Positions 1-64,000 of a DNA stretch of 64,000 nt are shown here, piece by piece. The stretch is taken from assembly GCF_040954835.1 (NCBI RefSeq), contig NC_090698.1, positions 6,384,501-6,448,500 on the forward strand. Reading direction: 5' to 3'. The notes beneath the pieces were generated by a model that ran no database searches, was not told where the DNA came from, and saw only the letters and a program-made list of their open reading frames with translations. A program made the position numbers and the translations under genes. The stretch is from Lepisosteus oculatus. Its lineage: Eukaryota > Chordata > Actinopteri > Semionotiformes > Lepisosteidae. Position 1 is the first letter of the stretch. Each line of letters begins with the position of its first letter.

Positions 1-1126
1 ATTAACACCAGGGCGACAGCATTTTTGCTCTGTTCATCTCTGGGAGGATCCTGTAGGCTTGTACGCTTTCAAAGCAAAATGAACTATGGCACTTCTCCTG
101 GGCTCCATATTCAACTTCCTTGACTTCGATAAGTAGAGATGCAAGGAGCCACAGCACAGTCCAGTGAAGGTTCGAGGGGAGTTAAATTGTGCCAAAAAAC
201 GCCATTTCCGGAGAACACTGGGAGAAGACGGACACAAGGCGTGTTCCCTCCCAGGGTCCTGCATTCCAGCAGTGTTACAGGTGTCCAGCCAGGGTCACTC
301 TGTGTTATTACTTTGAGTAGGTGTTTGAGTGACCAAATTCTTGAAATTCTTCCACTTTTGGTTCAGTGGCTCTTCCTGATAATTATCCCCCCCCTTCAGA
401 TTTTCCTGAGATGTCTCCTACAACAGCAGGTGTCTGTTTAGAATCCACCCAAGCCAGGTCAGGAGTAATGGCCCCTTGGCAGCGCCAGATCTCTGCAGGT
501 CATTGTGTTGCGGCTGGTCTGTCGTTTATTGACTCGGCTTCATGCAGTCATCGGCACAAGTTACATTACGGACTGTAAGTTAATCACAAAATCATAAACT
601 GACGTTTGATCAGAAGAGATTGTCTTGCCCTGGACAGCCGTTGTCGGAGAGAGAAGTTCACAGGACCTACTGTATATATTCCAGAAATTAATACATTTCT
701 CATTTGGAAAACCAGTCCTACAATAAAACTCCAAACTCCGTTTTCCACAGTAATGTGATTTTGAAAGCATGGATGATCTATAATAATAATTAATAGTCCC
801 TTACACTCATATCGTGCTGTTGTGGATCTGTCACCGCAAAACGTCTAACAGATCAGCAGATAAATGAAAAGCACGTGATGATAAGTTCTGTGGTCAGTGC
901 TCTGTATTCCTGGAGTTTGTTTCACTGGAAATGTAAACGTGTCACATGTAAGGCACGTGTAATTGTGTTCACCTTCACAGCAGTAAGAAGCCTCCTGAGT
1001 GGTAAGAAATGCTTCACTCTTTCTTGGCATGAGGGAAGGTAGCAGAGAAGTGCTTTGTTAATGTGAATGCTTTTCAAGGCAAGGGCCCCCAGTCATCGTA
1101 TCCCTGCCTCTCTCTGCCTGTGCCAG
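1..1126 (+). other. psmd8 intron (5' side), no recognised element
   Basis: AT-moderate sequence left of the first visible psmd8 exon, ending in a pyrimidine-rich tract and a CAG acceptor at 1124-1126. I looked for the upstream psmd8 exons and did not find them. The short open frames here have no recognisable content. Confidence 0.6.
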
Positions 1127-4510
<3,384 letters not shown>

Positions 4511-4744
4511 CAGCACCTTGCAGCGTGGGAGAGCAACTGCAGATATACAGACACAGACGCACAGAGACAGACATGCAGAAGCGCAGAGATCTATACAGCG
4601 ATGTGTAGGACATCGCCAGACATACCCCCATAAGTACCTTGTCCATGACAGATGCACACAGGTGGGCAAGTTCACGCACCGAGGGACTGACACGCATGCA
4701 TTTGTGTGCCTGTGTGTGAGTGTCTGTGTGTGTAATGCAGGTGT

Positions 4745-4750
4745 AATAAA
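4745..4750 (+). terminator. poly(A) signal of psmd8
   Basis: AATAAA 235 bp after the psmd8 stop codon, preceded by a TG-rich stretch. It is the first canonical signal downstream, so the 3' UTR is probably about 250 bp. Confidence 0.75.
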
Positions 4751-4759
4751 GACCTAACT

Positions 4760-6740
4760 GCAGCAGCCGGCGGTGACACTCTCCTTACTGGACCTCTTCG
4801 CTGTTTGCCTGCTGGGCACCCACGTCAGGCTCCCGTCAACACTAACATTGTGTTGCGACAGGGGCCTGCCCTCCGAGAGCCGGCCTGGACACAACGCCAA
4901 GCACAAAACAGAGCAGACCGTGCACATGAGGCCTTGTGTGACACGCAGGGCCTGACAGCGACGCTCTTGACAGGAAGCTGAGCGAGGCAGGAAGTGTAGG
5001 AGGCCTGGCTCCTCTGATTGGAGGGGATGCTCTGTGGCCAGCAGGGCTCTGTGTCTTAATCCTTCTAGGATTCCCTGCCACCCCTTAACAGCTAATCGGG
5101 CTGCCATTGGCTGTGCCGTCTGAGCCACAGTCTGAGGCCTTTCTGTTCAGTACTGATCCTCTGGCGGTGTTTGCGGTGGTCTGTTGAGATCTGATCCATT
5201 CACAGTGTGCATCTGGTAGAGCAGCTTGCGCTGTTCCAGGCTTTTCCGGTTTGACTAGCTGTGTGAGGAGTTGGATAGTTTTAACTCTTTGTCCAAAACA
5301 CATATGTTGCAGCCTGGCCTATAATTGCGCAGCTTGTGAACACACGGTCAGATCAGCTCTGCAGAGAACGGGCTCGGGTGGCCTGCAGAGTTTAGGAGCT
5401 GGTGCCCACTTGGCCCGTTGGTGTGGGCGCGGAGCTCGTTTCGTCCAGCTCTGGCCCCGGCACCAGGCGTCTCGACCCCCTCTCCCTTCCCGGGAGAAGG
5501 CCTCCAGCACACCCTGCAGCAGCTGCTGGTGCTGTAGTTGACATCCTCGACATTGTTTGTAAGGCAATAACTGTCCGAGCTCACAGTAGGCTGGGAAATA
5601 GAGAGGCCATGACGTCTGTGGACTATACATCACTGCAAGGAAAGAACTGCTGTTGGCAAAAATGCTTTCAAGTAGCTATGCTGTAGTTCTGCATCTGCCC
5701 ACTAGAGTGTGCTCTGTCAAGGTAACACCAATCCTTGTTCTCGTTTCCTAGCGAGAGGTGAGAACAATGACTGCTGTCCAGTTCTGACTTGTTTTGCCCC
5801 CTGGTTCTTCATGTGCGTCTTCTCACAAAAGAAGTTGTTTATTCCTGTGATGTGACTTTTACTGTAATATATATGCCAAATAAAAAATAAAACCCCTTTT
5901 CCACTTTTGAACAGGTCTTTTCCTTTGGACAGCAGTCAATCTTTATGCAAAAGAATGAAGAGGTTTGTAACCTCTTCAGCATTTGATGAAGAGGTGTGAT
6001 TGTGAAGATGATCAGACTAAGTGTCTTTACAGTGTCTACAGGTCTGATGATGATGGTGTGTTAAAGGGAAGTTACAGATGATGACTTGAGTCTAAGCTCT
6101 GAGGCTCCTGACAGGCAATAAACAGATTACGAGTTTCCTTGGCTACCAAAATGAATTTAATTATAGGCTGTACTATTAATTTCAGAATGAAACAGGATCA
6201 AATGAAAGTTTAATTGATAGCATAGCACATTAAAAAAAGCAACAGCATATACAGTAACATTTTGGATATTTTAATTTAAAAATGATCTGGTGTTGAGTTT
6301 TTTTGTATAATGTTCAAAACGTTTTTTCTAGTTTCTGTGTGACGATGAAGGAAACCAACTGATTTCTGATATGCTGTTTCTTTACAGTATTATACAGTTC
6401 AATAGTGTTGCCATTGTTTATCTTAAAGTACAGTAAAGACTGTTTGAGGAAGCGGGTGGTTGCCGGGCGCGTTGTCATGGTTACTGTCCAGTGTCCCCTC
6501 CCTCGCTCCGCAGTGTCGCTCTGGCCACCAGTGAAGCTGCTAGTGTTACCGTAGTGACCCACGCTGGCTCACACAGGAAGTTCTGCTGTATTGCCAACCT
6601 GAGGGTGGTGAGAGACAGGAAGTGAAATGGATGGAGTGAGACAGAGAGAAGGGGCTGGTGGGAGATTTAGATGTAGCTATGGATTGCAGTTCATTGAAAA
6701 TTTAATTCACTTTAATCTATTGTATACAAATCTGAGGTCA
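4760..6740. other. intergenic region between psmd8 and ggn 3' ends
   Basis: The 5' half is moderately GC-rich (about 5330-5540) and the rest AT-rich. Several short open frames exist on both strands, but none shows a recognisable domain or a plausible splice partner. Part of it may be ggn 3' UTR. I see no confident functional element. Confidence 0.5.
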
Positions 6741-6750
6741 TGCATACTGT

Positions 6751-6983
6751 GTCTGTCAAGGATAATGCAAACTTCCTGTTGAGTGCCCATCAACCCAACT
6801 ATATTTTTACCCGCTGAAAAGAAGAAAGAAAACACAACGTTTCGGCTGTGGAGCCCTATCTTTCTTACACCCGGAGAAGGCTCCAAGGCCGAAACGTTGT
6901 GTCTTCTTCTCTTTTCAGCTGGTCAAGATATTGTTGGGTTGATAAGCATTCAACAGGAAGTTTGCATTATCCTTGATAGATAA
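6751..6983. repeat. long inverted repeat (hairpin) built from a dispersed fish repeat
   Basis: Two arms of about 95-105 bp (about 6751-6855 and 6889-6983) are reverse complements with few mismatches and flank a loop of about 33 bp. Each arm carries the words AACGTTTCGGC / GCCGAAACGTT and GAAGAAGG-like sequence. The right arm continues into GGAATAAACC...TTTGCAGCCTACGC to about 7045. A direct copy of this repeat, without the inverted arm, is nested in a SINE at 43008-43104. The head-to-head form resembles the terminal repeats of Penelope-like elements. The family name is tentative. Confidence 0.75.
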
Positions 6984-7444
6984 CAGGAATAGCAAAGGAA
7001 TAAACCTTTACCTGTTTCTTTGCAGCCTACGCACGGTGACGCAGCTGCCCACCTGAACTATATTTTCACCTGTATATATTGAGCAACATGTGTTCAATTA
7101 GCACAGATTCTGTACATAATCCTTTAAATTGCTGCAACTTGTTTTAAATTTTTCTACGTGTTAATTACGTCGAGACAAGCAACCATAGTCAACTGTTTTG
7201 GCCATTATGTTGCTAACATGGAGCAGTCATCAATTAGATTTACATGTGCTCTATAAATCGTTGTGATTCTTTTTTTTGCTTTTGCAGACACCTTCACAGG
7301 CAGTGACATACTGTAGTAGTACTGTAGCAGAGTAACCTGTGCTGCTCTGTAGAATGAATACTATAGATGGAGATCAGCTGTGTGTTCCCCTGTAGATTGA
7401 AACAGACTACAGTCCAGGCAGAGACACACAGGCAGTTCTCTCTC

Positions 7445-10400
7445 TCACCACTGGGCGACGTTGTGGGGCAGCGGAGCGTTGGCGTGGTGATGGCAGCGAG
7501 CCTGGCGTGAGCAGGAGGGGTCAGCGTGGAAGGACGGCCAGCGGCCCTGCGGGCGGCGCGGGGGGTCCGGGGCCGAGGGGCTGGATCTCCTCTCGCTCTC
7601 CTCTCTTTCCTCCTCCTCCTCCTCCTCCTCTCCCGTGGGCCTGGGGCAGGAGCAGGGGGCCTGGGGCTGGAGTTTCAGCTCGGCCTGGGCTGGGGGAGCC
7701 GTTGCCTGGGCGGGGGTGGGGCCCGGTAGGCGGGAGGACCGGGGGCCGGGGTGTGTGGGCCAGGGCTCCAGAGCGTGAAGGCTGTGGGAGGACCGCACTG
7801 GGCCCTGGGGCTTCTCCGGCCCCCAGGAAGGGCAGCGGTGGGGGTAAGGGGTCGGGGGCAGGTGTCTTACTTGAGGCTGGCGCTGTGACGCAAGGTCTCC
7901 AGACTCGGGCAGCGGGGTGAAATTGCAGCGCTGCACTGTCGCAGCTGGGGGGCTGCTGGCCTCGTGTTCCTCCTCGTTAGAGAACCCTTCCAGCTTGACC
8001 GCACTGGCACCATCCTGAGCGCCTGGGGTCCCTGGGGCTGTTGGTCCCGGTATTTGCGCCGTCACGCTGGTGCTGCTCCCGGGCTGGGATTTCCTGCCCC
8101 CTGCTGGCGAGACGCTGCCTTGCTTCTTCGCCTGAGCGGTCCCCGCCCGGCCGCCGCCGCTGCTGATGCGAGCTGTGGTGTGCGCCTTTCTCCCTCTCGC
8201 CACCTGCCTGACGGCTCCGATCCGCGTGGGGCAGGGCTGGGGTGGCGGCCTGGGCTGCCGGGGGGTGCCGCCCTCCTCTCGCGAGATGGGGGTGCTGGAA
8301 GTGGGCACTCTGGGGCCAGCGGCCGGTGTGCCCACACTGCAGGGCAAGTGAGAAGTGGACGATTGTGCAGGAGGTTTCACGGCCTTATTGCCCCGGGGGT
8401 TAGTTGTCAGTTTGGTTACGGGGGTGATTTTGACGCTCTGTGCGGGGGCTGTCACGGGCTTGGTGGGTGGGTTGGCTTCTGGGGTGCTTGCGGGGGCAAA
8501 GGTTTCCTTCCTCATGGCCCCGGGGGCTCGGTGGGCAGTTCTGGCGGCAGGAGCTCTGACAGCCTCGGAGTACGACGCGGCCTTCATTGCCCGACGTACA
8601 GCTGCCTGCACCTCAGACACTGGGGGAGGCGGAACCAGCTGTTGCTGCTGGAGATACCGCAGCCTGAAGATGAGCAGACACAGGGGTCTGACAGTGAGCC
8701 AGACAGACACAGGGGTCTGACAGGAACCAGACAGAGACACAGAGGTCTGACATTGAGCCAGACAGACACAGAGGTTTGACACTTAGACAGAGACACAGAG
8801 GTCTGACAGTGAGCCAGACAGACACAGGGGTCTGACAGGAACCAGACAGAGACACAGAGGTCTGACAGTGAGTCAGACAGACACAGGGGTGTGACAGTGA
8901 GCCAGACAGACACAGGGGTCTGACACTGAGCCAGGCAGTCACGAGGGTGTGACAGTGAGCCAGGCAGTCACGAGGGTGTGACAGTGAGCCAGACAGACAC
9001 AGGGGTCTGACAGGAACCAGACAGAGACACAGAGGTCTGACAGTGAGTCAGACAGACACAGGGGTGTGACAGTGAGCCAGACAGACACAGGGGTCTGACA
9101 CTGAGCCAGGCAGTCACGAGGGTGTGACAGTGAGCCAGACAGACACAGGGGTCTGATAGTGAGCCAGACAGACACAGTGGTCTGACAGTGAGTCAGACAG
9201 ACACAGGGGTGTGACACTGAGCCAGACAGACACAGGGGTCTGACAGTGAGCCAGACAGTCACGAGGGTGTGACAGTGAGCCAGACAGAGACACGGAGGTC
9301 TGACAGTGAGCCAGACAGTCACGGGTCTGAGAGTGAGCCAGACAGTCACGAGGGTGTGACAGTGAGCCAGACAGAGACACAGGGGTCTGACACTCACAGA
9401 CACAGGGGTTTGACAGTTAGCCAGAAAGACACAGGGGTCTGACAGGAGCCAGACAGAGACACAGAGGTCTGACAGTGACTCAGACAGACACAGGGGTCTG
9501 ACAGGAACCAGACAGAGACACAGAGGTCTGACATTGAGCCAGACAGACACAGAGGTTTGACACTTAGACAGAGACACAGAGGTCTGACACTTAGACAGAG
9601 GCACAGAGGTCTGACAGTGAGCCAGACAGACACAGAGGTGTGGCACTTAGACAGAGAGACAGGGGTCTGACAGTGAGCCAGACAGACACAGGGGTCTGAC
9701 ACTCAGACAGAGACACAGGGGTCTGACAGGGGCCAGACAGAGACACAGAGGTCTGACAGGAGCCAGACGGAGACACAGAGGTCTGACAGTGAGCCAGACA
9801 GACACAGGGGTCTGACAGGGGCCAGACAGAGACACAGGGGTCTGACAGGGGCAGACAGAGACACAGAGGTCTGATAGGAGCCAGACGGAGACACAGAGGT
9901 CTGACAGTGAGCCAGACAGACACAGGGGTCTGACACTCAGACAGAGACACAGGGGTCTGACAGTGAGCCAGACAGACACAGAGGTTTGACACTTAGACAG
10001 AGACACAGGGGTCTGACAGTGAGCCAGACAGACACAAGGGTCTGACAGGGGCCAGACAGAGACACAGAGGTCTGACAGGAGCCAGACAGAGACACAGAGG
10101 TCTGACAGTGAGCCAGACAGTCACAAGGGTGTGACAGTGAGCCAGACAGAGAGACAGGGATCTGACAGTGAGCCAGACAGAAATGCAAAGGTCTGATACC
10201 CAGACAGAGATAGAGGGGCTGACACTCAAACACAGACACGGGCTTGAAAGAGAGTCAAACACACAGACAGAGGGTCTACGTATGTCAAGGTACAGTATGT
10301 CAAACAGTGATGGAGAGCCTGACAGCGAGAGTGCAACAGGCAGTCACACAAAGACAATCTAAGAGTGACCGAGAGGCAGACAGAAATTGACATAGAAGGA

Positions 10401-11497
10401 AGACAAGGGGTGACACACACAGGCCAGAGAAAGAGAATCCGACAGAAATGCCCTGATGGGCAGACAGACCTGGCATCCAGCTGGGCGCGGGTTTTCTCGG
10501 ACATGACGAAGTTGGGAGGCACTTTCAGTATGGGTATGGAGCTTTTGCTACAGGTACTGCTGCTGTCATTTGTGCTCTTGGGGTTGTTGCTGACACTGCT
10601 CCCACTGCCACTGCTAATACTCCAGCTACTAAAGCTGCTGATACTGCTACTGCTGCTAGTGCTGCTCATACTGCTGCAGCAGGTATTGCTTTCTGGCTGA
10701 GCCCCCATACCACCTTGCTGTGAATGCTGGCACTGAACCCAGGCGTCTGGCTCTGAGCCAGTAGCACCCTCCAGTTGCTGGGCTGGGGGAGCAGAGCGTG
10801 CAGAAGGGGGGGGAGTGGAAATTTGGGGTGCTTTGATGTCCCATGCCCCTCTCGGACAAACCCCCCTATCCTTAATCTCCTGCTTTGGCTGTGGAGACTT
10901 GTCTCCCCCTAGTGTCAGGGGTGTGAGCGACACGTCTTTGCTGGGAGAGGGGTGGAGAAGGGGGACAGGCAGGGCTCTAGATTTCTGCTGTCTCAAGGTA
11001 AATTTGAGGGGCAGCAGGGAGGGCTGAGGCTTGGGGGAACCCGGGGGGCCACGGGCGATCTGGGGCACATGGCTACGTGTGTTCACGCCCTCCCCTGGGG
11101 GCGGGGGCGCTGTAGGGAAGAGGGCTGGGAGCTTGTGCTGGCGCTGGGGGCTGTGTCTGGAGTAGATGGGGGGCTGGGGAGGACACAGGGAGGCGCCCAT
11201 GCCTGGGGAAGGTTTCGGGGTGCCTTTGATAGGGGTGTTTGGTGAGAGGGGGAAGGGGCTCAGTTGGCGTGTCCCCGGGAGCCTCCTCTGGGGTCTGCGG
11301 AGAGCCCACCCCGGCTCTTCTCCCGGCTGTGTCTCCCCTCCTGTCGCTTCGTCTGTCTCTCTCTCTCCCCCTGCGGCTCGGCCTCGCTCTCTCCCTCTCT
11401 CCCTCTCTCCGGCCCAGCCTCTCTCGCGCTCGCTCTCTCTGTCTCCCTCTGCTGGTGGCGGCTGTTCCTGCTGCAGTTCGGACTGACCATTGCCCAT
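7445..11497 (-). CDS. ggn: gametogenetin-like protein (two coding exons)
   Basis: Mammalian gametogenetin is a proline-rich germ-cell protein reported to bind FANCL and other testis proteins. Coding exons run 11497-10470 and 8663-7445 on the minus strand. The donor is CCAG|GTCTGT, the acceptor TCATCTTCAG|GC, and the split Arg codon keeps the frame, giving 748 residues (human about 650). The start MGNGQSEL parallels the recalled human MGNVQSEP. Gly2 and Ser6 fit an N-myristoylation site. Pro/Ser/Gln-rich disorder fills most of the chain, with a Ser-run near residues 275-320, SYSEAVRAP after the exon junction (compare human SYAEVLKQ) and a Glu-run near 690. The C-terminus is Cys/His-rich (CSRQARCHHHANAPLPHNV). 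Position between psmd8 and spred3, and opposite strand, match human GGN. Orthology is inferred from synteny plus the N-terminus; the body is low-complexity and would align poorly. Confidence 0.8.
8672..10260. repeat. 29-bp minisatellite filling the ggn intron
   Basis: About 50 units with the words GGTCTGACAGTGAGCCAGAC and AGACACAGGG, with variants in which the unit loses a few bases. On the ggn (minus) strand it is pyrimidine-rich. It runs to within about 10 bp of the exon 2 acceptor at 8664, so the polypyrimidine tract of that acceptor looks like part of the first unit. It accounts for most of the 1.8-kb intron. Confidence 0.93.
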
Positions 11498-11859
11498 CCT
11501 CCCTCACTCTGGTCTCCTGCCAGGAAGACCAGCGGCACGAGGTGACTTTTATTACATTGGCTTTTGACTGAAGCCTCCGTAATGGAGGTTCAATCATAAT
11601 ATCCCCTTTACTTTTTGTCCTCTGCATACTCTCAGTGAAGCCCGGCGGTGTCTGTGCTTCTCTCGCTACGCTGTGCTAGATTATGATTGTACTATTATTT
11701 GTTTAGATTGATCTTTTTGATTACTGTGTTGTGATACCATGGTGCAGCTATCATTAATCACAGAAGGTAATGATAAGCATTTGTCAGAGGTGGACAGGGT
11801 CACACAACAATTACTAAAGTAAATCATAGTAAGATACAGTCATAGTCCCGTGTTTTGTA

Positions 11860-12070
11860 GCACATAGAAAGCAGGGCAGTATCAGGAGAAAGCACAGAGA
11901 AGAAGCACTCCAGAACTGAGAACAGAAGGCCCTTCTGTACAGAAAGGGCAGTGGGTGTCTGGAACAAGTTGCACAGCTGTCTTCTTGAAGCTGATTTCCT
12001 GTGATCTTGTAAGACATGACTGGACAAGATGTTCAGACTAATAATGTGCTAGCAACTAAATAAACTTGGT
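11860..12070 (+). repeat. fragment of a dispersed fish repeat
   Basis: Contains GGGTGTCTGGAACAAGTTGC, GAAGCTGATT and CTAGCAACTAAATAAAC. This pattern is familiar from an abundant interspersed repeat of fishes. A related piece is at 34020-34140 (GAAACAAGCTTCCCAGCCG, GGTTGAGGCTGATTCC). Diverged; family not named. Confidence 0.5.
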
Positions 12071-12149
12071 GAATCACATTACTCTTGTTTGTAGCCTTAG
12101 ATGTTCAGTGGAGTTTCTGTAATATGTGTGAAATCTCCTGTTATGTCCC

Positions 12150-12275
12150 AAAGCTCTGGAACTCTGTCCCTAAAGATATCAGACAGTCACCCTCTGTAAA
12201 CTCCTTCAAATAGATACTCAAAACCTTCTTCTTTAGAAGAGCCTTTACTCAACTGGTTCCTCAGCTCAGTGGCGT
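12150..12275 (+). mobile_element. LINE ORF2 C-terminal fragment (L2-like)
   Basis: One frame reads LWNSVPKDIRQSPSVNSFK, a stop, then ILKTFFFRRAFT. This matches the common C-terminal signature of fish L2-type reverse transcriptases (LWNSLP...SFK..LKTHLF..AF). It is short and contains an in-frame stop, so it is dead. It lies in the ggn-spred3 upstream region. Confidence 0.65.
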
Positions 12276-12904
12276 AAAACACCACCAACTTCATTTTCCC
12301 CTTAAATATTCCTGGACGTTAAGTATTGTTGCACAGAGCCGCAGAATTGAGTTTCACTTAAGAGCCAGGTTAAGGGAAAAGGTCTCCGTGTTGGATACCT
12401 GACAGCTCCGGTAACTCGGAATGCACGAGTGTTTGTGTCTTGGGAGGGGTGACTTCTGGGAAACTGAGCTGAAGGCATTGCAGAGAGACGGAGGCTGATT
12501 GGATTTGAGAGCCCGCAGGCCTTTCAACACCTCCCTGTCTGGGGCGATCGATCGCCTCTGGGACCCGCGGGGCGTCCTGTCTGGCGCTGCTGGCACGGCT
12601 CCGGGTGTGTTCTCGCAGGAGAGGCCTGGGTGAGGTATCTCGGACCCTTCGCCAGCCGGCAGTTACCTCAGCGATGTGCGCGCTATCTCCATTACAGTGC
12701 GCCCGGCTCCGTGAGGGTCCTGCTGGAAGTGAGACAGGGGAGGACACGGCTCGTCACCGCCGCACGGAGAGGCTGCTGGGGCGTGCCCGCTGTCCTGGGA
12801 ACTGTGAGGTTAGCAGACCTCAGATACTGGTCTTTATGTGTTGTACAATATCGGTAGGTGTGGCACTGTGACCAATAAACGATCACAACGTAACTACTGT
12901 TATG

Positions 12905-14092
12905 ATTAGTATATCTATTCCTGCTACAGCTACTGCTATTCCTACTACAGTTATTGCTACTATGGTTATTCCTGCTACAGTTACTGCCACTACTGCTATT
13001 CCAGCTGCAGCTATTCCTGCTACAGTTACTGCCACTGCTGCTATTCCAGCTACAGCTATTCCTGCTACAGTTACTGCCACTGCTGCTATTCCAGCTACAG
13101 CTATTACTGCTACAGTTACTGCCACTGCTGCTATTCCAGCTACAGCTATTCCTGCTACAGTTACTGCCACTACTGCTATTCCAGCTACAGCTATTCCTGC
13201 TACAGTTACTGCCACTGCTGCTATTCCAGCTACAGCTATTCCTGCTACAGTTACTGCCACTACTGCTATTCCAGCTACAGCTATTCCTGCTACAGTTACT
13301 GCCACTGCTGCTATTCCAGCTACAGCTATTCCTGCTACAGTTACTGCCACTGCTGCTATTCCAGCTGCAGCTATTCCTGCTACAGTTACTGCCACTGCTG
13401 CTATTCCAGCTACAGATATTCTTGCTACAGTTACTGCCACTGCTGCTATTCCAGCTACAGCTATTCCTGCTACAGTTACTGCCACTGCTGCTATTCCAGC
13501 TACAGCTATTCCTGCTACGGTTACTGCCACTGCTGCTATTCCAGCTACAGCTATTCCTGCTACGGTTACTGCCACTGCTGCTATTCCAGCTGCAGCTATT
13601 CCTGCTACGGTTACTGCCACTGCTGCTATTCCAGCTGCAGCTATTCCTGCTACGGTTACTGCCACTGCTGCTATTCCAGCTACAGATATTCCTGCTACGG
13701 TTACTGCCACTGCTGCTATTCCAGCTACAGCTATTCTTGCTACGGTTTCTGCCACTGCTGCTATTCCAGCTACAGCTATTCCTGCTACAGTTACTGCCAC
13801 TGCTGCTATTCCAGCTACAGATATTCCTGCTACAGTTACTGCCACTGCTGCTATTCCAGCTACAGCTATTCCTGCTACAGTTACTGCCACTGCTGCTATT
13901 CCAGCTACAGCTATTCCTGCTACAGTTACTGCCACTGCTGCTATTCCAGCTACAGCTATTCCTGCTACAGTTACTGCCACTGCTGCTATTACTGCTGTTG
14001 CTGCTATTCATACTGTAGTTCCTGCTGTTCCTGCTGCAGTTGCTACTATTACTGCCAGTCATGCTATTCCTGCTACAGCCACTGCTATTTAG
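12905..14092. repeat. 45-bp minisatellite, about 25 units
   Basis: The unit contains ATTCCTGCTACAGTTACTGC and GCTGCTATTCCAGCTACAG. As 45 is a multiple of three and the unit lacks stops in several frames, it is open in three frames at once (up to 456 codons). This explains the long low-complexity open frames here; none is a gene. Units are highly alike, with more diverged edges. Confidence 0.94.
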
Positions 14093-16950
14093 AGCCTGTG
14101 ATTATAACTTTGCATTTATTATTACATATTATCAAATTATTTAATAATTAACTTCTTGTTTATAACATTCCAGTTGTTTCTGCACTATTTTTTTTAACAC
14201 TGTAGAAACTTGAGTTGCCTCGGAAATGGTCATGATCTAAACACGTTTGAATAACCGTCATAAACGGCAACTCCTATTCCCAACCAAATTGGTACACAAT
14301 TCCCTAAGTTCTCAAGGCAGGAAACTGCTGATAATCATGGTACCTCGACTACTACAGCTCCTTGTCACGGGCTCTGCTATCGGGTAATGATGAGACTGTA
14401 TTGTACTTAACTGCATCAGCCCCCAGCGTAAAGTGAACCCGTCGTTACAATGAACGACTGTGTCTCAGCGTTAGACTACAGGCTAATTCTACTCTATGAG
14501 CGCGTCTTTCAGCATTCCCGCAGGTAGCGTATAATGTCCGGCTCATTGTCGGGGGGTACTTCAGTTGTCTCTGCGGCTGGACATGTGAGATTGCTGTCCA
14601 TTTCCACGGCCCCGACCCCGACCAGCTACAGCGCCTCCTGCCGGTTACCTCAAGCTCTGGCCGCCGGTCACTGGAAGGCGGGGGTCCTGTCCGGGCAGGT
14701 GGGGGGCTGATTGAGGCCGGAGGTGGAGTGGATCACGAGTAAAAGTGAGGCTGTTTTCTCTCCCTCCGTGGCGCGGAGACACATGAAAAGTTTGGAAAAC
14801 AAACGCGTCCGTTATCGCTCGGGGAAGCGTTTCGAATGAAAACAGAGGCGCCCCGGGACCCCACGCGCGCCGCCCGCAGTGACGGGTCTGTCAGTACCGA
14901 CCCCCCCCCCTCCCGGTGTTTTGAAACGGGGTCGTCGTCCGTGACAGATATTTATTTTTAGCGGATTACTTGTTTTCCGGGCACTTTCGTGGCCGAAGTT
15001 ATCCCTAAATCTCGCCGGCCACCACTCCAGTGAGAGCCGTAGTGAGAGCCGAGAGCGACACTACCGCGGTGCCGCACGCCTGCAGTTCGACTCCCGTATC
15101 GCTCTCTCCTCAGAGACCGGCCGAGCACGTCGGCTCATCCCTACAGTTCAACAAGACACGACAGACACCTTCCTGGGCTGGGATTCCGACCTTCTGTCCG
15201 CGACAGCCTCCCTCCCAGGAAACAACACAGAGTCCCGTGGTGCCCTATTACATGGAATAGTGTGGTGGTGTTTATTACATGGAATCTAATAATTACCCCC
15301 CCCCCAAAGACGTTTTCTTAATCGTTTTCATTTTGTTTGCGCATCCGCTTTGTGCTTTACAGTATACATCCATTTCTGTCGTTTGATTGGACGGCGAAAC
15401 GTGTCTTGACTGCAGTTGAAAGCGTTTTGAGATGATTTATTTGGAAACGCGCTACATGCGTGCGTTCTTCTCCTCCTCCTCCCTCCCTCCCTCCCTCCTC
15501 TCGGTAGACCTGCGCCACCGCTCGGACACCCCAGGGCGGGACCACCGCTGCCTCGCGGCTCCACCCGGCTTCTCCCACGAGCTCGGCGTCCAGCCTGGGT
15601 TTGTCAACAGCACGCGGGGGGACTGTGCGGGCGACCCCCCCCCCCCCACGCGCTCCAGCGCGAACGCGACCGCAGAAGCCCCTCCGTGCCGTAGAGTCGC
15701 CCTTTCAGGGCTCAGGGGCGAAAAAGACCGGTTTTCTTTTCCCAGTGGTTCGTATCCCTGTGGCTCATTGGCTGCTGGGATTCCCGCATGTTATACGCGA
15801 CAGCCTTGAACTGAGTGGCCGCCAAGCCCGGCAATCCAGTCCCCCTTGCGGTCGGTGGGCTCCCACCCAGGGAGGTCCCGGTGTTGGCGGGCAGAGGGGG
15901 TCCTCAGCGCTGGCCCATGCAGGCTGCGTCTCCGCGTGTCAGCGCGCCGCGGGCGTGGGGGAGCTGTCCGTGGTGCTGAAAGCCCTCTCCTCTCGGACCC
16001 CCGCCCATTAACACAGATGTTTGCTTGGGCTGAGAGGACTCCCATCCACATTCTGCCGGAAAGGAAGTGGAACAAAAACTGTAGGGGGCCTTTCAGCACC
16101 GCGGACAGCGGACAGCTCCCACGCAGCGCAGCGCGGACGAACAGGGAGTGTGTCCGAGACGGGCTTTCTCGCGGACCCCTCGGACGCAGAGGTGTGAGTT
16201 TAACCTTTCATACGTCACCTGCTCGGGCCTTCAGCCTCGCCCCCAGAGGGTCAGCAGTTTGCATGTCCACACCCGGACACAGCCCAGTTCCCTGCGGAAA
16301 GTTTCCTTCGTCCTCTGCCGGGTGAGCAGTCTCGGCCAGAACCTCTGTTTTGTGTGTGTGTGAGTGTGTGTGGTGTGTGTGATTGTGTGTATGATTGAGC
16401 GTATGTCAATGTGTGTATTAGTGCACGAATGTGCGTGTGGTGTGAGTTTGTGCATGAGTGAGTCTGTGAGGGTGTGCGATTGTGTGTGTATGTCTGCGGT
16501 GTGTGGATGTGTGTGGTGTGAGTGTGTGAGTATGTGTACGTGCTTGCCTGTCGCTGTGTTTCTGAAGGTGTGTTGCTTTGTGCGCTGTTATTAAATCTTT
16601 AATAGTATCCGGCAATCGATTAGTCAGTGTGTGTGAGCAGTGTGTGGGAGTACGGGTGTACTGTCAGTCAGTAGGTCAGTCAGTGTGTGTGTCTTAATGC
16701 ACAGAGTGTGTCGGTGGGCTGATCTGCCTTTTTACGTAGTCTGTAACAGTGGCGGTGTCTTGCAGTCAATTAGTGTGTGTGTGTGTTTTTTGGGGTGTCT
16801 TCACGCAGCTTGTACGCGGTCAGCCCGTCAGTCACCCATCCGGCCCCTGAGCTCTGTCGCCCCTTCTGTCCGTCTGTCCGAGTCCGGTGTTCGGGAAACA
16901 CAGTTTGAAGGGAAACCGGCAGGCGCAGGCAGGGAAGAGGTGAAGGAGGG
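14093..16950 (+). other. CpG-rich upstream region of spred3
   Basis: AT-rich to about 14500, then increasingly CpG-rich to 16200, then a TG-rich tract (about 16340-16560). It contains no recognisable coding exon. It lies between the divergent ggn and spred3 genes and probably includes promoter sequence for spred3. Open frames such as those at 15432-16325 lack any domain. Confidence 0.5.
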
Positions 16951-16959
16951 AGGGAGTGA

Positions 16960-17294
16960 TTAGGGAGAGAGAGAGAGCGAGGCAGAGAGAGAGAGAGAGG
17001 GAGAGAGACGGAGGGAGGGAGGGAGGATGCTACCGCGGCGAGCGGAAAATGGCTGCTGCGCGCCGGAGCCCCTTCCTGATACACGGCGAGAGGACATGAA
17101 AGATGGGAGAAAGGGAAGAAGATAAAGACATGAGCGGCTGAGAGGAGAGCGAGAAAGAGAGAGCGAAAGAGAGCGTGAGAGAGAGGGTGCGTGTGTGCTC
17201 GCTCGTGAGGGAGAGAGAGAGAGCGCGAGGGGGGAAAGGAACCATACATCAGACCGGGGGGCAGCGAGCTCGAGGCGGCGGGCGACACCGAGCA
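16960..17294 (+). promoter_or_regulatory. GAGA-rich 5' leader / promoter of spred3
   Basis: A long purine-rich stretch of GAGAGA, GGAGGGAGGG and GCGAGG words immediately precedes the ATG at 17295 and lies inside a CpG-rich block. It is probably 5' UTR and core promoter. The exact transcription start cannot be set from sequence. Confidence 0.55.
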
Positions 17295-19374
17295 ATGGAG
17301 CGCGAGTGAGTCTCGAGGTTTTTTTTTCCCCTTTTTAAAAAAAATAAAAATAAAATCAGATGAGTGAGACGGTCGTCTTTCGCCAGGCAATATTTTGCGT
17401 TATTTCCAACAGTTTCACTGACACACACACACACTCTCTCTCTCTCTCACTCACACACACACACATATACGCGCACACACAAACAGACACACGTATACAT
17501 GTTCAGAAAATCAGCCCGGCTCAGTCATAGATGAAAATCATTCACCCACCCGGCGTCCACAGAAACAGAGCGTTCAGATGTAGGTTCAGCCGTCATGTAG
17601 AGATGGCAACTGCAATATTATTGACGTTTTGTTAAATAGCAGCTACGCATCAGTGCCGTATGATGAGACAGGTACAAACCTTTACGGTAGTCTGGATTTA
17701 GCGGTGGGAAACCGCTGGAAATTGAGACGAACAGAGAGAGACAGCTCTCTCACCACCTTCCCTAGTGCTGTCGGGGCATGTTCGCACGGTGTTGTCGAAG
17801 CGGCTAGAATATGGCGATTTTGTTGTGTGTTTGTTTTTTTTTTAAATCATTGTATTTGTTTCTTGCCCACTCTCGGGTTCACAAGCGCCCTTCCGCCGCG
17901 GTGACGGGGGAGCTCGCCGGCGGGTGTGGGTGATAGTGAGGGGAGGAGGAGGCAGGCGCCGTCGATGGGATTTTTTTGTTTTTCTCAACGAGTCCCTCGG
18001 TTTCATTATGATTTTTTAAAGCCAAACTTTATGAATGGAATTTGATCTTTTTTTTTTCTCCCTGCCGCTCTCTCTCCCACCTCCTCCCCCTCTCCCAACA
18101 CCTCTCTCTCTCTCTCTTCCCTCCCTCCGACTCTCTCTCTCTCTCCTCTCCTGCTCCCCGCTCCTCAAATACCACACAACCCCCCCCCCCCCCCCCAACA
18201 CACACACACGCACACACGCACACATACATGGACGCGTCTCGGCCGAATATGCAGGGAAACGCCGAGGGGACGAGTTTCTGAATCGCTCTGCTCCGCGTCG
18301 CGTTTTCATTCATAAAATAGCGGGGCCGCCTGGGTGTGAGTCCGTGCCGTGCGTGCGCGCGAGGCGCGAGGCGCGAGGCGCGAGCGGCCGGGCGGGCGGG
18401 CAGGGAAGCGCTCCGCGGCGTCTCGGGCCGCCCGGGCGGATAACAGGAATATCCGTGACGGAGACTGAGACGCCTCTGAGGACCGCACCCGCCCTGCCCC
18501 AGGGCTGTTCATCCCGCCGTGGGGTGTGCTCGGTGTGGCGCTCCGGCCCGGGCCGGGGCCGGTTCGTGTGGTCACAGGGCTCGGGCTCGGGCTGGGTTTG
18601 TACTGGCTCTGAGCGCAGTCCCGTCTCTGCCTCGGGCTCGTCTGAGCTCCCGATGGGCCGCGCATCTTCTCTCCTTCCGCGCCGGGTCAGGCTTTCCATG
18701 ACAATGTGGATTTTTAATTTCAAACAATTGCATTCTCAAGTACTGTCAATATCTGTCGTCTGACTAAGGACAGAAACCTGACTGCGCGATATAAGTCGAG
18801 GGGAGGGTCACCTATGGGCGCGTTTCACAGCCGCTGCGAGATATCTGGCCGGTCGGGTGTTAGGACGGCTCGATTATTAAAGTTGGAATAACGGTTGGTC
18901 CCGATCACGTGACCCCCCATTCACAAAAAAAAACCCCATCCACCCTCGCGCAGCCCTCGCTGCACTAGCGATGCGCGAGCGAGACTCGCAGGCTCGAGCT
19001 GCCCCTCCGTGAGAAGCGCAGCACGAGTCGCACCGCGCTGTAATCGTCTGAGAAACACACCGGTAGAATAAATGCATGAGCCTCCTCTGTCTGGGTTGTG
19101 CTCGTCTGTGTGGGGCACTGCGCTTAAAGGGCTGCTTACGTCATATTCCAGAGGGTTAAGATTCCTAAAGCTTGAGAAGCTAAGACGGTGTCAATACTTG
19201 TGTCGACGTGTTCTGATCATCTTTTATTAGTAATTCCACATTTAAAAACAGTCTCACTTCAGGCACTTGTCGTCTTCTGCGCAGTCTGGTACAGTGTCGG
19301 TGTGTGTTTGCGGCTGGGGTGAACTGTGTTTTCATCGTCACACCTGCACAGTAAGGACAATGTAATTAAGAATC

Positions 19375-19407
<33 letters not shown>

Positions 19408-22400
19408 GTGAGACACTGTGCGTAAGAGAGAGAAGACGGAGTGAGGACTGGGACTGTAGCTCCTATTGTAGCAGAACTGTTCTACTGTACTGGGACTGTA
19501 GCTCCTATTGTAACAGGACTGTTCTACTGTACTGGGACTGTAGCCCCTATTGTAACAGGACTGCTCTACTGTACTGGGACTGTAGCTCCTATTGTAACAG
19601 GACTGTTCTCCTGTACTGGGACTGTAGCTCCTATTGTAACAGGACTGTTCCACTGTACTGGGACTGTAGCCCCTATTGTAGCAGAACTGTTCTACTGTAC
19701 TGGGACTGTAGCTCCTACTGTAACAGGACTGTTCCACTGTACTGGGACTGTAGCCCCTATTGTAACAGGACTGTTCTACTGTACTGGGACTGTAGCCCCT
19801 ATTGTAACAGGACTGTTCTACTGTACTGGGACTGTAGCTCCTACTGTAACAGGACTGTTCTACTGTACTGGGACTGTAGCCCCTATTGTAACAGAACTGT
19901 TCTACTGCACTGGGACTGTAGCTCCTATTGTAACAGGACTGTTCTACTGTACTGGGACTGTAGCCCCTATTGTAACAGGACTGTTCTACTGTACTGGGAC
20001 TGCAGCCCCTATTGTAACAGGACTGTTCCACTGTACTGGGACTGTAGCCCCTATTGTAGCAGAACTGTTCTACTGTACTGGGACTGTAGCTCCTACTGTA
20101 ACAGGACTGTTCTACTGTACTGGGACTGCAGCCCCTATTGTAACAGGACTGTTCTACTGTACTGGGACTGTAGCCCCTATTGTAGCAGAACTGTTCTACT
20201 GTACTGGGACTGTAGCTCCTACTGTAACAGGACTGTTCTACTGTACTGTGACTGTAGCCCCTATTGTAACAGGACTGTTCTACTGCACTGGGACTGTAGC
20301 TCCTACTGTAACAGGACTGTTCTACTGTACTGGGACTGTAGCCCCTATTGTAACAGGACTGTTCTACTGTACTGGGACTGTAGCTCCTATTGTAACAGGA
20401 CTGTTCTACTGTACTGGGACTGTAGCCCCTATTGTAGCAGAACTGTTCTACTGCACTGGGACTGTAGCCCTTATTGTAACAGGACTGTTCTGCAGTACTG
20501 GGACTGTAGCTCCTACTGTAACAGGACTGTTCTACTGTACTGGGACTGTAGCTCCTACTGTAACAGGACTGTTCTACTGTACTGGGACTGTAGCCCCTAT
20601 TGTAGCAGAACTGTTCTACTGCACTGGGACTGTAGCCCCTATTGTAACAGGACTGTTCTGCAGTACTGGGACTGTAGCTCCTACTGTAACAGGACTGTTC
20701 TACTGTACTGGGACTGTAGCCCCTATTGTAACAGGACTGTTCTACTGTACTGGGACTGTAGCCCCTATTGTAACAGGACTGTTCCACTGTACTGGGACTG
20801 TAGCCCCTATTGTAGCAGAACTGTTCTACTGCACTGGGACTGCAGCCCCTATTGTAACAGGACTGTTCCACTGTACTGGGACTGTAGCTCCTACTGTAAC
20901 AGGACTGTTCTACTGTACTGGGACTGTAGCCCCTATTGTAGCAGAACTGTTCTACTGCACTGGGACTGTAGCTCCTATTGTAACAGGACTGTTCTACTGT
21001 ACTGGGACTGTAGCTCCTATTGTAACAGGACTGTTCTACTGTACTGGGACTGTAGCTCCTACTGTAACAGGACTGTTCTACTGTACTGGGACTGTAGCCC
21101 CTATTGTAACAGGACTGTTCTGCAGTACTGGGACTGTAGCTCCTACTGTAACAGGACTGTTCTACTGTACTGGGACTGTAGCCCCTATTGTAACAGGACT
21201 GTTCTGCAGTACTGGGACTGTAGCTCCTATTGTAACAGGACTGTTCTACTGCACTGGGACTGTAGCCCCTATTGAAACAGGAGTATTTTGCCGTACATGA
21301 TTCTTACTCATTATTTACCATGGTTTTAAACACAGTTATGATTTTATACATGGCATCCAAACAGCATTTCCATTCTCTGGGGAAGAGTGCGTGCTGCACC
21401 AGAGATCACCGCCACTTGTGAATTGTGACAGTTCAGGCTTGTTTGCTAATTAGCAGAGTTTCAGTGTTCTAACTGGGAAACAGAGTCGGGCGAAAGGAGG
21501 CGAAGGGCCCATCAGGTGATTAACAATGAGCCCCGAGCCCAGTGTGTGACTCCACCATATGCGGAGTCAGAGGGTCAGAGCGCAGGGTCAGCCATTTATA
21601 CAGCACCCCTGGAACAGCTGGGGTTAAGGGCCTTGCTCAGGGGCCCAACGGAGTAGGATTCCTCTGCCGGCCGTGGGATTTGAACCTGCAACCTTCCAGC
21701 CACAGGCGCAGGTCCTCAGCCACAGAGCCACCCATGGAGAGCAAGCTGGGGTATGCGAAAAGTTCCTAATGCAAGAAAGTGTATATGGCCAATAAAGTGA
21801 TCTGATCTTAACCTTAATATGAGTCACCTGTTACAGATGCAGAATTAGACCTGTGCAGGAAGTACAGTAGGAGGTTTGCTGCAGATGGCTCATGCTTGTG
21901 ACAGTATGTCCCCTTGGAGGACGATGACCACGATGGCAGGCAGAGTGATTGGTGGTGTGTGCTGTAGACAGCGAGCAGTGTTGGAAAGGACAGAGGTAGG
22001 AGAAGTGTTCTGTGGCTTGTTGCATGAAAAACCTTCTGTTAATTGTGTCCCCAGTTTTTCCCCCTGAAGTGTTCCTTGAATCCGAGGCTGAAGGGTGTTT
22101 TGAAACCTCTTGCTCAGGCTGAATTATCCACGTTTTGCCCTTGAGCTCTCGACAGGTCGAGAGGGTCTTCTGATCCTTCTCACTGGGCTCCAGGTAGAAG
22201 TCGGGACCTCTCTGGGCCGTAGTGTCTCGGAAGAGGGGGTGAACCCCACTGGGGGGACGGCTGTGCTGTGAAAAAGTGGGTACCGAGAAGGGAAGCTCTT
22301 GCCGACTCTGATTGAAAAATCTACTGCATGGTAAAAGCACAGTAAAGTGTGGTGAAGCACAGTGAGGTTGTGGTAAAAGCACAGTAAAGTGTGGTGCAGC

Positions 22401-25400
22401 ACAGTGAGATTGTGGTAAAAGCACAGGAAAGTGTGGTGAAGCACAGTGAGGTTGTGGTAAAAGCACAGTAAAGTGTGGTGAAGCACAGTGAGATTGTGGT
22501 AAAAGCACAGTAAAGTGTGGTGCAGCACAGTGAGGTTGTGGTAAAAGCACAGTACAGTATGGTGAAGCACAGTGAGGTTGTTGTAAAAGCACAGTAAAGT
22601 GGGGTGAAGCACAGTGAGATTGTGGTAAAAGCACAGTACAGTATGGTGAAGCACAGTGAGGTTGTGGTAAAAGCACAGTAAAGTGGGGTGAAGCACAGTG
22701 AGATTGTGGTAAAAGCACAGTAAAGTTTGGTGCAGCACAGTGAGATTGTGGTAAAAGCACAGTACAGTGTGGTGCAGCACAGTGAGGTTGTGGTAAAAGC
22801 ACAGTACAGTATGGTGAAGCACAGTGAGATTGTGGTAAAAGCACAGTAAAGTTTGGTGCAGCACAGTGAGATTGTGGTAAAAGCACAGTACAGTGTGGTG
22901 CAGCACAGTGAGGTTGTGGTAAAAGCACAGTAAAGTGTGGTGAAGCACAGTGAGGTTGTGGTAAAAGCACAGTAAAGTGTGGTGCAGCACAGTGAGATTG
23001 TGGTAAAAGCACAGGAAAGTGTGGTGAAGCACAGTGAGGTTGTGGTAAAAGCACAGTAAAGTGTGGTGAAGCACAGTGAGATTGTGGTAAAAGCACAGTA
23101 AAGTGTGGTGCAGCACAGTGAGGTTGTGGTAAAAGCACAGTACAGTATGGTGAAGCACAGTGAGGTTGTTGTAAAAGCACAGTAAAGTGGGGTGAAGCAC
23201 AGTGAGATTGTGGTAAAAGCACAGTACAGTATGGTGAAGCACAGTGAGGTTGTGGTAAAAGCACAGTAAAGTGGGGTGAAGCACAGTGAGATTGTGGTAA
23301 AAGCACAGTAAAGTTTGGTGCAGCACAGTGAGATTGTGGTAAAAGCACAGTACAGTGTGGTGCAGCACAGTGAGGTTGTGGTAAAAGCACAGTACAGTAT
23401 GGTGAAGCACAGTGAGATTGTGGTAAAAGCACAGTAAAGTTTGGTGCAGCACAGTGAGATTGTGGTAAAAGCACAGTACAGTGTGGTGCAGCACAGTGAG
23501 GTTGTGGTAAAAGCACAGTAAAGTGTGGTGAAGCACAGTGAGGTTGTGGTAAAAGCACAGTACAGTGTGGTGAAGCACAGTGAGATTGTGGTAAAAGCAC
23601 ACTAAAGTGTAGTGAGGCAGTGAAATCATGGTGAAACACAATGAATTGTAGTGAGGCAGTGAAATCATGGTGAAACACAGTGAATTGTAGTGAGGCGGTG
23701 AAATCATGGTGAAACAGTGAATTGTAGTGAGGCAGTGAAATCATGGTGAAACACAGTGAATTGTAGTGAGGCAGTGAAATCAGGGTGAAACACAATGAAT
23801 TGTAGTGAGGCAGTGAAATCAGGGTGAAACACTGAATTGTAGTGAGGCGGTGAAATCATGGTGAAACAGTGAATTGTAGTGAGGCAGTGAAATCATGGTG
23901 AAACACAGTGAATTGTAGTGAGGCAGTGAAATCAGGGTGAAACACAATGAATTGTAGTGAGGCAGTGAAATCAGGGTGAAACACAATGAATTATAGTGAG
24001 GCAGTGGAGGCTCAGAGAGCAACAGCTCAGGAGGAGAAACACTGTGGACAGCCAATGCCAGGTTTCCACATCGCTTTGCAAATTTGCCATGTTAATGGAT
24101 AAAAAATAGAAAGTTCATCACCCACAGCCTCATTAAAATCCTTGGATATATGTAAGGCATTTTCCTCACTGCTTGCCTCTCAGGCTGGTCTACTGGTTGA
24201 ATCAACCGCAATAAAAACGCAGACCTGATAGCAGCTTCATATTGCAGCCTTCCTAACCTAATTGTGACTTCAGTTCTCAGAAGCTGAATGCTGCAACAGC
24301 ACTCGCACAGGAAGTAGAAATATGACTTCCTGTGAGTAGTAATGTGTCATTTACAGAGTGAAATGTCAGCTGATGGCTGCAAGCCGAGCGCACTGTAAAC
24401 TGATGGCATCAGGCAGGAAACGGCAGGTTGACATGGGAAAGCTGGAGTGATGTCATATCCAGGTCACTCCTGTTTTGAATTTAAAGAAGGACACAAGGAG
24501 GCTACAAAATGGCAGCGATGTCTGTGAGAAATGTAAAGTATTTTTATTCATTGTTACATGATTATGTTACCGGTGCCCTTCATTTCTATAATTTATCACT
24601 ATTACTTACTTTCCTTTATTGTCCCAGCTTTGCAGGCAGGCAAAAGACACAACACAGTACAGAATACATTGAACCCAACATGAGCAGTTTAACAAATGAG
24701 ACAAACAAATATGCTGAGAAAGAACACATATATGAATAAAAATACAGTGTTAATTGTCCAATTGGTTAATTGCCATGGGAATAAAAGATAACTTGGTTCA
24801 CTTGCACTTGAATCTAAGCGGTCTATCTCTGCCCAGAAGGAAGGAGCACAGATTCTCTGTGCAAGGGGTGGTCACGACAGCCAGTGATAACATCGCCTTC
24901 TGCAGTTTCTTTGACATAGATGTCTGACAGCTGTAGCTATTGGGCCCTGATATGTCTCTGGCTGCCGTCACGATCCTGCTCAGTGTGTTTTTACTACTTG
25001 AATTAAATCTTTGAACAGATTCAGTGTAAGTTCTATAGTATAGAGTCAATGCTGTAGTACACACATCTAAAAGAGTGGTGTTTTCCTGGGAAGAACAGTC
25101 GCTGTTGGGTTGTCTTACATACGACATCCATGTTTTCCTCAAAGGATAGTTTGTAATCAACAGCAGTGCCGAGATATTGGTCATTTTTTCCAATTTAAAT
25201 TTCTTGCTCCTGAGTGACTGTTGCTTTTGTGGCTGGTGGTTGCTTTCTATAATCAACGATCACGTCTTTTGGTTTCTGACACCTTAAGTTGAAGGAAGGA
25301 GTTGCTCCACCATTCAACACAATACCACACCACAGGCCCGTGATCAGTGTGTTTGTCTTGGAGGGTGTGGACAATGACAGAGTCCTCAGCTAACTTAATG

Positions 25401-28400
25401 AAGTGTCTGTTTCTCCAATGGGCTTCTGCAGCTGTGTGTATAGAGAGTGTATAGGATGTGGGACAGCACACAGCCCTGAGGCAACCCAGTGGAGAACAAA
25501 GGTGCTCTGATGTAAGACAATTTGCCCTCACTCTTCATAATCTGTTGGACAAAGTATAAGATCAACCTACACTATTCAAGTAGACCATTGAATAGTGTGG
25601 TTTAGTGGTCTCAAAGGCTGATTTATTTCTATAAATAAAAGCCTTGTATGTGTCTTGGGACCTCCTAGATGTGAACATAAGGGTTTCAGTAATGTGAGGG
25701 TAGCATGACATGAGGTAGACTCCTTGTGTCATGATAACTGGAAATATAATATTCCCTGTTTTGATTACTAGCTGCAGTAAATGATCTGTGGATCTTGTTA
25801 CTTTTTTTGAAGAATCCCAGTTTATAAATTTCAACAAAATGCCTGGGCCACTCGTTCCAGATTCCCATAATCCTTTGTCTGGGCTGTATCATATTGTAAC
25901 CCTACCCTCCAGAGATCACTGGTCCAGTCTGTGTCCTATTGTACCCCTACAGTCCAGAGATCACTGGTCCAGTCTGTGTCATATTGTAACCCTACCCTCC
26001 AGAGATCACTGGTCCAGTCTGTGTCATATTGTAGCCCTACTGTCCAGAGATTACTGGTCCAGTCTGTGTCATATTGTAGCCCTGCATACAGTCCAGAGAT
26101 CACTGGTCCAGTGTATGAGTAGTCTATGAGTAGTCATGTGCTACTGGCTTTGGGTGGGCTCCAGTTAGCCAGGGTTTCCTTGGGTCTTTCCAGGGTGCCT
26201 GTGATTGTGTAGCGTTGTCCACTGGAGACTTCTTGCTCCTCCCTGCAATGTTAATCTCATCTAAGCCTCTGTGGAGGTGGCAGCAAGTCCCAGGGCAGAG
26301 GAGAGTGTCTTCTTTTCTTTGTTTTTATCTCAGTACACCAACGTAAATTGTTGTAAAGTGCAGTGTTACCAAGCAAGTAGCCTGGTCTTGTCAGAACCCA
26401 CAGTGTATTAACCTGTCTTTCTCTTGCAGTGCAGTGTGTACAGTGTGTATTAACCTGTCTTTCTGTTGCAGTGCAGTGTGTACAGTGTGTATTAACCTGT
26501 CTTTCTCTTTCAGTGCAATGTGTACAGTGTGTATTAACCTGTCTTTCTCTTGCAGTGCAGTGTGTACAGTGTGTATTAACCTGTCTTTCTCTTGCAGTGC
26601 AGTGTGTACAGTGTATGATCCTGTGTCTATCTTATAATGTATGCCATGTGTCTTTCTTTCCATATACAGTATATATTTTTTAATGGTTTTATCCAATGTA
26701 ACTCCCATCTGCGGTCATGTTCACTGCAGGGTATATATTACCAGAATCATTCAGGTAGCCCTTGTCTCTCTCTGTCCCAGTGTGGTGCGGGTTCGAGCAG
26801 TGGTGATGACCCGCGATGATTCCAGTGGGGGCTGGGTCCCCCTGGGGGGCGGTGGCCTGAGCCACGTGATCATCTGCAAGGGGCGGAGCCTGGAGGACAG
26901 GGGGCGGAGAGATTACATCATCCGGGGGGAGCGGCTCAGGGACCGGGCGGTGAGTGTGCGTGTGTCTCTGTGGGCGTGGCGCTGGGTCGAGCACATCTGG
27001 AGCCCCACACGGGGCTCGGGCCCCCGCTGGGCAGGAGGGACCTGAAGGAACTGGCAGCAGGGCTCGTTCCAGAGGAGACTGATGTGGTTGTGGGGCAGTG
27101 CTGGGGGTGTGTCCAGAGCTAGGTCCGCTGTGTGTGACATCAGCGCTCGGAGAAGCAATGAGCTCTTTCTCACTGTACATTCGAGCGCCGCGTCCGTCAG
27201 GGTGTGACTGATATCTGGACACCAGGATCAGGATGTCATTCCTGGTCCACTTGCTCACAGAGAGCGCTGCGTGTGCGGTACTTGATTGTGTTGTGTTCTA
27301 CATAGATGTGAGGGTGTTGTATTGATCATGATGTGTAGTATATTGATGTGAGGGTGTTGTATTGATTGTGTTGTGTTGTATATTGATGTGAGGGTGTTGT
27401 ATTGATCATGATGTGTAGTATATTGATGTGAGGGTGTTGTATTGATCATGATGTTTAGAATATTGATGTGAAGGTGTTGTATTGATCGTGTTGTGTAGTA
27501 TATTGATGTGAGGGTGTTGTATTGATTGTGTTGTGTTGTATATTGATGTGAGGGTGTTGTATTGATCATGATATAAAGTATATTGATGTGAAGGTGTTGT
27601 ATTGATCGTGTTGTTTAGTATATTGATATGAGGGTGTTGTATTGATAGTGTTGTGTTGTATATTGATGTGAGGGTGTTGTATTGATCATGATGTGTAGTA
27701 TATTGATGTGAGGGTGTTGTATTGATTGTGTTGTGTTGTATATTGATGTGAGGGTGTTGTATTGATCATAATATAAAGTATATTGATGTGAAGGTGTTGT
27801 ATTGATCGTGTTGTTTATTGATGTGAGGGTGTTGTATTGATCATGATGTGTAGTATATTGATATGAGGGTGTTGTATTGATCGTGTTGTGTAGTATATTG
27901 ATGTGAAGGTGTTGTATTGATCATGATGTGTAGTATATTGATGTGAAGGTGTTGTATTGACCGTGTTGTTTAGTATATTGATATGAGGGTGTTGTATTGA
28001 TCGTGTTGTGTAGTATATTGATGTGAGGGTGTTGTATTGATCATGATGTGTAGTATATTGATATGAGGGTGTTGTATTGATTGTGTTGTGTTGTATATTG
28101 ATGTGAGGGTGTTGTATTGATCATGATGTGTAGTATATTGATATGAGGGTGTTGTATTGATTGTGTTGTGTTGTATATTGATGTGAGGGTGTTGTATTGA
28201 TCATAATATAAAGTATATTGATGTGAAGGTGTTGTATTGATCGTGTTGTTTATTGATGTGAGGGTGTTGTATTGATCATGATGTGTAGTATATTGATATG
28301 AGGGTGTTGTATTGATCGTGTTGTGTAGTATATTGATGTGAAGGTGTTGTATTGATCATGATGTGTAGTATATTGATGTGAAGGTGTTGTATTGACCGTG

Positions 28401-31400
28401 TTGTTTAGTATATTGATATGAGGGTGTTGTATTGATCGTGTTGTGTAGTATATTGATGTGAGGGTGTTGTATTGATCATGATGTGTAGTATATTGATATG
28501 AGGGTGTTGTATTGATTGTGTTGTGTTGTATATTGATGTGAGGGTGTTGTATTGATCATGATGTGTAGTATATTGATATGAGGGTGTTGTATTGATTGTG
28601 TTGTGTTGTATATTGATGTGAGGGTGTTGTATTGATCATAATATAAAGTATATTGATGTGAAGGTGTTGTATTGATCGTGTTGTTTATTGATGTGAGGGT
28701 GTTGTATTGATCATGATGTGTAGTATATTGATATGAGGGTGTTGTATTGATCGTGTTGTGTAGTATATTGATGTGAAGGTGTTGTATTGATCATGATGTG
28801 TAGTATATTGATGTGAAGGTGTTGTATTGACCGTGTTGTTTAGTATATTGATATGAGGGTGTTGTATTGATCGTGTTGTGTAGTATATTGATGTGAGGGT
28901 GTTGTATTGATCATGATGTGTAGTATATTGATATGAGGGTGTTGTATTGATTGTGTTGTGTTGTATATTGATGTGAGGGTGTTGTATTGATCATGATGTG
29001 TAGTATATTGATATGAGGGTGTTGTATTGATCGTGTTGTGTAGTATATTGATGTGAGGGTGTTGTATTGATCATGATGTATAGTATATTGATGTGAGGGT
29101 GTTGTATTGATTGTGTTGTGTAGTATATTGATGTGAGGGTGTTGTATTGATCGTGTTGTGTAGTATATTGATGTGAGGGTGTTGTATTGATCATGATGTG
29201 TAGTATATTGATATGAGGGTGTTGTATTGATCGTGTTGTGTAGTATATTGATGTGAGGGTGTTGTATTGATCATGATGTATAGTATATTGATGTGAGGGT
29301 GTTGTATTGATTGTGTTGTGTAGTATATTGATGTGAGGGTGTTGTATTGATCATGATGTGTAGTATATTGATATGAGGGTGTTGTATTGATCGTGTTGTG
29401 TAGTATATTGATGTGAGGGTGTTGTATTGATTGTGTTGTGTAGTATATTGATGTGAGGGTGTTGTATTGATCATGATATATAGTATATTGATGTGAAGGT
29501 GTTGTATTGATTATGATGTATAGTATATTGATGTGAGGGTGTTGTATTGATTGTGTTGTGTTGTATATTGATGTGAGGGTGTTGTATTGATCGTGTTGTG
29601 TTGTATATTGATATGAGGGTGCTGTATTGATCGTGTTGTGTTGTATATTGATGTGAGGGCGTTATATTGATTATGATGTTTAGTATATTGATGTGAGGTG
29701 TTGTATTGATCATGATGTGAGGGTGTGGATTCATGGTGTCTTGGATATTAAAATCAGGTGCTTCACCCTCCCCTGCTGTCTCCCTCAGCCCGTGCTGGAG
29801 TGTGCTGTGCAGAGAGGGCTGGTCTACAACAAGGTGAACCCCATCTTCCACCACTGGCGTGTCCAGGACAAGAAGTTTGGCCTGACCTTCCAGAGCCCTG
29901 CTGATGCAGTCTCCTTCGAGCGAGGGCTCCACAGCGCCATCGACAGGCTGGACAGAGGTGCTGAACCAAGAGGGGGGAGGGCTCAGAGGGAGAGAGCGGA
30001 GAGAGAGAGGGGTTCAGAGGGAGTGAAGGAGACCAACAGATACAATGAGAGAGGGGGAAGGTAACATGGAGGCAGAAGAGAAGCAGAGGCAAGTCATGAA
30101 ACAGACATGTACAGAAAGGGGTCCATAGACAGATATGCAAAAGACCCCCATCCTTAAGGTCCTATAGGTGCCTTAAATCCATTTTTACTAATAGAAGTTA
30201 GCAACTGGCAAGACTCAACAGCGACATCCCCAGGATGAAAAGGGTACTGCAGGTAGGGGGGACACGCAAAAGAGAGAAAAAGCAAGCAAGAGTTTATTTC
30301 ACACAGCATCCGTTCTATTGTATCTTTGTTTATGGTGTCTGTATTTACATCTGGATGAAACCAGGCTGGGTGACGCAGTGGTGAGCACTGCTGCCTTGCA
30401 GTGCTGAGGCCCTGGGTTTGATTCCTGGGGGTACTGCCTGTGTGGAGTCTGTATGTTCTCCCCGTGTTCATGTGGGGTTCCTCTGGGAGCACCGTTTTCC
30501 TTCCACAGTCCAGTAGGTTAATTGGCTTCTGGGGGAACCGGCTCTGGTGTGAGTGTGTGCGTGTCTGTGATGGCCTGGCGTCCTCCCCAGGGTGTATCCT
30601 GCCATGCATTCATTGGTTGCTGGGATAGGCTCCAGCCCCCCTGTGACCTCATATTGCATGGATGAAAGAATGAAACCAGGCCTGCAATTGTGAGCTGTGT
30701 TACTGTTTGTTTGTTTGTTTTTTGGACATTGGAACAGTGACCTGTAATAACTCTACTGCCTGGGGTCGCTGACCTCTGTTTACCCCAGCACGTGGGGTAA
30801 CTGATCTCTCTTTTCCCCATAGTCTGGGGTGACATGTGCTTAGAAAAGGGAATGGCAGCTCCTTCTCACTGTGTTTCTCTGTTGTCTCTCCTTGTCCTTG
30901 TCTTTCTCCCTTTCTCTCTCAGGCTCGGATTCTCCTTCCTCCTCCACACCAGAAGAGGGCGACACTGAAGACGATGGCCTGGCCGTGAGTCGCTCTGTGT
31001 CACTCTCTCCCTCGGTGCTCTGTGAATGCGTATCTCTGTCTCTTTTTTCTCTGAGATTGTGTGGATTGAACACGGTACATCAGACCTCCCCTGTCCCGCC
31101 TCCCCATCGCCCCATCCTCGCTCTCTTCTCCCCTGCTCCCCTCCCTCTCTCGTCCCCTCCCTCTCTCGTCCCCTGTGTGTTTCATTTCTTCTCCTCCTTC
31201 CCTCTCTCTCGCTCCCTCGCTCAGTCCCAGGACAGCGAGTCGTCCTCCAGCAGCCGAAAGGAGATGCTGCCCAGGCCTGCCACCATAGTGACCAGCCAGT
31301 CCTCCGCCACCTGCTTTGTGCGCCCCCCTGCCACTGAGGATTATGGGTACGGAACCGGACACACCGTTGCCACGCCAACCCCTGCACAGGTAAAGATGCC

Positions 31401-33763
31401 TATGCCCCTGTTACTATGGACACCACCTATTGACTGGCTAGAGAGCAAATACTTGACATTGATTACAGAAGAGGACGCTCTGATTTTTGCCTTTATTTCC
31501 CATTGTTTTATTCCTGGTGGAGCAGGGTGCACCAACAGTAATTGCGCCCTTCTTATTGCTACACCCTACTGGAAACTAGGAAAGAGCTGGGAATAAGACG
31601 ATATGTGCTGCACAACTTTGAGTTCAAAGTGTGTCTTTGAGTTACTCCTACTCTTAACACCCACTCCCTGTGAAGTCCTGCGGTTTATGTTCTCCAAGTT
31701 AACAAATGACACATCCAGTCTACTGACTGCTATGCCCGTGTTATCAATGCTTCAATAAATCATAATAATAATTCCCAATGATCACACCTAGAACTTTAGC
31801 GGGTGCTGTGCTCAATTTCTCTGCTGCTGATGGTCCGCTTCAGATAGAAACATTGTAGACACTTGCATCCACATAAACTGTAAACTGTACAGTGAACACC
31901 TCAGTAGCTCAGTGTGATCTTGATGAGTATGTTCTTGCCTAGCTGTAGGAATAGCAGCCCCTGCACTTCTGTAAGGCTTGAGTGTCTGCTGCTAGGGCAA
32001 TGAATATGAGAGAGATATACCAAAGGACGTCCTAGGTGCAAGACTTACTGTATATATGTAAGAAAGCAGAAATATGCAAGATAAGTATCTTTCTACCCAA
32101 GCCTACAGACTCTTATTGGAGCCCCTGTGTGTGGACACACCTGGTGTCCAGACTCTTATTGGAGCCCCTGTGTGTGGACACGCCTGGTGTCCAGACTCTT
32201 ATTGGAGCCCCTGTGTGTGGACACGCCTGGTGTCCAGACTCTTATTGGAGCCCTTTGTGTGGACACGCCGGGTGTCCAGTCTCTTATTGGAGCCCCTGTG
32301 TGTGGACACGCCTGGTGTCCAGACTCTTATTGGAGCCCTGTGTGTGGACACGCCTGGTGTCCAGACTCTTATTGGAGCCCCTGTGTGTGGACACGCCGGG
32401 TGCAGATCTGCATCTAGCAGCACCAACTGTGCTCACACTTTCTTTATGCTACACCTGAATTCAAACTAGAAATACATCTGGCCATCAGCTCTGATTTCAC
32501 CAGCAGCCTAAGTGTGCAATGCTACCTGGTACAAAAGAGGAGCCACGCTCTCCGACATTCTCCTCTGTCTCCTTCTTGCCCTCTACCCTCTCTCTCCGTG
32601 TTCCTCAGATCCACACCCGCCCGCTGCAGCACCAGCCTGCGCCCGTGACGGCTGTCATTAACCCCCCTGCGCCTCCGCCTCCCGCTCAGCCTCCGCCCCC
32701 TCCCCTGCCCCCGCCCCAGGCCCCGCCCCCGGCCCCGCCCCTCTCCCCCCTCAGCCCTCTCTCCCCGACTCTCTCGCTGCTGGAGGAGAAGGACCTGCAG
32801 AGCCTGGACCCCTGCAAGGACCTGTGGGGCTCGCGCGGGTACGAGGACTACCGCCGGGCCGGGACCGCCAGGACTCTGGGCGTGCCTGCGGGCGGCGGCG
32901 GCGGCGTTGGCGGGAGCGGCGCGCCGGACAAGGCGGAGCTGTGCGTGGTGCGTTTCGAGAAGGAGCTGGCGGGCGGCCCGGTGGGCAGCGAGGTGGCCGT
33001 GACCCTGGACAGCAAGCCCCCGCTCCGGCTCGCCACGCCCTCGCCCACCTGCGGACCGGGGCCCAACGCCGTGGGCGCCACGCCCGCCTCGGGCCCCGCC
33101 GGCCCCTGCGCCCACGAGCCCGGGAAAGGATCGCCCTCCCCCTGCTGCATCCACACCTCGCTGGCCACCCCGCGCGCGCGGACTCGGAAACGGGGCGGCG
33201 GCGGCGGCGGCGACTGCGGGCTGGGCCTGGGGCTGGGCCTGGCGGGCGGCCTGTCCCCCACGCTGGACGCCGCCGTCTCCTGCGCCGACGAGGACCACGC
33301 CGGGCCCTGCCCCCCGCCGGGCGGCTCCTCCTCCTCCTCCTCCTCCCGCTGCGTCTACTGCCGCTCCGTCTTCAGCGCCGCCGACAACGGCCGGGGCCGC
33401 TGCCGGGACGCCCCGGACCCGGCGCTGCGCTGCCTGCGCCAGTGGACCTGCGTGTGGTGCGCGGAGAGCCTGCTGTACCACTGCATGTCGGACTCGGAGG
33501 GCGAGTTCTGGGAGCCCTGCTCCTGCGAGGAGGACGCCGGGGGGGGCGGGGGCGGCGGCGAGGGCGGCGGCGGCGGCGGCGGCGGGGCCGGCGGCGGCTC
33601 GGGGGGGTGCCGCCCCCACGCCCTGTGCTGTGCCCGCTGGCTGGCCCTGCTGGCCCTGTCGCTGGTCGTGCCCTGTATGTGCTGCTACCTGCCCCTGCGG
33701 GCCTGCCTGCGCTGCGGAGAGCACTGTGGCTGCTGTGGGGGCAGGCACAAAGCCGTGCGGTGA
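17295..33763 (+). CDS. spred3: Sprouty-related EVH1 domain-containing protein 3
   Basis: SPRED proteins inhibit Ras-Raf-ERK signalling at the membrane. Six coding exons join in frame: 17295-17305, 26781-26949, 29789-29957, 30923-30984, 31225-31389 and 32609-33763, for 576 residues. Exon 1 encodes only MER plus two bases, ending at a GA|GTGAGT donor. The EVH1 domain (about 5-117) shows [25 protein letters not shown] and [12 protein letters not shown]. An acidic Ser-rich linker follows, then a Pro-rich tract (about 205-245). The C-terminal Cys-rich Sprouty domain (about 440-570) shows [28 protein letters not shown] and [12 protein letters not shown] cannot place a KIT-binding domain with confidence. 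Glycine tracts inside the linker and the Sprouty domain make it longer than human SPRED3 (about 410). The position next to ggn and psmd8 supports SPRED3 over SPRED1 or SPRED2. Confidence 0.93.
17306..19370 (+). other. 5' part of spred3 intron 1, CpG-rich
   Basis: Contains CT/CA microsatellites (about 17420-17480 and 18060-18220, with a poly-C run near 18180) and a CpG-dense stretch at about 18220-19060. It is probably a continuation of the spred3 CpG island and may hold intronic regulatory sequence. No coding exon is recognised. Confidence 0.5.
19377..19408. repeat. (AAT)n microsatellite
   Basis: About ten AAT/ATA triplets, immediately before the 42-bp array. Confidence 0.95.
19445..21290. 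repeat. 42-bp minisatellite, about 44 units, spred3 intron 1
   Basis: The unit contains GTAGCTCCTATTGTAACAGG and ACTGTTCTACTGTACTGGG. It is open in two forward frames and one reverse frame, giving frames of 500-650 codons. These are artefacts of a stop-free 42-bp unit. Variation is limited to a few positions, such as CTCC/CCCC, ATTG/ACTG and AACAGG/AGCAGA. Confidence 0.96.
21545..21830. mobile_element. tRNA-derived SINE pieces in opposite orientations
   Basis: At about 21570-21735 the head and body lie on the minus strand: GGGATTTGAACCTGCAACC is the reverse of a B-box, and GGTCAGCCATTTATACAGC is body. At 21735-21830 the 3' tail of the same family (GAGAGCAAGCTGGGGTATGC, CCAATAAAGTGATCTGATC) lies on the plus strand. 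A regular minus-strand copy of the whole family is at 57232-57517, so this one is rearranged or is two fragments. Confidence 0.75.
22330..23610. repeat. 42-bp minisatellite with a 588-bp higher-order repeat
   Basis: About 30 units with words TGGTAAAAGCACAGTAAAG and GGTGAAGCACAGTGAGG. Variant markers recur exactly 588 bp (14 units) apart: ACAGGAAAGTG at about 22423 and 23011, and GTTGTTGTAAAAG at about 22578 and 23166. A 14-unit block has therefore been duplicated. The long minus-strand open frames (over 500 codons) are artefacts. Confidence 0.94.
23611..24010. repeat. 39-bp minisatellite, about 10 units
   Basis: Units carry GTAGTGAGGCAGTGAAATCA and GGTGAAACACAGTGAATT. It follows the 42-bp array directly and may derive from it. 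It lies in spred3 intron 1. Confidence 0.9.
24015..24785 (+). other. spred3 intron 1 sequence without recognised element
   Basis: Ordinary AT-moderate intronic sequence between a minisatellite and a LINE fragment. No exon, domain or repeat family is recognised. Confidence 0.5.
24790..25560 (-). mobile_element. decayed LINE reverse-transcriptase fragment (L2/CR1-like)
   Basis: Read on the minus strand, one piece (25531-25253) resembles the end of a reverse transcriptase: [19 protein letters not shown] stands where GxPQGCVLSPLLFTLY is expected, and KLAEDS stands for KFADDT. The next (25256-24798) resembles the ORF2 C-terminus, with [16 protein letters not shown] and LFSLLPSGRR-like [13 protein letters not shown]. 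The order of the two pieces is that of an intact LINE. Frame changes and substitutions show it is an old inactive copy, 5' truncated, in spred3 intron 1. Confidence 0.75.
25889..26115 (+). repeat. 45-bp minisatellite family A, copy 1 (spred3 intron 1)
   Basis: About five units with TCCAGAGATCACTGGTCCAG and TCTGTGTCATATTGTAACCC. The same family makes large arrays in the kelch gene (47199-48230) and sars2 (53262-54118). Confidence 0.93.
26395..26620 (+). repeat. 42-bp tandem repeat carrying acceptor-like sites
   Basis: Five units, each with TGTCTTTCTCTTGCAG (a strong-looking 3' splice site; one unit reads TTTCAG). The candidate AGs are near 26428, 26470, 26512, 26554 and 26596, ahead of the true spred3 exon 2 acceptor at 26780. 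Confidence 0.9.
27300..29725. repeat. 40-bp minisatellite with a 435-bp higher-order repeat, spred3 intron 2
   Basis: About 60 AT/GT-rich units with GTGAGGGTGTTGTATTGATC and TGTAGTATATTGAT. Marker variants recur at 435-bp spacing: TCATAATATAAAG at about 27766, 28201 and 28636, and ACCGTGTTG at about 27960, 28395 and 28830. A block of about eleven units, one shortened, is thus present three times. The array ends about 65 bp before exon 3. Confidence 0.95.
30355..30681 (+). mobile_element. tRNA-derived SINE with 12-bp target-site duplication
   Basis: The body (30367-30669) starts with a tRNA-like head (GACGCAGTGGTGAGCACTGC, then a B-box-like GGGTTTGATTCC). It continues with the widespread fish core (GTATGTTCTCCCCGTG, GATGGCCTGGCGTCC, GGGATAGGCTCCAGCC). 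Flanks are perfect 12-bp duplications, ATGAAACCAGGC, at 30355-30366 and 30670-30681. It sits in spred3 intron 3. Confidence 0.85.
32104..32405. repeat. 43-bp minisatellite, about 7 units, spred3 intron 5
   Basis: The unit contains AGACTCTTATTGGAGCCCC and TGTGTGGACACGCC. Some units lack a base or two. It is nearly homogeneous. Confidence 0.93.
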
Positions 33764-35480
33764 GGCTGGGCAGGCTGGGGGGGGCAGGGGGGGGGCTGCC
33801 TTTGGGGTTTTGTCTTGATGGGGAGTGTAGTGTCAGAGCAGTTGTCGATTCGTGGCTGAGGTCCCGCGCACCTGAGTCTGTGCACACTGGCCCTGCATCG
33901 CGCCCCCTGAACCTTCACCCTGACCCTGTGTGAGCCTAGTCCCTCCCTCACCTTCCCTGCCTCCCGGTTCCCAGCTGACTGGGGTGCACAAGCGAAAAAC
34001 CAAGAGAGAGGGGATTTCGGATTGGAGACGGGAAGCCAATTTTTACACAAAGGGTGGCAGGGGGCTGAAACAAGCTTCCCAGCCGTGTGGTTGAGGCTGA
34101 TTCCCCGTTAAGCCTTCAGGCCCTGAGCCCTAGCTCACCCAACCCCCGGGGGTGTGTACGGACCACAGGCGCGGTGGACCTTTCTGAGTTTAACATGGAC
34201 AGATCGCAGTCTGCTGTTTGGAGATTTGGAGTGGGAGTGGGGGAATAGAGTTAATGCAACTTTTTTAAGAAAGTTATTATTATAACTGTTATCGCTATTA
34301 TTCGTTTTATTTTTTAAATGTCGTTTTCCCCTCCCCCTCCAAAAAACAGGAGAATGGTCACAACAGCGAAAGGGTGTTTGAGTTAATCAGCAGTATTTAT
34401 TTCTGTATGTATTGATTGGTTTTGTTGATTGAGGTTTTGATTTGAAGCACACACAGAAACACACACGTCCTCCCCAAACCCATGAGAACCACTGTGCTCT
34501 GGATAGGTGAACTTGGGGAAAGAGTGAGGGAGGGAGAGATAAAGGATGGGCCTGGACAGAGAGAGAGAGACAGATCTGGACACAGAGACAGACAGATCTG
34601 GACACACAGAGAGACATAGACCTGGACACAGAGAGAGAGTCAAATTTAGATACAGAGAGACACAATCTGGATACAGAGAGAGAGACAGGGGGACAGATCT
34701 GGCCACAGAGAGAGAGGGGGACAGAGACACATCAGGGTGTGCTGTACTCTTTTGTATGAGTTTGGAATAATCCACGATTTCTGCTATTAGTGGAGCGCTG
34801 GGTGGCCCCACCTCTGACCAGCATGTCCTGGCATCAGTCATGTTTCGGCACAATCACTGCCTTGGCCTTGTGGAGCACGGAGGAAGTGCAGAGATGCCAG
34901 AGGGGCTCACAGCGAAACACGGGTTCGAGATCGAAGACGTCACGGGGAAAAGTGCACAATCACCAAATGCCAACTGCTGTTGAAAGTCCCGTGGAGACAT
35001 TTCCAAGACACGCTCCAGTCGTGTTCCAGATCTTCAGCTACCTCAGCCAGCATACAATCCTATTGCCACCGGACACCTGATCTCAGCCCCGAGCCCGTGT
35101 GTGGCTGGATGCAGCTCTGGCCAAGGCGGTGACATACTGCCGCGGTTGGGTGTCTTCTGTTGCCCCAGGATCCGGGCCCGATTTCCAACTGCCCCCCCAG
35201 CGGATACCTGCCCCCAGCGGATACCATGAGCTCGATGTTCAGAACTTGCCTGGCGCTGCAGGGACTACTGTGTGGTGGCAACAGCAGAGCTTTGTGTTTG
35301 CGAAGTGGAGTCGTGGTCGAGACGTGGCAAAGCAGAAAGCAAACCATGGGAGGAACAACAGTAGAGTGAGGTGGAAGGGTGGTATAAGCCCACTACTGGG
35401 GTAAATGTCTGGAAGAGACCATCCAGGTGCCTCTCCTGCCTCCACACTGCCAGCATGCTGTACAGGAAACAACACTGTTT
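33764..35480 (+). other. spred3 3' UTR and flank
   Basis: Directly follows the spred3 stop. It contains a fragment of the dispersed repeat also seen at 11860 (about 34020-34140) and a GA-rich simple repeat (about 34555-34720). No early canonical poly(A) signal was found, so the end of the transcript is uncertain. Confidence 0.45.
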
Positions 35481-35491
35481 AGAACAGAGGG

Positions 35492-36280
35492 CCTAGTGTG
35501 GCTCCGAGTCCTGGAGATGCAGATATAGCCTTTTGGGAAGGTGATTGTGTTTAAGCAGCGCACCTAGTCTCTCTGAGTCCTGGAGATGCAGATATAGCCT
35601 TTTGGGAAGGTGATTGTGTTTAAGCAGGGCACCTAGTCTCTCTGAGTCCTGGAGATGCAGATATAGTCTTTTGGGAAGGTGATTGTGTTTAAGCAGGGCA
35701 CCTAGTCTCTCTGAGTCCTGGAGATGCAGATATAGTCTTTTGGGAAGGTGATTGTGTTTAAGCAGGGCACCTAGTCTCTCTGAGTCCTGGAGATGCAGAT
35801 ATAGTCTTTTGGGAAGGTGATTGTGTTTAAGCAGGGCACCTAGTCTCTCTGAGTCCTGGAGATGCAGATATAGCCTTTTGGGAAGGTGATTGTGTTTAAG
35901 CAGGGCACCTAATCTCTCTGAGTCCTGGAGATGCAGATATAGTCTTTTGGGAAGGTGATTGTGTTTAAGCAGGGCACCTAGTCTCTCTGAGTCCTGGAGA
36001 TGCAGATATAGCCTTTTGGGAAGGTGATTGTGTTTAAGCAGGGCACCTAATCTCTCTGAGTCCTGGAGATGCAGATATAGTCTTTTGGGAAGGTGATTGT
36101 GTTTAAGCAGGGCACCTAGTCTCTCTGAGTCCTGGAGATGCAGATATAGTCTTTTGGGAAGGTGATTGTGTTTAAGCAGGGCACCTAGTCTCTCTGAGTC
36201 CTGGAGATGCAGATATAGTCTTTTGGGAAGGTGATTGTGTTTAAGCAGGGCACCTAGTCTCTCTGAGTCCTGGAGATGCA
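35492..36280. repeat. 69-bp minisatellite, about 11 nearly identical units
   Basis: The unit contains GAGTCCTGGAGATGCAGATA, TTTTGGGAAGGTGATTGTG and AAGCAGGGCACCTA. Units differ at only one or two positions. The minus strand is open throughout (23 residues per unit), which is not taken as a gene. It is the most homogeneous array in the window, hence probably recent. Confidence 0.95.
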
Positions 36281-36554
36281 GGAAGGAAAGGCAACTATGT
36301 GTGTGTGTGTGTGGCCCGGGAAGCATTTCCCATGTCTCTTCCTGCACCCCCAAGTCTCCGATCAGAGCTGGGGGTGGACAGCTCCTGCTCTCTTCAGCCA
36401 GCTAGCTGTGGTTCATGTGGAAAGGAGTGAGGCTGGCAGCTTGGTTTCTGGGGCTGTTGGCTGTGTTTTGGGGTGCATCCTTGTTAAATTGATGCGGAAG
36501 AAGGTCTGCCCGAACCTCAGTTTCCAAGGCGGGCGGGGTACAGATCAGTGGCAT

Positions 36555-37385
36555 GGAGTAAATTGCAGGTGTACAGTTGAGCTGTTGGGAGTATAGCACA
36601 GATGTAATACAGTTGGGGCGGTGCAGAGTATAGCGCAGGTGTACAGTTAAGTTGGTGTGGAGTATAGTACAATTGTGCAGTTGAGGTGGTGCGGAGTATA
36701 GTACAGGTGTACAGTTGAGGTGAGGATGGAGTATAGCGCAGGTGCACAATTGAGGTACTATAGAGTATAGTGCAGGTGTACAGTTGAGGTGGTGTGGAGT
36801 ATAGCGCGGGTGTAAAGTTGAGGTGGTGTGGAGTATAGTGCAATTAGAGTTGAGGTGGTGATGGAGTATAGCACAGGTGCACAGTTGAGGTAGTGTGGAG
36901 TATAGCACAGGTGCACAGTTGAGGTAGTGTGGAGTATAGCGCAGGTGTACAGTTGAGGTGGTGTGGAGTATAGCACAGGTATACAATTGAGGTGGTGCTG
37001 AGTATACTACAGGTATGCAGTTGAGGTGGTGTTGAGTATAGCACAGGTGCACAGTTGTGGTGGTGCAGAGTATAGCGCAGTTAGAGTTAAGGTGGTGTGG
37101 AGTATAGAACAGGTGTACAGCTGTGGTGGTGTGAAGTATAGTGCAGGTGCACAATTGAGGTGGTGATGGAGTATACAGCAGGTGTACAGATGAGGTGGTG
37201 TGGAGTATAGAGCAGGTGTGCAGATGAGGTGGTGTGGAGTATAGTGCAATTAGAGTTGAGGTGGTGATGGAGTATAGCACAGGTGCACAATTCAGGCAGT
37301 GTAGAGTATAGAGCAGTTGTGCAGTTGAGGTGGTGTGGAGTATAGAGCAGGTGTGCAGTTGAGGTGTTGATGGAGTATAGTACCA
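36555..37385. repeat. about 34-bp minisatellite, about 24 units
   Basis: The unit contains GTACAGTTGAGGTGGTG and GAGTATAGCGCAG. Units are more diverged than in the neighbouring 69-bp array. Open frames on the minus strand are artefacts. Confidence 0.9.
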
Positions 37386-38119
37386 GCGGCGGGTCGGCTC
37401 CCTGGCATCCCCCCCCACCCCCCAGATGGTCCTCCCTCGGGAGAACAGGCCCCGAGAATCCAAAAGAGCTGGGGGCCCGTGTTGCGGAGACACCGCTGCC
37501 CGAACATCGGCGGGGCCGACGGAATCGTCGATAACAGCCTTCATCAGCCGAGCTCCTCTACCTCTGCCCAAGACCGAAGGTATGAAGATGCCTGGAGGTC
37601 AGACCCCGCTTACTGACGTGAGCGACACAGGAATGGGGGGTTGCAGGCCTCTTCAGATCCAGTGGGAAGCGGGGTTCAGTGGGAGGTGTGTCCTGTGGAA
37701 GAGTTAGCAAGACACACACACTCTGGTGCTTCCTCCACAGTGACAGAGCAGCGCTGCTGCAGTTAGACACGGATTCCTATACTGACATTCCTCTGGATAC
37801 AAGTACACCCAACATCTACACAGAGACAGCTTCTTTTACAGAGGTTTCAGAGCACAGCAGTGACGCCCCCAACAGCAAATGCTCCTTTTTGTTTGGTCTT
37901 AAAGGTATCTTATTTTTCTACAGAACTTGGGAACAGTTGCACCCCTTGTCCACGCATATAAAAGTGGTTTTCCGTACCCAGCCGACACACAGATAACCAG
38001 CCTGCAACTGGCTGGTGCTGCGTCTTTATCAAACCCACTTCCAGAGACAGCGGCCTGTGACCCCCAGACTGAAATCAACATGAACTCAAAACTGGTCAAA
38101 CTTACTAATGATATTGGCT

Positions 38120-38560
38120 ATTGACTGACTCACTGACTGACAGAACTACAGAGTGACACACTCAGACTGACTCACTGACAGAACTACAGAGTGACACACT
38201 GATTGACATGCTCATGGGCTGACACACTGACTGACAGAACTACAGAGTGACACACTCTGACACTGACAGAACTACAGCATGACACACTCAGACTGACTCA
38301 CAGAACTACAGAGTGACACACTCTGACACTGACAGAACTACAGCATGACACACTCAGACTGACTCACTGACTGACAGAACTACAGAGTGACACACTCTGA
38401 CACTGACAGAACTACAGCATGACACACTGACTGACAGAACTACAGAGTGACACTCTGACACACTGACAGAACTAGAGTGACACACCCACTACCTGACACA
38501 CAGAGCCTGACAGAACTACAGCGCGACTCACTGACAGACTGGCGGAACAACAGAGTAACA
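38120..38560. repeat. degenerate tandem repeat of ACTGACAGAACTACAG words
   Basis: Irregular units of CACTGAC, GACAGAACTACAGAGTGAC and ACACTCTGAC. It lies 3' of spred3. Confidence 0.85.
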
Positions 38561-39325
38561 CGCTGGTCCGACATGGAGTGTTGGAAATAAACACTTTCAC
38601 GCAAGACTGGGCCAAGTGGGACAGTGTAGAGTCACAAGATAATCTACTACCAACTACAAGCAGCAAGTCTGGCCGCTGTCCGACACTGGCCAGACGAATG
38701 GCTGTCTGGGTGGTATTACAATTTTCACAGTGTATGGAATTATTATCATTATTATTATTTTCAACGAGCTTTGTATGGGTTTATGTATTCATAATGCTCT
38801 CAGTTTTGATTATTGACAGCCAAGGCCGTGATTGAGGAGGTGGTGCACTGTGGCAGGGAGAGCACAAGGTCGGTGTTTCATCCCGTGATGTGCACAGCCC
38901 CAGACCCATCTCAGAGCGCATCAGTCCTGCCCCCCAGGACTGTCGGACGTGAACCCCACGTGAAGGGAGCACACCCCGCCCCCTAGGAGTGCTCTGCAGT
39001 TGCCTAGGGGAATCCAGGTTGAGGCCGTCTGAACCGAGCCCCTCACTCACCCCCTACTCACACACCCACACCTCTCCAACAGTCGCTTTCTTCACTGTTG
39101 CCCAGGGGAATCCCATGACCCCAAGGAAAACACACACTCCTATTTCTCCACCACGACAAAGGAAACGTCTAACACACCCCCATTTCTCCTGCGATTCCAG
39201 AGACATAGACTCCTGACAGACAGATGTACAGAGAGACACAGCAGTAACCCACACGTACTGAGACACCAGACATCACCCCGAACACTGAAGGAGAGACTCC
39301 CTGCAGGCCCCTTCCTGACATCTTA

Positions 39326-39331
39326 AATAAA
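39326..39331 (+). terminator. candidate distal poly(A) signal
   Basis: AATAAA in an AT-rich stretch, 5.5 kb after the spred3 stop. It could end a long spred3 3' UTR or be fortuitous. Confidence 0.2.
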
Positions 39332-39899
39332 TGTGCCTTTTGATTTCAATGTTTTTAATTCTCCTTTCTTGGTTCTGAATTTATGTATTTATTTATTGCC
39401 AAGGTGTACATTATTTCAGTAATTATTTATTGGTTGATTATATATTATTTAATTAAATGTTTCTTTAATTTGTCCTCGTTTTCTCTTTTCATTTTAATTT
39501 TGTATATTTATTTGGACCTGGGTTTTGGTTTCTGAGCTGTCTTATTTTTCTGACTTTGTGCCAATGTGCTGCTTTGAAGTGTTACATATCGTGGGTTTCT
39601 ATCATTTATTAAAACCCTCACTCTATATTTTAATGACCCACTGCCTCCTGTGTCTTCTTGCATCACTACAGAGGGTGAGAGAGTGAGAGAATGAGCAAGA
39701 GAGTGAAGGAGAGAGAGAGAGAAAATGAGTGAGAGGGAGCATCTGCAATAATCTGAGAACAGCTGGACCCCCAGAACACAAGTACGAAACGGAGTGACTG
39801 ATACACCAAGCAGGAGAGAAGAGAACCCTGGTTCTGGACTAGTAGCATGACACCTCTACAGCAGGAGCCTGTGACAGGCATGGCGTGGTACCCAACAGC

Positions 39900-40415
39900 C
39901 ATATCACCCTGCAACTCACAGCTGGAAGCCCACTGGGGCTCAGCAGGTGTGAGCCTGGTCAGTACCTGGATGTTGCTGGAAATGGTGTTTCAGTAACCAG
40001 TAGGGGGCGCTCACCCTGCAGTCTTTGAGGGTCCTAATGTCCCACTATAGTGACGGGGATACTGTAAAAAGGCACTGTCCATTGGATGAGACATACTGTA
40101 ACATCTGTGGTCATTAAAAATCCCAGTGCTTTTCTCGAAAAGAGTAGGGGTGTTAATCCTGGCACCCTGGCCTTTACCCATCATGGCCTCCTAATAATCC
40201 CCATCTCTGAACTGGCTTCATCACTCTGTTCTCCTCCCCACTGAGAGCTGGTGTGTGGGAGTGTACTGGTGCACTATGGCTGCTGTCACATCATCCAGGT
40301 GGGGCTGCACACTGGTGGTGGTGGTGGTGGTGGAGGGGATCCCCATTACTTGGAAAGCTCTTTAAGTGGAGTGTCCAGGAAAGCACTATTTAAGCATGAG
40401 GAATTATTATTAAAT
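39900..40415 (+). mobile_element. 5S-rRNA-derived SINE (SINE3 type), near full length
   Basis: The head matches the 3' half of 5S rRNA (CTCAGCAGGTGTGAGCCTGG, TCAGTACCTGGATG). The body contains GCCTCCTAATAATCCCC, and the tail CACTGAGAGCTGGTGTGTGG ending in GAATTATTATTAAA. A GGT microsatellite (about 40313-40333) has expanded within the tail. Confidence 0.85.
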
Positions 40416-40784
40416 CCAGCCCAGGTGTCCTGGGTATTGGAGTGAGGTCAAACACTTTACTATCCGAGGATCTCCATTCGCTTCCAGTAGATGGCGACAT
40501 AAGCACAAGAGCCGTCGGAGGCTCTCTGTGACCAAAATAAAGCGGACATCAGGTCACTCGCTAACAACCATATTGTCAAATCAAATGCTTCAGAAACTGC
40601 AACAGAAATTCACAACCCTCTGAAGTGTCCTTAAATGGGCACTTTGTTTAACCGATTAACTGAAACAAGCGTTTCTCTTTCTCATCTCCAGAAACAGGCG
40701 ATTTCTCGTGACCTGTCTCACCAGCAAGCCTGACCTTGACAAGCGGGTCTCGTCCTGATCCAACCTGATCACAGCCAGCAGCCC

Positions 40785-40965
40785 GATCACCCTGTAGCTC
40801 AGCTGGCAGCCCCCTGGAGCTCAGCAGTGTGAGCCTGGTCAGTACCTGGAGGGGAGACTGCTGGGAAAGCTGAGGCTGCTGCTGGAAGAAGTGTTAGTGG
40901 GGCCAGCAGGGGGCGCTCACCCTGCGGTCTGAGTGGGTCCCAATGGGCCAGAAGCCGGTGAACGC
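40785..40965 (+). mobile_element. 5S-derived SINE head fragment
   Basis: GAGCCTGGTCAGTACCTGGA followed by GGGGAGACTGCTGGGAAAGC aligns with 5S rRNA (GGTTAGTACTTGGATGGGAGACC). The 3' part is missing. Confidence 0.85.
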
Positions 40966-40969
40966 TGCA

Positions 40970-42790
40970 CGGAAAGACGAGTGTCTCATCCTGTTTTAGG
41001 AGAGAGGGAGGGAGGTGAAAGATAAGGCAGAGGAACAGTTAGATGGTGAGGAAGAGGGCGGGAGATTTGTGCTTTGCTTACATCTACATAGTTTTTCTAG
41101 AAAGTGGATCAAATACTTTAACTAGGGAAGCTGGCAGATAAATGACTTCACATACAGTACATCTGAAAAGGTATTGGACAATATTGTAATTCCTTTGCAC
41201 ACAGTGTGAAAGGTATTGGGGCGGTGAAATGAAATCGGACGTCTGTGTTGCATAATATTAAAATGTGTAGATCACGCCAAAAGATAAATTAGGCAAAACA
41301 GTCAATTATTTTTCTGGATATGTTGTTCAAATATGTCAAACTGTTAGGATGTGTTCAGTCCCTCGTCCGGTTACACATCAGCATAAATCCACCAAGACTT
41401 AAACTGCCGAATGTTAGAACTCCGTGCCGGTTTCACTAATAAACACTTCCCCGTCGTTATCATTTATTTACTAAGCAGATGTCAAGTTCAAATAAAGCTA
41501 GTAAATCATTCAAACAAAAAATAACCATAAAATGACAAAATATTGACGCCCCCCCCACTCTATAACCGCTCTCACGCAATGTAAACGCAACAAGATCAGG
41601 ACAAGCAGATCGGTATTAATACATGAATTATCGATATTAAAACGTGAAGACTTAAAGCCATTATATCACGTACCTTACAAAAGATATAATGCGAATGGCA
41701 GGTACAATCTTCAATTCACCTACTTTTTTTTACCAAGCAAGCAACTAATTAAGTTTCCAGTGAAGAATCTAGTATTCCGCTGTCTCTCGATGTCAGAATT
41801 GTAAACACAAACCTTTTCGCACCCGTATTCCTCTGCAGTAACCTGCTTCTTTCACCCGAGCGGGCTCCAGACCCGCCTACAGCAGCTGAAGGTCAGGAAG
41901 CTCTCTCCTCCTCCGAGACTGTCACCGGACAGCGCAGAGCGGGTCCGAGCTGGCGGCAGCTATGCGTTGCGATGTCCTGTTGTGCAAGTCTATAGATGTT
42001 CTGTTAATTGTGGGCGCTTTCGCGACACTGTAATTCGTCGGCCATGACATTTAAACGGTTTGAATCGAACTGTCCTGTAATAGGCGAGTCAGCCCGCTTG
42101 GACCCGTGGCTGCTGGTTCGAGCGCCCCCTGCCGCATCCGGAAACGCTGCAGCCGAGTCCCGGGACAGGAGTGGTGGGGGGAGGTGTGCGTTGGGACACG
42201 TGGAGTGGATCGTGCGAGATACTCGTGCAGACTCGCAGCGATTACGTCTCTCATCTCCACCTGGACAGCTCTGCACCCTGTCCCCCTTTATAAACGCGCC
42301 CTCTTCATCAAAGCATTGAGGAAGGACAAACATTCTGCATGACAGGGATGCCCACAAGCTTGGACTACGACCACCTCTGACTCTGCCTTTATCCAGTTCC
42401 GGGTCGCCTGTTTTTAAAGATCAGCAGCACCTGTCAGCTGTTGATCACTCAGGCAGGTCATCTGCTCCATTAAGACAACATCGCTCCTTTAGGGCAGAAG
42501 AATACTTATCTTAGCCCCGCATGATCTCTAAATCACTCAGTTTAGCAATTTACCTGTTTGATTGATCTATACCTTTAGAAACAGAAGATTTAACACTGAT
42601 CCCTCTGGACTGGGGCTCTCCAGGGCTGGAGATCACTGCTCTAGACAGTGATCTGTCACTGCAGTGTTTGGGCTGGTGTTGCTCTGCCTTCTTTTCAAAC
42701 TGTACAGACTGTACCATTACAATTTATGAATCATGCCAGTATCGTTAAGTCTGTACTTTATTAGGTTAATTGTACATTCCTTCCTATTAA
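40970..42790. other. intergenic region with a small CpG-rich patch
   Basis: Mostly AT-rich. CpG density rises at about 41820-42310, which could be an isolated promoter or enhancer. No exon with recognisable protein content was seen on either strand. Confidence 0.4.
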
Positions 42791-42796
42791 GTCATC

Positions 42797-43352
42797 AGCT
42801 CCATCACTCTGCAGCTCCCAGCTGGCAGCCCCCTGGAGCTCAGCAGGTGTGGTCCTGGTCAGGACCTGTAGGGGAGACTCCTGGGAAAGCTGAGGCTGCT
42901 GCTGGAAGAGGTTTTAGTATGACCAGTAGGGGGCAGTCAATGCAGGTCCTAATGCTCCAGTATTGTGATGGGGACACTATACTGTAAAAAGGTGCCATCT
43001 TTTGGATCCTCCTCACACCTGAAGAAGGCTTCACAGCCAAAACGTTGTTTTCTCTCTTCTCTTTCCAGCAGGGAATAAACCCGTTTCTTGTTCCTTTGCA
43101 GACTATCTTTTGGATGAGACGTGAAACCTTAATTCCTTACCAGTCATGGCCTCCTAATAATCTCTGAACTGGCTTCATCACTGTGGTCTCCTTCCCACTG
43201 AGAGCTGGTGTGTAGCAGTGTACTGGTGCACTATGGCTGCCGTCACATCATCCTGGTGGGGCTGCACACTGGTGGTGATAGTGGGATTCTCCATTACTGT
43301 AAAGCTCTTTGAGTGTCCAGAAAACGGCTATGTGTCAGGATTATTATTATCT
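42797..43352 (+). mobile_element. 5S-derived SINE interrupted by a second repeat
   Basis: The SINE3-type head (GGTCCTGGTCAGGACCTG) and the tail ending GGATTATTATTAT are both present. It is split at 43008-43104 by a 97-bp insert. Confidence 0.88.
43008..43104 (+). mobile_element. nested insert with 11-bp target-site duplication
   Basis: The insert reads CCTGAAGAAGGCTTCACAGC, AAAACGTTG and GGAATAAACCCGTTTC, the same repeat as the arms of the hairpin at 6751-6983. It is flanked by ATCTTTTGGAT at 42997-43007 and 43105-43115, showing it entered the SINE after the SINE arrived. Confidence 0.85.
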
Positions 43353-43359
43353 GAACTGC

Positions 43360-45680
43360 ATCATTAAGTGTTTTACATCTCCGTGATTGTTAGGTGCACA
43401 GCCCAGGCGTGGCGTCTCAAACAGAACCCGCGAGTCAACAGACGTCCGAGCTCCGCCCCGACCTCAGGGCCCACGGGCTGGCCCTGAAAACAGACCTCAA
43501 GGAACACCAGCACGGGCAGAAAGCAAATGTTTTTATTTGGGGGGGGGAGGGAGGGGGACAACCACCAAAAGCCGCTCTTCCAGGACAGGTTTCGAAGCAT
43601 TTTTACAACACGGCGCTGCTCGCCCGCGTCAGCAGTTCACAGGGCAAGAAGAGGGCGGAGCTGCCCAGCAGGGGGCGGCGACGAGACACGAAGGAGCGCG
43701 GGGGGGGCTCTCCCTGCCCTCAGCAAGGCCAGGAGCGCCAGGCGCGGTGGTCCTGCGTCAGGCCTCACTCCTAACAGGAACGTACAGGACAGGAGCGAGA
43801 TCGCTGCCCCCAGGGCCTCGACCGCGGGCTGGCGCCTGGCCCTTCCCTCTACGTTCTGGCCCAGCGCGACGCAACACTCCCTCCCCACCAGGGGGCGCCC
43901 CTGCACACCAGCCCTGCGCCAGAAACCGCCCCCCCCGCCGTCTGGGCGAGTCTGTGATCTTTCAGAGGGGAACCAGAACCCCCTTCTGGACCACGAAGCA
44001 GGACGCGGGTTTGCGTGTTCACACCGAGGGATCTCCGGGCATGGGGTCGGAGAGTCCCGGTGAGACTGCAGGGAGTCTAGCAGGTCCACTTAAAACAGCC
44101 GCTAACAACGACAGGCACAGCTCAGCAAGTTGTTCAAAGAAACCCTGGTTGTGGGAGACTGAAGAGTATTCTTATTTTTCTTTGCCCAAACCCTGCCAAT
44201 CAAGCCCTACCCACCCCGTCCCACTGCTAACACGACTTCATTGTACTTGTTTCATTTACTGTTTGATTTCTTTTCTATACACCTATCTCGGTTGATTTAT
44301 TCTCCACTGCCTTAAGGCAATGTACCCTGAAAGGCGCTATATAAAACAGTTTATTATTATTGTTACTCCAAACGATCTCTAAATTTCAAGAACTGAACAC
44401 GTCACCTCGTTCAGCTTGATCAAGATTAACATGAGCCACTGCTTTAGAAATGGATTAACAACCTGTAAATCTGGGAGGAGATCTGTTTAATAGTGTTAGG
44501 CTATTGGAACAGCTCTGTATGCCAAACTCCCAGCATCACAGTTACACTCTTTCTAAATGAATTAATAATTCATTACAAGGGTCTAAAGAGGATCTAGGCA
44601 AATCGCCCTTTTATAGCCTGGGATTTTGACGATTTCTATCCCATGTTGCAGCCACTGTATTAGGCGGTATCCCCCTGCTGGACGATTTCTCCCACCCCAG
44701 TCCAGCTCACGGAGAGAGCTCCAGGGGTCAGGGGGCAGGAGCAGTCTTCGGACACCGGCCCCCGGCTCCGCGCACCGGGGGGCAGAGAAAAAACCCCAGG
44801 GAAGAGAAAGGGGCAGTTTCGTCTCGACCCACGCTTGTGACACCCCCTTTGACCTCCCCCCGCCCCCCCACCCTGCAAATCAGCCCCCAAAACTGCCACC
44901 AGCCCGACACACGAGCTGGAGCGCAGCCCTCACACCGGGGGCAGGAATATCGCGGCCCGCGAGCACCGAGACAGAGCTCACTGCCCCACGTGACAGCGGT
45001 CGACGGGGCCTGGACAGCTCCCTGGCTTGAAGGAAGCTGGACAGGCCGGGCAGGAAGAGCTGCAGTGATGTCATTTCCTGCCCCTTCCTGCTCTGGACGC
45101 TACGGCGCCTCCGCCTGGAGAGATCGCTTCTGCACAGACCCCCCACCCCACCTGCGCCCCCCAGACACTGCTGGGGTCTGGTCCAGCCCAGCTCCTCGCC
45201 GCCAGTCCTCCCTCAACGAGCCGGACGTCATTACTGGTTAGAAGTTTGAGACTTGACGTTATTTTGGAAACCCGGGAGTTAAGAGGCAGCCTTGAGAATC
45301 AAAAGAACAGGAATTCAAAATTCACATAACGTCCACTACTGAGGCGACTGTGGAGCTGAGAGCTGGGCGGGGTCCAGACCCCGCGAGTGTGGGGGTCTCC
45401 AGCGCCAGGACCGGGGACCCCTGCTGTAAAACACGGGGGGGGCCTGCCTCCCGTGAGGCCTTCGCCCCACACCGCCGCGTGGTGGTGGGGTGGGGGGGGG
45501 CTGCGATACTCCTCTAAGCCTGTCCTGTGGCGTCGCCCTGAAAGTTCGCCTTTCTCTTCCTTTTCCCAAAACGGAGGCGGAACAGACGCGGCGGGCAGAT
45601 CGGATCGGCGCACGCGGGGGGGTGGGGGGTTCGGGTGCGCGCTCCCCCGGGGTCCCCGGCCCCCCCCCCCCGCCTCTCTA
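43360..45680 (-). other. 3' UTR / downstream flank of the kelch gene
   Basis: GC-rich non-coding sequence below the kelch stop codon. On the minus strand an AATAAA lies at 43537-43532, followed by TG-rich sequence, and could end the transcript. A SINE-like tail (AAAGGCGCTATATAAAAC, TTATTATTATTG) is at about 44315-44365. Open frames here show no domains. Confidence 0.4.
43532..43537 (-). terminator. candidate poly(A) signal of the kelch gene
   Basis: AATAAA on the minus strand, followed by T- and TG-rich sequence. It would give a 3' UTR of about 2.1 kb. Confidence 0.4.
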
Positions 45681-48600
45681 CTACTCGTCCTGGGTCCGCT
45701 CCGCGCCGTGGGTGCCCCTGAGCCGCGCCAGGATGTGCTTCTTGGGGAACTTGAGCGTGGTGCAGCCGAACTGGCTGACGCCGCCGGTGTCGCCGGGCAG
45801 CTTCTCGCGCCTCTGCACCCAGCTGCGCCAGCCGGGCTTCCAGCAGTACACGCTGTCGTAGAAGCGCGAGCCGTTCTCCCCGCCCAGCACGTAGATGCGC
45901 CGCTTCCAGCGCGCCACGCCCCCCGCGGCGATGCGCCGGGGCAGGCCGGGGAAGACCACGGGGCTGGGGGCGCGGTCGCTGCCCCCCGCGCCCCCGCCGC
46001 CGCCCGTGGCCGACTCGCGGCTGGAGCCCCGGCCCTCGCGGAAGAAGAGCACGCGGCCCGTGGCGTCCAGCGGCTCCAGCTGGGTGAAGTTCCCGTCCAG
46101 GAATTTGGTGGCGTCGCGGCAGTAGCCCCCGACGGCGCACACCCCGCCCCGCACCGCCACCCCGCCCGCGCAGCAGGTGGCGCCGGAGTCCAGGCCGACG
46201 TGGCTCCAGTGGCCCGTGGCCGTGTGGTAGATCAGCACGCCGGAGTGGATGGCGGCCCGGTTCTGCTCCAGCGTGGCGCCGCCCATCAGGTAGAGGCGGC
46301 CGCGCAGGGCGGCGCAGGCGAAGGAGCGCAGGGGCAGGGGCAGCCGCGGGCCGGGGCGCCAGGCCAGCGCCCGCAGGTCGAAGCACTCGGCCGAGTCCAG
46401 CAGGGCGCCGCGGTTGCAGCCGCCCAGGGCGTAGAGGGTGTCGCCGCAGCCCAGCAGCCCCAGCATGGCGCGGGGCGCGGCCATGGGGGGGCGCTCCAGC
46501 CAGCGGTCGCGCACCACGTCGTACTCGTGCAGCGCGGCCGACACCTGCCCGCTGCGCAGCACGCCGCCGGCCACGAAGAGGCGGCCCTCCACCGCCGTGC
46601 AGCCCGGGCACAGCAGCGAGCCCAGCGCCGCCAGCTGCTCCCACTTGCCCGTGCGCGGGTCGAAGCAGTCCACCGTGAACTCACCCTCGCGCAGGGAGCC
46701 GTCCTCGCGCGGCTTCAGGTCGATGCAGACGATCTTCTTCTCGAACATGCCCTCCCGCGGCCGCAGGGGCCCCCCGGGGGCCGCGCCCCCCAGCTCCTCC
46801 TCCAGCCGCCAGCTCTCCTCGGCCGACAGCAGGCCGGGCCGCAGGTGGCGCAGCAGGGCGGGCATGTGCAGGTAGCGCTGGCGGGGCTGGTGCTCGGCCC
46901 AGCGGCGGGCGGCGTCGTACACCTCCAGCTCCGACTCCACGCCCAGCCGGTCGGACGACAGCAGGCTGCCCAGGGTGCCCGGGTCCAGCAGCAGGAAGTC
47001 CCGCTGGCGCGAGACCCGCGGGAAGTGCTGGGCCACCAGCCGCAGGGAGGCGCGCAGCAGCAGGGGGTCGTGGTGCGAGCGGGCCAGGGAGTACATCCCC
47101 AGGCAGTTCTCCACGCTCAAGTGCTCGAATAGGAACCTGCGCAGGGCGACACAGGGACAGGCACCATCGTCACTGCCGGGCAAACAAATGAACTGATCTC
47201 ACACAGACTGGACCAGTGATCTCTGGACTGTAGGGTTACAATATGACACAGACTGGACCAGTGATCTCTGGACTGTAGGGTTACAATATGACACAGACTG
47301 GACCAGTGATCTCTGGACTGTAGGGTTACAATAGGACACAGACTGGACCAGTGATCTCTGGACTGTAGGGTTACAATATGACACAGACTGGACCAGTGAT
47401 CTCTGGACTGTAGGGTTACAATAGGACATAGACTGGACCAGTGATCTCTGGACTGTAGGGCTACAATAGGACACAGATTGGACCAGTGATCTCTGGACTG
47501 TAGGGCTACAATATGACACAGACTGGATCAGTGATCTCTGGACTGTAGGGTTACAATAGGACACAGACTGGACCAGTGATCCCTGGACTGTAGGGTTACA
47601 ATATGACACAGACTGGACCAGTGATCTCTGGACTGTAGGGTTACAATATGACACAGACTGGACCAGTGATCTCTGGACTGTAGGGCTACAATAGGACACA
47701 GACTGGACCAGTGATCTCTGGACTGTAGGGCTACAATAGGACACAGACTGGACCAGTGATCTCTGGACTGTAGGGCTACAATAGGACACAGACTGGACCA
47801 GTGATCTCTGGACTGTAGGGTTACAGTATGACACAGACTGGACCAGTGATCTCTGGACTGTAGGGCTACAGTATGACACAGACTGGACCAGTGATCTCTG
47901 GACTGTAGGGCTACAATAGGACACAGACTGGACCAGTGATCTCTGGACTGTAGGGCTACAATATGACACAGACTGGACCAGTGTTCTCTGGACTGTAGGG
48001 CTACAACAGGACACAGACTGGACCAGTGATGTCTGGACTGTAGGGTTACAATATGACACAGACTGGACCAGTGATCTCTGGACTGTAGGGTTACAATATG
48101 ACACAGACTGGACCAGTGATGTCTGGACTGTAGGGTTACAATATGACACAGACTGGACCAGTGATCTCTGGACTGTAGGGTTACAATATGACACAGACTG
48201 GACCAGTGATCTCTGGACTATAGGATTACACTTTTTGTTTTCAAACTAATAAGTGTGTTTTACTCTTTGAAAAAGTGAAATTACTATCATGCTAGATGTT
48301 AATTATCCCTAACACTAAGATTGCTTCAACTTTTCCCTCTGTGTGCGCGGGACTGTGCCACTGCCCAACGACTGTCGCCATAGTCACCTGGAACACAGGT
48401 CCTGCAGGGGCAGGACTTGAAGCCGATTGGCCGCCACAAACAGATCCTCAGCCGTCTCCAGGTTCAGTCCCGCCTCCCCCGTGTAGACGAACTGAATCAC
48501 AGTCTCCATGACCTCGGGGGTCACCTCCTCCAGCCGGATCTCCGTGAGGCGGGACTCCACCAGCGGGCTGGTGAACATGGCGCGGAAGTAGGGGCTGACG

Positions 48601-50399
48601 GCGGCCAGGAGAGCCCTGGGACACAGGAGCAGAGAGATGAACACCCACAAAGAGGCAGAGAAATGCCCTTCCGCAGCAGCTGTAATCAATCATGACTAAT
48701 TAACGACCATAACAAAGACGCACAAGGGCCAGTGGACAGGAGAGCATGTGGGGCTGTTGCTGCTGGTCTTCCTCACACTTGGGAGGAGACGTGTGGTCTT
48801 AGTATTAGTAGGGCTTAAGGGCAGTAGGATCAAGAGCAGTGATGCAGTCATACAGTATCAGCAGCAGGGCTGTAGGATCAAGAGCAGTGATGCAGTCATA
48901 CAGTATCAGCAGCAGGACAGTAGGATCAAGAGCAGTGATGCAGTCATACAGTATCAGCAGCAGGACAGTAGGATCAAGAGCAGTGATGCAGTCATACAGT
49001 ATCAGCAGCAGGGCTGTAGGATCAAGAGCAGTGATGCAGTCATACAGTATCAGCAGGAGGGCAGTAGGATCAAGAGCAGTGATGCAGTCATACAGTATCA
49101 GCAGGAGGGCAGTAGGATCAAGAGCAGTGATGCAGTCATACAGTATCAGCAGCAGGACTGTAGGATCAAGAGCACTGATGCAGTCATACAGTATCAGCAG
49201 CAGGACTGTAGGATCAAGAGCAGTGATGCCGTCATACAGTATCAGCAGCAGGGCTGTAGGATCAAGAGCACTGATGCAGTCATACAGTATCAGCAGTAGC
49301 CGTACCTGTGACAGGTAAACTTCCTCCCCTCTACTATCAGAGTCACGTCACAGAGCTGCCGAGCATCCAGGAGCTGCTTGAGACCTGACAGAGAAATTTA
49401 CATTTTAAAACTTCACAGGATTTTCGACAATTAAAATGCTAAATAGTCATAGTACCCGAATGACCTAAATAACCGAAGAACTGAGCAACCTCCTTTAAAA
49501 AAAAACACACGTCCCATATTATACATAATACTCTATACACACATTTTAATCCCCTTCTGTGCACTTTAACCCGCTTCAATATACTAGGGCAATAAAGCCA
49601 ACTTCCACCAGTGGGTGTCGCTTGTCTCTCTTCAAAAGAAATTAAAAATAGAAAAAAAACCTTCCCTTTTATTTTCCGAAATAAAAGCAGTGGCCCAGTG
49701 TAGCCACCAGGGACACTGTGCTACAGAGGCTGAGGATAAGGTGCAGATTACTCAGTCCCTGCAGATCTAGTGACAGTTCCTAACAGCAGGGGTGTCCTGG
49801 CTCACTTCTATTCTGCCTTGTGCAATCTGGGTTTCCCAAAACTCCCCCTTGACTCTCTCGTTTCTCCCGGATCTGCTGAGGAGTGGGAGCGCTGGAGCAT
49901 GATGATGTCAGGCTTGAGACCCGAGACCCGAGACCCGAGACCACCTGGGTGTAGGATTTGGGAGATCTTCTGTGATGCAATGAGCGATACAAGAGCAAGA
50001 CCACTCTGACCTACTGGTGTCCAGCCTGCTGGCTGCTGCAGTAACTGGAAATCCCAGTCACAATCGATGAAGGACACAGCCCAGAAATCCTGTAACTGCT
50101 GGGTTCCGATACTTGTGGCTCTGGTGCAAGGTTCCACCCGGGACTTTTTTATTGGTCAGGGTACTGGGAGGCTTCTTCATTGTGTGCGCCGGCCCCTCAG
50201 TTTGTCCAGGTGTGCAACGTGCGCCCTGTATCAGTGTACACGGAGAGCGATCGCCCTGGGTCAGTTGGGTACCTTGGGTGACGTACTCTCCCAGAGGGGT
50301 GGTGGTGTCGTCAGGGAAGTCCTCCTCTTCAGAGTCGCTGTCGGAGAGCGGCTCTCCTGGGCCACTGTCCCCATCCTGCCAGGGCTGCGGCCGCCACAT
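45681..50399 (-). CDS. BTB-BACK-Kelch (KLHL-type) protein
   Basis: Proteins of this type usually serve as substrate adaptors of Cullin-3 ubiquitin ligases. Four coding exons on the minus strand join in phase: 50399-50273, 49384-49306, 48615-48388 and 47136-45681, giving 629 residues. After an acidic Ser/Asp leader (SDSDSEEEDFPDD, about 19-31) comes a BTB domain (about 45-145) with CDVTLIVEGRKFTCHRALLA, SPYFRAMF and FVYTGEAGL. The BACK domain (about 145-250) has ENCLGMYSLA. The kelch repeats (about 270-600) show GG doublets in LFVAGG, LYALGG, LYLMGG and IYVLGGENGS. The C-terminus reads FGCTTLKFPKKHIL. The ATG was chosen as the first in the exon after a TTTCAG acceptor at 50417; a 5' non-coding exon is expected. 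I cannot assign a KLHL number. It is head-to-head with sars2. The introns hold two large minisatellites. Confidence 0.92.
47199..48230 (-). repeat. 45-bp minisatellite family A, copy 2 (kelch gene intron 3)
   Basis: About 23 units, read on the minus strand as TCCAGAGATCACTGGTCCAG and TGTGTCATATTGTAACCC. It fills most of the intron between the exons ending at 48388 and starting at 47136, stopping about 60 bp before the acceptor. The unit is stop-free on the minus strand (15 residues), so a 331-codon open frame results. It is not a gene. Confidence 0.95.
48820..49300. repeat. 45-bp minisatellite abutting a splice donor (kelch gene intron 2)
   Basis: About ten units with GATCAAGAGCAGTGATGCAG and TCATACAGTATCAGCAG, unrelated in sequence to family A. 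The array reaches within about six bases of the donor of the exon ending at 49306. Confidence 0.93.
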
Positions 50400-50424
50400 C
50401 GCCAGCTGACACTGTCCTGAAAGA

Positions 50425-50620
50425 CACACACAGCCTCCGTCACACAGAGACACACACACACACAGACACCGTCACACAGAGACACACACAGCCTCCGTCA
50501 CACAGAGACACACACACAGACACACACAGCCTCCGTCACACGGAGACACACACACAGACACACACAGGCTCTGTCACTGCTCACACACACACAGCCTCTG
50601 TCACTGCTCACACACAGTCT
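50425..50620. repeat. CA-rich simple/tandem repeat
   Basis: ACACACAGAGACAC and CACAGCCTCCGTCACAC words alternate just upstream of the kelch coding exon 1. On the minus strand it reads as TG-rich and TCTCTG. Confidence 0.88.
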
Positions 50621-50639
50621 GATTTAGGAACATGAAGGA

Positions 50640-50818
50640 AACGCCCTGGGATTTTTAATGGCCACAGAGAGTCAGGACCTCGGTTTTACATCTCATCAGA
50701 AGGACGGCACCTTTTTACAGTAAAGTGTCCCCATCGCTATACTGGGGCATTAGGACCCTCACAGACTGCAGGGTGACCGCCCCCTACTGGTCCCACTAAC
50801 ACCTCTTCCAGGCAGGCT
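50640..50818 (-). mobile_element. 5S-derived SINE fragment (internal part)
   Basis: The minus strand reads AGTAGGGGGCGGTCACCCTG, GGTCCTAATGCCCCAGTA and TACTGTAAAAAGGTGCCG, the middle of the SINE3-type element seen at 39900, 42797 and 61670. Confidence 0.8.
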
Positions 50819-51239
50819 GATAGAGCTGCTGGCTAGATGATACACACCAACTGCACGGACAAGCGATCTGACCCCAATGACGAGACTCAGATCAGAGAGG
50901 GGAGAGGGCACACAGAGAGACGCGTGGGATCTCTGGCCGCGACGCAGATGTGGGGTGAACACTCCCACCCTCCGGGGAGCAGAATGGGGGAAACCAGGAG
51001 GCAGGAGGCAGTAGGCAGACAGCGCCCAGCGCCACGGGCACTGGACAAGCAGGCAGAACGGACAGCCAGGCCACAGAGACAGGAACAGTAACAGAATCAG
51101 AGAGAAAGACAGGCGGGCTGCCAGGGAGGCTGAAAGGTATCCAGACACTTACAGCGACGGTGTGACAGTCTGCTCTGTTCTCGACAGAGGGATACAAAGA
51201 GAGATACATAATTTTCTCCAAGCCGCGCTCTCGGCTGTA

Positions 51240-52056
51240 GTTTATGTCTGACGGAGACACAGACCGAGGCGGACAGACGGGGGAGGGGGCTCAATCAGAG
51301 ACCCACGGCCCCCCCGCACTCTCCCCGGGGGATCTCCGAGACTGTCCAGAACAACACACACGCGCGCGGGGCCACCATCTTTCCTTCCCAGCAGCGTGGA
51401 AAATCAACGAGAGCACAAACTGCCGAGGTCTCTCCACCCCCCTCCCCATCCCTCCGTCCCCGGGTTACTCGGTCGCCCCCGAAGCCCGAAGCTCACCGGT
51501 GCGCTGAGTCAGTCCGGCACACGCTCTCCCGGACCGGCGACCGGACCGCTGCACCCCGGCGCACGCCGCGTCAGCTCACCCGCGTCCTGCACACCGCACC
51601 CCGATCCACACGCCGTGCCTGTCGGTACAGCGGTCGGGCGCATCCCGGGGAATGCGGCTCTAGTGCAGCGGGCTCCTGTGTCGGGAGAGATGAGGAACTA
51701 CTGAACGCGGTGTTCTGGCTCCATCTCACCGGTGGACCGTCCAGCACCTGCAGAACCAACCCCTCCCAGACCGCGGGGAGGGACCACTAACCTGTAGGCA
51801 CCGCCTGACTGTCTTCTTTGGAGAAACGACGCCGAATTAGAATTAATGTTCCTTTTAAAAACCCACTTTTTCCGACTGTCAAAACGACCACACGCACACG
51901 GTCCCATAGAACAACAGCGTAGTCGGAATCGGAACAACCTAGAGCACTTCCGCCCGTCTGATTGGTTGGAGTCCGATCCCGCCTCACCGCCCCGACGCTC
52001 CCATTGGCCTACAAGTGTTTCCAGTCCCGCCCACATCCCCCATTTCCGTATTCAAC
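51240..52056. promoter_or_regulatory. bidirectional TATA-less promoter of the kelch gene and sars2
   Basis: A CpG-rich region between head-to-head genes. Inverted CCAAT boxes (ATTGG) are at 51961-51965 and 52003-52007. ETS-type cores lie at about 51945-51952 (CACTTCCG) and about 52043-52048 (TTTCCG). A YY1-type AACATGGCGGC overlaps the sars2 start codon at 52055-52065. On the minus strand, CCTACAG|GTTAGT near 51790 could be the donor of a non-coding first exon of the kelch gene. Such motif sets are usual in housekeeping promoters. Confidence 0.7.
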
Positions 52057-55000
52057 ATGGCGGCGCCCATGGGTGTGTTTCTGCGCGGCGGCTTCGTGTC
52101 GCTGAAGAAGCCGCTCGATCCCCGCCGGTTCTGGGGGTCAGCCGGTGGGGTGGGTCGCCGCTGCAGACACACGGGCCGCAGCAGCCTGTACGAGCACGTC
52201 CGCGAGGGCTACAGCGACAAGCCCGTGCTGGACATGCGCTTCGTGTGTGAGCACACCGACAGGGTCATCACAGAAGTGGAGAGCAGGAAAGGGGACCTGC
52301 GGGGGGAGGACGTGCGAGGGATCGTGAGTCTGTCTGTGTGCCTGCCTGTCCGTATTGAGTGTCCGTCCTCCTGCCTGTCCCTATTGAGTGTCCGTCCTCC
52401 AGCCTGCCTATCTGTCCCTCTTCGATTGTGCCAGGCGCGCTGCGGGATGGTCTGAGCTCCGTTCTCGCCTTCGTCAGCTGAGGTCCCAAGTCGACACTAG
52501 GCAGAGCAGAGCGGGGCGTGTATCAGTAGTCTGCCCAGGTGGTGCAGGTGCGCGAGGGGCAGCGCTCACGTGCGGCTCTCTCTCCAGGTGTCCGTGTGGC
52601 AGGAGCTGCAGGCGGTGGGCGAGGATATTGCGCGCCTGGAGCAGGAGAAGAGGGAGGTCAGCGAGAAGGTCCGGGCCCTGGTGGTGAGTGTGTCTCTCCC
52701 CCGTGCCTGAAGACAGCTGGGCGCCCCTCTGTTTCAGGAATATAGACCACTTTCTGCAATGCTGTCTTGATGAAACAAAAGCTTTTCTACCTGTGAGGAC
52801 CTGTTCAGTGGGCTGTATAATGAAAACTGTGGCCAATGGTCCCATCTGTGTGTGTTCCAGACTACACTGCCACACAGTGTTCATTTGCACTGCACAGCTG
52901 TTGAAATACACCAGCTGACGTTTTGCTGTTTGAGCATGCTGTAGAGGTGGTGTGTGGTGGCTGTGTTGTCCTTAGTCTTCATTTCCTTCTGTTTTAATTT
53001 CAGGAGCAGCAGGACAAGGCTGTGCTGCCCAGTGTAAGTACACTACATGTGTTTCTAATGCACTTTTTATAGATGGCACTGCCAAGTGGTGTCCAGAAAA
53101 AACACTCGGGCACAATATTCAGCGCTTTGGTATTCCATCTCATTATGAGCTAAATTTCACAAATACATATTTTAACAGCCCCAAAAAGGCATTAGAAAGA
53201 AGCGGGAATCCCAGCTGGCTCAGCCACTGTAGGCACTTTCATGGATTGTACAATGGGCCTTCAACTCCAGAGATCACCAGTCCAGTCTGTGTCCTGTTGT
53301 AGCCCTACAGTCCAGAGATCACTGGTCCAGTCTGTGTCATACTGTAGCCCTACAGTCCAGAGATCACTGCTCCAGTCTGTGTCCTATTGTAAGTCTATAG
53401 TCCAGAGATCACTGGTCCAGTCTGTCCTATTGTAACCCTACAGTCCAGAGATCACTGGTCCAGTCTGTGTCATACTGTAGCCCTACAGTCCAGAGATCAC
53501 TGGTCCAGTCTGTGTCCTATTGTAACCCTACAGTCCAGAGATCACTGGTCCAGTCTGTGTCATATTGTAGCCCTACAGTCCAGAGATCACTGGTCCAGTC
53601 TGTGTCCTATTGTAACCCTACAGTCCAGAGATCACCAGTCCAGTCTGTGTCATATTGTAGCCCTACAGTCCAGAGATCACTGGTCCAGTCTGTGTCATAC
53701 TGTAGCCCTACAGTCCAGAGATCACTGGTCCAGTCTGTGTCCTATTGTAAACCTACAGTCCAGGGATCACTGGTCCAGTCTGTGTCCTATTGTAACCCTA
53801 CAGTTCAGAGATCACTGGTCCAGTCTGTGTCCTATTGTAACCCTACAGTCCAGAGATCACTGGTCCAGTCTGTGTCCTATTGTAACCCTACAGTCCAGAG
53901 ATCACTGGTCCAGTCTGTGTCCTATTGTAACCCTACAGTCCAGAGATCACTGGTCCAGTCTGTGTCCTATTGTAACCCTACAGTCCAGAGATCACTGGTC
54001 CAGTCTGTGTCCTATTGTAACCCTACAGTCCAGAGATCACTTGTCCAGTCTGTGTCATATTGTAACCCTACAGTCCAGAGATCACTGGTCCAGTCTGTGT
54101 CATATTGTAACCCTTTAGGCAAGAAATTGCTGAAGTATGGTTAAAGTCTGTGAGGTCCTATGTAAGCCTTTGCATTCAATTTTATTTTATTTTTTCCTTT
54201 TTTGTTTTTTAAGAAAAACAACATATAATGCTCTTTCACATAAACACATTAACAGACATTAGCATCTAAAAAAGTGTTCCAAATAATCACATTATACACC
54301 CAAAGAAAATTATGTGGCCGGGTCATCTTTCCTGTGCGAATTATCCTGCCACAATGCCAGTCAGCATCTGGGTACTCAGTCTACTTAGTCTTGTGGCTGT
54401 TGAAGCAGCCCTCTGAACCGTGCCTCTCCGAGCGCAGCCACACCTCTGTGAAGTGCGTGAAGTATATCTCGATATCCAGGTGCTTATGGCGCATTCAATT
54501 TTAATAGCACACTGCCACCTAGTGGTAGGTTTACGATATGGAATTCAAATCAAAATTTTCGATCGTGTAACAACCTCACCGGCAGTAAATTGTGAAAAAC
54601 CTAAAATAGGTATCTGTAATGGTAATATTGGCTGTAGTTTTAGCAAAAATTTGGTTGATTATTCAGGGCTGGAAAATGTTTCGGAATGGAAGAATCAAAC
54701 ATCACCGTTGCATCTGTGCAAGTGTTCTTCGGGGCTGTGTACCCATGTTCTTTCAGTGAACTGTGTCTTTTCATCGTTCTGTCTTTCAGCTGCCTGAATA
54801 CCAACATCTGCGTGGAGCCGGGCGGGATATCCGTCTCAGACTGAACCAGCTGTACCCCCGGCACAGTGAGCTGGAGGACAAACACTACACTACTGCCCTA
54901 AGACTGCCCAATCGCACAGACCCCAGTGTGGTGAGTTGCTCTGACATGGCATTGCCTGACAAACCCTGAGACTTTGAGAGAGATTCCCTGAGCCCAGGGC

Positions 55001-58000
55001 GCGCTGTCCCATTCCCTGAGCCCAGGGCGCGCTGTCCCATTCCCTGAGCCCAGGGCGCGCTGTCCCATTCCCTGAGCCCAGGGCGCGCTGTCCCATTCTC
55101 TGAGAGGCTCTCTGAGCCCAAGACCAACTGTCCCATTCCCTGAGCCCAAGACCAACTGTCCCATTCTCTGAGAGACAGTGACACTAACAGACGTGCTGAA
55201 GAACTATATTGGCCTTCAGAAGATTTGCCCAAAATACCAACCAGGCTCCATTGTTTTTTCAGCCCGTTGGGGATGAGAGCCAGGCCCGCGTGGTGGAGCT
55301 GGCTGGGCAGAAGCCTGGTAAGACGGGATCAGACCCTGTGCTGGGGAAGTGTGTACAGTGTGGACGTCTCAACCCCTGATCGTTCACAATGTTTCCCTTT
55401 GTTCAATCTCTGCCTGTTCTTTCGCAGATTTTGACTTTAAAGTCAAAGGGCACCTGGAGATCGGAGAGGGGCTGGACATCATCAGGCAGAGGTGAGGAGT
55501 CTGGCTGGGTGAAACGTAGGCTTTAGCATGAGCCCAAAAGCTGCCTCTCTTGCTGTTTGGCTGCTGTGTGCCCTGTGGGCACCATTAGGAGATGAGAAGT
55601 GGGGTGTTAATTTTGCATGAGGTCTCTTTGTTTCCGGTAAGCAGCGCCCCCGGCAGTTTCCAGGCTATTGAGAGTGAAGAGGGAGGGGAGTCTGCAGGGA
55701 AAACCATTGCATTAGCAAATTACAGGATTTGAAAAGTCCAGGCATCATGACTGTCAAGCATTATTGTGTTCTAAAGTACAGGGTGTTGCCTTGGAGTATA
55801 ATGCACCTTTTTGATGAGCTTGTACATGAATATTGATACTTGTCTTTCTGCCCCTTTCCCTCTCTCTGTGTCTCTCGCTTTCTTTCCACCTCCACCCCCA
55901 CCCCCCTGTGTGTGTCTCCTAGGCGGCTGGCTCATGTCTCCGGTCACCGGTCGTATTACCTGCGGGGGGCCGGGGCTCGGCTGCAGGCTGCTCTGCAGAG
56001 CTTCGCCCTGGACAAGCTGCAGCGCAGGGTGGGACAGTGGGCGAGCGTCTCTGTCTGTCACTTGGGTGCTCTGGCTGTTCTGCCCCTCTTTCTTCCCTCT
56101 CTGTGGGCTGTTTGTGTGGCTCTTCTGCCCCTGTGGAACACCAGACAGTTAGTAGCTTATTTAGCAGTTAGTAGCCCTGTGGAACACCCTTTTGTTAGTA
56201 GCTTATTAGCTGAGGCTCTTGACCTCATCACCGTCCACAGCATGGTTGGGTAGCTTGTTTTAGACCCCACGTCTCTGACTCCCCCCCCGTTCCATACTGC
56301 CTCCCACTTACCTCCGAAAGCTGGTGGAGGTGGCTCACCCAGTCTTTCTTAAAGACTCATGCAGCCTCAACAGGCAACAGACTATTCATAGAGAGTCCAC
56401 AGAGCAACAGGCAACAGACTATTCCCATTGACTCAACAGAGCAACAGGCAACAGACTATTCCCATAGACTCAACAGAGCAACAGGCAACAGACTATTCCC
56501 ATAGACTCAACAGAGCAACAGCCAACAGACTATTCATAGAGAGTCCAAGGAGCAACAGGCAACAGACTATTCCCATAGACTCAACAGAGCAAGACACTAG
56601 CCCCTCAGAGTCAACAGAACAAGAGGCACACACACACAGACATACTTTAGGCTTTTTTCATTTTTAAACACCCATTACAGAAAATATGCGAAATGAAGAC
56701 CCTTTTCCTCTCTTCCAGGGCTTCGTGCCAATGGTGGTGCCAGACATGCTGAAGGGGGCTGTGTTTGTGAGTACACCTCTCTCCTTGCCCCCTGCATCAG
56801 AAGAGCGCAGCGCTGACACCAGTTTCACCCCCAACCTGCTCTCCAGTTAGAAGTGCAGCTCAAGTGAAAATGGGGAGGTTGTTGGAGTTGTGAATGAAAA
56901 CTCGTAACGGAACAGTAGCAAAGAGCAGTTTCTAAATTATGTAGACAATACTGTCAGTACAAGGGAGAGAAAAGAGAGATACAGGGTATCTCCCAGAATA
57001 GGGCTTGAACCCTTCCAATCAAACGTCTCCCACCTGTCAGACTATCGCAGGATGTACTTGATAGAAACGTTCCCAAAAAGGGAAGGCAACTGTGAATATC
57101 TTAAAAGTGTCTAAAATTCTATATACATTCAAAACAGTGTATCACCTGTCAGGATCTCTCATTACAAATTGAAGTAAAATGATCAGCAGTTCTTTAGGAC
57201 TTGAAAGTAACAGCCAATAACCTTATAAGAGATAAGATATAAGATCACTTTATTGGCCATTTGCGATTTCTTGCATTAGGAATTTGTCTTTTCTTATACC
57301 CCAGCTTGCTCTCCATGAGACACACAGACAGGGAGAGAAGCTGGGGGTCAGAGCGCAGGGTCAGCCATTTATACGGCGCCCCTGGAGCAGTTGGGGTTAA
57401 GGGCCTCGCTCGGGGGCCCAATGGAGTAGGATTCCTCTGCTGGCCATGGGATTTGAACTGGCAACCTTCCAGCCACAGGCGCAGATCCTGAGCCACAGAG
57501 GCACCACTCCGCCCCGCCTCCACCAGACTACCGAGTGCTCGGTTGCTGGTGTTCAAGCGGTGTGCACAAAGTAGTGTGATGTGACTGTGCTCCTTCCTCA
57601 TTGCTGTTCCCTCCCCTCTCCCTCAGGAAGGTTGTGGGATGCAGCCCCACGCCCATCAGTCCCAAGTCTACTCCCTGGACCCCTCGCGCTTCCCTGATCT
57701 CAACCTGGCCGGCACAGGGGAGGTGGGGGTGGCGGGTAAGAGTGTCCCCCATTGCCGCTGCACACTCTCGCACCCTGCAGGCACGCGCTGCAGGCTTCCT
57801 TAGGAGGAGTAAGGTCATCCCAGTCACTGGAACAGAGGAACAGGAGAGGGTTACAGAGAGGAGTCTGCTCAACCCATTGTTAGTTGGTGAATTATTGATC
57901 TGAGGTTCTCATCCAGCCATTTTGTTGTCATCTTCTTTGCCAGCAAGGCAGCTTGTTCCAGGCACCCACCACTCTTGGTATAAACAACTGGCTCCTGTTC

Positions 58001-60606
58001 TAAGTTCTAAATGCTCTTCATTTTCGCCTCTTGTGCTCTTGTGTTCTCCTTTCATTGCCGGGCACAGTAGAATCCATTGAATTCTCTTCCTCAGTTCAAT
58101 ATCAGATGTTGAATGATCTCTGTAATCTATGCCTGAGTCTGAAAAAAGTTGTTTCCTTTAAGCGGTCAGTGTCTTGCATTCATCCCGGTTATATCTGGAA
58201 TCTTCTTTCATCTCTTTCTTAGGCAGCTATTTCCTTTTTGGAGTGCAGCAAACAGAACTGTGTTCAGTATTTCCTTGTACTGTATGTGTTTTGTTCGTAA
58301 TGTGTTGCATGTTTGAGGTCGTGCTGTACACTCTGCGTCGATGAGGTGAAGTGACTCTGTGCTCTGTGTGTGATTGCTGGTGCTGTGTGCTGTGTACACT
58401 AATGCCATGGTGCTATATTGAGTCTGGTTTTCCTTTGGCAGGGTATTTCATGGACCATGCAGTGAACTGGAGGGACTTGCCGGTGAGGTGAGCCTCACCT
58501 AACTCCTGAACTGACCTGATCGGCTCTCTTGAGGCACATGTTACAGTGCAGCTGGCAAGACCTGAATCTGTCCTCCGTTCACTCATTCACTGTCTTCCTG
58601 GGTGCTCCACAGGGAGCAGTGTGGCTCAATGTCTGAAAAATGGCACTTCTGGACATTTCAGTCCTGGTGTGTCGCACGGTTGGTACATCATGGTATTGGT
58701 GCATCTTAGTCCTGGTGTTTCATACTGGTGATGTATCTTGCTGCTGGTGTTGGGGTATGGCCCCTACTTCTCCAGCACCACTGCAGGTTGTCTCAGTGGT
58801 GAACCAAACTGAACCAAGCAACGTGTTACTTGTGCTGTTGCAAATATCGTGGATCTGTGCGTGACTCTGTCTGTGTGTGTTGTGCAGGACCGTCTGCAGC
58901 AGCACGTGTTACCGTGCTGAGACAGACACGGGCAGGGAGGCCTGGGGGCTGTACAGAGTGCATCACTTCACCAAGGTGATCCTCCACACCCGCTCGCACA
59001 CTGGCTGCAGTTTCCTGGGTACTGCCACAGTGCTGACTTGTCACAATGCTGGTGTAATACTGCTGTGGTGCAAGACAGCATCAGTGTTGGAGTGCCAGTG
59101 CATTGCACGGCTAGTGTGTTAGTGTATAGGAAGATCACAGTGCCGTGGTGTCACAGGTGGAGATGTTTGGCGTGACTGCAGATGAGACGGGCCAGGAGAG
59201 CTCAGAGCTGCTGCTGGAGTTCCTCTCCCTGCAGAAGGAGATTTTCTCTGACCTGGAGTTGCACTACAGGTCAGTGAGTTTGTGTGGTGCATGTCTGTAT
59301 TAAGTTCTATAGGAAGACTGTGGAGTGGTCAGGCCCCTGGTATTGACCAGTCTGGTTGTCTGCAGGGTGCTGGACATGCCCACCCAGGAGCTGGGTCCTC
59401 CCGCGTACAGGAAGTTCGATATCGAAGCCTGGATGCCTGGAAGAGGCAGTTTCGGGGAGGTCAGTGCGACATTATTTCTGGCCAATCAGGACCTGGAAAG
59501 GTGTCGATTTCAAACTCCTGTGCTACAGATTGTCCTGCCTGCTGACCCCCCTCCACCCCACTACCCTCTCCTTTAGATCTCCAGTGCCTCCAACTGCACG
59601 GACTACCAGAGCCGGAGACTCCACATCATGTACGAGAACGAGGAGGGCAGCCTGCGCTACGCACACACTGTAAGAGGGCGTCCGCGTGTGAGAGAGTGTG
59701 AGAGAGTGTGAGAGAGTGTGAGAGAGTGTGAGAGAGTGTGAGAGAGTGTGAGAGAGTGTGAGAGCAATGTGTCCGTCTGTCTCTGCCTGAGAATGGCCCT
59801 CGATCTGCCCCGCAGGTGAACGCCACAGCCTGCGCAGTGCCCAGGACCATCATCGCCATTCTGGAGACCCACCAGACCAGGGTGAGCAGGGAAGGGGGGG
59901 AGGGGAGAGAGACAGGGGACAGAAGAGGGTATTAGACAGAGAGTGGGGGATGCAGGAGGATATTGGACCCCAAGGAGTTAACTCTCTCTATCTCTTTAAC
60001 AAAGCATTACAAAAAAACATGACAAACGCATGAGTGAAACCAAGGGAAGCAATATTCAACTGCAGTGATTTAGTAAGACCTCATTCTGTATACTATGTGC
60101 ATTGCAGCTCAAGAAAGACTTCATTAAGTAACTCCTTGTGTGACATAACGCCCTGTACATTACTTTTGAACATGTACAGAAGGAATGAACAGAATTTCTT
60201 CAGTATTGAACAGTTACAATCGAGTCTAGGCCATTAGGCCTTTCTAGCCTGTGTGATAGTAGAGAGCCGATTGATCCAGCCCACCCAGAGAAGTACCAAC
60301 TTCGAAACGCCAGCCGGTGGATATTGAGAGGTGGTGCGAGTACGGGGGGTCGGAGGACCAGATCACCCCGCCCAGCTGTGCAGGTTTCCCTGCAGTCGTT
60401 GGAAGAGGTGCCTGAATGACAGCCCAGTGATTTGTCCTCTGCTGTCCTCCGACTCCCTGTCTCCCTCTCTCCAGGACGGGACCGTGCGTGTGCCGAAGGT
60501 CTTGCAGCCCTATCTGGGGTCAGAGGTCATCGAGAAGCCCAGGTGCACCCCCCTGAGATACATCGGGCCGAACCAGCCTCACCAGCCCATCCGCAAGACG
60601 GGCTGA
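52057..60606 (+). CDS. sars2: mitochondrial seryl-tRNA synthetase
   Basis: Charges mitochondrial tRNA-Ser with serine. Sixteen exons join in frame to 515 residues (human about 518): 52057-52323, 52588-52683, 53004-53033, 54790-54930, 55263-55317, 55428-55491, 55923-56028, 56719-56766, 57627-57735, 58442-58487, 58888-58975, 59157-59269, 59366-59459, 59577-59669, 59816-59881 and 60475-60606. The N-terminus (about 1-35) is basic and fits a mitochondrial presequence. A coiled-coil arm follows (about 90-175, [20 protein letters not shown]). Class II motif 2 lies in CYRAETDTG...[15 protein letters not shown] (about 327-353), and motif 3 in [16 protein letters not shown] (about 452-467). [19 protein letters not shown] and YIGPNQP match human SARS2. 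The ATG overlaps a YY1-like motif; a second Met four codons on is an alternative start. SARS2 belongs to the same human chromosome region as the other genes here. Confidence 0.97.
53262..54118 (+). repeat. 45-bp minisatellite family A, copy 3 (sars2 intron 3)
   Basis: About 19 units of the same 45-bp sequence as at 25889 and 47199, here on the plus strand. It makes a 225-codon open frame that is not a gene. Confidence 0.95.
54985..55175. repeat. 28-bp minisatellite, sars2 intron 4
   Basis: About six to seven units with ATTCCCTGAGCCCAGGGCGC and GCTGTCCC. The last units change to CCCAAGACCAACTGTCCC. It begins about 55 bp after the exon 4 donor. Confidence 0.9.
56375..56600. repeat. about 37-bp tandem repeat, sars2 intron 7
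   Basis: Units contain AACAGGCAACAGACTATTCC and CATAGACTCAACAGAGC, about six copies, some altered (CATAGAGAGTCCA). Confidence 0.9.
57232..57517 (-). mobile_element. tRNA-derived SINE, apparently complete
   Basis: On the minus strand it runs from a tRNA-like head (CTGTGGCTCAGGATCTGCG, B-box GGTTGCCAGTTCAAATCCC) through CCCCTGGAGCAG-type body to a tail CCAATAAAGTGATCTTATAT. It is the regular form of the rearranged copy at 21545-21830. It sits in sars2 intron 8, antisense to the gene. Confidence 0.85.
59688..59764. repeat. 10-bp tandem repeat, sars2 intron 14
   Basis: Seven to eight perfect units of GTGAGAGAGT starting about 18 bp after the exon 14 donor. Each unit contains GTGAGA, which resembles a splice donor core. 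Confidence 0.93.
59900..60474 (+). other. sars2 intron 15
   Basis: Ordinary intron. The stretch at about 60215-60260 (AGGCCATTAGGCCTTTCTAG) resembles a dispersed fish repeat, but the match is short. Confidence 0.4.
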
Positions 60607-60847
60607 ACCCCCCCCACCAGCCATCCCGCGAATCGAGTCTCTGCCGAGGAGACGCTACCCGAACGCTGACCCGGCCCAGCCCGAGGGGAGTGACCCATTC
60701 CAGGGGGGCGGAACAAGGTTTGCGCTACAGGGAGCCTGTTCCTGTTTGTCATCCAACCTTCACACGCTTTTAATCCAGTCCGGTAGTGCTCAGACTCTGC
60801 TTTCACTGCCCTTGTGGGGGAAAAACAAGTCTTTTGTCTCTATTGTA

Positions 60848-60873
60848 AATAAACACCTGAATTGGACAATAAA
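60848..60873 (+). terminator. poly(A) signals of sars2
   Basis: Two AATAAA hexamers at 60848-60853 and 60868-60873, about 245-265 bp after the stop codon. They imply a short 3' UTR. Confidence 0.8.
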
Positions 60874-60879
60874 GGCTGC

Positions 60880-61665
60880 CTGGCTTCTTTGTCTTTCGGC
60901 ATGACTGCATCTGTGTATCCCAGAATCCTCCGGGCAGTCTCGAGGTAGATACGAGCGCAGTGTGGAGACCGAATCGCCCACAAGTCTGCGTGTCCACTTG
61001 CTGATCCCCAGCCTGGCCGTGGTCCAGCAGCTCTCCAGAGGCTAGTAGACGTGGTATTGGCAGTACAACACACCTTTCCCTTGCACGTGTTTTATAAGGG
61101 ACGTACTGAAATGGCCAGGAGCTGTTCCGCTGTGAACATGAGCTCATCGGAGCAGCTGGTGGACCAGTAGGTGGCGCTCTTCCCTTTTGGGACAGAAATT
61201 GCAAAGCAGTGTGACACTGGGTAGCAGTTGGTCAGGACACTGTGCTGGGCAGGGATAAGTCCAGTAATGCTGGCGCTGGCTGCTTCTGATTATCGAAAAG
61301 CCAGGGGCACAGTGGTATTCGGTGCTGGAGCAGCAGCATGCCCTGTTTACAGATTAATGGCACGCGCCTCGCAGATTGGGGGGGGGCGTGTTGGTGCACG
61401 TTTCCCGGAACACAGGAGCAGCCTCAGCCCTGGGGTGCTTTTCCCCAACACCATGCTCTCCTCCCTTTTGTGTTTTAAAAAGTCAGCGGCGGCGAGGAAA
61501 ACAAAGGCGTCATGAATGCATTCAGAGTGAGCCTTTTGTTTGGGAAAATTACTCTGCTGCAGCATAGAGGAGTGATGTACTCAAGGCCACAGGGTTTCAT
61601 TCTTTACACTCAGCACTAGTTGCTGTAGAGGTGTTAATGGGCAGTTCTGCTGGAGAGGTATGCGG
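60880..61665. other. intergenic region 3' of sars2
   Basis: No recognisable gene or repeat family. The open frames on both strands are short and domain-free. Confidence 0.45.
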
Positions 61666-61669
61666 AGGT

Positions 61670-62058
61670 GGAAGAGCTCAGCAGGTGTGAGCCTGGACAG
61701 TACCTGGAGAGGAGACCTCCTGGGAAAGCTGAGGCTGCTGCTGGAAGAGGTGTTAGTGGGGCCAGTAGGGGTCTGTGTGGGTCCTAATGCCCCAGTGATG
61801 GGAACCCTATACTGTAAAAAGGTGTCGTCCTTCAGCTGAGATGTAAAACAGATCCTGAGTCTCTGTAGTGATTAATAATCCCAGTGGTTCTCAGAAAGAG
61901 TAGGGGTGTTACCCTGGTGTCCTGGCATACCAATCATGGCCTCCTAATAATCCCCATCTCTGAACTGGCTTCATCACTCTGCTCTCCTCCCCACTGAGAG
62001 CTGGTGTGTGGGGAGAGTACTGGTGCACTCTGGCTGCTGTCACATCATCCAGGTGGCT
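61670..62058 (+). mobile_element. 5S-derived SINE, tail truncated at an array
   Basis: Starts in the 5S-like head (GAGCTCAGCAGGTGTGAGCC, CAGTACCTGGAGAGGAGACC), with the usual body (TACTGTAAAAAGGTGTCG) and CACTGAGAGCTGGTGTGTGG. It stops after CACATCATCCAGGTGG, where the 41-bp array begins. Confidence 0.85.
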
Positions 62059-62059
62059 T

Positions 62060-63250
62060 AAACTGAGAGAGGCAGGGAGGCAGTGTGTCTCTAGTGGTTA
62101 GAGCCGAGAGAGACAGGGAGGCAGTGTGTCTCTAGTGGTTAGAGCCGAGAGAGACAGGGAGGCAGTGTGTCTCTAGTGGTTAGAGCCGAGAGAGACAGGG
62201 AGGCAGTGTGTCTCTAGTGTTAGAGCCGAGAGAGACAGGGAGGCAGTGTGTCTCTAGTGTTAGAGCCGAGAGAGACAGGGAGGCAGTGTGTCTCTAGTGG
62301 TTAGAGCCGAGAGAAGCAGGGAGGCAGTGTGTCTCTAGTGTTAGAGCCGAGAGAGGCAGGGAGGCAGTGTGTCTCTAGTGTTAGAGCCGAGAGAGACAGG
62401 GAGGCAGTGTGTCTCTAGTGGTTAGAGCCGAGAGAGACAGGGAGGCAGTGTGTCTCTAGTGTTAGAGCCGAGAGAGACAGGGAGGCAGTGTGTCTCTAGT
62501 GGTTAGAGCCGAGAGAGGCAGGGAGGCAGTGTGTCTCTAGTGGTTAGAGCCGAGAGAGACAGGGAGGCAGTGTGTCTCTAGTGTTAGAGCCGAGAGAGAC
62601 AGGGAGGCAGTGTGTCTCTAGTGTTAGAGCCGAGAGAGACAGGGAGGCAGTGTGTCTCTAGTGTTAGAGCAGAGAGAGGCAGGGAGGCAGTGTGTCTCTA
62701 GTGGTTAGAGCCGAGAGAGGCAGGGAGGCAGTGTGTCTCTAGTGGTTAGAGCCGAGAGAGGTAGGGAGGCAGTGTGTCTCTAGTGTTAGAGCCGAGAGAG
62801 GCAGGGAGGCAGTGTGTCTCTAGTGTTAGAGCCGAGAGAGACAGGGAGGCAGTGTGTCTCTAGTGGTTAGAGCCGAGAGAGACAGGGAGGCAGTGTGTCT
62901 CTAGTGTTAGAGCCGAGAGAGGCAGGGAGGCAGTGTGTCTCTAGTGGTTAGAGCCGAGAGAGGCAGGGAGGCAGTGTGTCTCTAGTGGTTAGAGCCGAGA
63001 GAGACAGGGAGGCAGTGTGTCTCTAGTGGTTAGAGCCAAGAGAGAGGCAGGGAGGCAGTGTGTCTCCAGTGGTTAGAGCCAAGAGAGAGACAGGGAGGCA
63101 GTGTGTCTCTAGTGTTAGAGCCGAGAGAGACAGGGAGGCAGTGTGTCTCTACTGTTAGAGCCGAGAGAGGCAGGGAGGCAGTGTGTCTCTAGTGTTAGAG
63201 CCGAGAGAGACAGGGAGGCAGTGTGTCTCTAGTGTTAGAGCCGAGAGAGT
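62060..63250 (+). repeat. 40-41-bp minisatellite resembling a tRNA 5' half
   Basis: About 29 units of AGGGAGGCAGTGTGTCTCTA then GTGGTTAGAGCCGAGAGAG. The core TCTAGTGGTTAGAGC resembles the D-arm/A-box of tRNA-Glu or of a tRNA-derived SINE head. Units are 41 bp (GTGGTTAG) or 40 bp (GTGTTAG). Confidence 0.93.
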
Positions 63251-63259
63251 AGTACTTCC

Positions 63260-64000
63260 CAGTAGCAGTGGAAGACCTGTCAGCACCAGGCTCCCTTTAG
63301 CACCCTGGCTGACAGACAGCTCCTGCAGCGCTGTCATGGAAACAGCCCAGTTATGTAAGACGAGCAGAACTCACCGGGCTGCGAACTGCACTTCGCTGCA
63401 GATTTCTGTGTTCACTTGCTCCCTGATGACACAACCTGAAGTGGAAGCCGATTGAGAAGACGGGGGCCTGCCCTGCTGTTCAGCCTCTGTTTTAGTAATG
63501 CAGACTGCGTCCTCTGACCGCGGTCCCCCGTCTCCCCCACTCTCCTGACCGCGAGCACCACCGACACAGCAGCCCACCACAGGGACCCCAACACCTCCCC
63601 TCATGCTGGCATCCACAGGCAGAGCCCAGGAAAGGTTACAGAAGGGCCCAGGCCATCCACCCCAGCTTGGGATCACTGATCCCACAGGCTGCAGCAGCTG
63701 TGTCCTGGGATCTGAACAGAACAGACCTCTGGCTTGGGGCAGCGAGGTCTTCAGTGACAGGTCATGCAGCACAGGACTTAGAAACCACACGACTCCCATC
63801 GCACGCCAGAGGCACGACACGCAAGCGTGCACACTCCATGCCAAACACACACCTGTACTACAGGGATAATGTCGTTTTTTCAACAACGTTCAACAAACGC
63901 ATGTGTGCGAATTAGACACACTATAAGCAGTGTGATGCACGGGCAAAGCGAATGACAGTAACGCGCTGCACAGAACACACGGCCTCAGTCGACACCCAGC
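63260..64000. other. right end of window, no recognised gene
   Basis: Contains open frames up to 171 codons on the minus strand (63886-63371) without domain, splice or family support. No repeat family is recognised. Confidence 0.4.

Follow-up and report, generated by a model that had tools for sequence, protein, structure and literature searches.

In the spotted gar Lepisosteus oculatus, a non-teleost ray-finned fish, the minus-strand stretch at positions 7445..11497 of the analysed window (64,000 nucleotides of genomic DNA) is probably the positional orthologue of the gametogenetin gene (GGN; here candidate ggn), in a highly diverged form. This identity, proposed in an earlier note on the same DNA, is favoured by the locus, the strand and the N-terminal heptapeptide of the predicted protein, and is backed neither by similarity beyond residue 7, in the part compared, nor by a match to the Pfam GGN family (PF15685).

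The candidate ggn holds as a predicted gene model of two coding exons on the minus strand, with predicted splicing between them. Coding exon 1 (10470..11497) encodes MGNGQSE...KTRAQLDA in 342 full codons and ends with the first two bases of a further, split Arg codon at the donor CAG/GTCTGT (slashes mark exon boundaries), where the intron starts at 10469. The predicted intron (8664..10469) is in phase 2 and has 1,806 bases. Coding exon 2 (7445..8663) starts at 8663 behind the acceptor CTCATCTTCAG/GCTG (TCTTCAG/GCTG), which completes the Arg codon, and adds 405 codons, LRYLQQQQL...PLPHNVAQW, and the stop. The two exons join in a single frame of 748 codons with the stop at 7445. Exon 1 was delimited by its open frame, the in-frame stop upstream and the donor, and exon 2 by its acceptor, the in-frame join and codon statistics. 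The ATG at 11497 is preceded by an in-frame TGA, with six bases between them, and carries A at -3 and G at +4, a favourable start context. Splice sites were ranked with a simple, rough weight matrix built on consensus frequencies. Among the 58 GTs at 11497-10250 the donor came second, as did the acceptor among the 81 AGs at 10470-8400. The donor is imperfect, with C at +3 and T at +4. Most of the intron (~1.5 kb) is taken up by a 29-bp tandem repeat of 52 copies (8675-10181). This array stops 11 bases short of the acceptor, and many of its units are themselves acceptor-like on the minus strand (CTGTCAG).

It is possible, if rather doubtful, that ggn is present here and that the model is wrong in part, with other 5' or 3' exons, additional isoforms or different ends; such a revision is compatible with the main reading. 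An acceptor-like site at 11518 (CTTCCTGGCAG/GAGA on the minus strand) suggests an intron in the 5' untranslated region, with 11498..11517 as a possible untranslated part of exon 1. Past the stop, the nearest ATTAAA lies at 728 bases and the nearest AATAAA at 1601 bases, and PMC3579931 cites three predicted isoforms of GGN in mouse and human. The frame, complete from ATG to stop and bounded upstream by an in-frame stop, argues against such a revision.

The candidate ggn, on the minus strand, is flanked by psmd8 and a spred gene, both on the plus strand, and is arranged tail-to-tail with psmd8. Five coding exons of psmd8 (1127..4510) were recognised in the window, at 1127-1229, 2016-2181, 2466-2566, 3329-3440 and 4373-4510, and their joined translation matched Pfam CSN8_PSD8_EIF3K at 5.7e-40. 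The spred gene (26638..33760) has WH1 exons inside 26638-27042 and 29684-30061 and a Sprouty exon inside 32495-33760, with Pfam matches at 1.2e-11 (WH1) and 7.5e-28 (Sprouty); it was named spred3 because of its neighbours. Human GGN is likewise on the strand opposite to PSMD8 and SPRED3. The human order PSMD8, GGN, SPRED3 is given in a published table (PMC7282656), with PSMD8 extending to 38,875,464, GGN at 38,873,992-38,879,668 and SPRED3 starting at 38,879,840. On these coordinates, human GGN overlaps the end of PSMD8 by ~1.5 kb and lies 172 bases from SPRED3 (PMC7282656).

A CpG-rich block (14251..19250) lies between the candidate ggn and the spred exons. Its observed/expected CpG ratio is 0.71-1.15 in 17 of 19 overlapping 500-bp segments (the other 2 fall below the filter), and the median for the window is 0.39. 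This block is plausibly the promoter region of the candidate ggn, of the spred gene, or of both. The earlier note had described an intron-split, proline-rich gene at 7445..11497, placed between psmd8 and spred3 on the expected strand. Its coordinates, strand, start and splice signals were recovered unchanged, the gene being probably coding, and the Pfam domains of psmd8 and spred on either side uphold the position, with the spred3 name taken from the neighbourhood.

Two further tandem arrays are found in psmd8. A 37-bp array of ~4.8 copies (2161-2338) begins within the final 21 bases of a psmd8 exon and copies both the exon end and the adjoining 5' splice site (GGAGCAG/gtaggg), giving several decoy donors. 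The following psmd8 intron holds a 56-bp array of 12 copies (2684-3354) that copies the 3' splice site and about the first 26 bases of the next exon (ttacag/GGATGAGATC...), which yields about ten decoy acceptors ahead of the real psmd8 exon. Elsewhere in the window, a kelch-like gene was found on the minus strand at 45684-48689 (BTB 7.6e-18, BACK 4.8e-21, Kelch_1 2.3e-29). A plus-strand frame at 59313-59573, a short piece with no Pfam match at E 0.01, reads as seryl-tRNA-synthetase-like (sars2). An Rfam scan of the window at gathering scores returned no matches.

The predicted protein starts with the heptapeptide MGNGQSE (11477..11497, minus strand), and human GGN starts with MGNVQSE. The two are identical at 6 of 7 residues, so that the closeness claimed in the earlier note was retained. 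Human residues 1-157 matched Pfam GGN at 2.9e-86 from the start of the profile (positions 1-158), and residues 1-40 alone matched at 7.9e-16. Two more human stretches extended the match to profile position 225, and a third, tentative segment past that position gave no Pfam GGN match. Such matches confirm these human stretches as GGN, not each single letter of them. A literature search for MGNVQSE, MGNIQSE and MGNGQSE found none of these strings. The pattern for N-myristoylation is an MG start with a small residue at position 6, and the candidate protein, with G2, N3 and S6, has a myristoylation-type start. This fit does not yet make the heptapeptide an ancient lipid anchor, as the earlier note had supposed, and myristoylation of the GGN start was unmentioned among the matches listed in a separate literature search.

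Beyond the heptapeptide, the Pfam search gave no family for the full 748-residue protein, and GGN was absent for four pieces of it (cut-off 27 bits); the candidate gar gene is not a member of Pfam GGN. One piece matched Atrophin-1 at E 0.64, far under the cut-off of that family, and this match was discarded. Aligned locally with ~220 residues of human GGN, exon 1 reached a score that was equalled by 321 of 1000 windowed shuffles. When the first ten residues of each sequence were removed, 348 of 1000 shuffles reached the score, and for exon 2 against the ~220 residues the count was 665 of 1000; these comparisons covered the N-terminal third of human GGN. In the same test, the counts for four control frames from the window were 177, 174, 285 and 146 of 300. 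With whole-sequence shuffles and human residues 1-157, the score was reached in 26 of 500 cases for exon 1, or 24 of 500 once the first ten residues were removed, counts that we attribute to local composition, which such shuffles do not keep; for the full protein it was reached in 95 of 500. Likeness to GGN past residue 7 was not borne out in the part compared, as the alignment was no better than windowed shuffles and Pfam GGN was unmatched.

When the gar's own genome was searched with the PF15685 profile, the candidate locus was absent from the result; six candidates were scored and one place was listed, on another contig. This place (contig C26, L009; E 0.010, 23.6 bits) is below the cut-off and, after inspection of its frames, was taken as a chance short match. 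The Pfam GGN name can also land on unrelated proteins, for example in Toxoplasma, where a "putative gametogenetin domain" is mentioned for one protein (PMC10857790). With exon 1 DNA as query, at least 113 matches were obtained in the 1.2-Gb own genome, and those other than the gene itself were confined to two simple-sequence regions of exon 1. A 78-residue junction piece gave at least 3 matches, namely the two exons of this gene and one weak match (E 0.56). The latter, on contig C30 (L012), contains an internal stop and was rejected as chance. No second copy was found in the own genome with these two queries, exon 1 DNA and the junction piece.

Two gene families were also searched for in the same genome. 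A search with Hox13 at a threshold of E 1e-12, in which 150 of 167 candidates were scored, returned at least 17 matches spread over four contigs, with one Hox13-like match of 85-97% identity on each contig. The four contigs were read as four Hox clusters, and thus as showing no teleost-type duplication. Three neurophysin genes were found, with vasotocin (CYIQNCPRG), isotocin (CYISNCPIG) and CFISNCPLG. The CFISNCPLG, isotocin and vasotocin genes lie within ~140 kb on contig C3 (L026 2858-2890, L025 6375-6407, L024 8849-8881). Vasotocin, isotocin and the novel peptide CFISNCPLG are described for the spotted gar in PMC4432659, and the third peptide is printed as CFISNCPIG in a table of PMC9606234. 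Both results fit a non-teleost ray-finned fish, most likely a gar or near relative, and uphold the fish host of the earlier note.

The absence of similarity past residue 7, within the ~220 human residues compared, and the unmatched Pfam GGN profile would also be expected if the gene were a lineage-specific proline-rich gene unrelated to GGN, whose MGNGQSE resembles the human start through shared selection for N-myristoylation. An MGNxQS start can partly arise through convergence on this modification, which speaks against the ggn reading. We nevertheless consider an unrelated gene unlikely, since Asn3, Gln5 and Glu7 are dispensable for myristoylation and the coincidence would have to fall in the PSMD8-SPRED3 interval itself. 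For this 22-kb interval, the expected number of starts that share at least 5 of the 6 residues behind Met is ~0.001, a figure that leaves convergence out, and none of 200 simulated intervals contained one. BLASTP of the heptapeptide alone gave E 0.64.

The coding potential of the two exons was evaluated by frame length and codon statistics. Among 300 Markov simulations, the stop-to-stop frame of exon 1 (425 codons) was equalled 0 times at order 1, once at order 2 and 0 times at order 3. The frame of exon 2 (445 codons) was equalled in 8, 17 and 25 of 300 at these orders, so that its length by itself is marginal, and 258 codons are open on the opposite strand. In synonymous codon usage, modelled on 1,233 codons from neighbouring genes, the proposed frame was the top of six in both exons, with scores per codon of -0.226 for exon 1 (next best -0.284) and -0.070 for exon 2 (next best -0.129). 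Since the scores are negative in every frame, i.e., below the base-composition model, they rank the frames and do not by themselves prove coding. Bases were associated with codon position in exon 1 (p=0.04) and exon 2 (p=0.004), compared to p>0.3 in all seven control stretches of the window. We lean towards reading the codon statistics of both exons as those of coding sequence. That there is no gene at all, just two GC-rich low-complexity open frames with chance splice-like signals, would agree with the length of exon 2, its open opposite strand, the weak donor and the negative codon-usage scores, but is very improbable given the rarity of the exon 1 frame, the top-ranked frame and position-base association in both exons, lacking in the controls, and a helix-prone stretch that runs on across the join.

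The candidate protein consists of 16.2% Pro and 12% Ser, and strongly hydrophobic residues average 15% per 40-residue window; a protein of this composition is probably disordered for the most part. Hydrophobicity peaks in 40-residue windows that begin at residues 319-323. This part of the protein includes the 5' half of a putative junction module (ILKVPPNFVMSEKTRAQLDA; 10470..10531, minus strand). The best helix-propensity windows fall within the 3' half (LRYLQQQQLVPPPPVSEVQAAVRRAMKAASYSEAVRAP; 8549..8663, minus strand) and across the join, the top two covering residues 363-380 (beside the join) and 335-352 (across it). With low helical moments (0.15 and 0.09), these two windows are not clearly amphipathic. 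From these features we infer that the splice would join the halves of a short ordered module. Searched against PDB sequences, the junction module gave three weak, unrelated matches, with a best E of 0.088. The last 60 residues of the protein contain 2 Cys and 5 His, in the tail that the earlier note proposed as a possible conserved binding module.

If the gene is a diverged ggn, its product may act as follows. Gly2 of the MG start would be N-myristoylated and would anchor the protein at a membrane. Its chain would be a mostly disordered Pro/Ser-rich scaffold, on which the hydrophobic, helix-prone module spanning the splice junction (residues ~320-380) and the Cys/His-bearing tail could dock partners. 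This docking would resemble that of mammalian GGN1, and fish partners, germ-cell expression and myristoylation are presumed by analogy. The mammalian GGN1 partners named in PMC3579931 and PMC6156456 are FANCL, FANCD2, BRCC36, GGNBP1, GGNBP2, OAZ3 and CRISP2.

On balance, we slightly favour the view that GGN was already in place before ray-finned and lobe-finned vertebrates parted and that the myristoylation-type start is its only strictly kept element. These two lineages diverged more than 400 million years ago, so the family would be older than this if the gar gene is GGN, and the fish/mammal pair would reveal the N-terminal heptapeptide as the kept element. In that case, a gene that the mouse embryo cannot do without would encode a scaffold tethered to a membrane, the remaining sequence of which has been almost wholly rewritten. 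Loss of mouse Ggn causes embryo death before implantation, and heterozygous spermatocytes carry more unrepaired DNA breaks, as stated in PMC3579931. Among the literature matches listed, mostly non-subscription papers, none described a GGN gene from fishes, amphibians, reptiles or birds; automatic annotation may exist. In the non-mammal literature that was checked, "gametogenetin" referred to GGNBP2 (trout, mosquito, copepod and annelid), apart from the Toxoplasma domain named above.

Compared with known systems, the gar gene resembles GGN in its neighbours PSMD8 and SPRED3, its MGNxQSE start, its richness in proline and its compact coding region. The mouse Ggn coding region fits within 2.6 kb, according to PMC3579931, whereas that of the gar candidate, including the intron, spans 4.05 kb. 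The gar protein has 748 residues compared to the 668 positions of the Pfam GGN profile. It differs from GGN in lacking both a match to this profile and, in the part compared, alignable similarity after residue 7. The spacing also differs, with ~15 kb between the candidate start and the first spred WH1 exon in the gar and 172 bases between GGN and SPRED3 in human. N-myristoylated disordered scaffold proteins form a generic class, and the gar protein shares with them the MG start, Ser 6, a long Pro/Ser-rich chain and few hydrophobic stretches. In contrast to such generic scaffolds, the locus and the heptapeptide of the gar gene favour GGN over other proteins of this kind.
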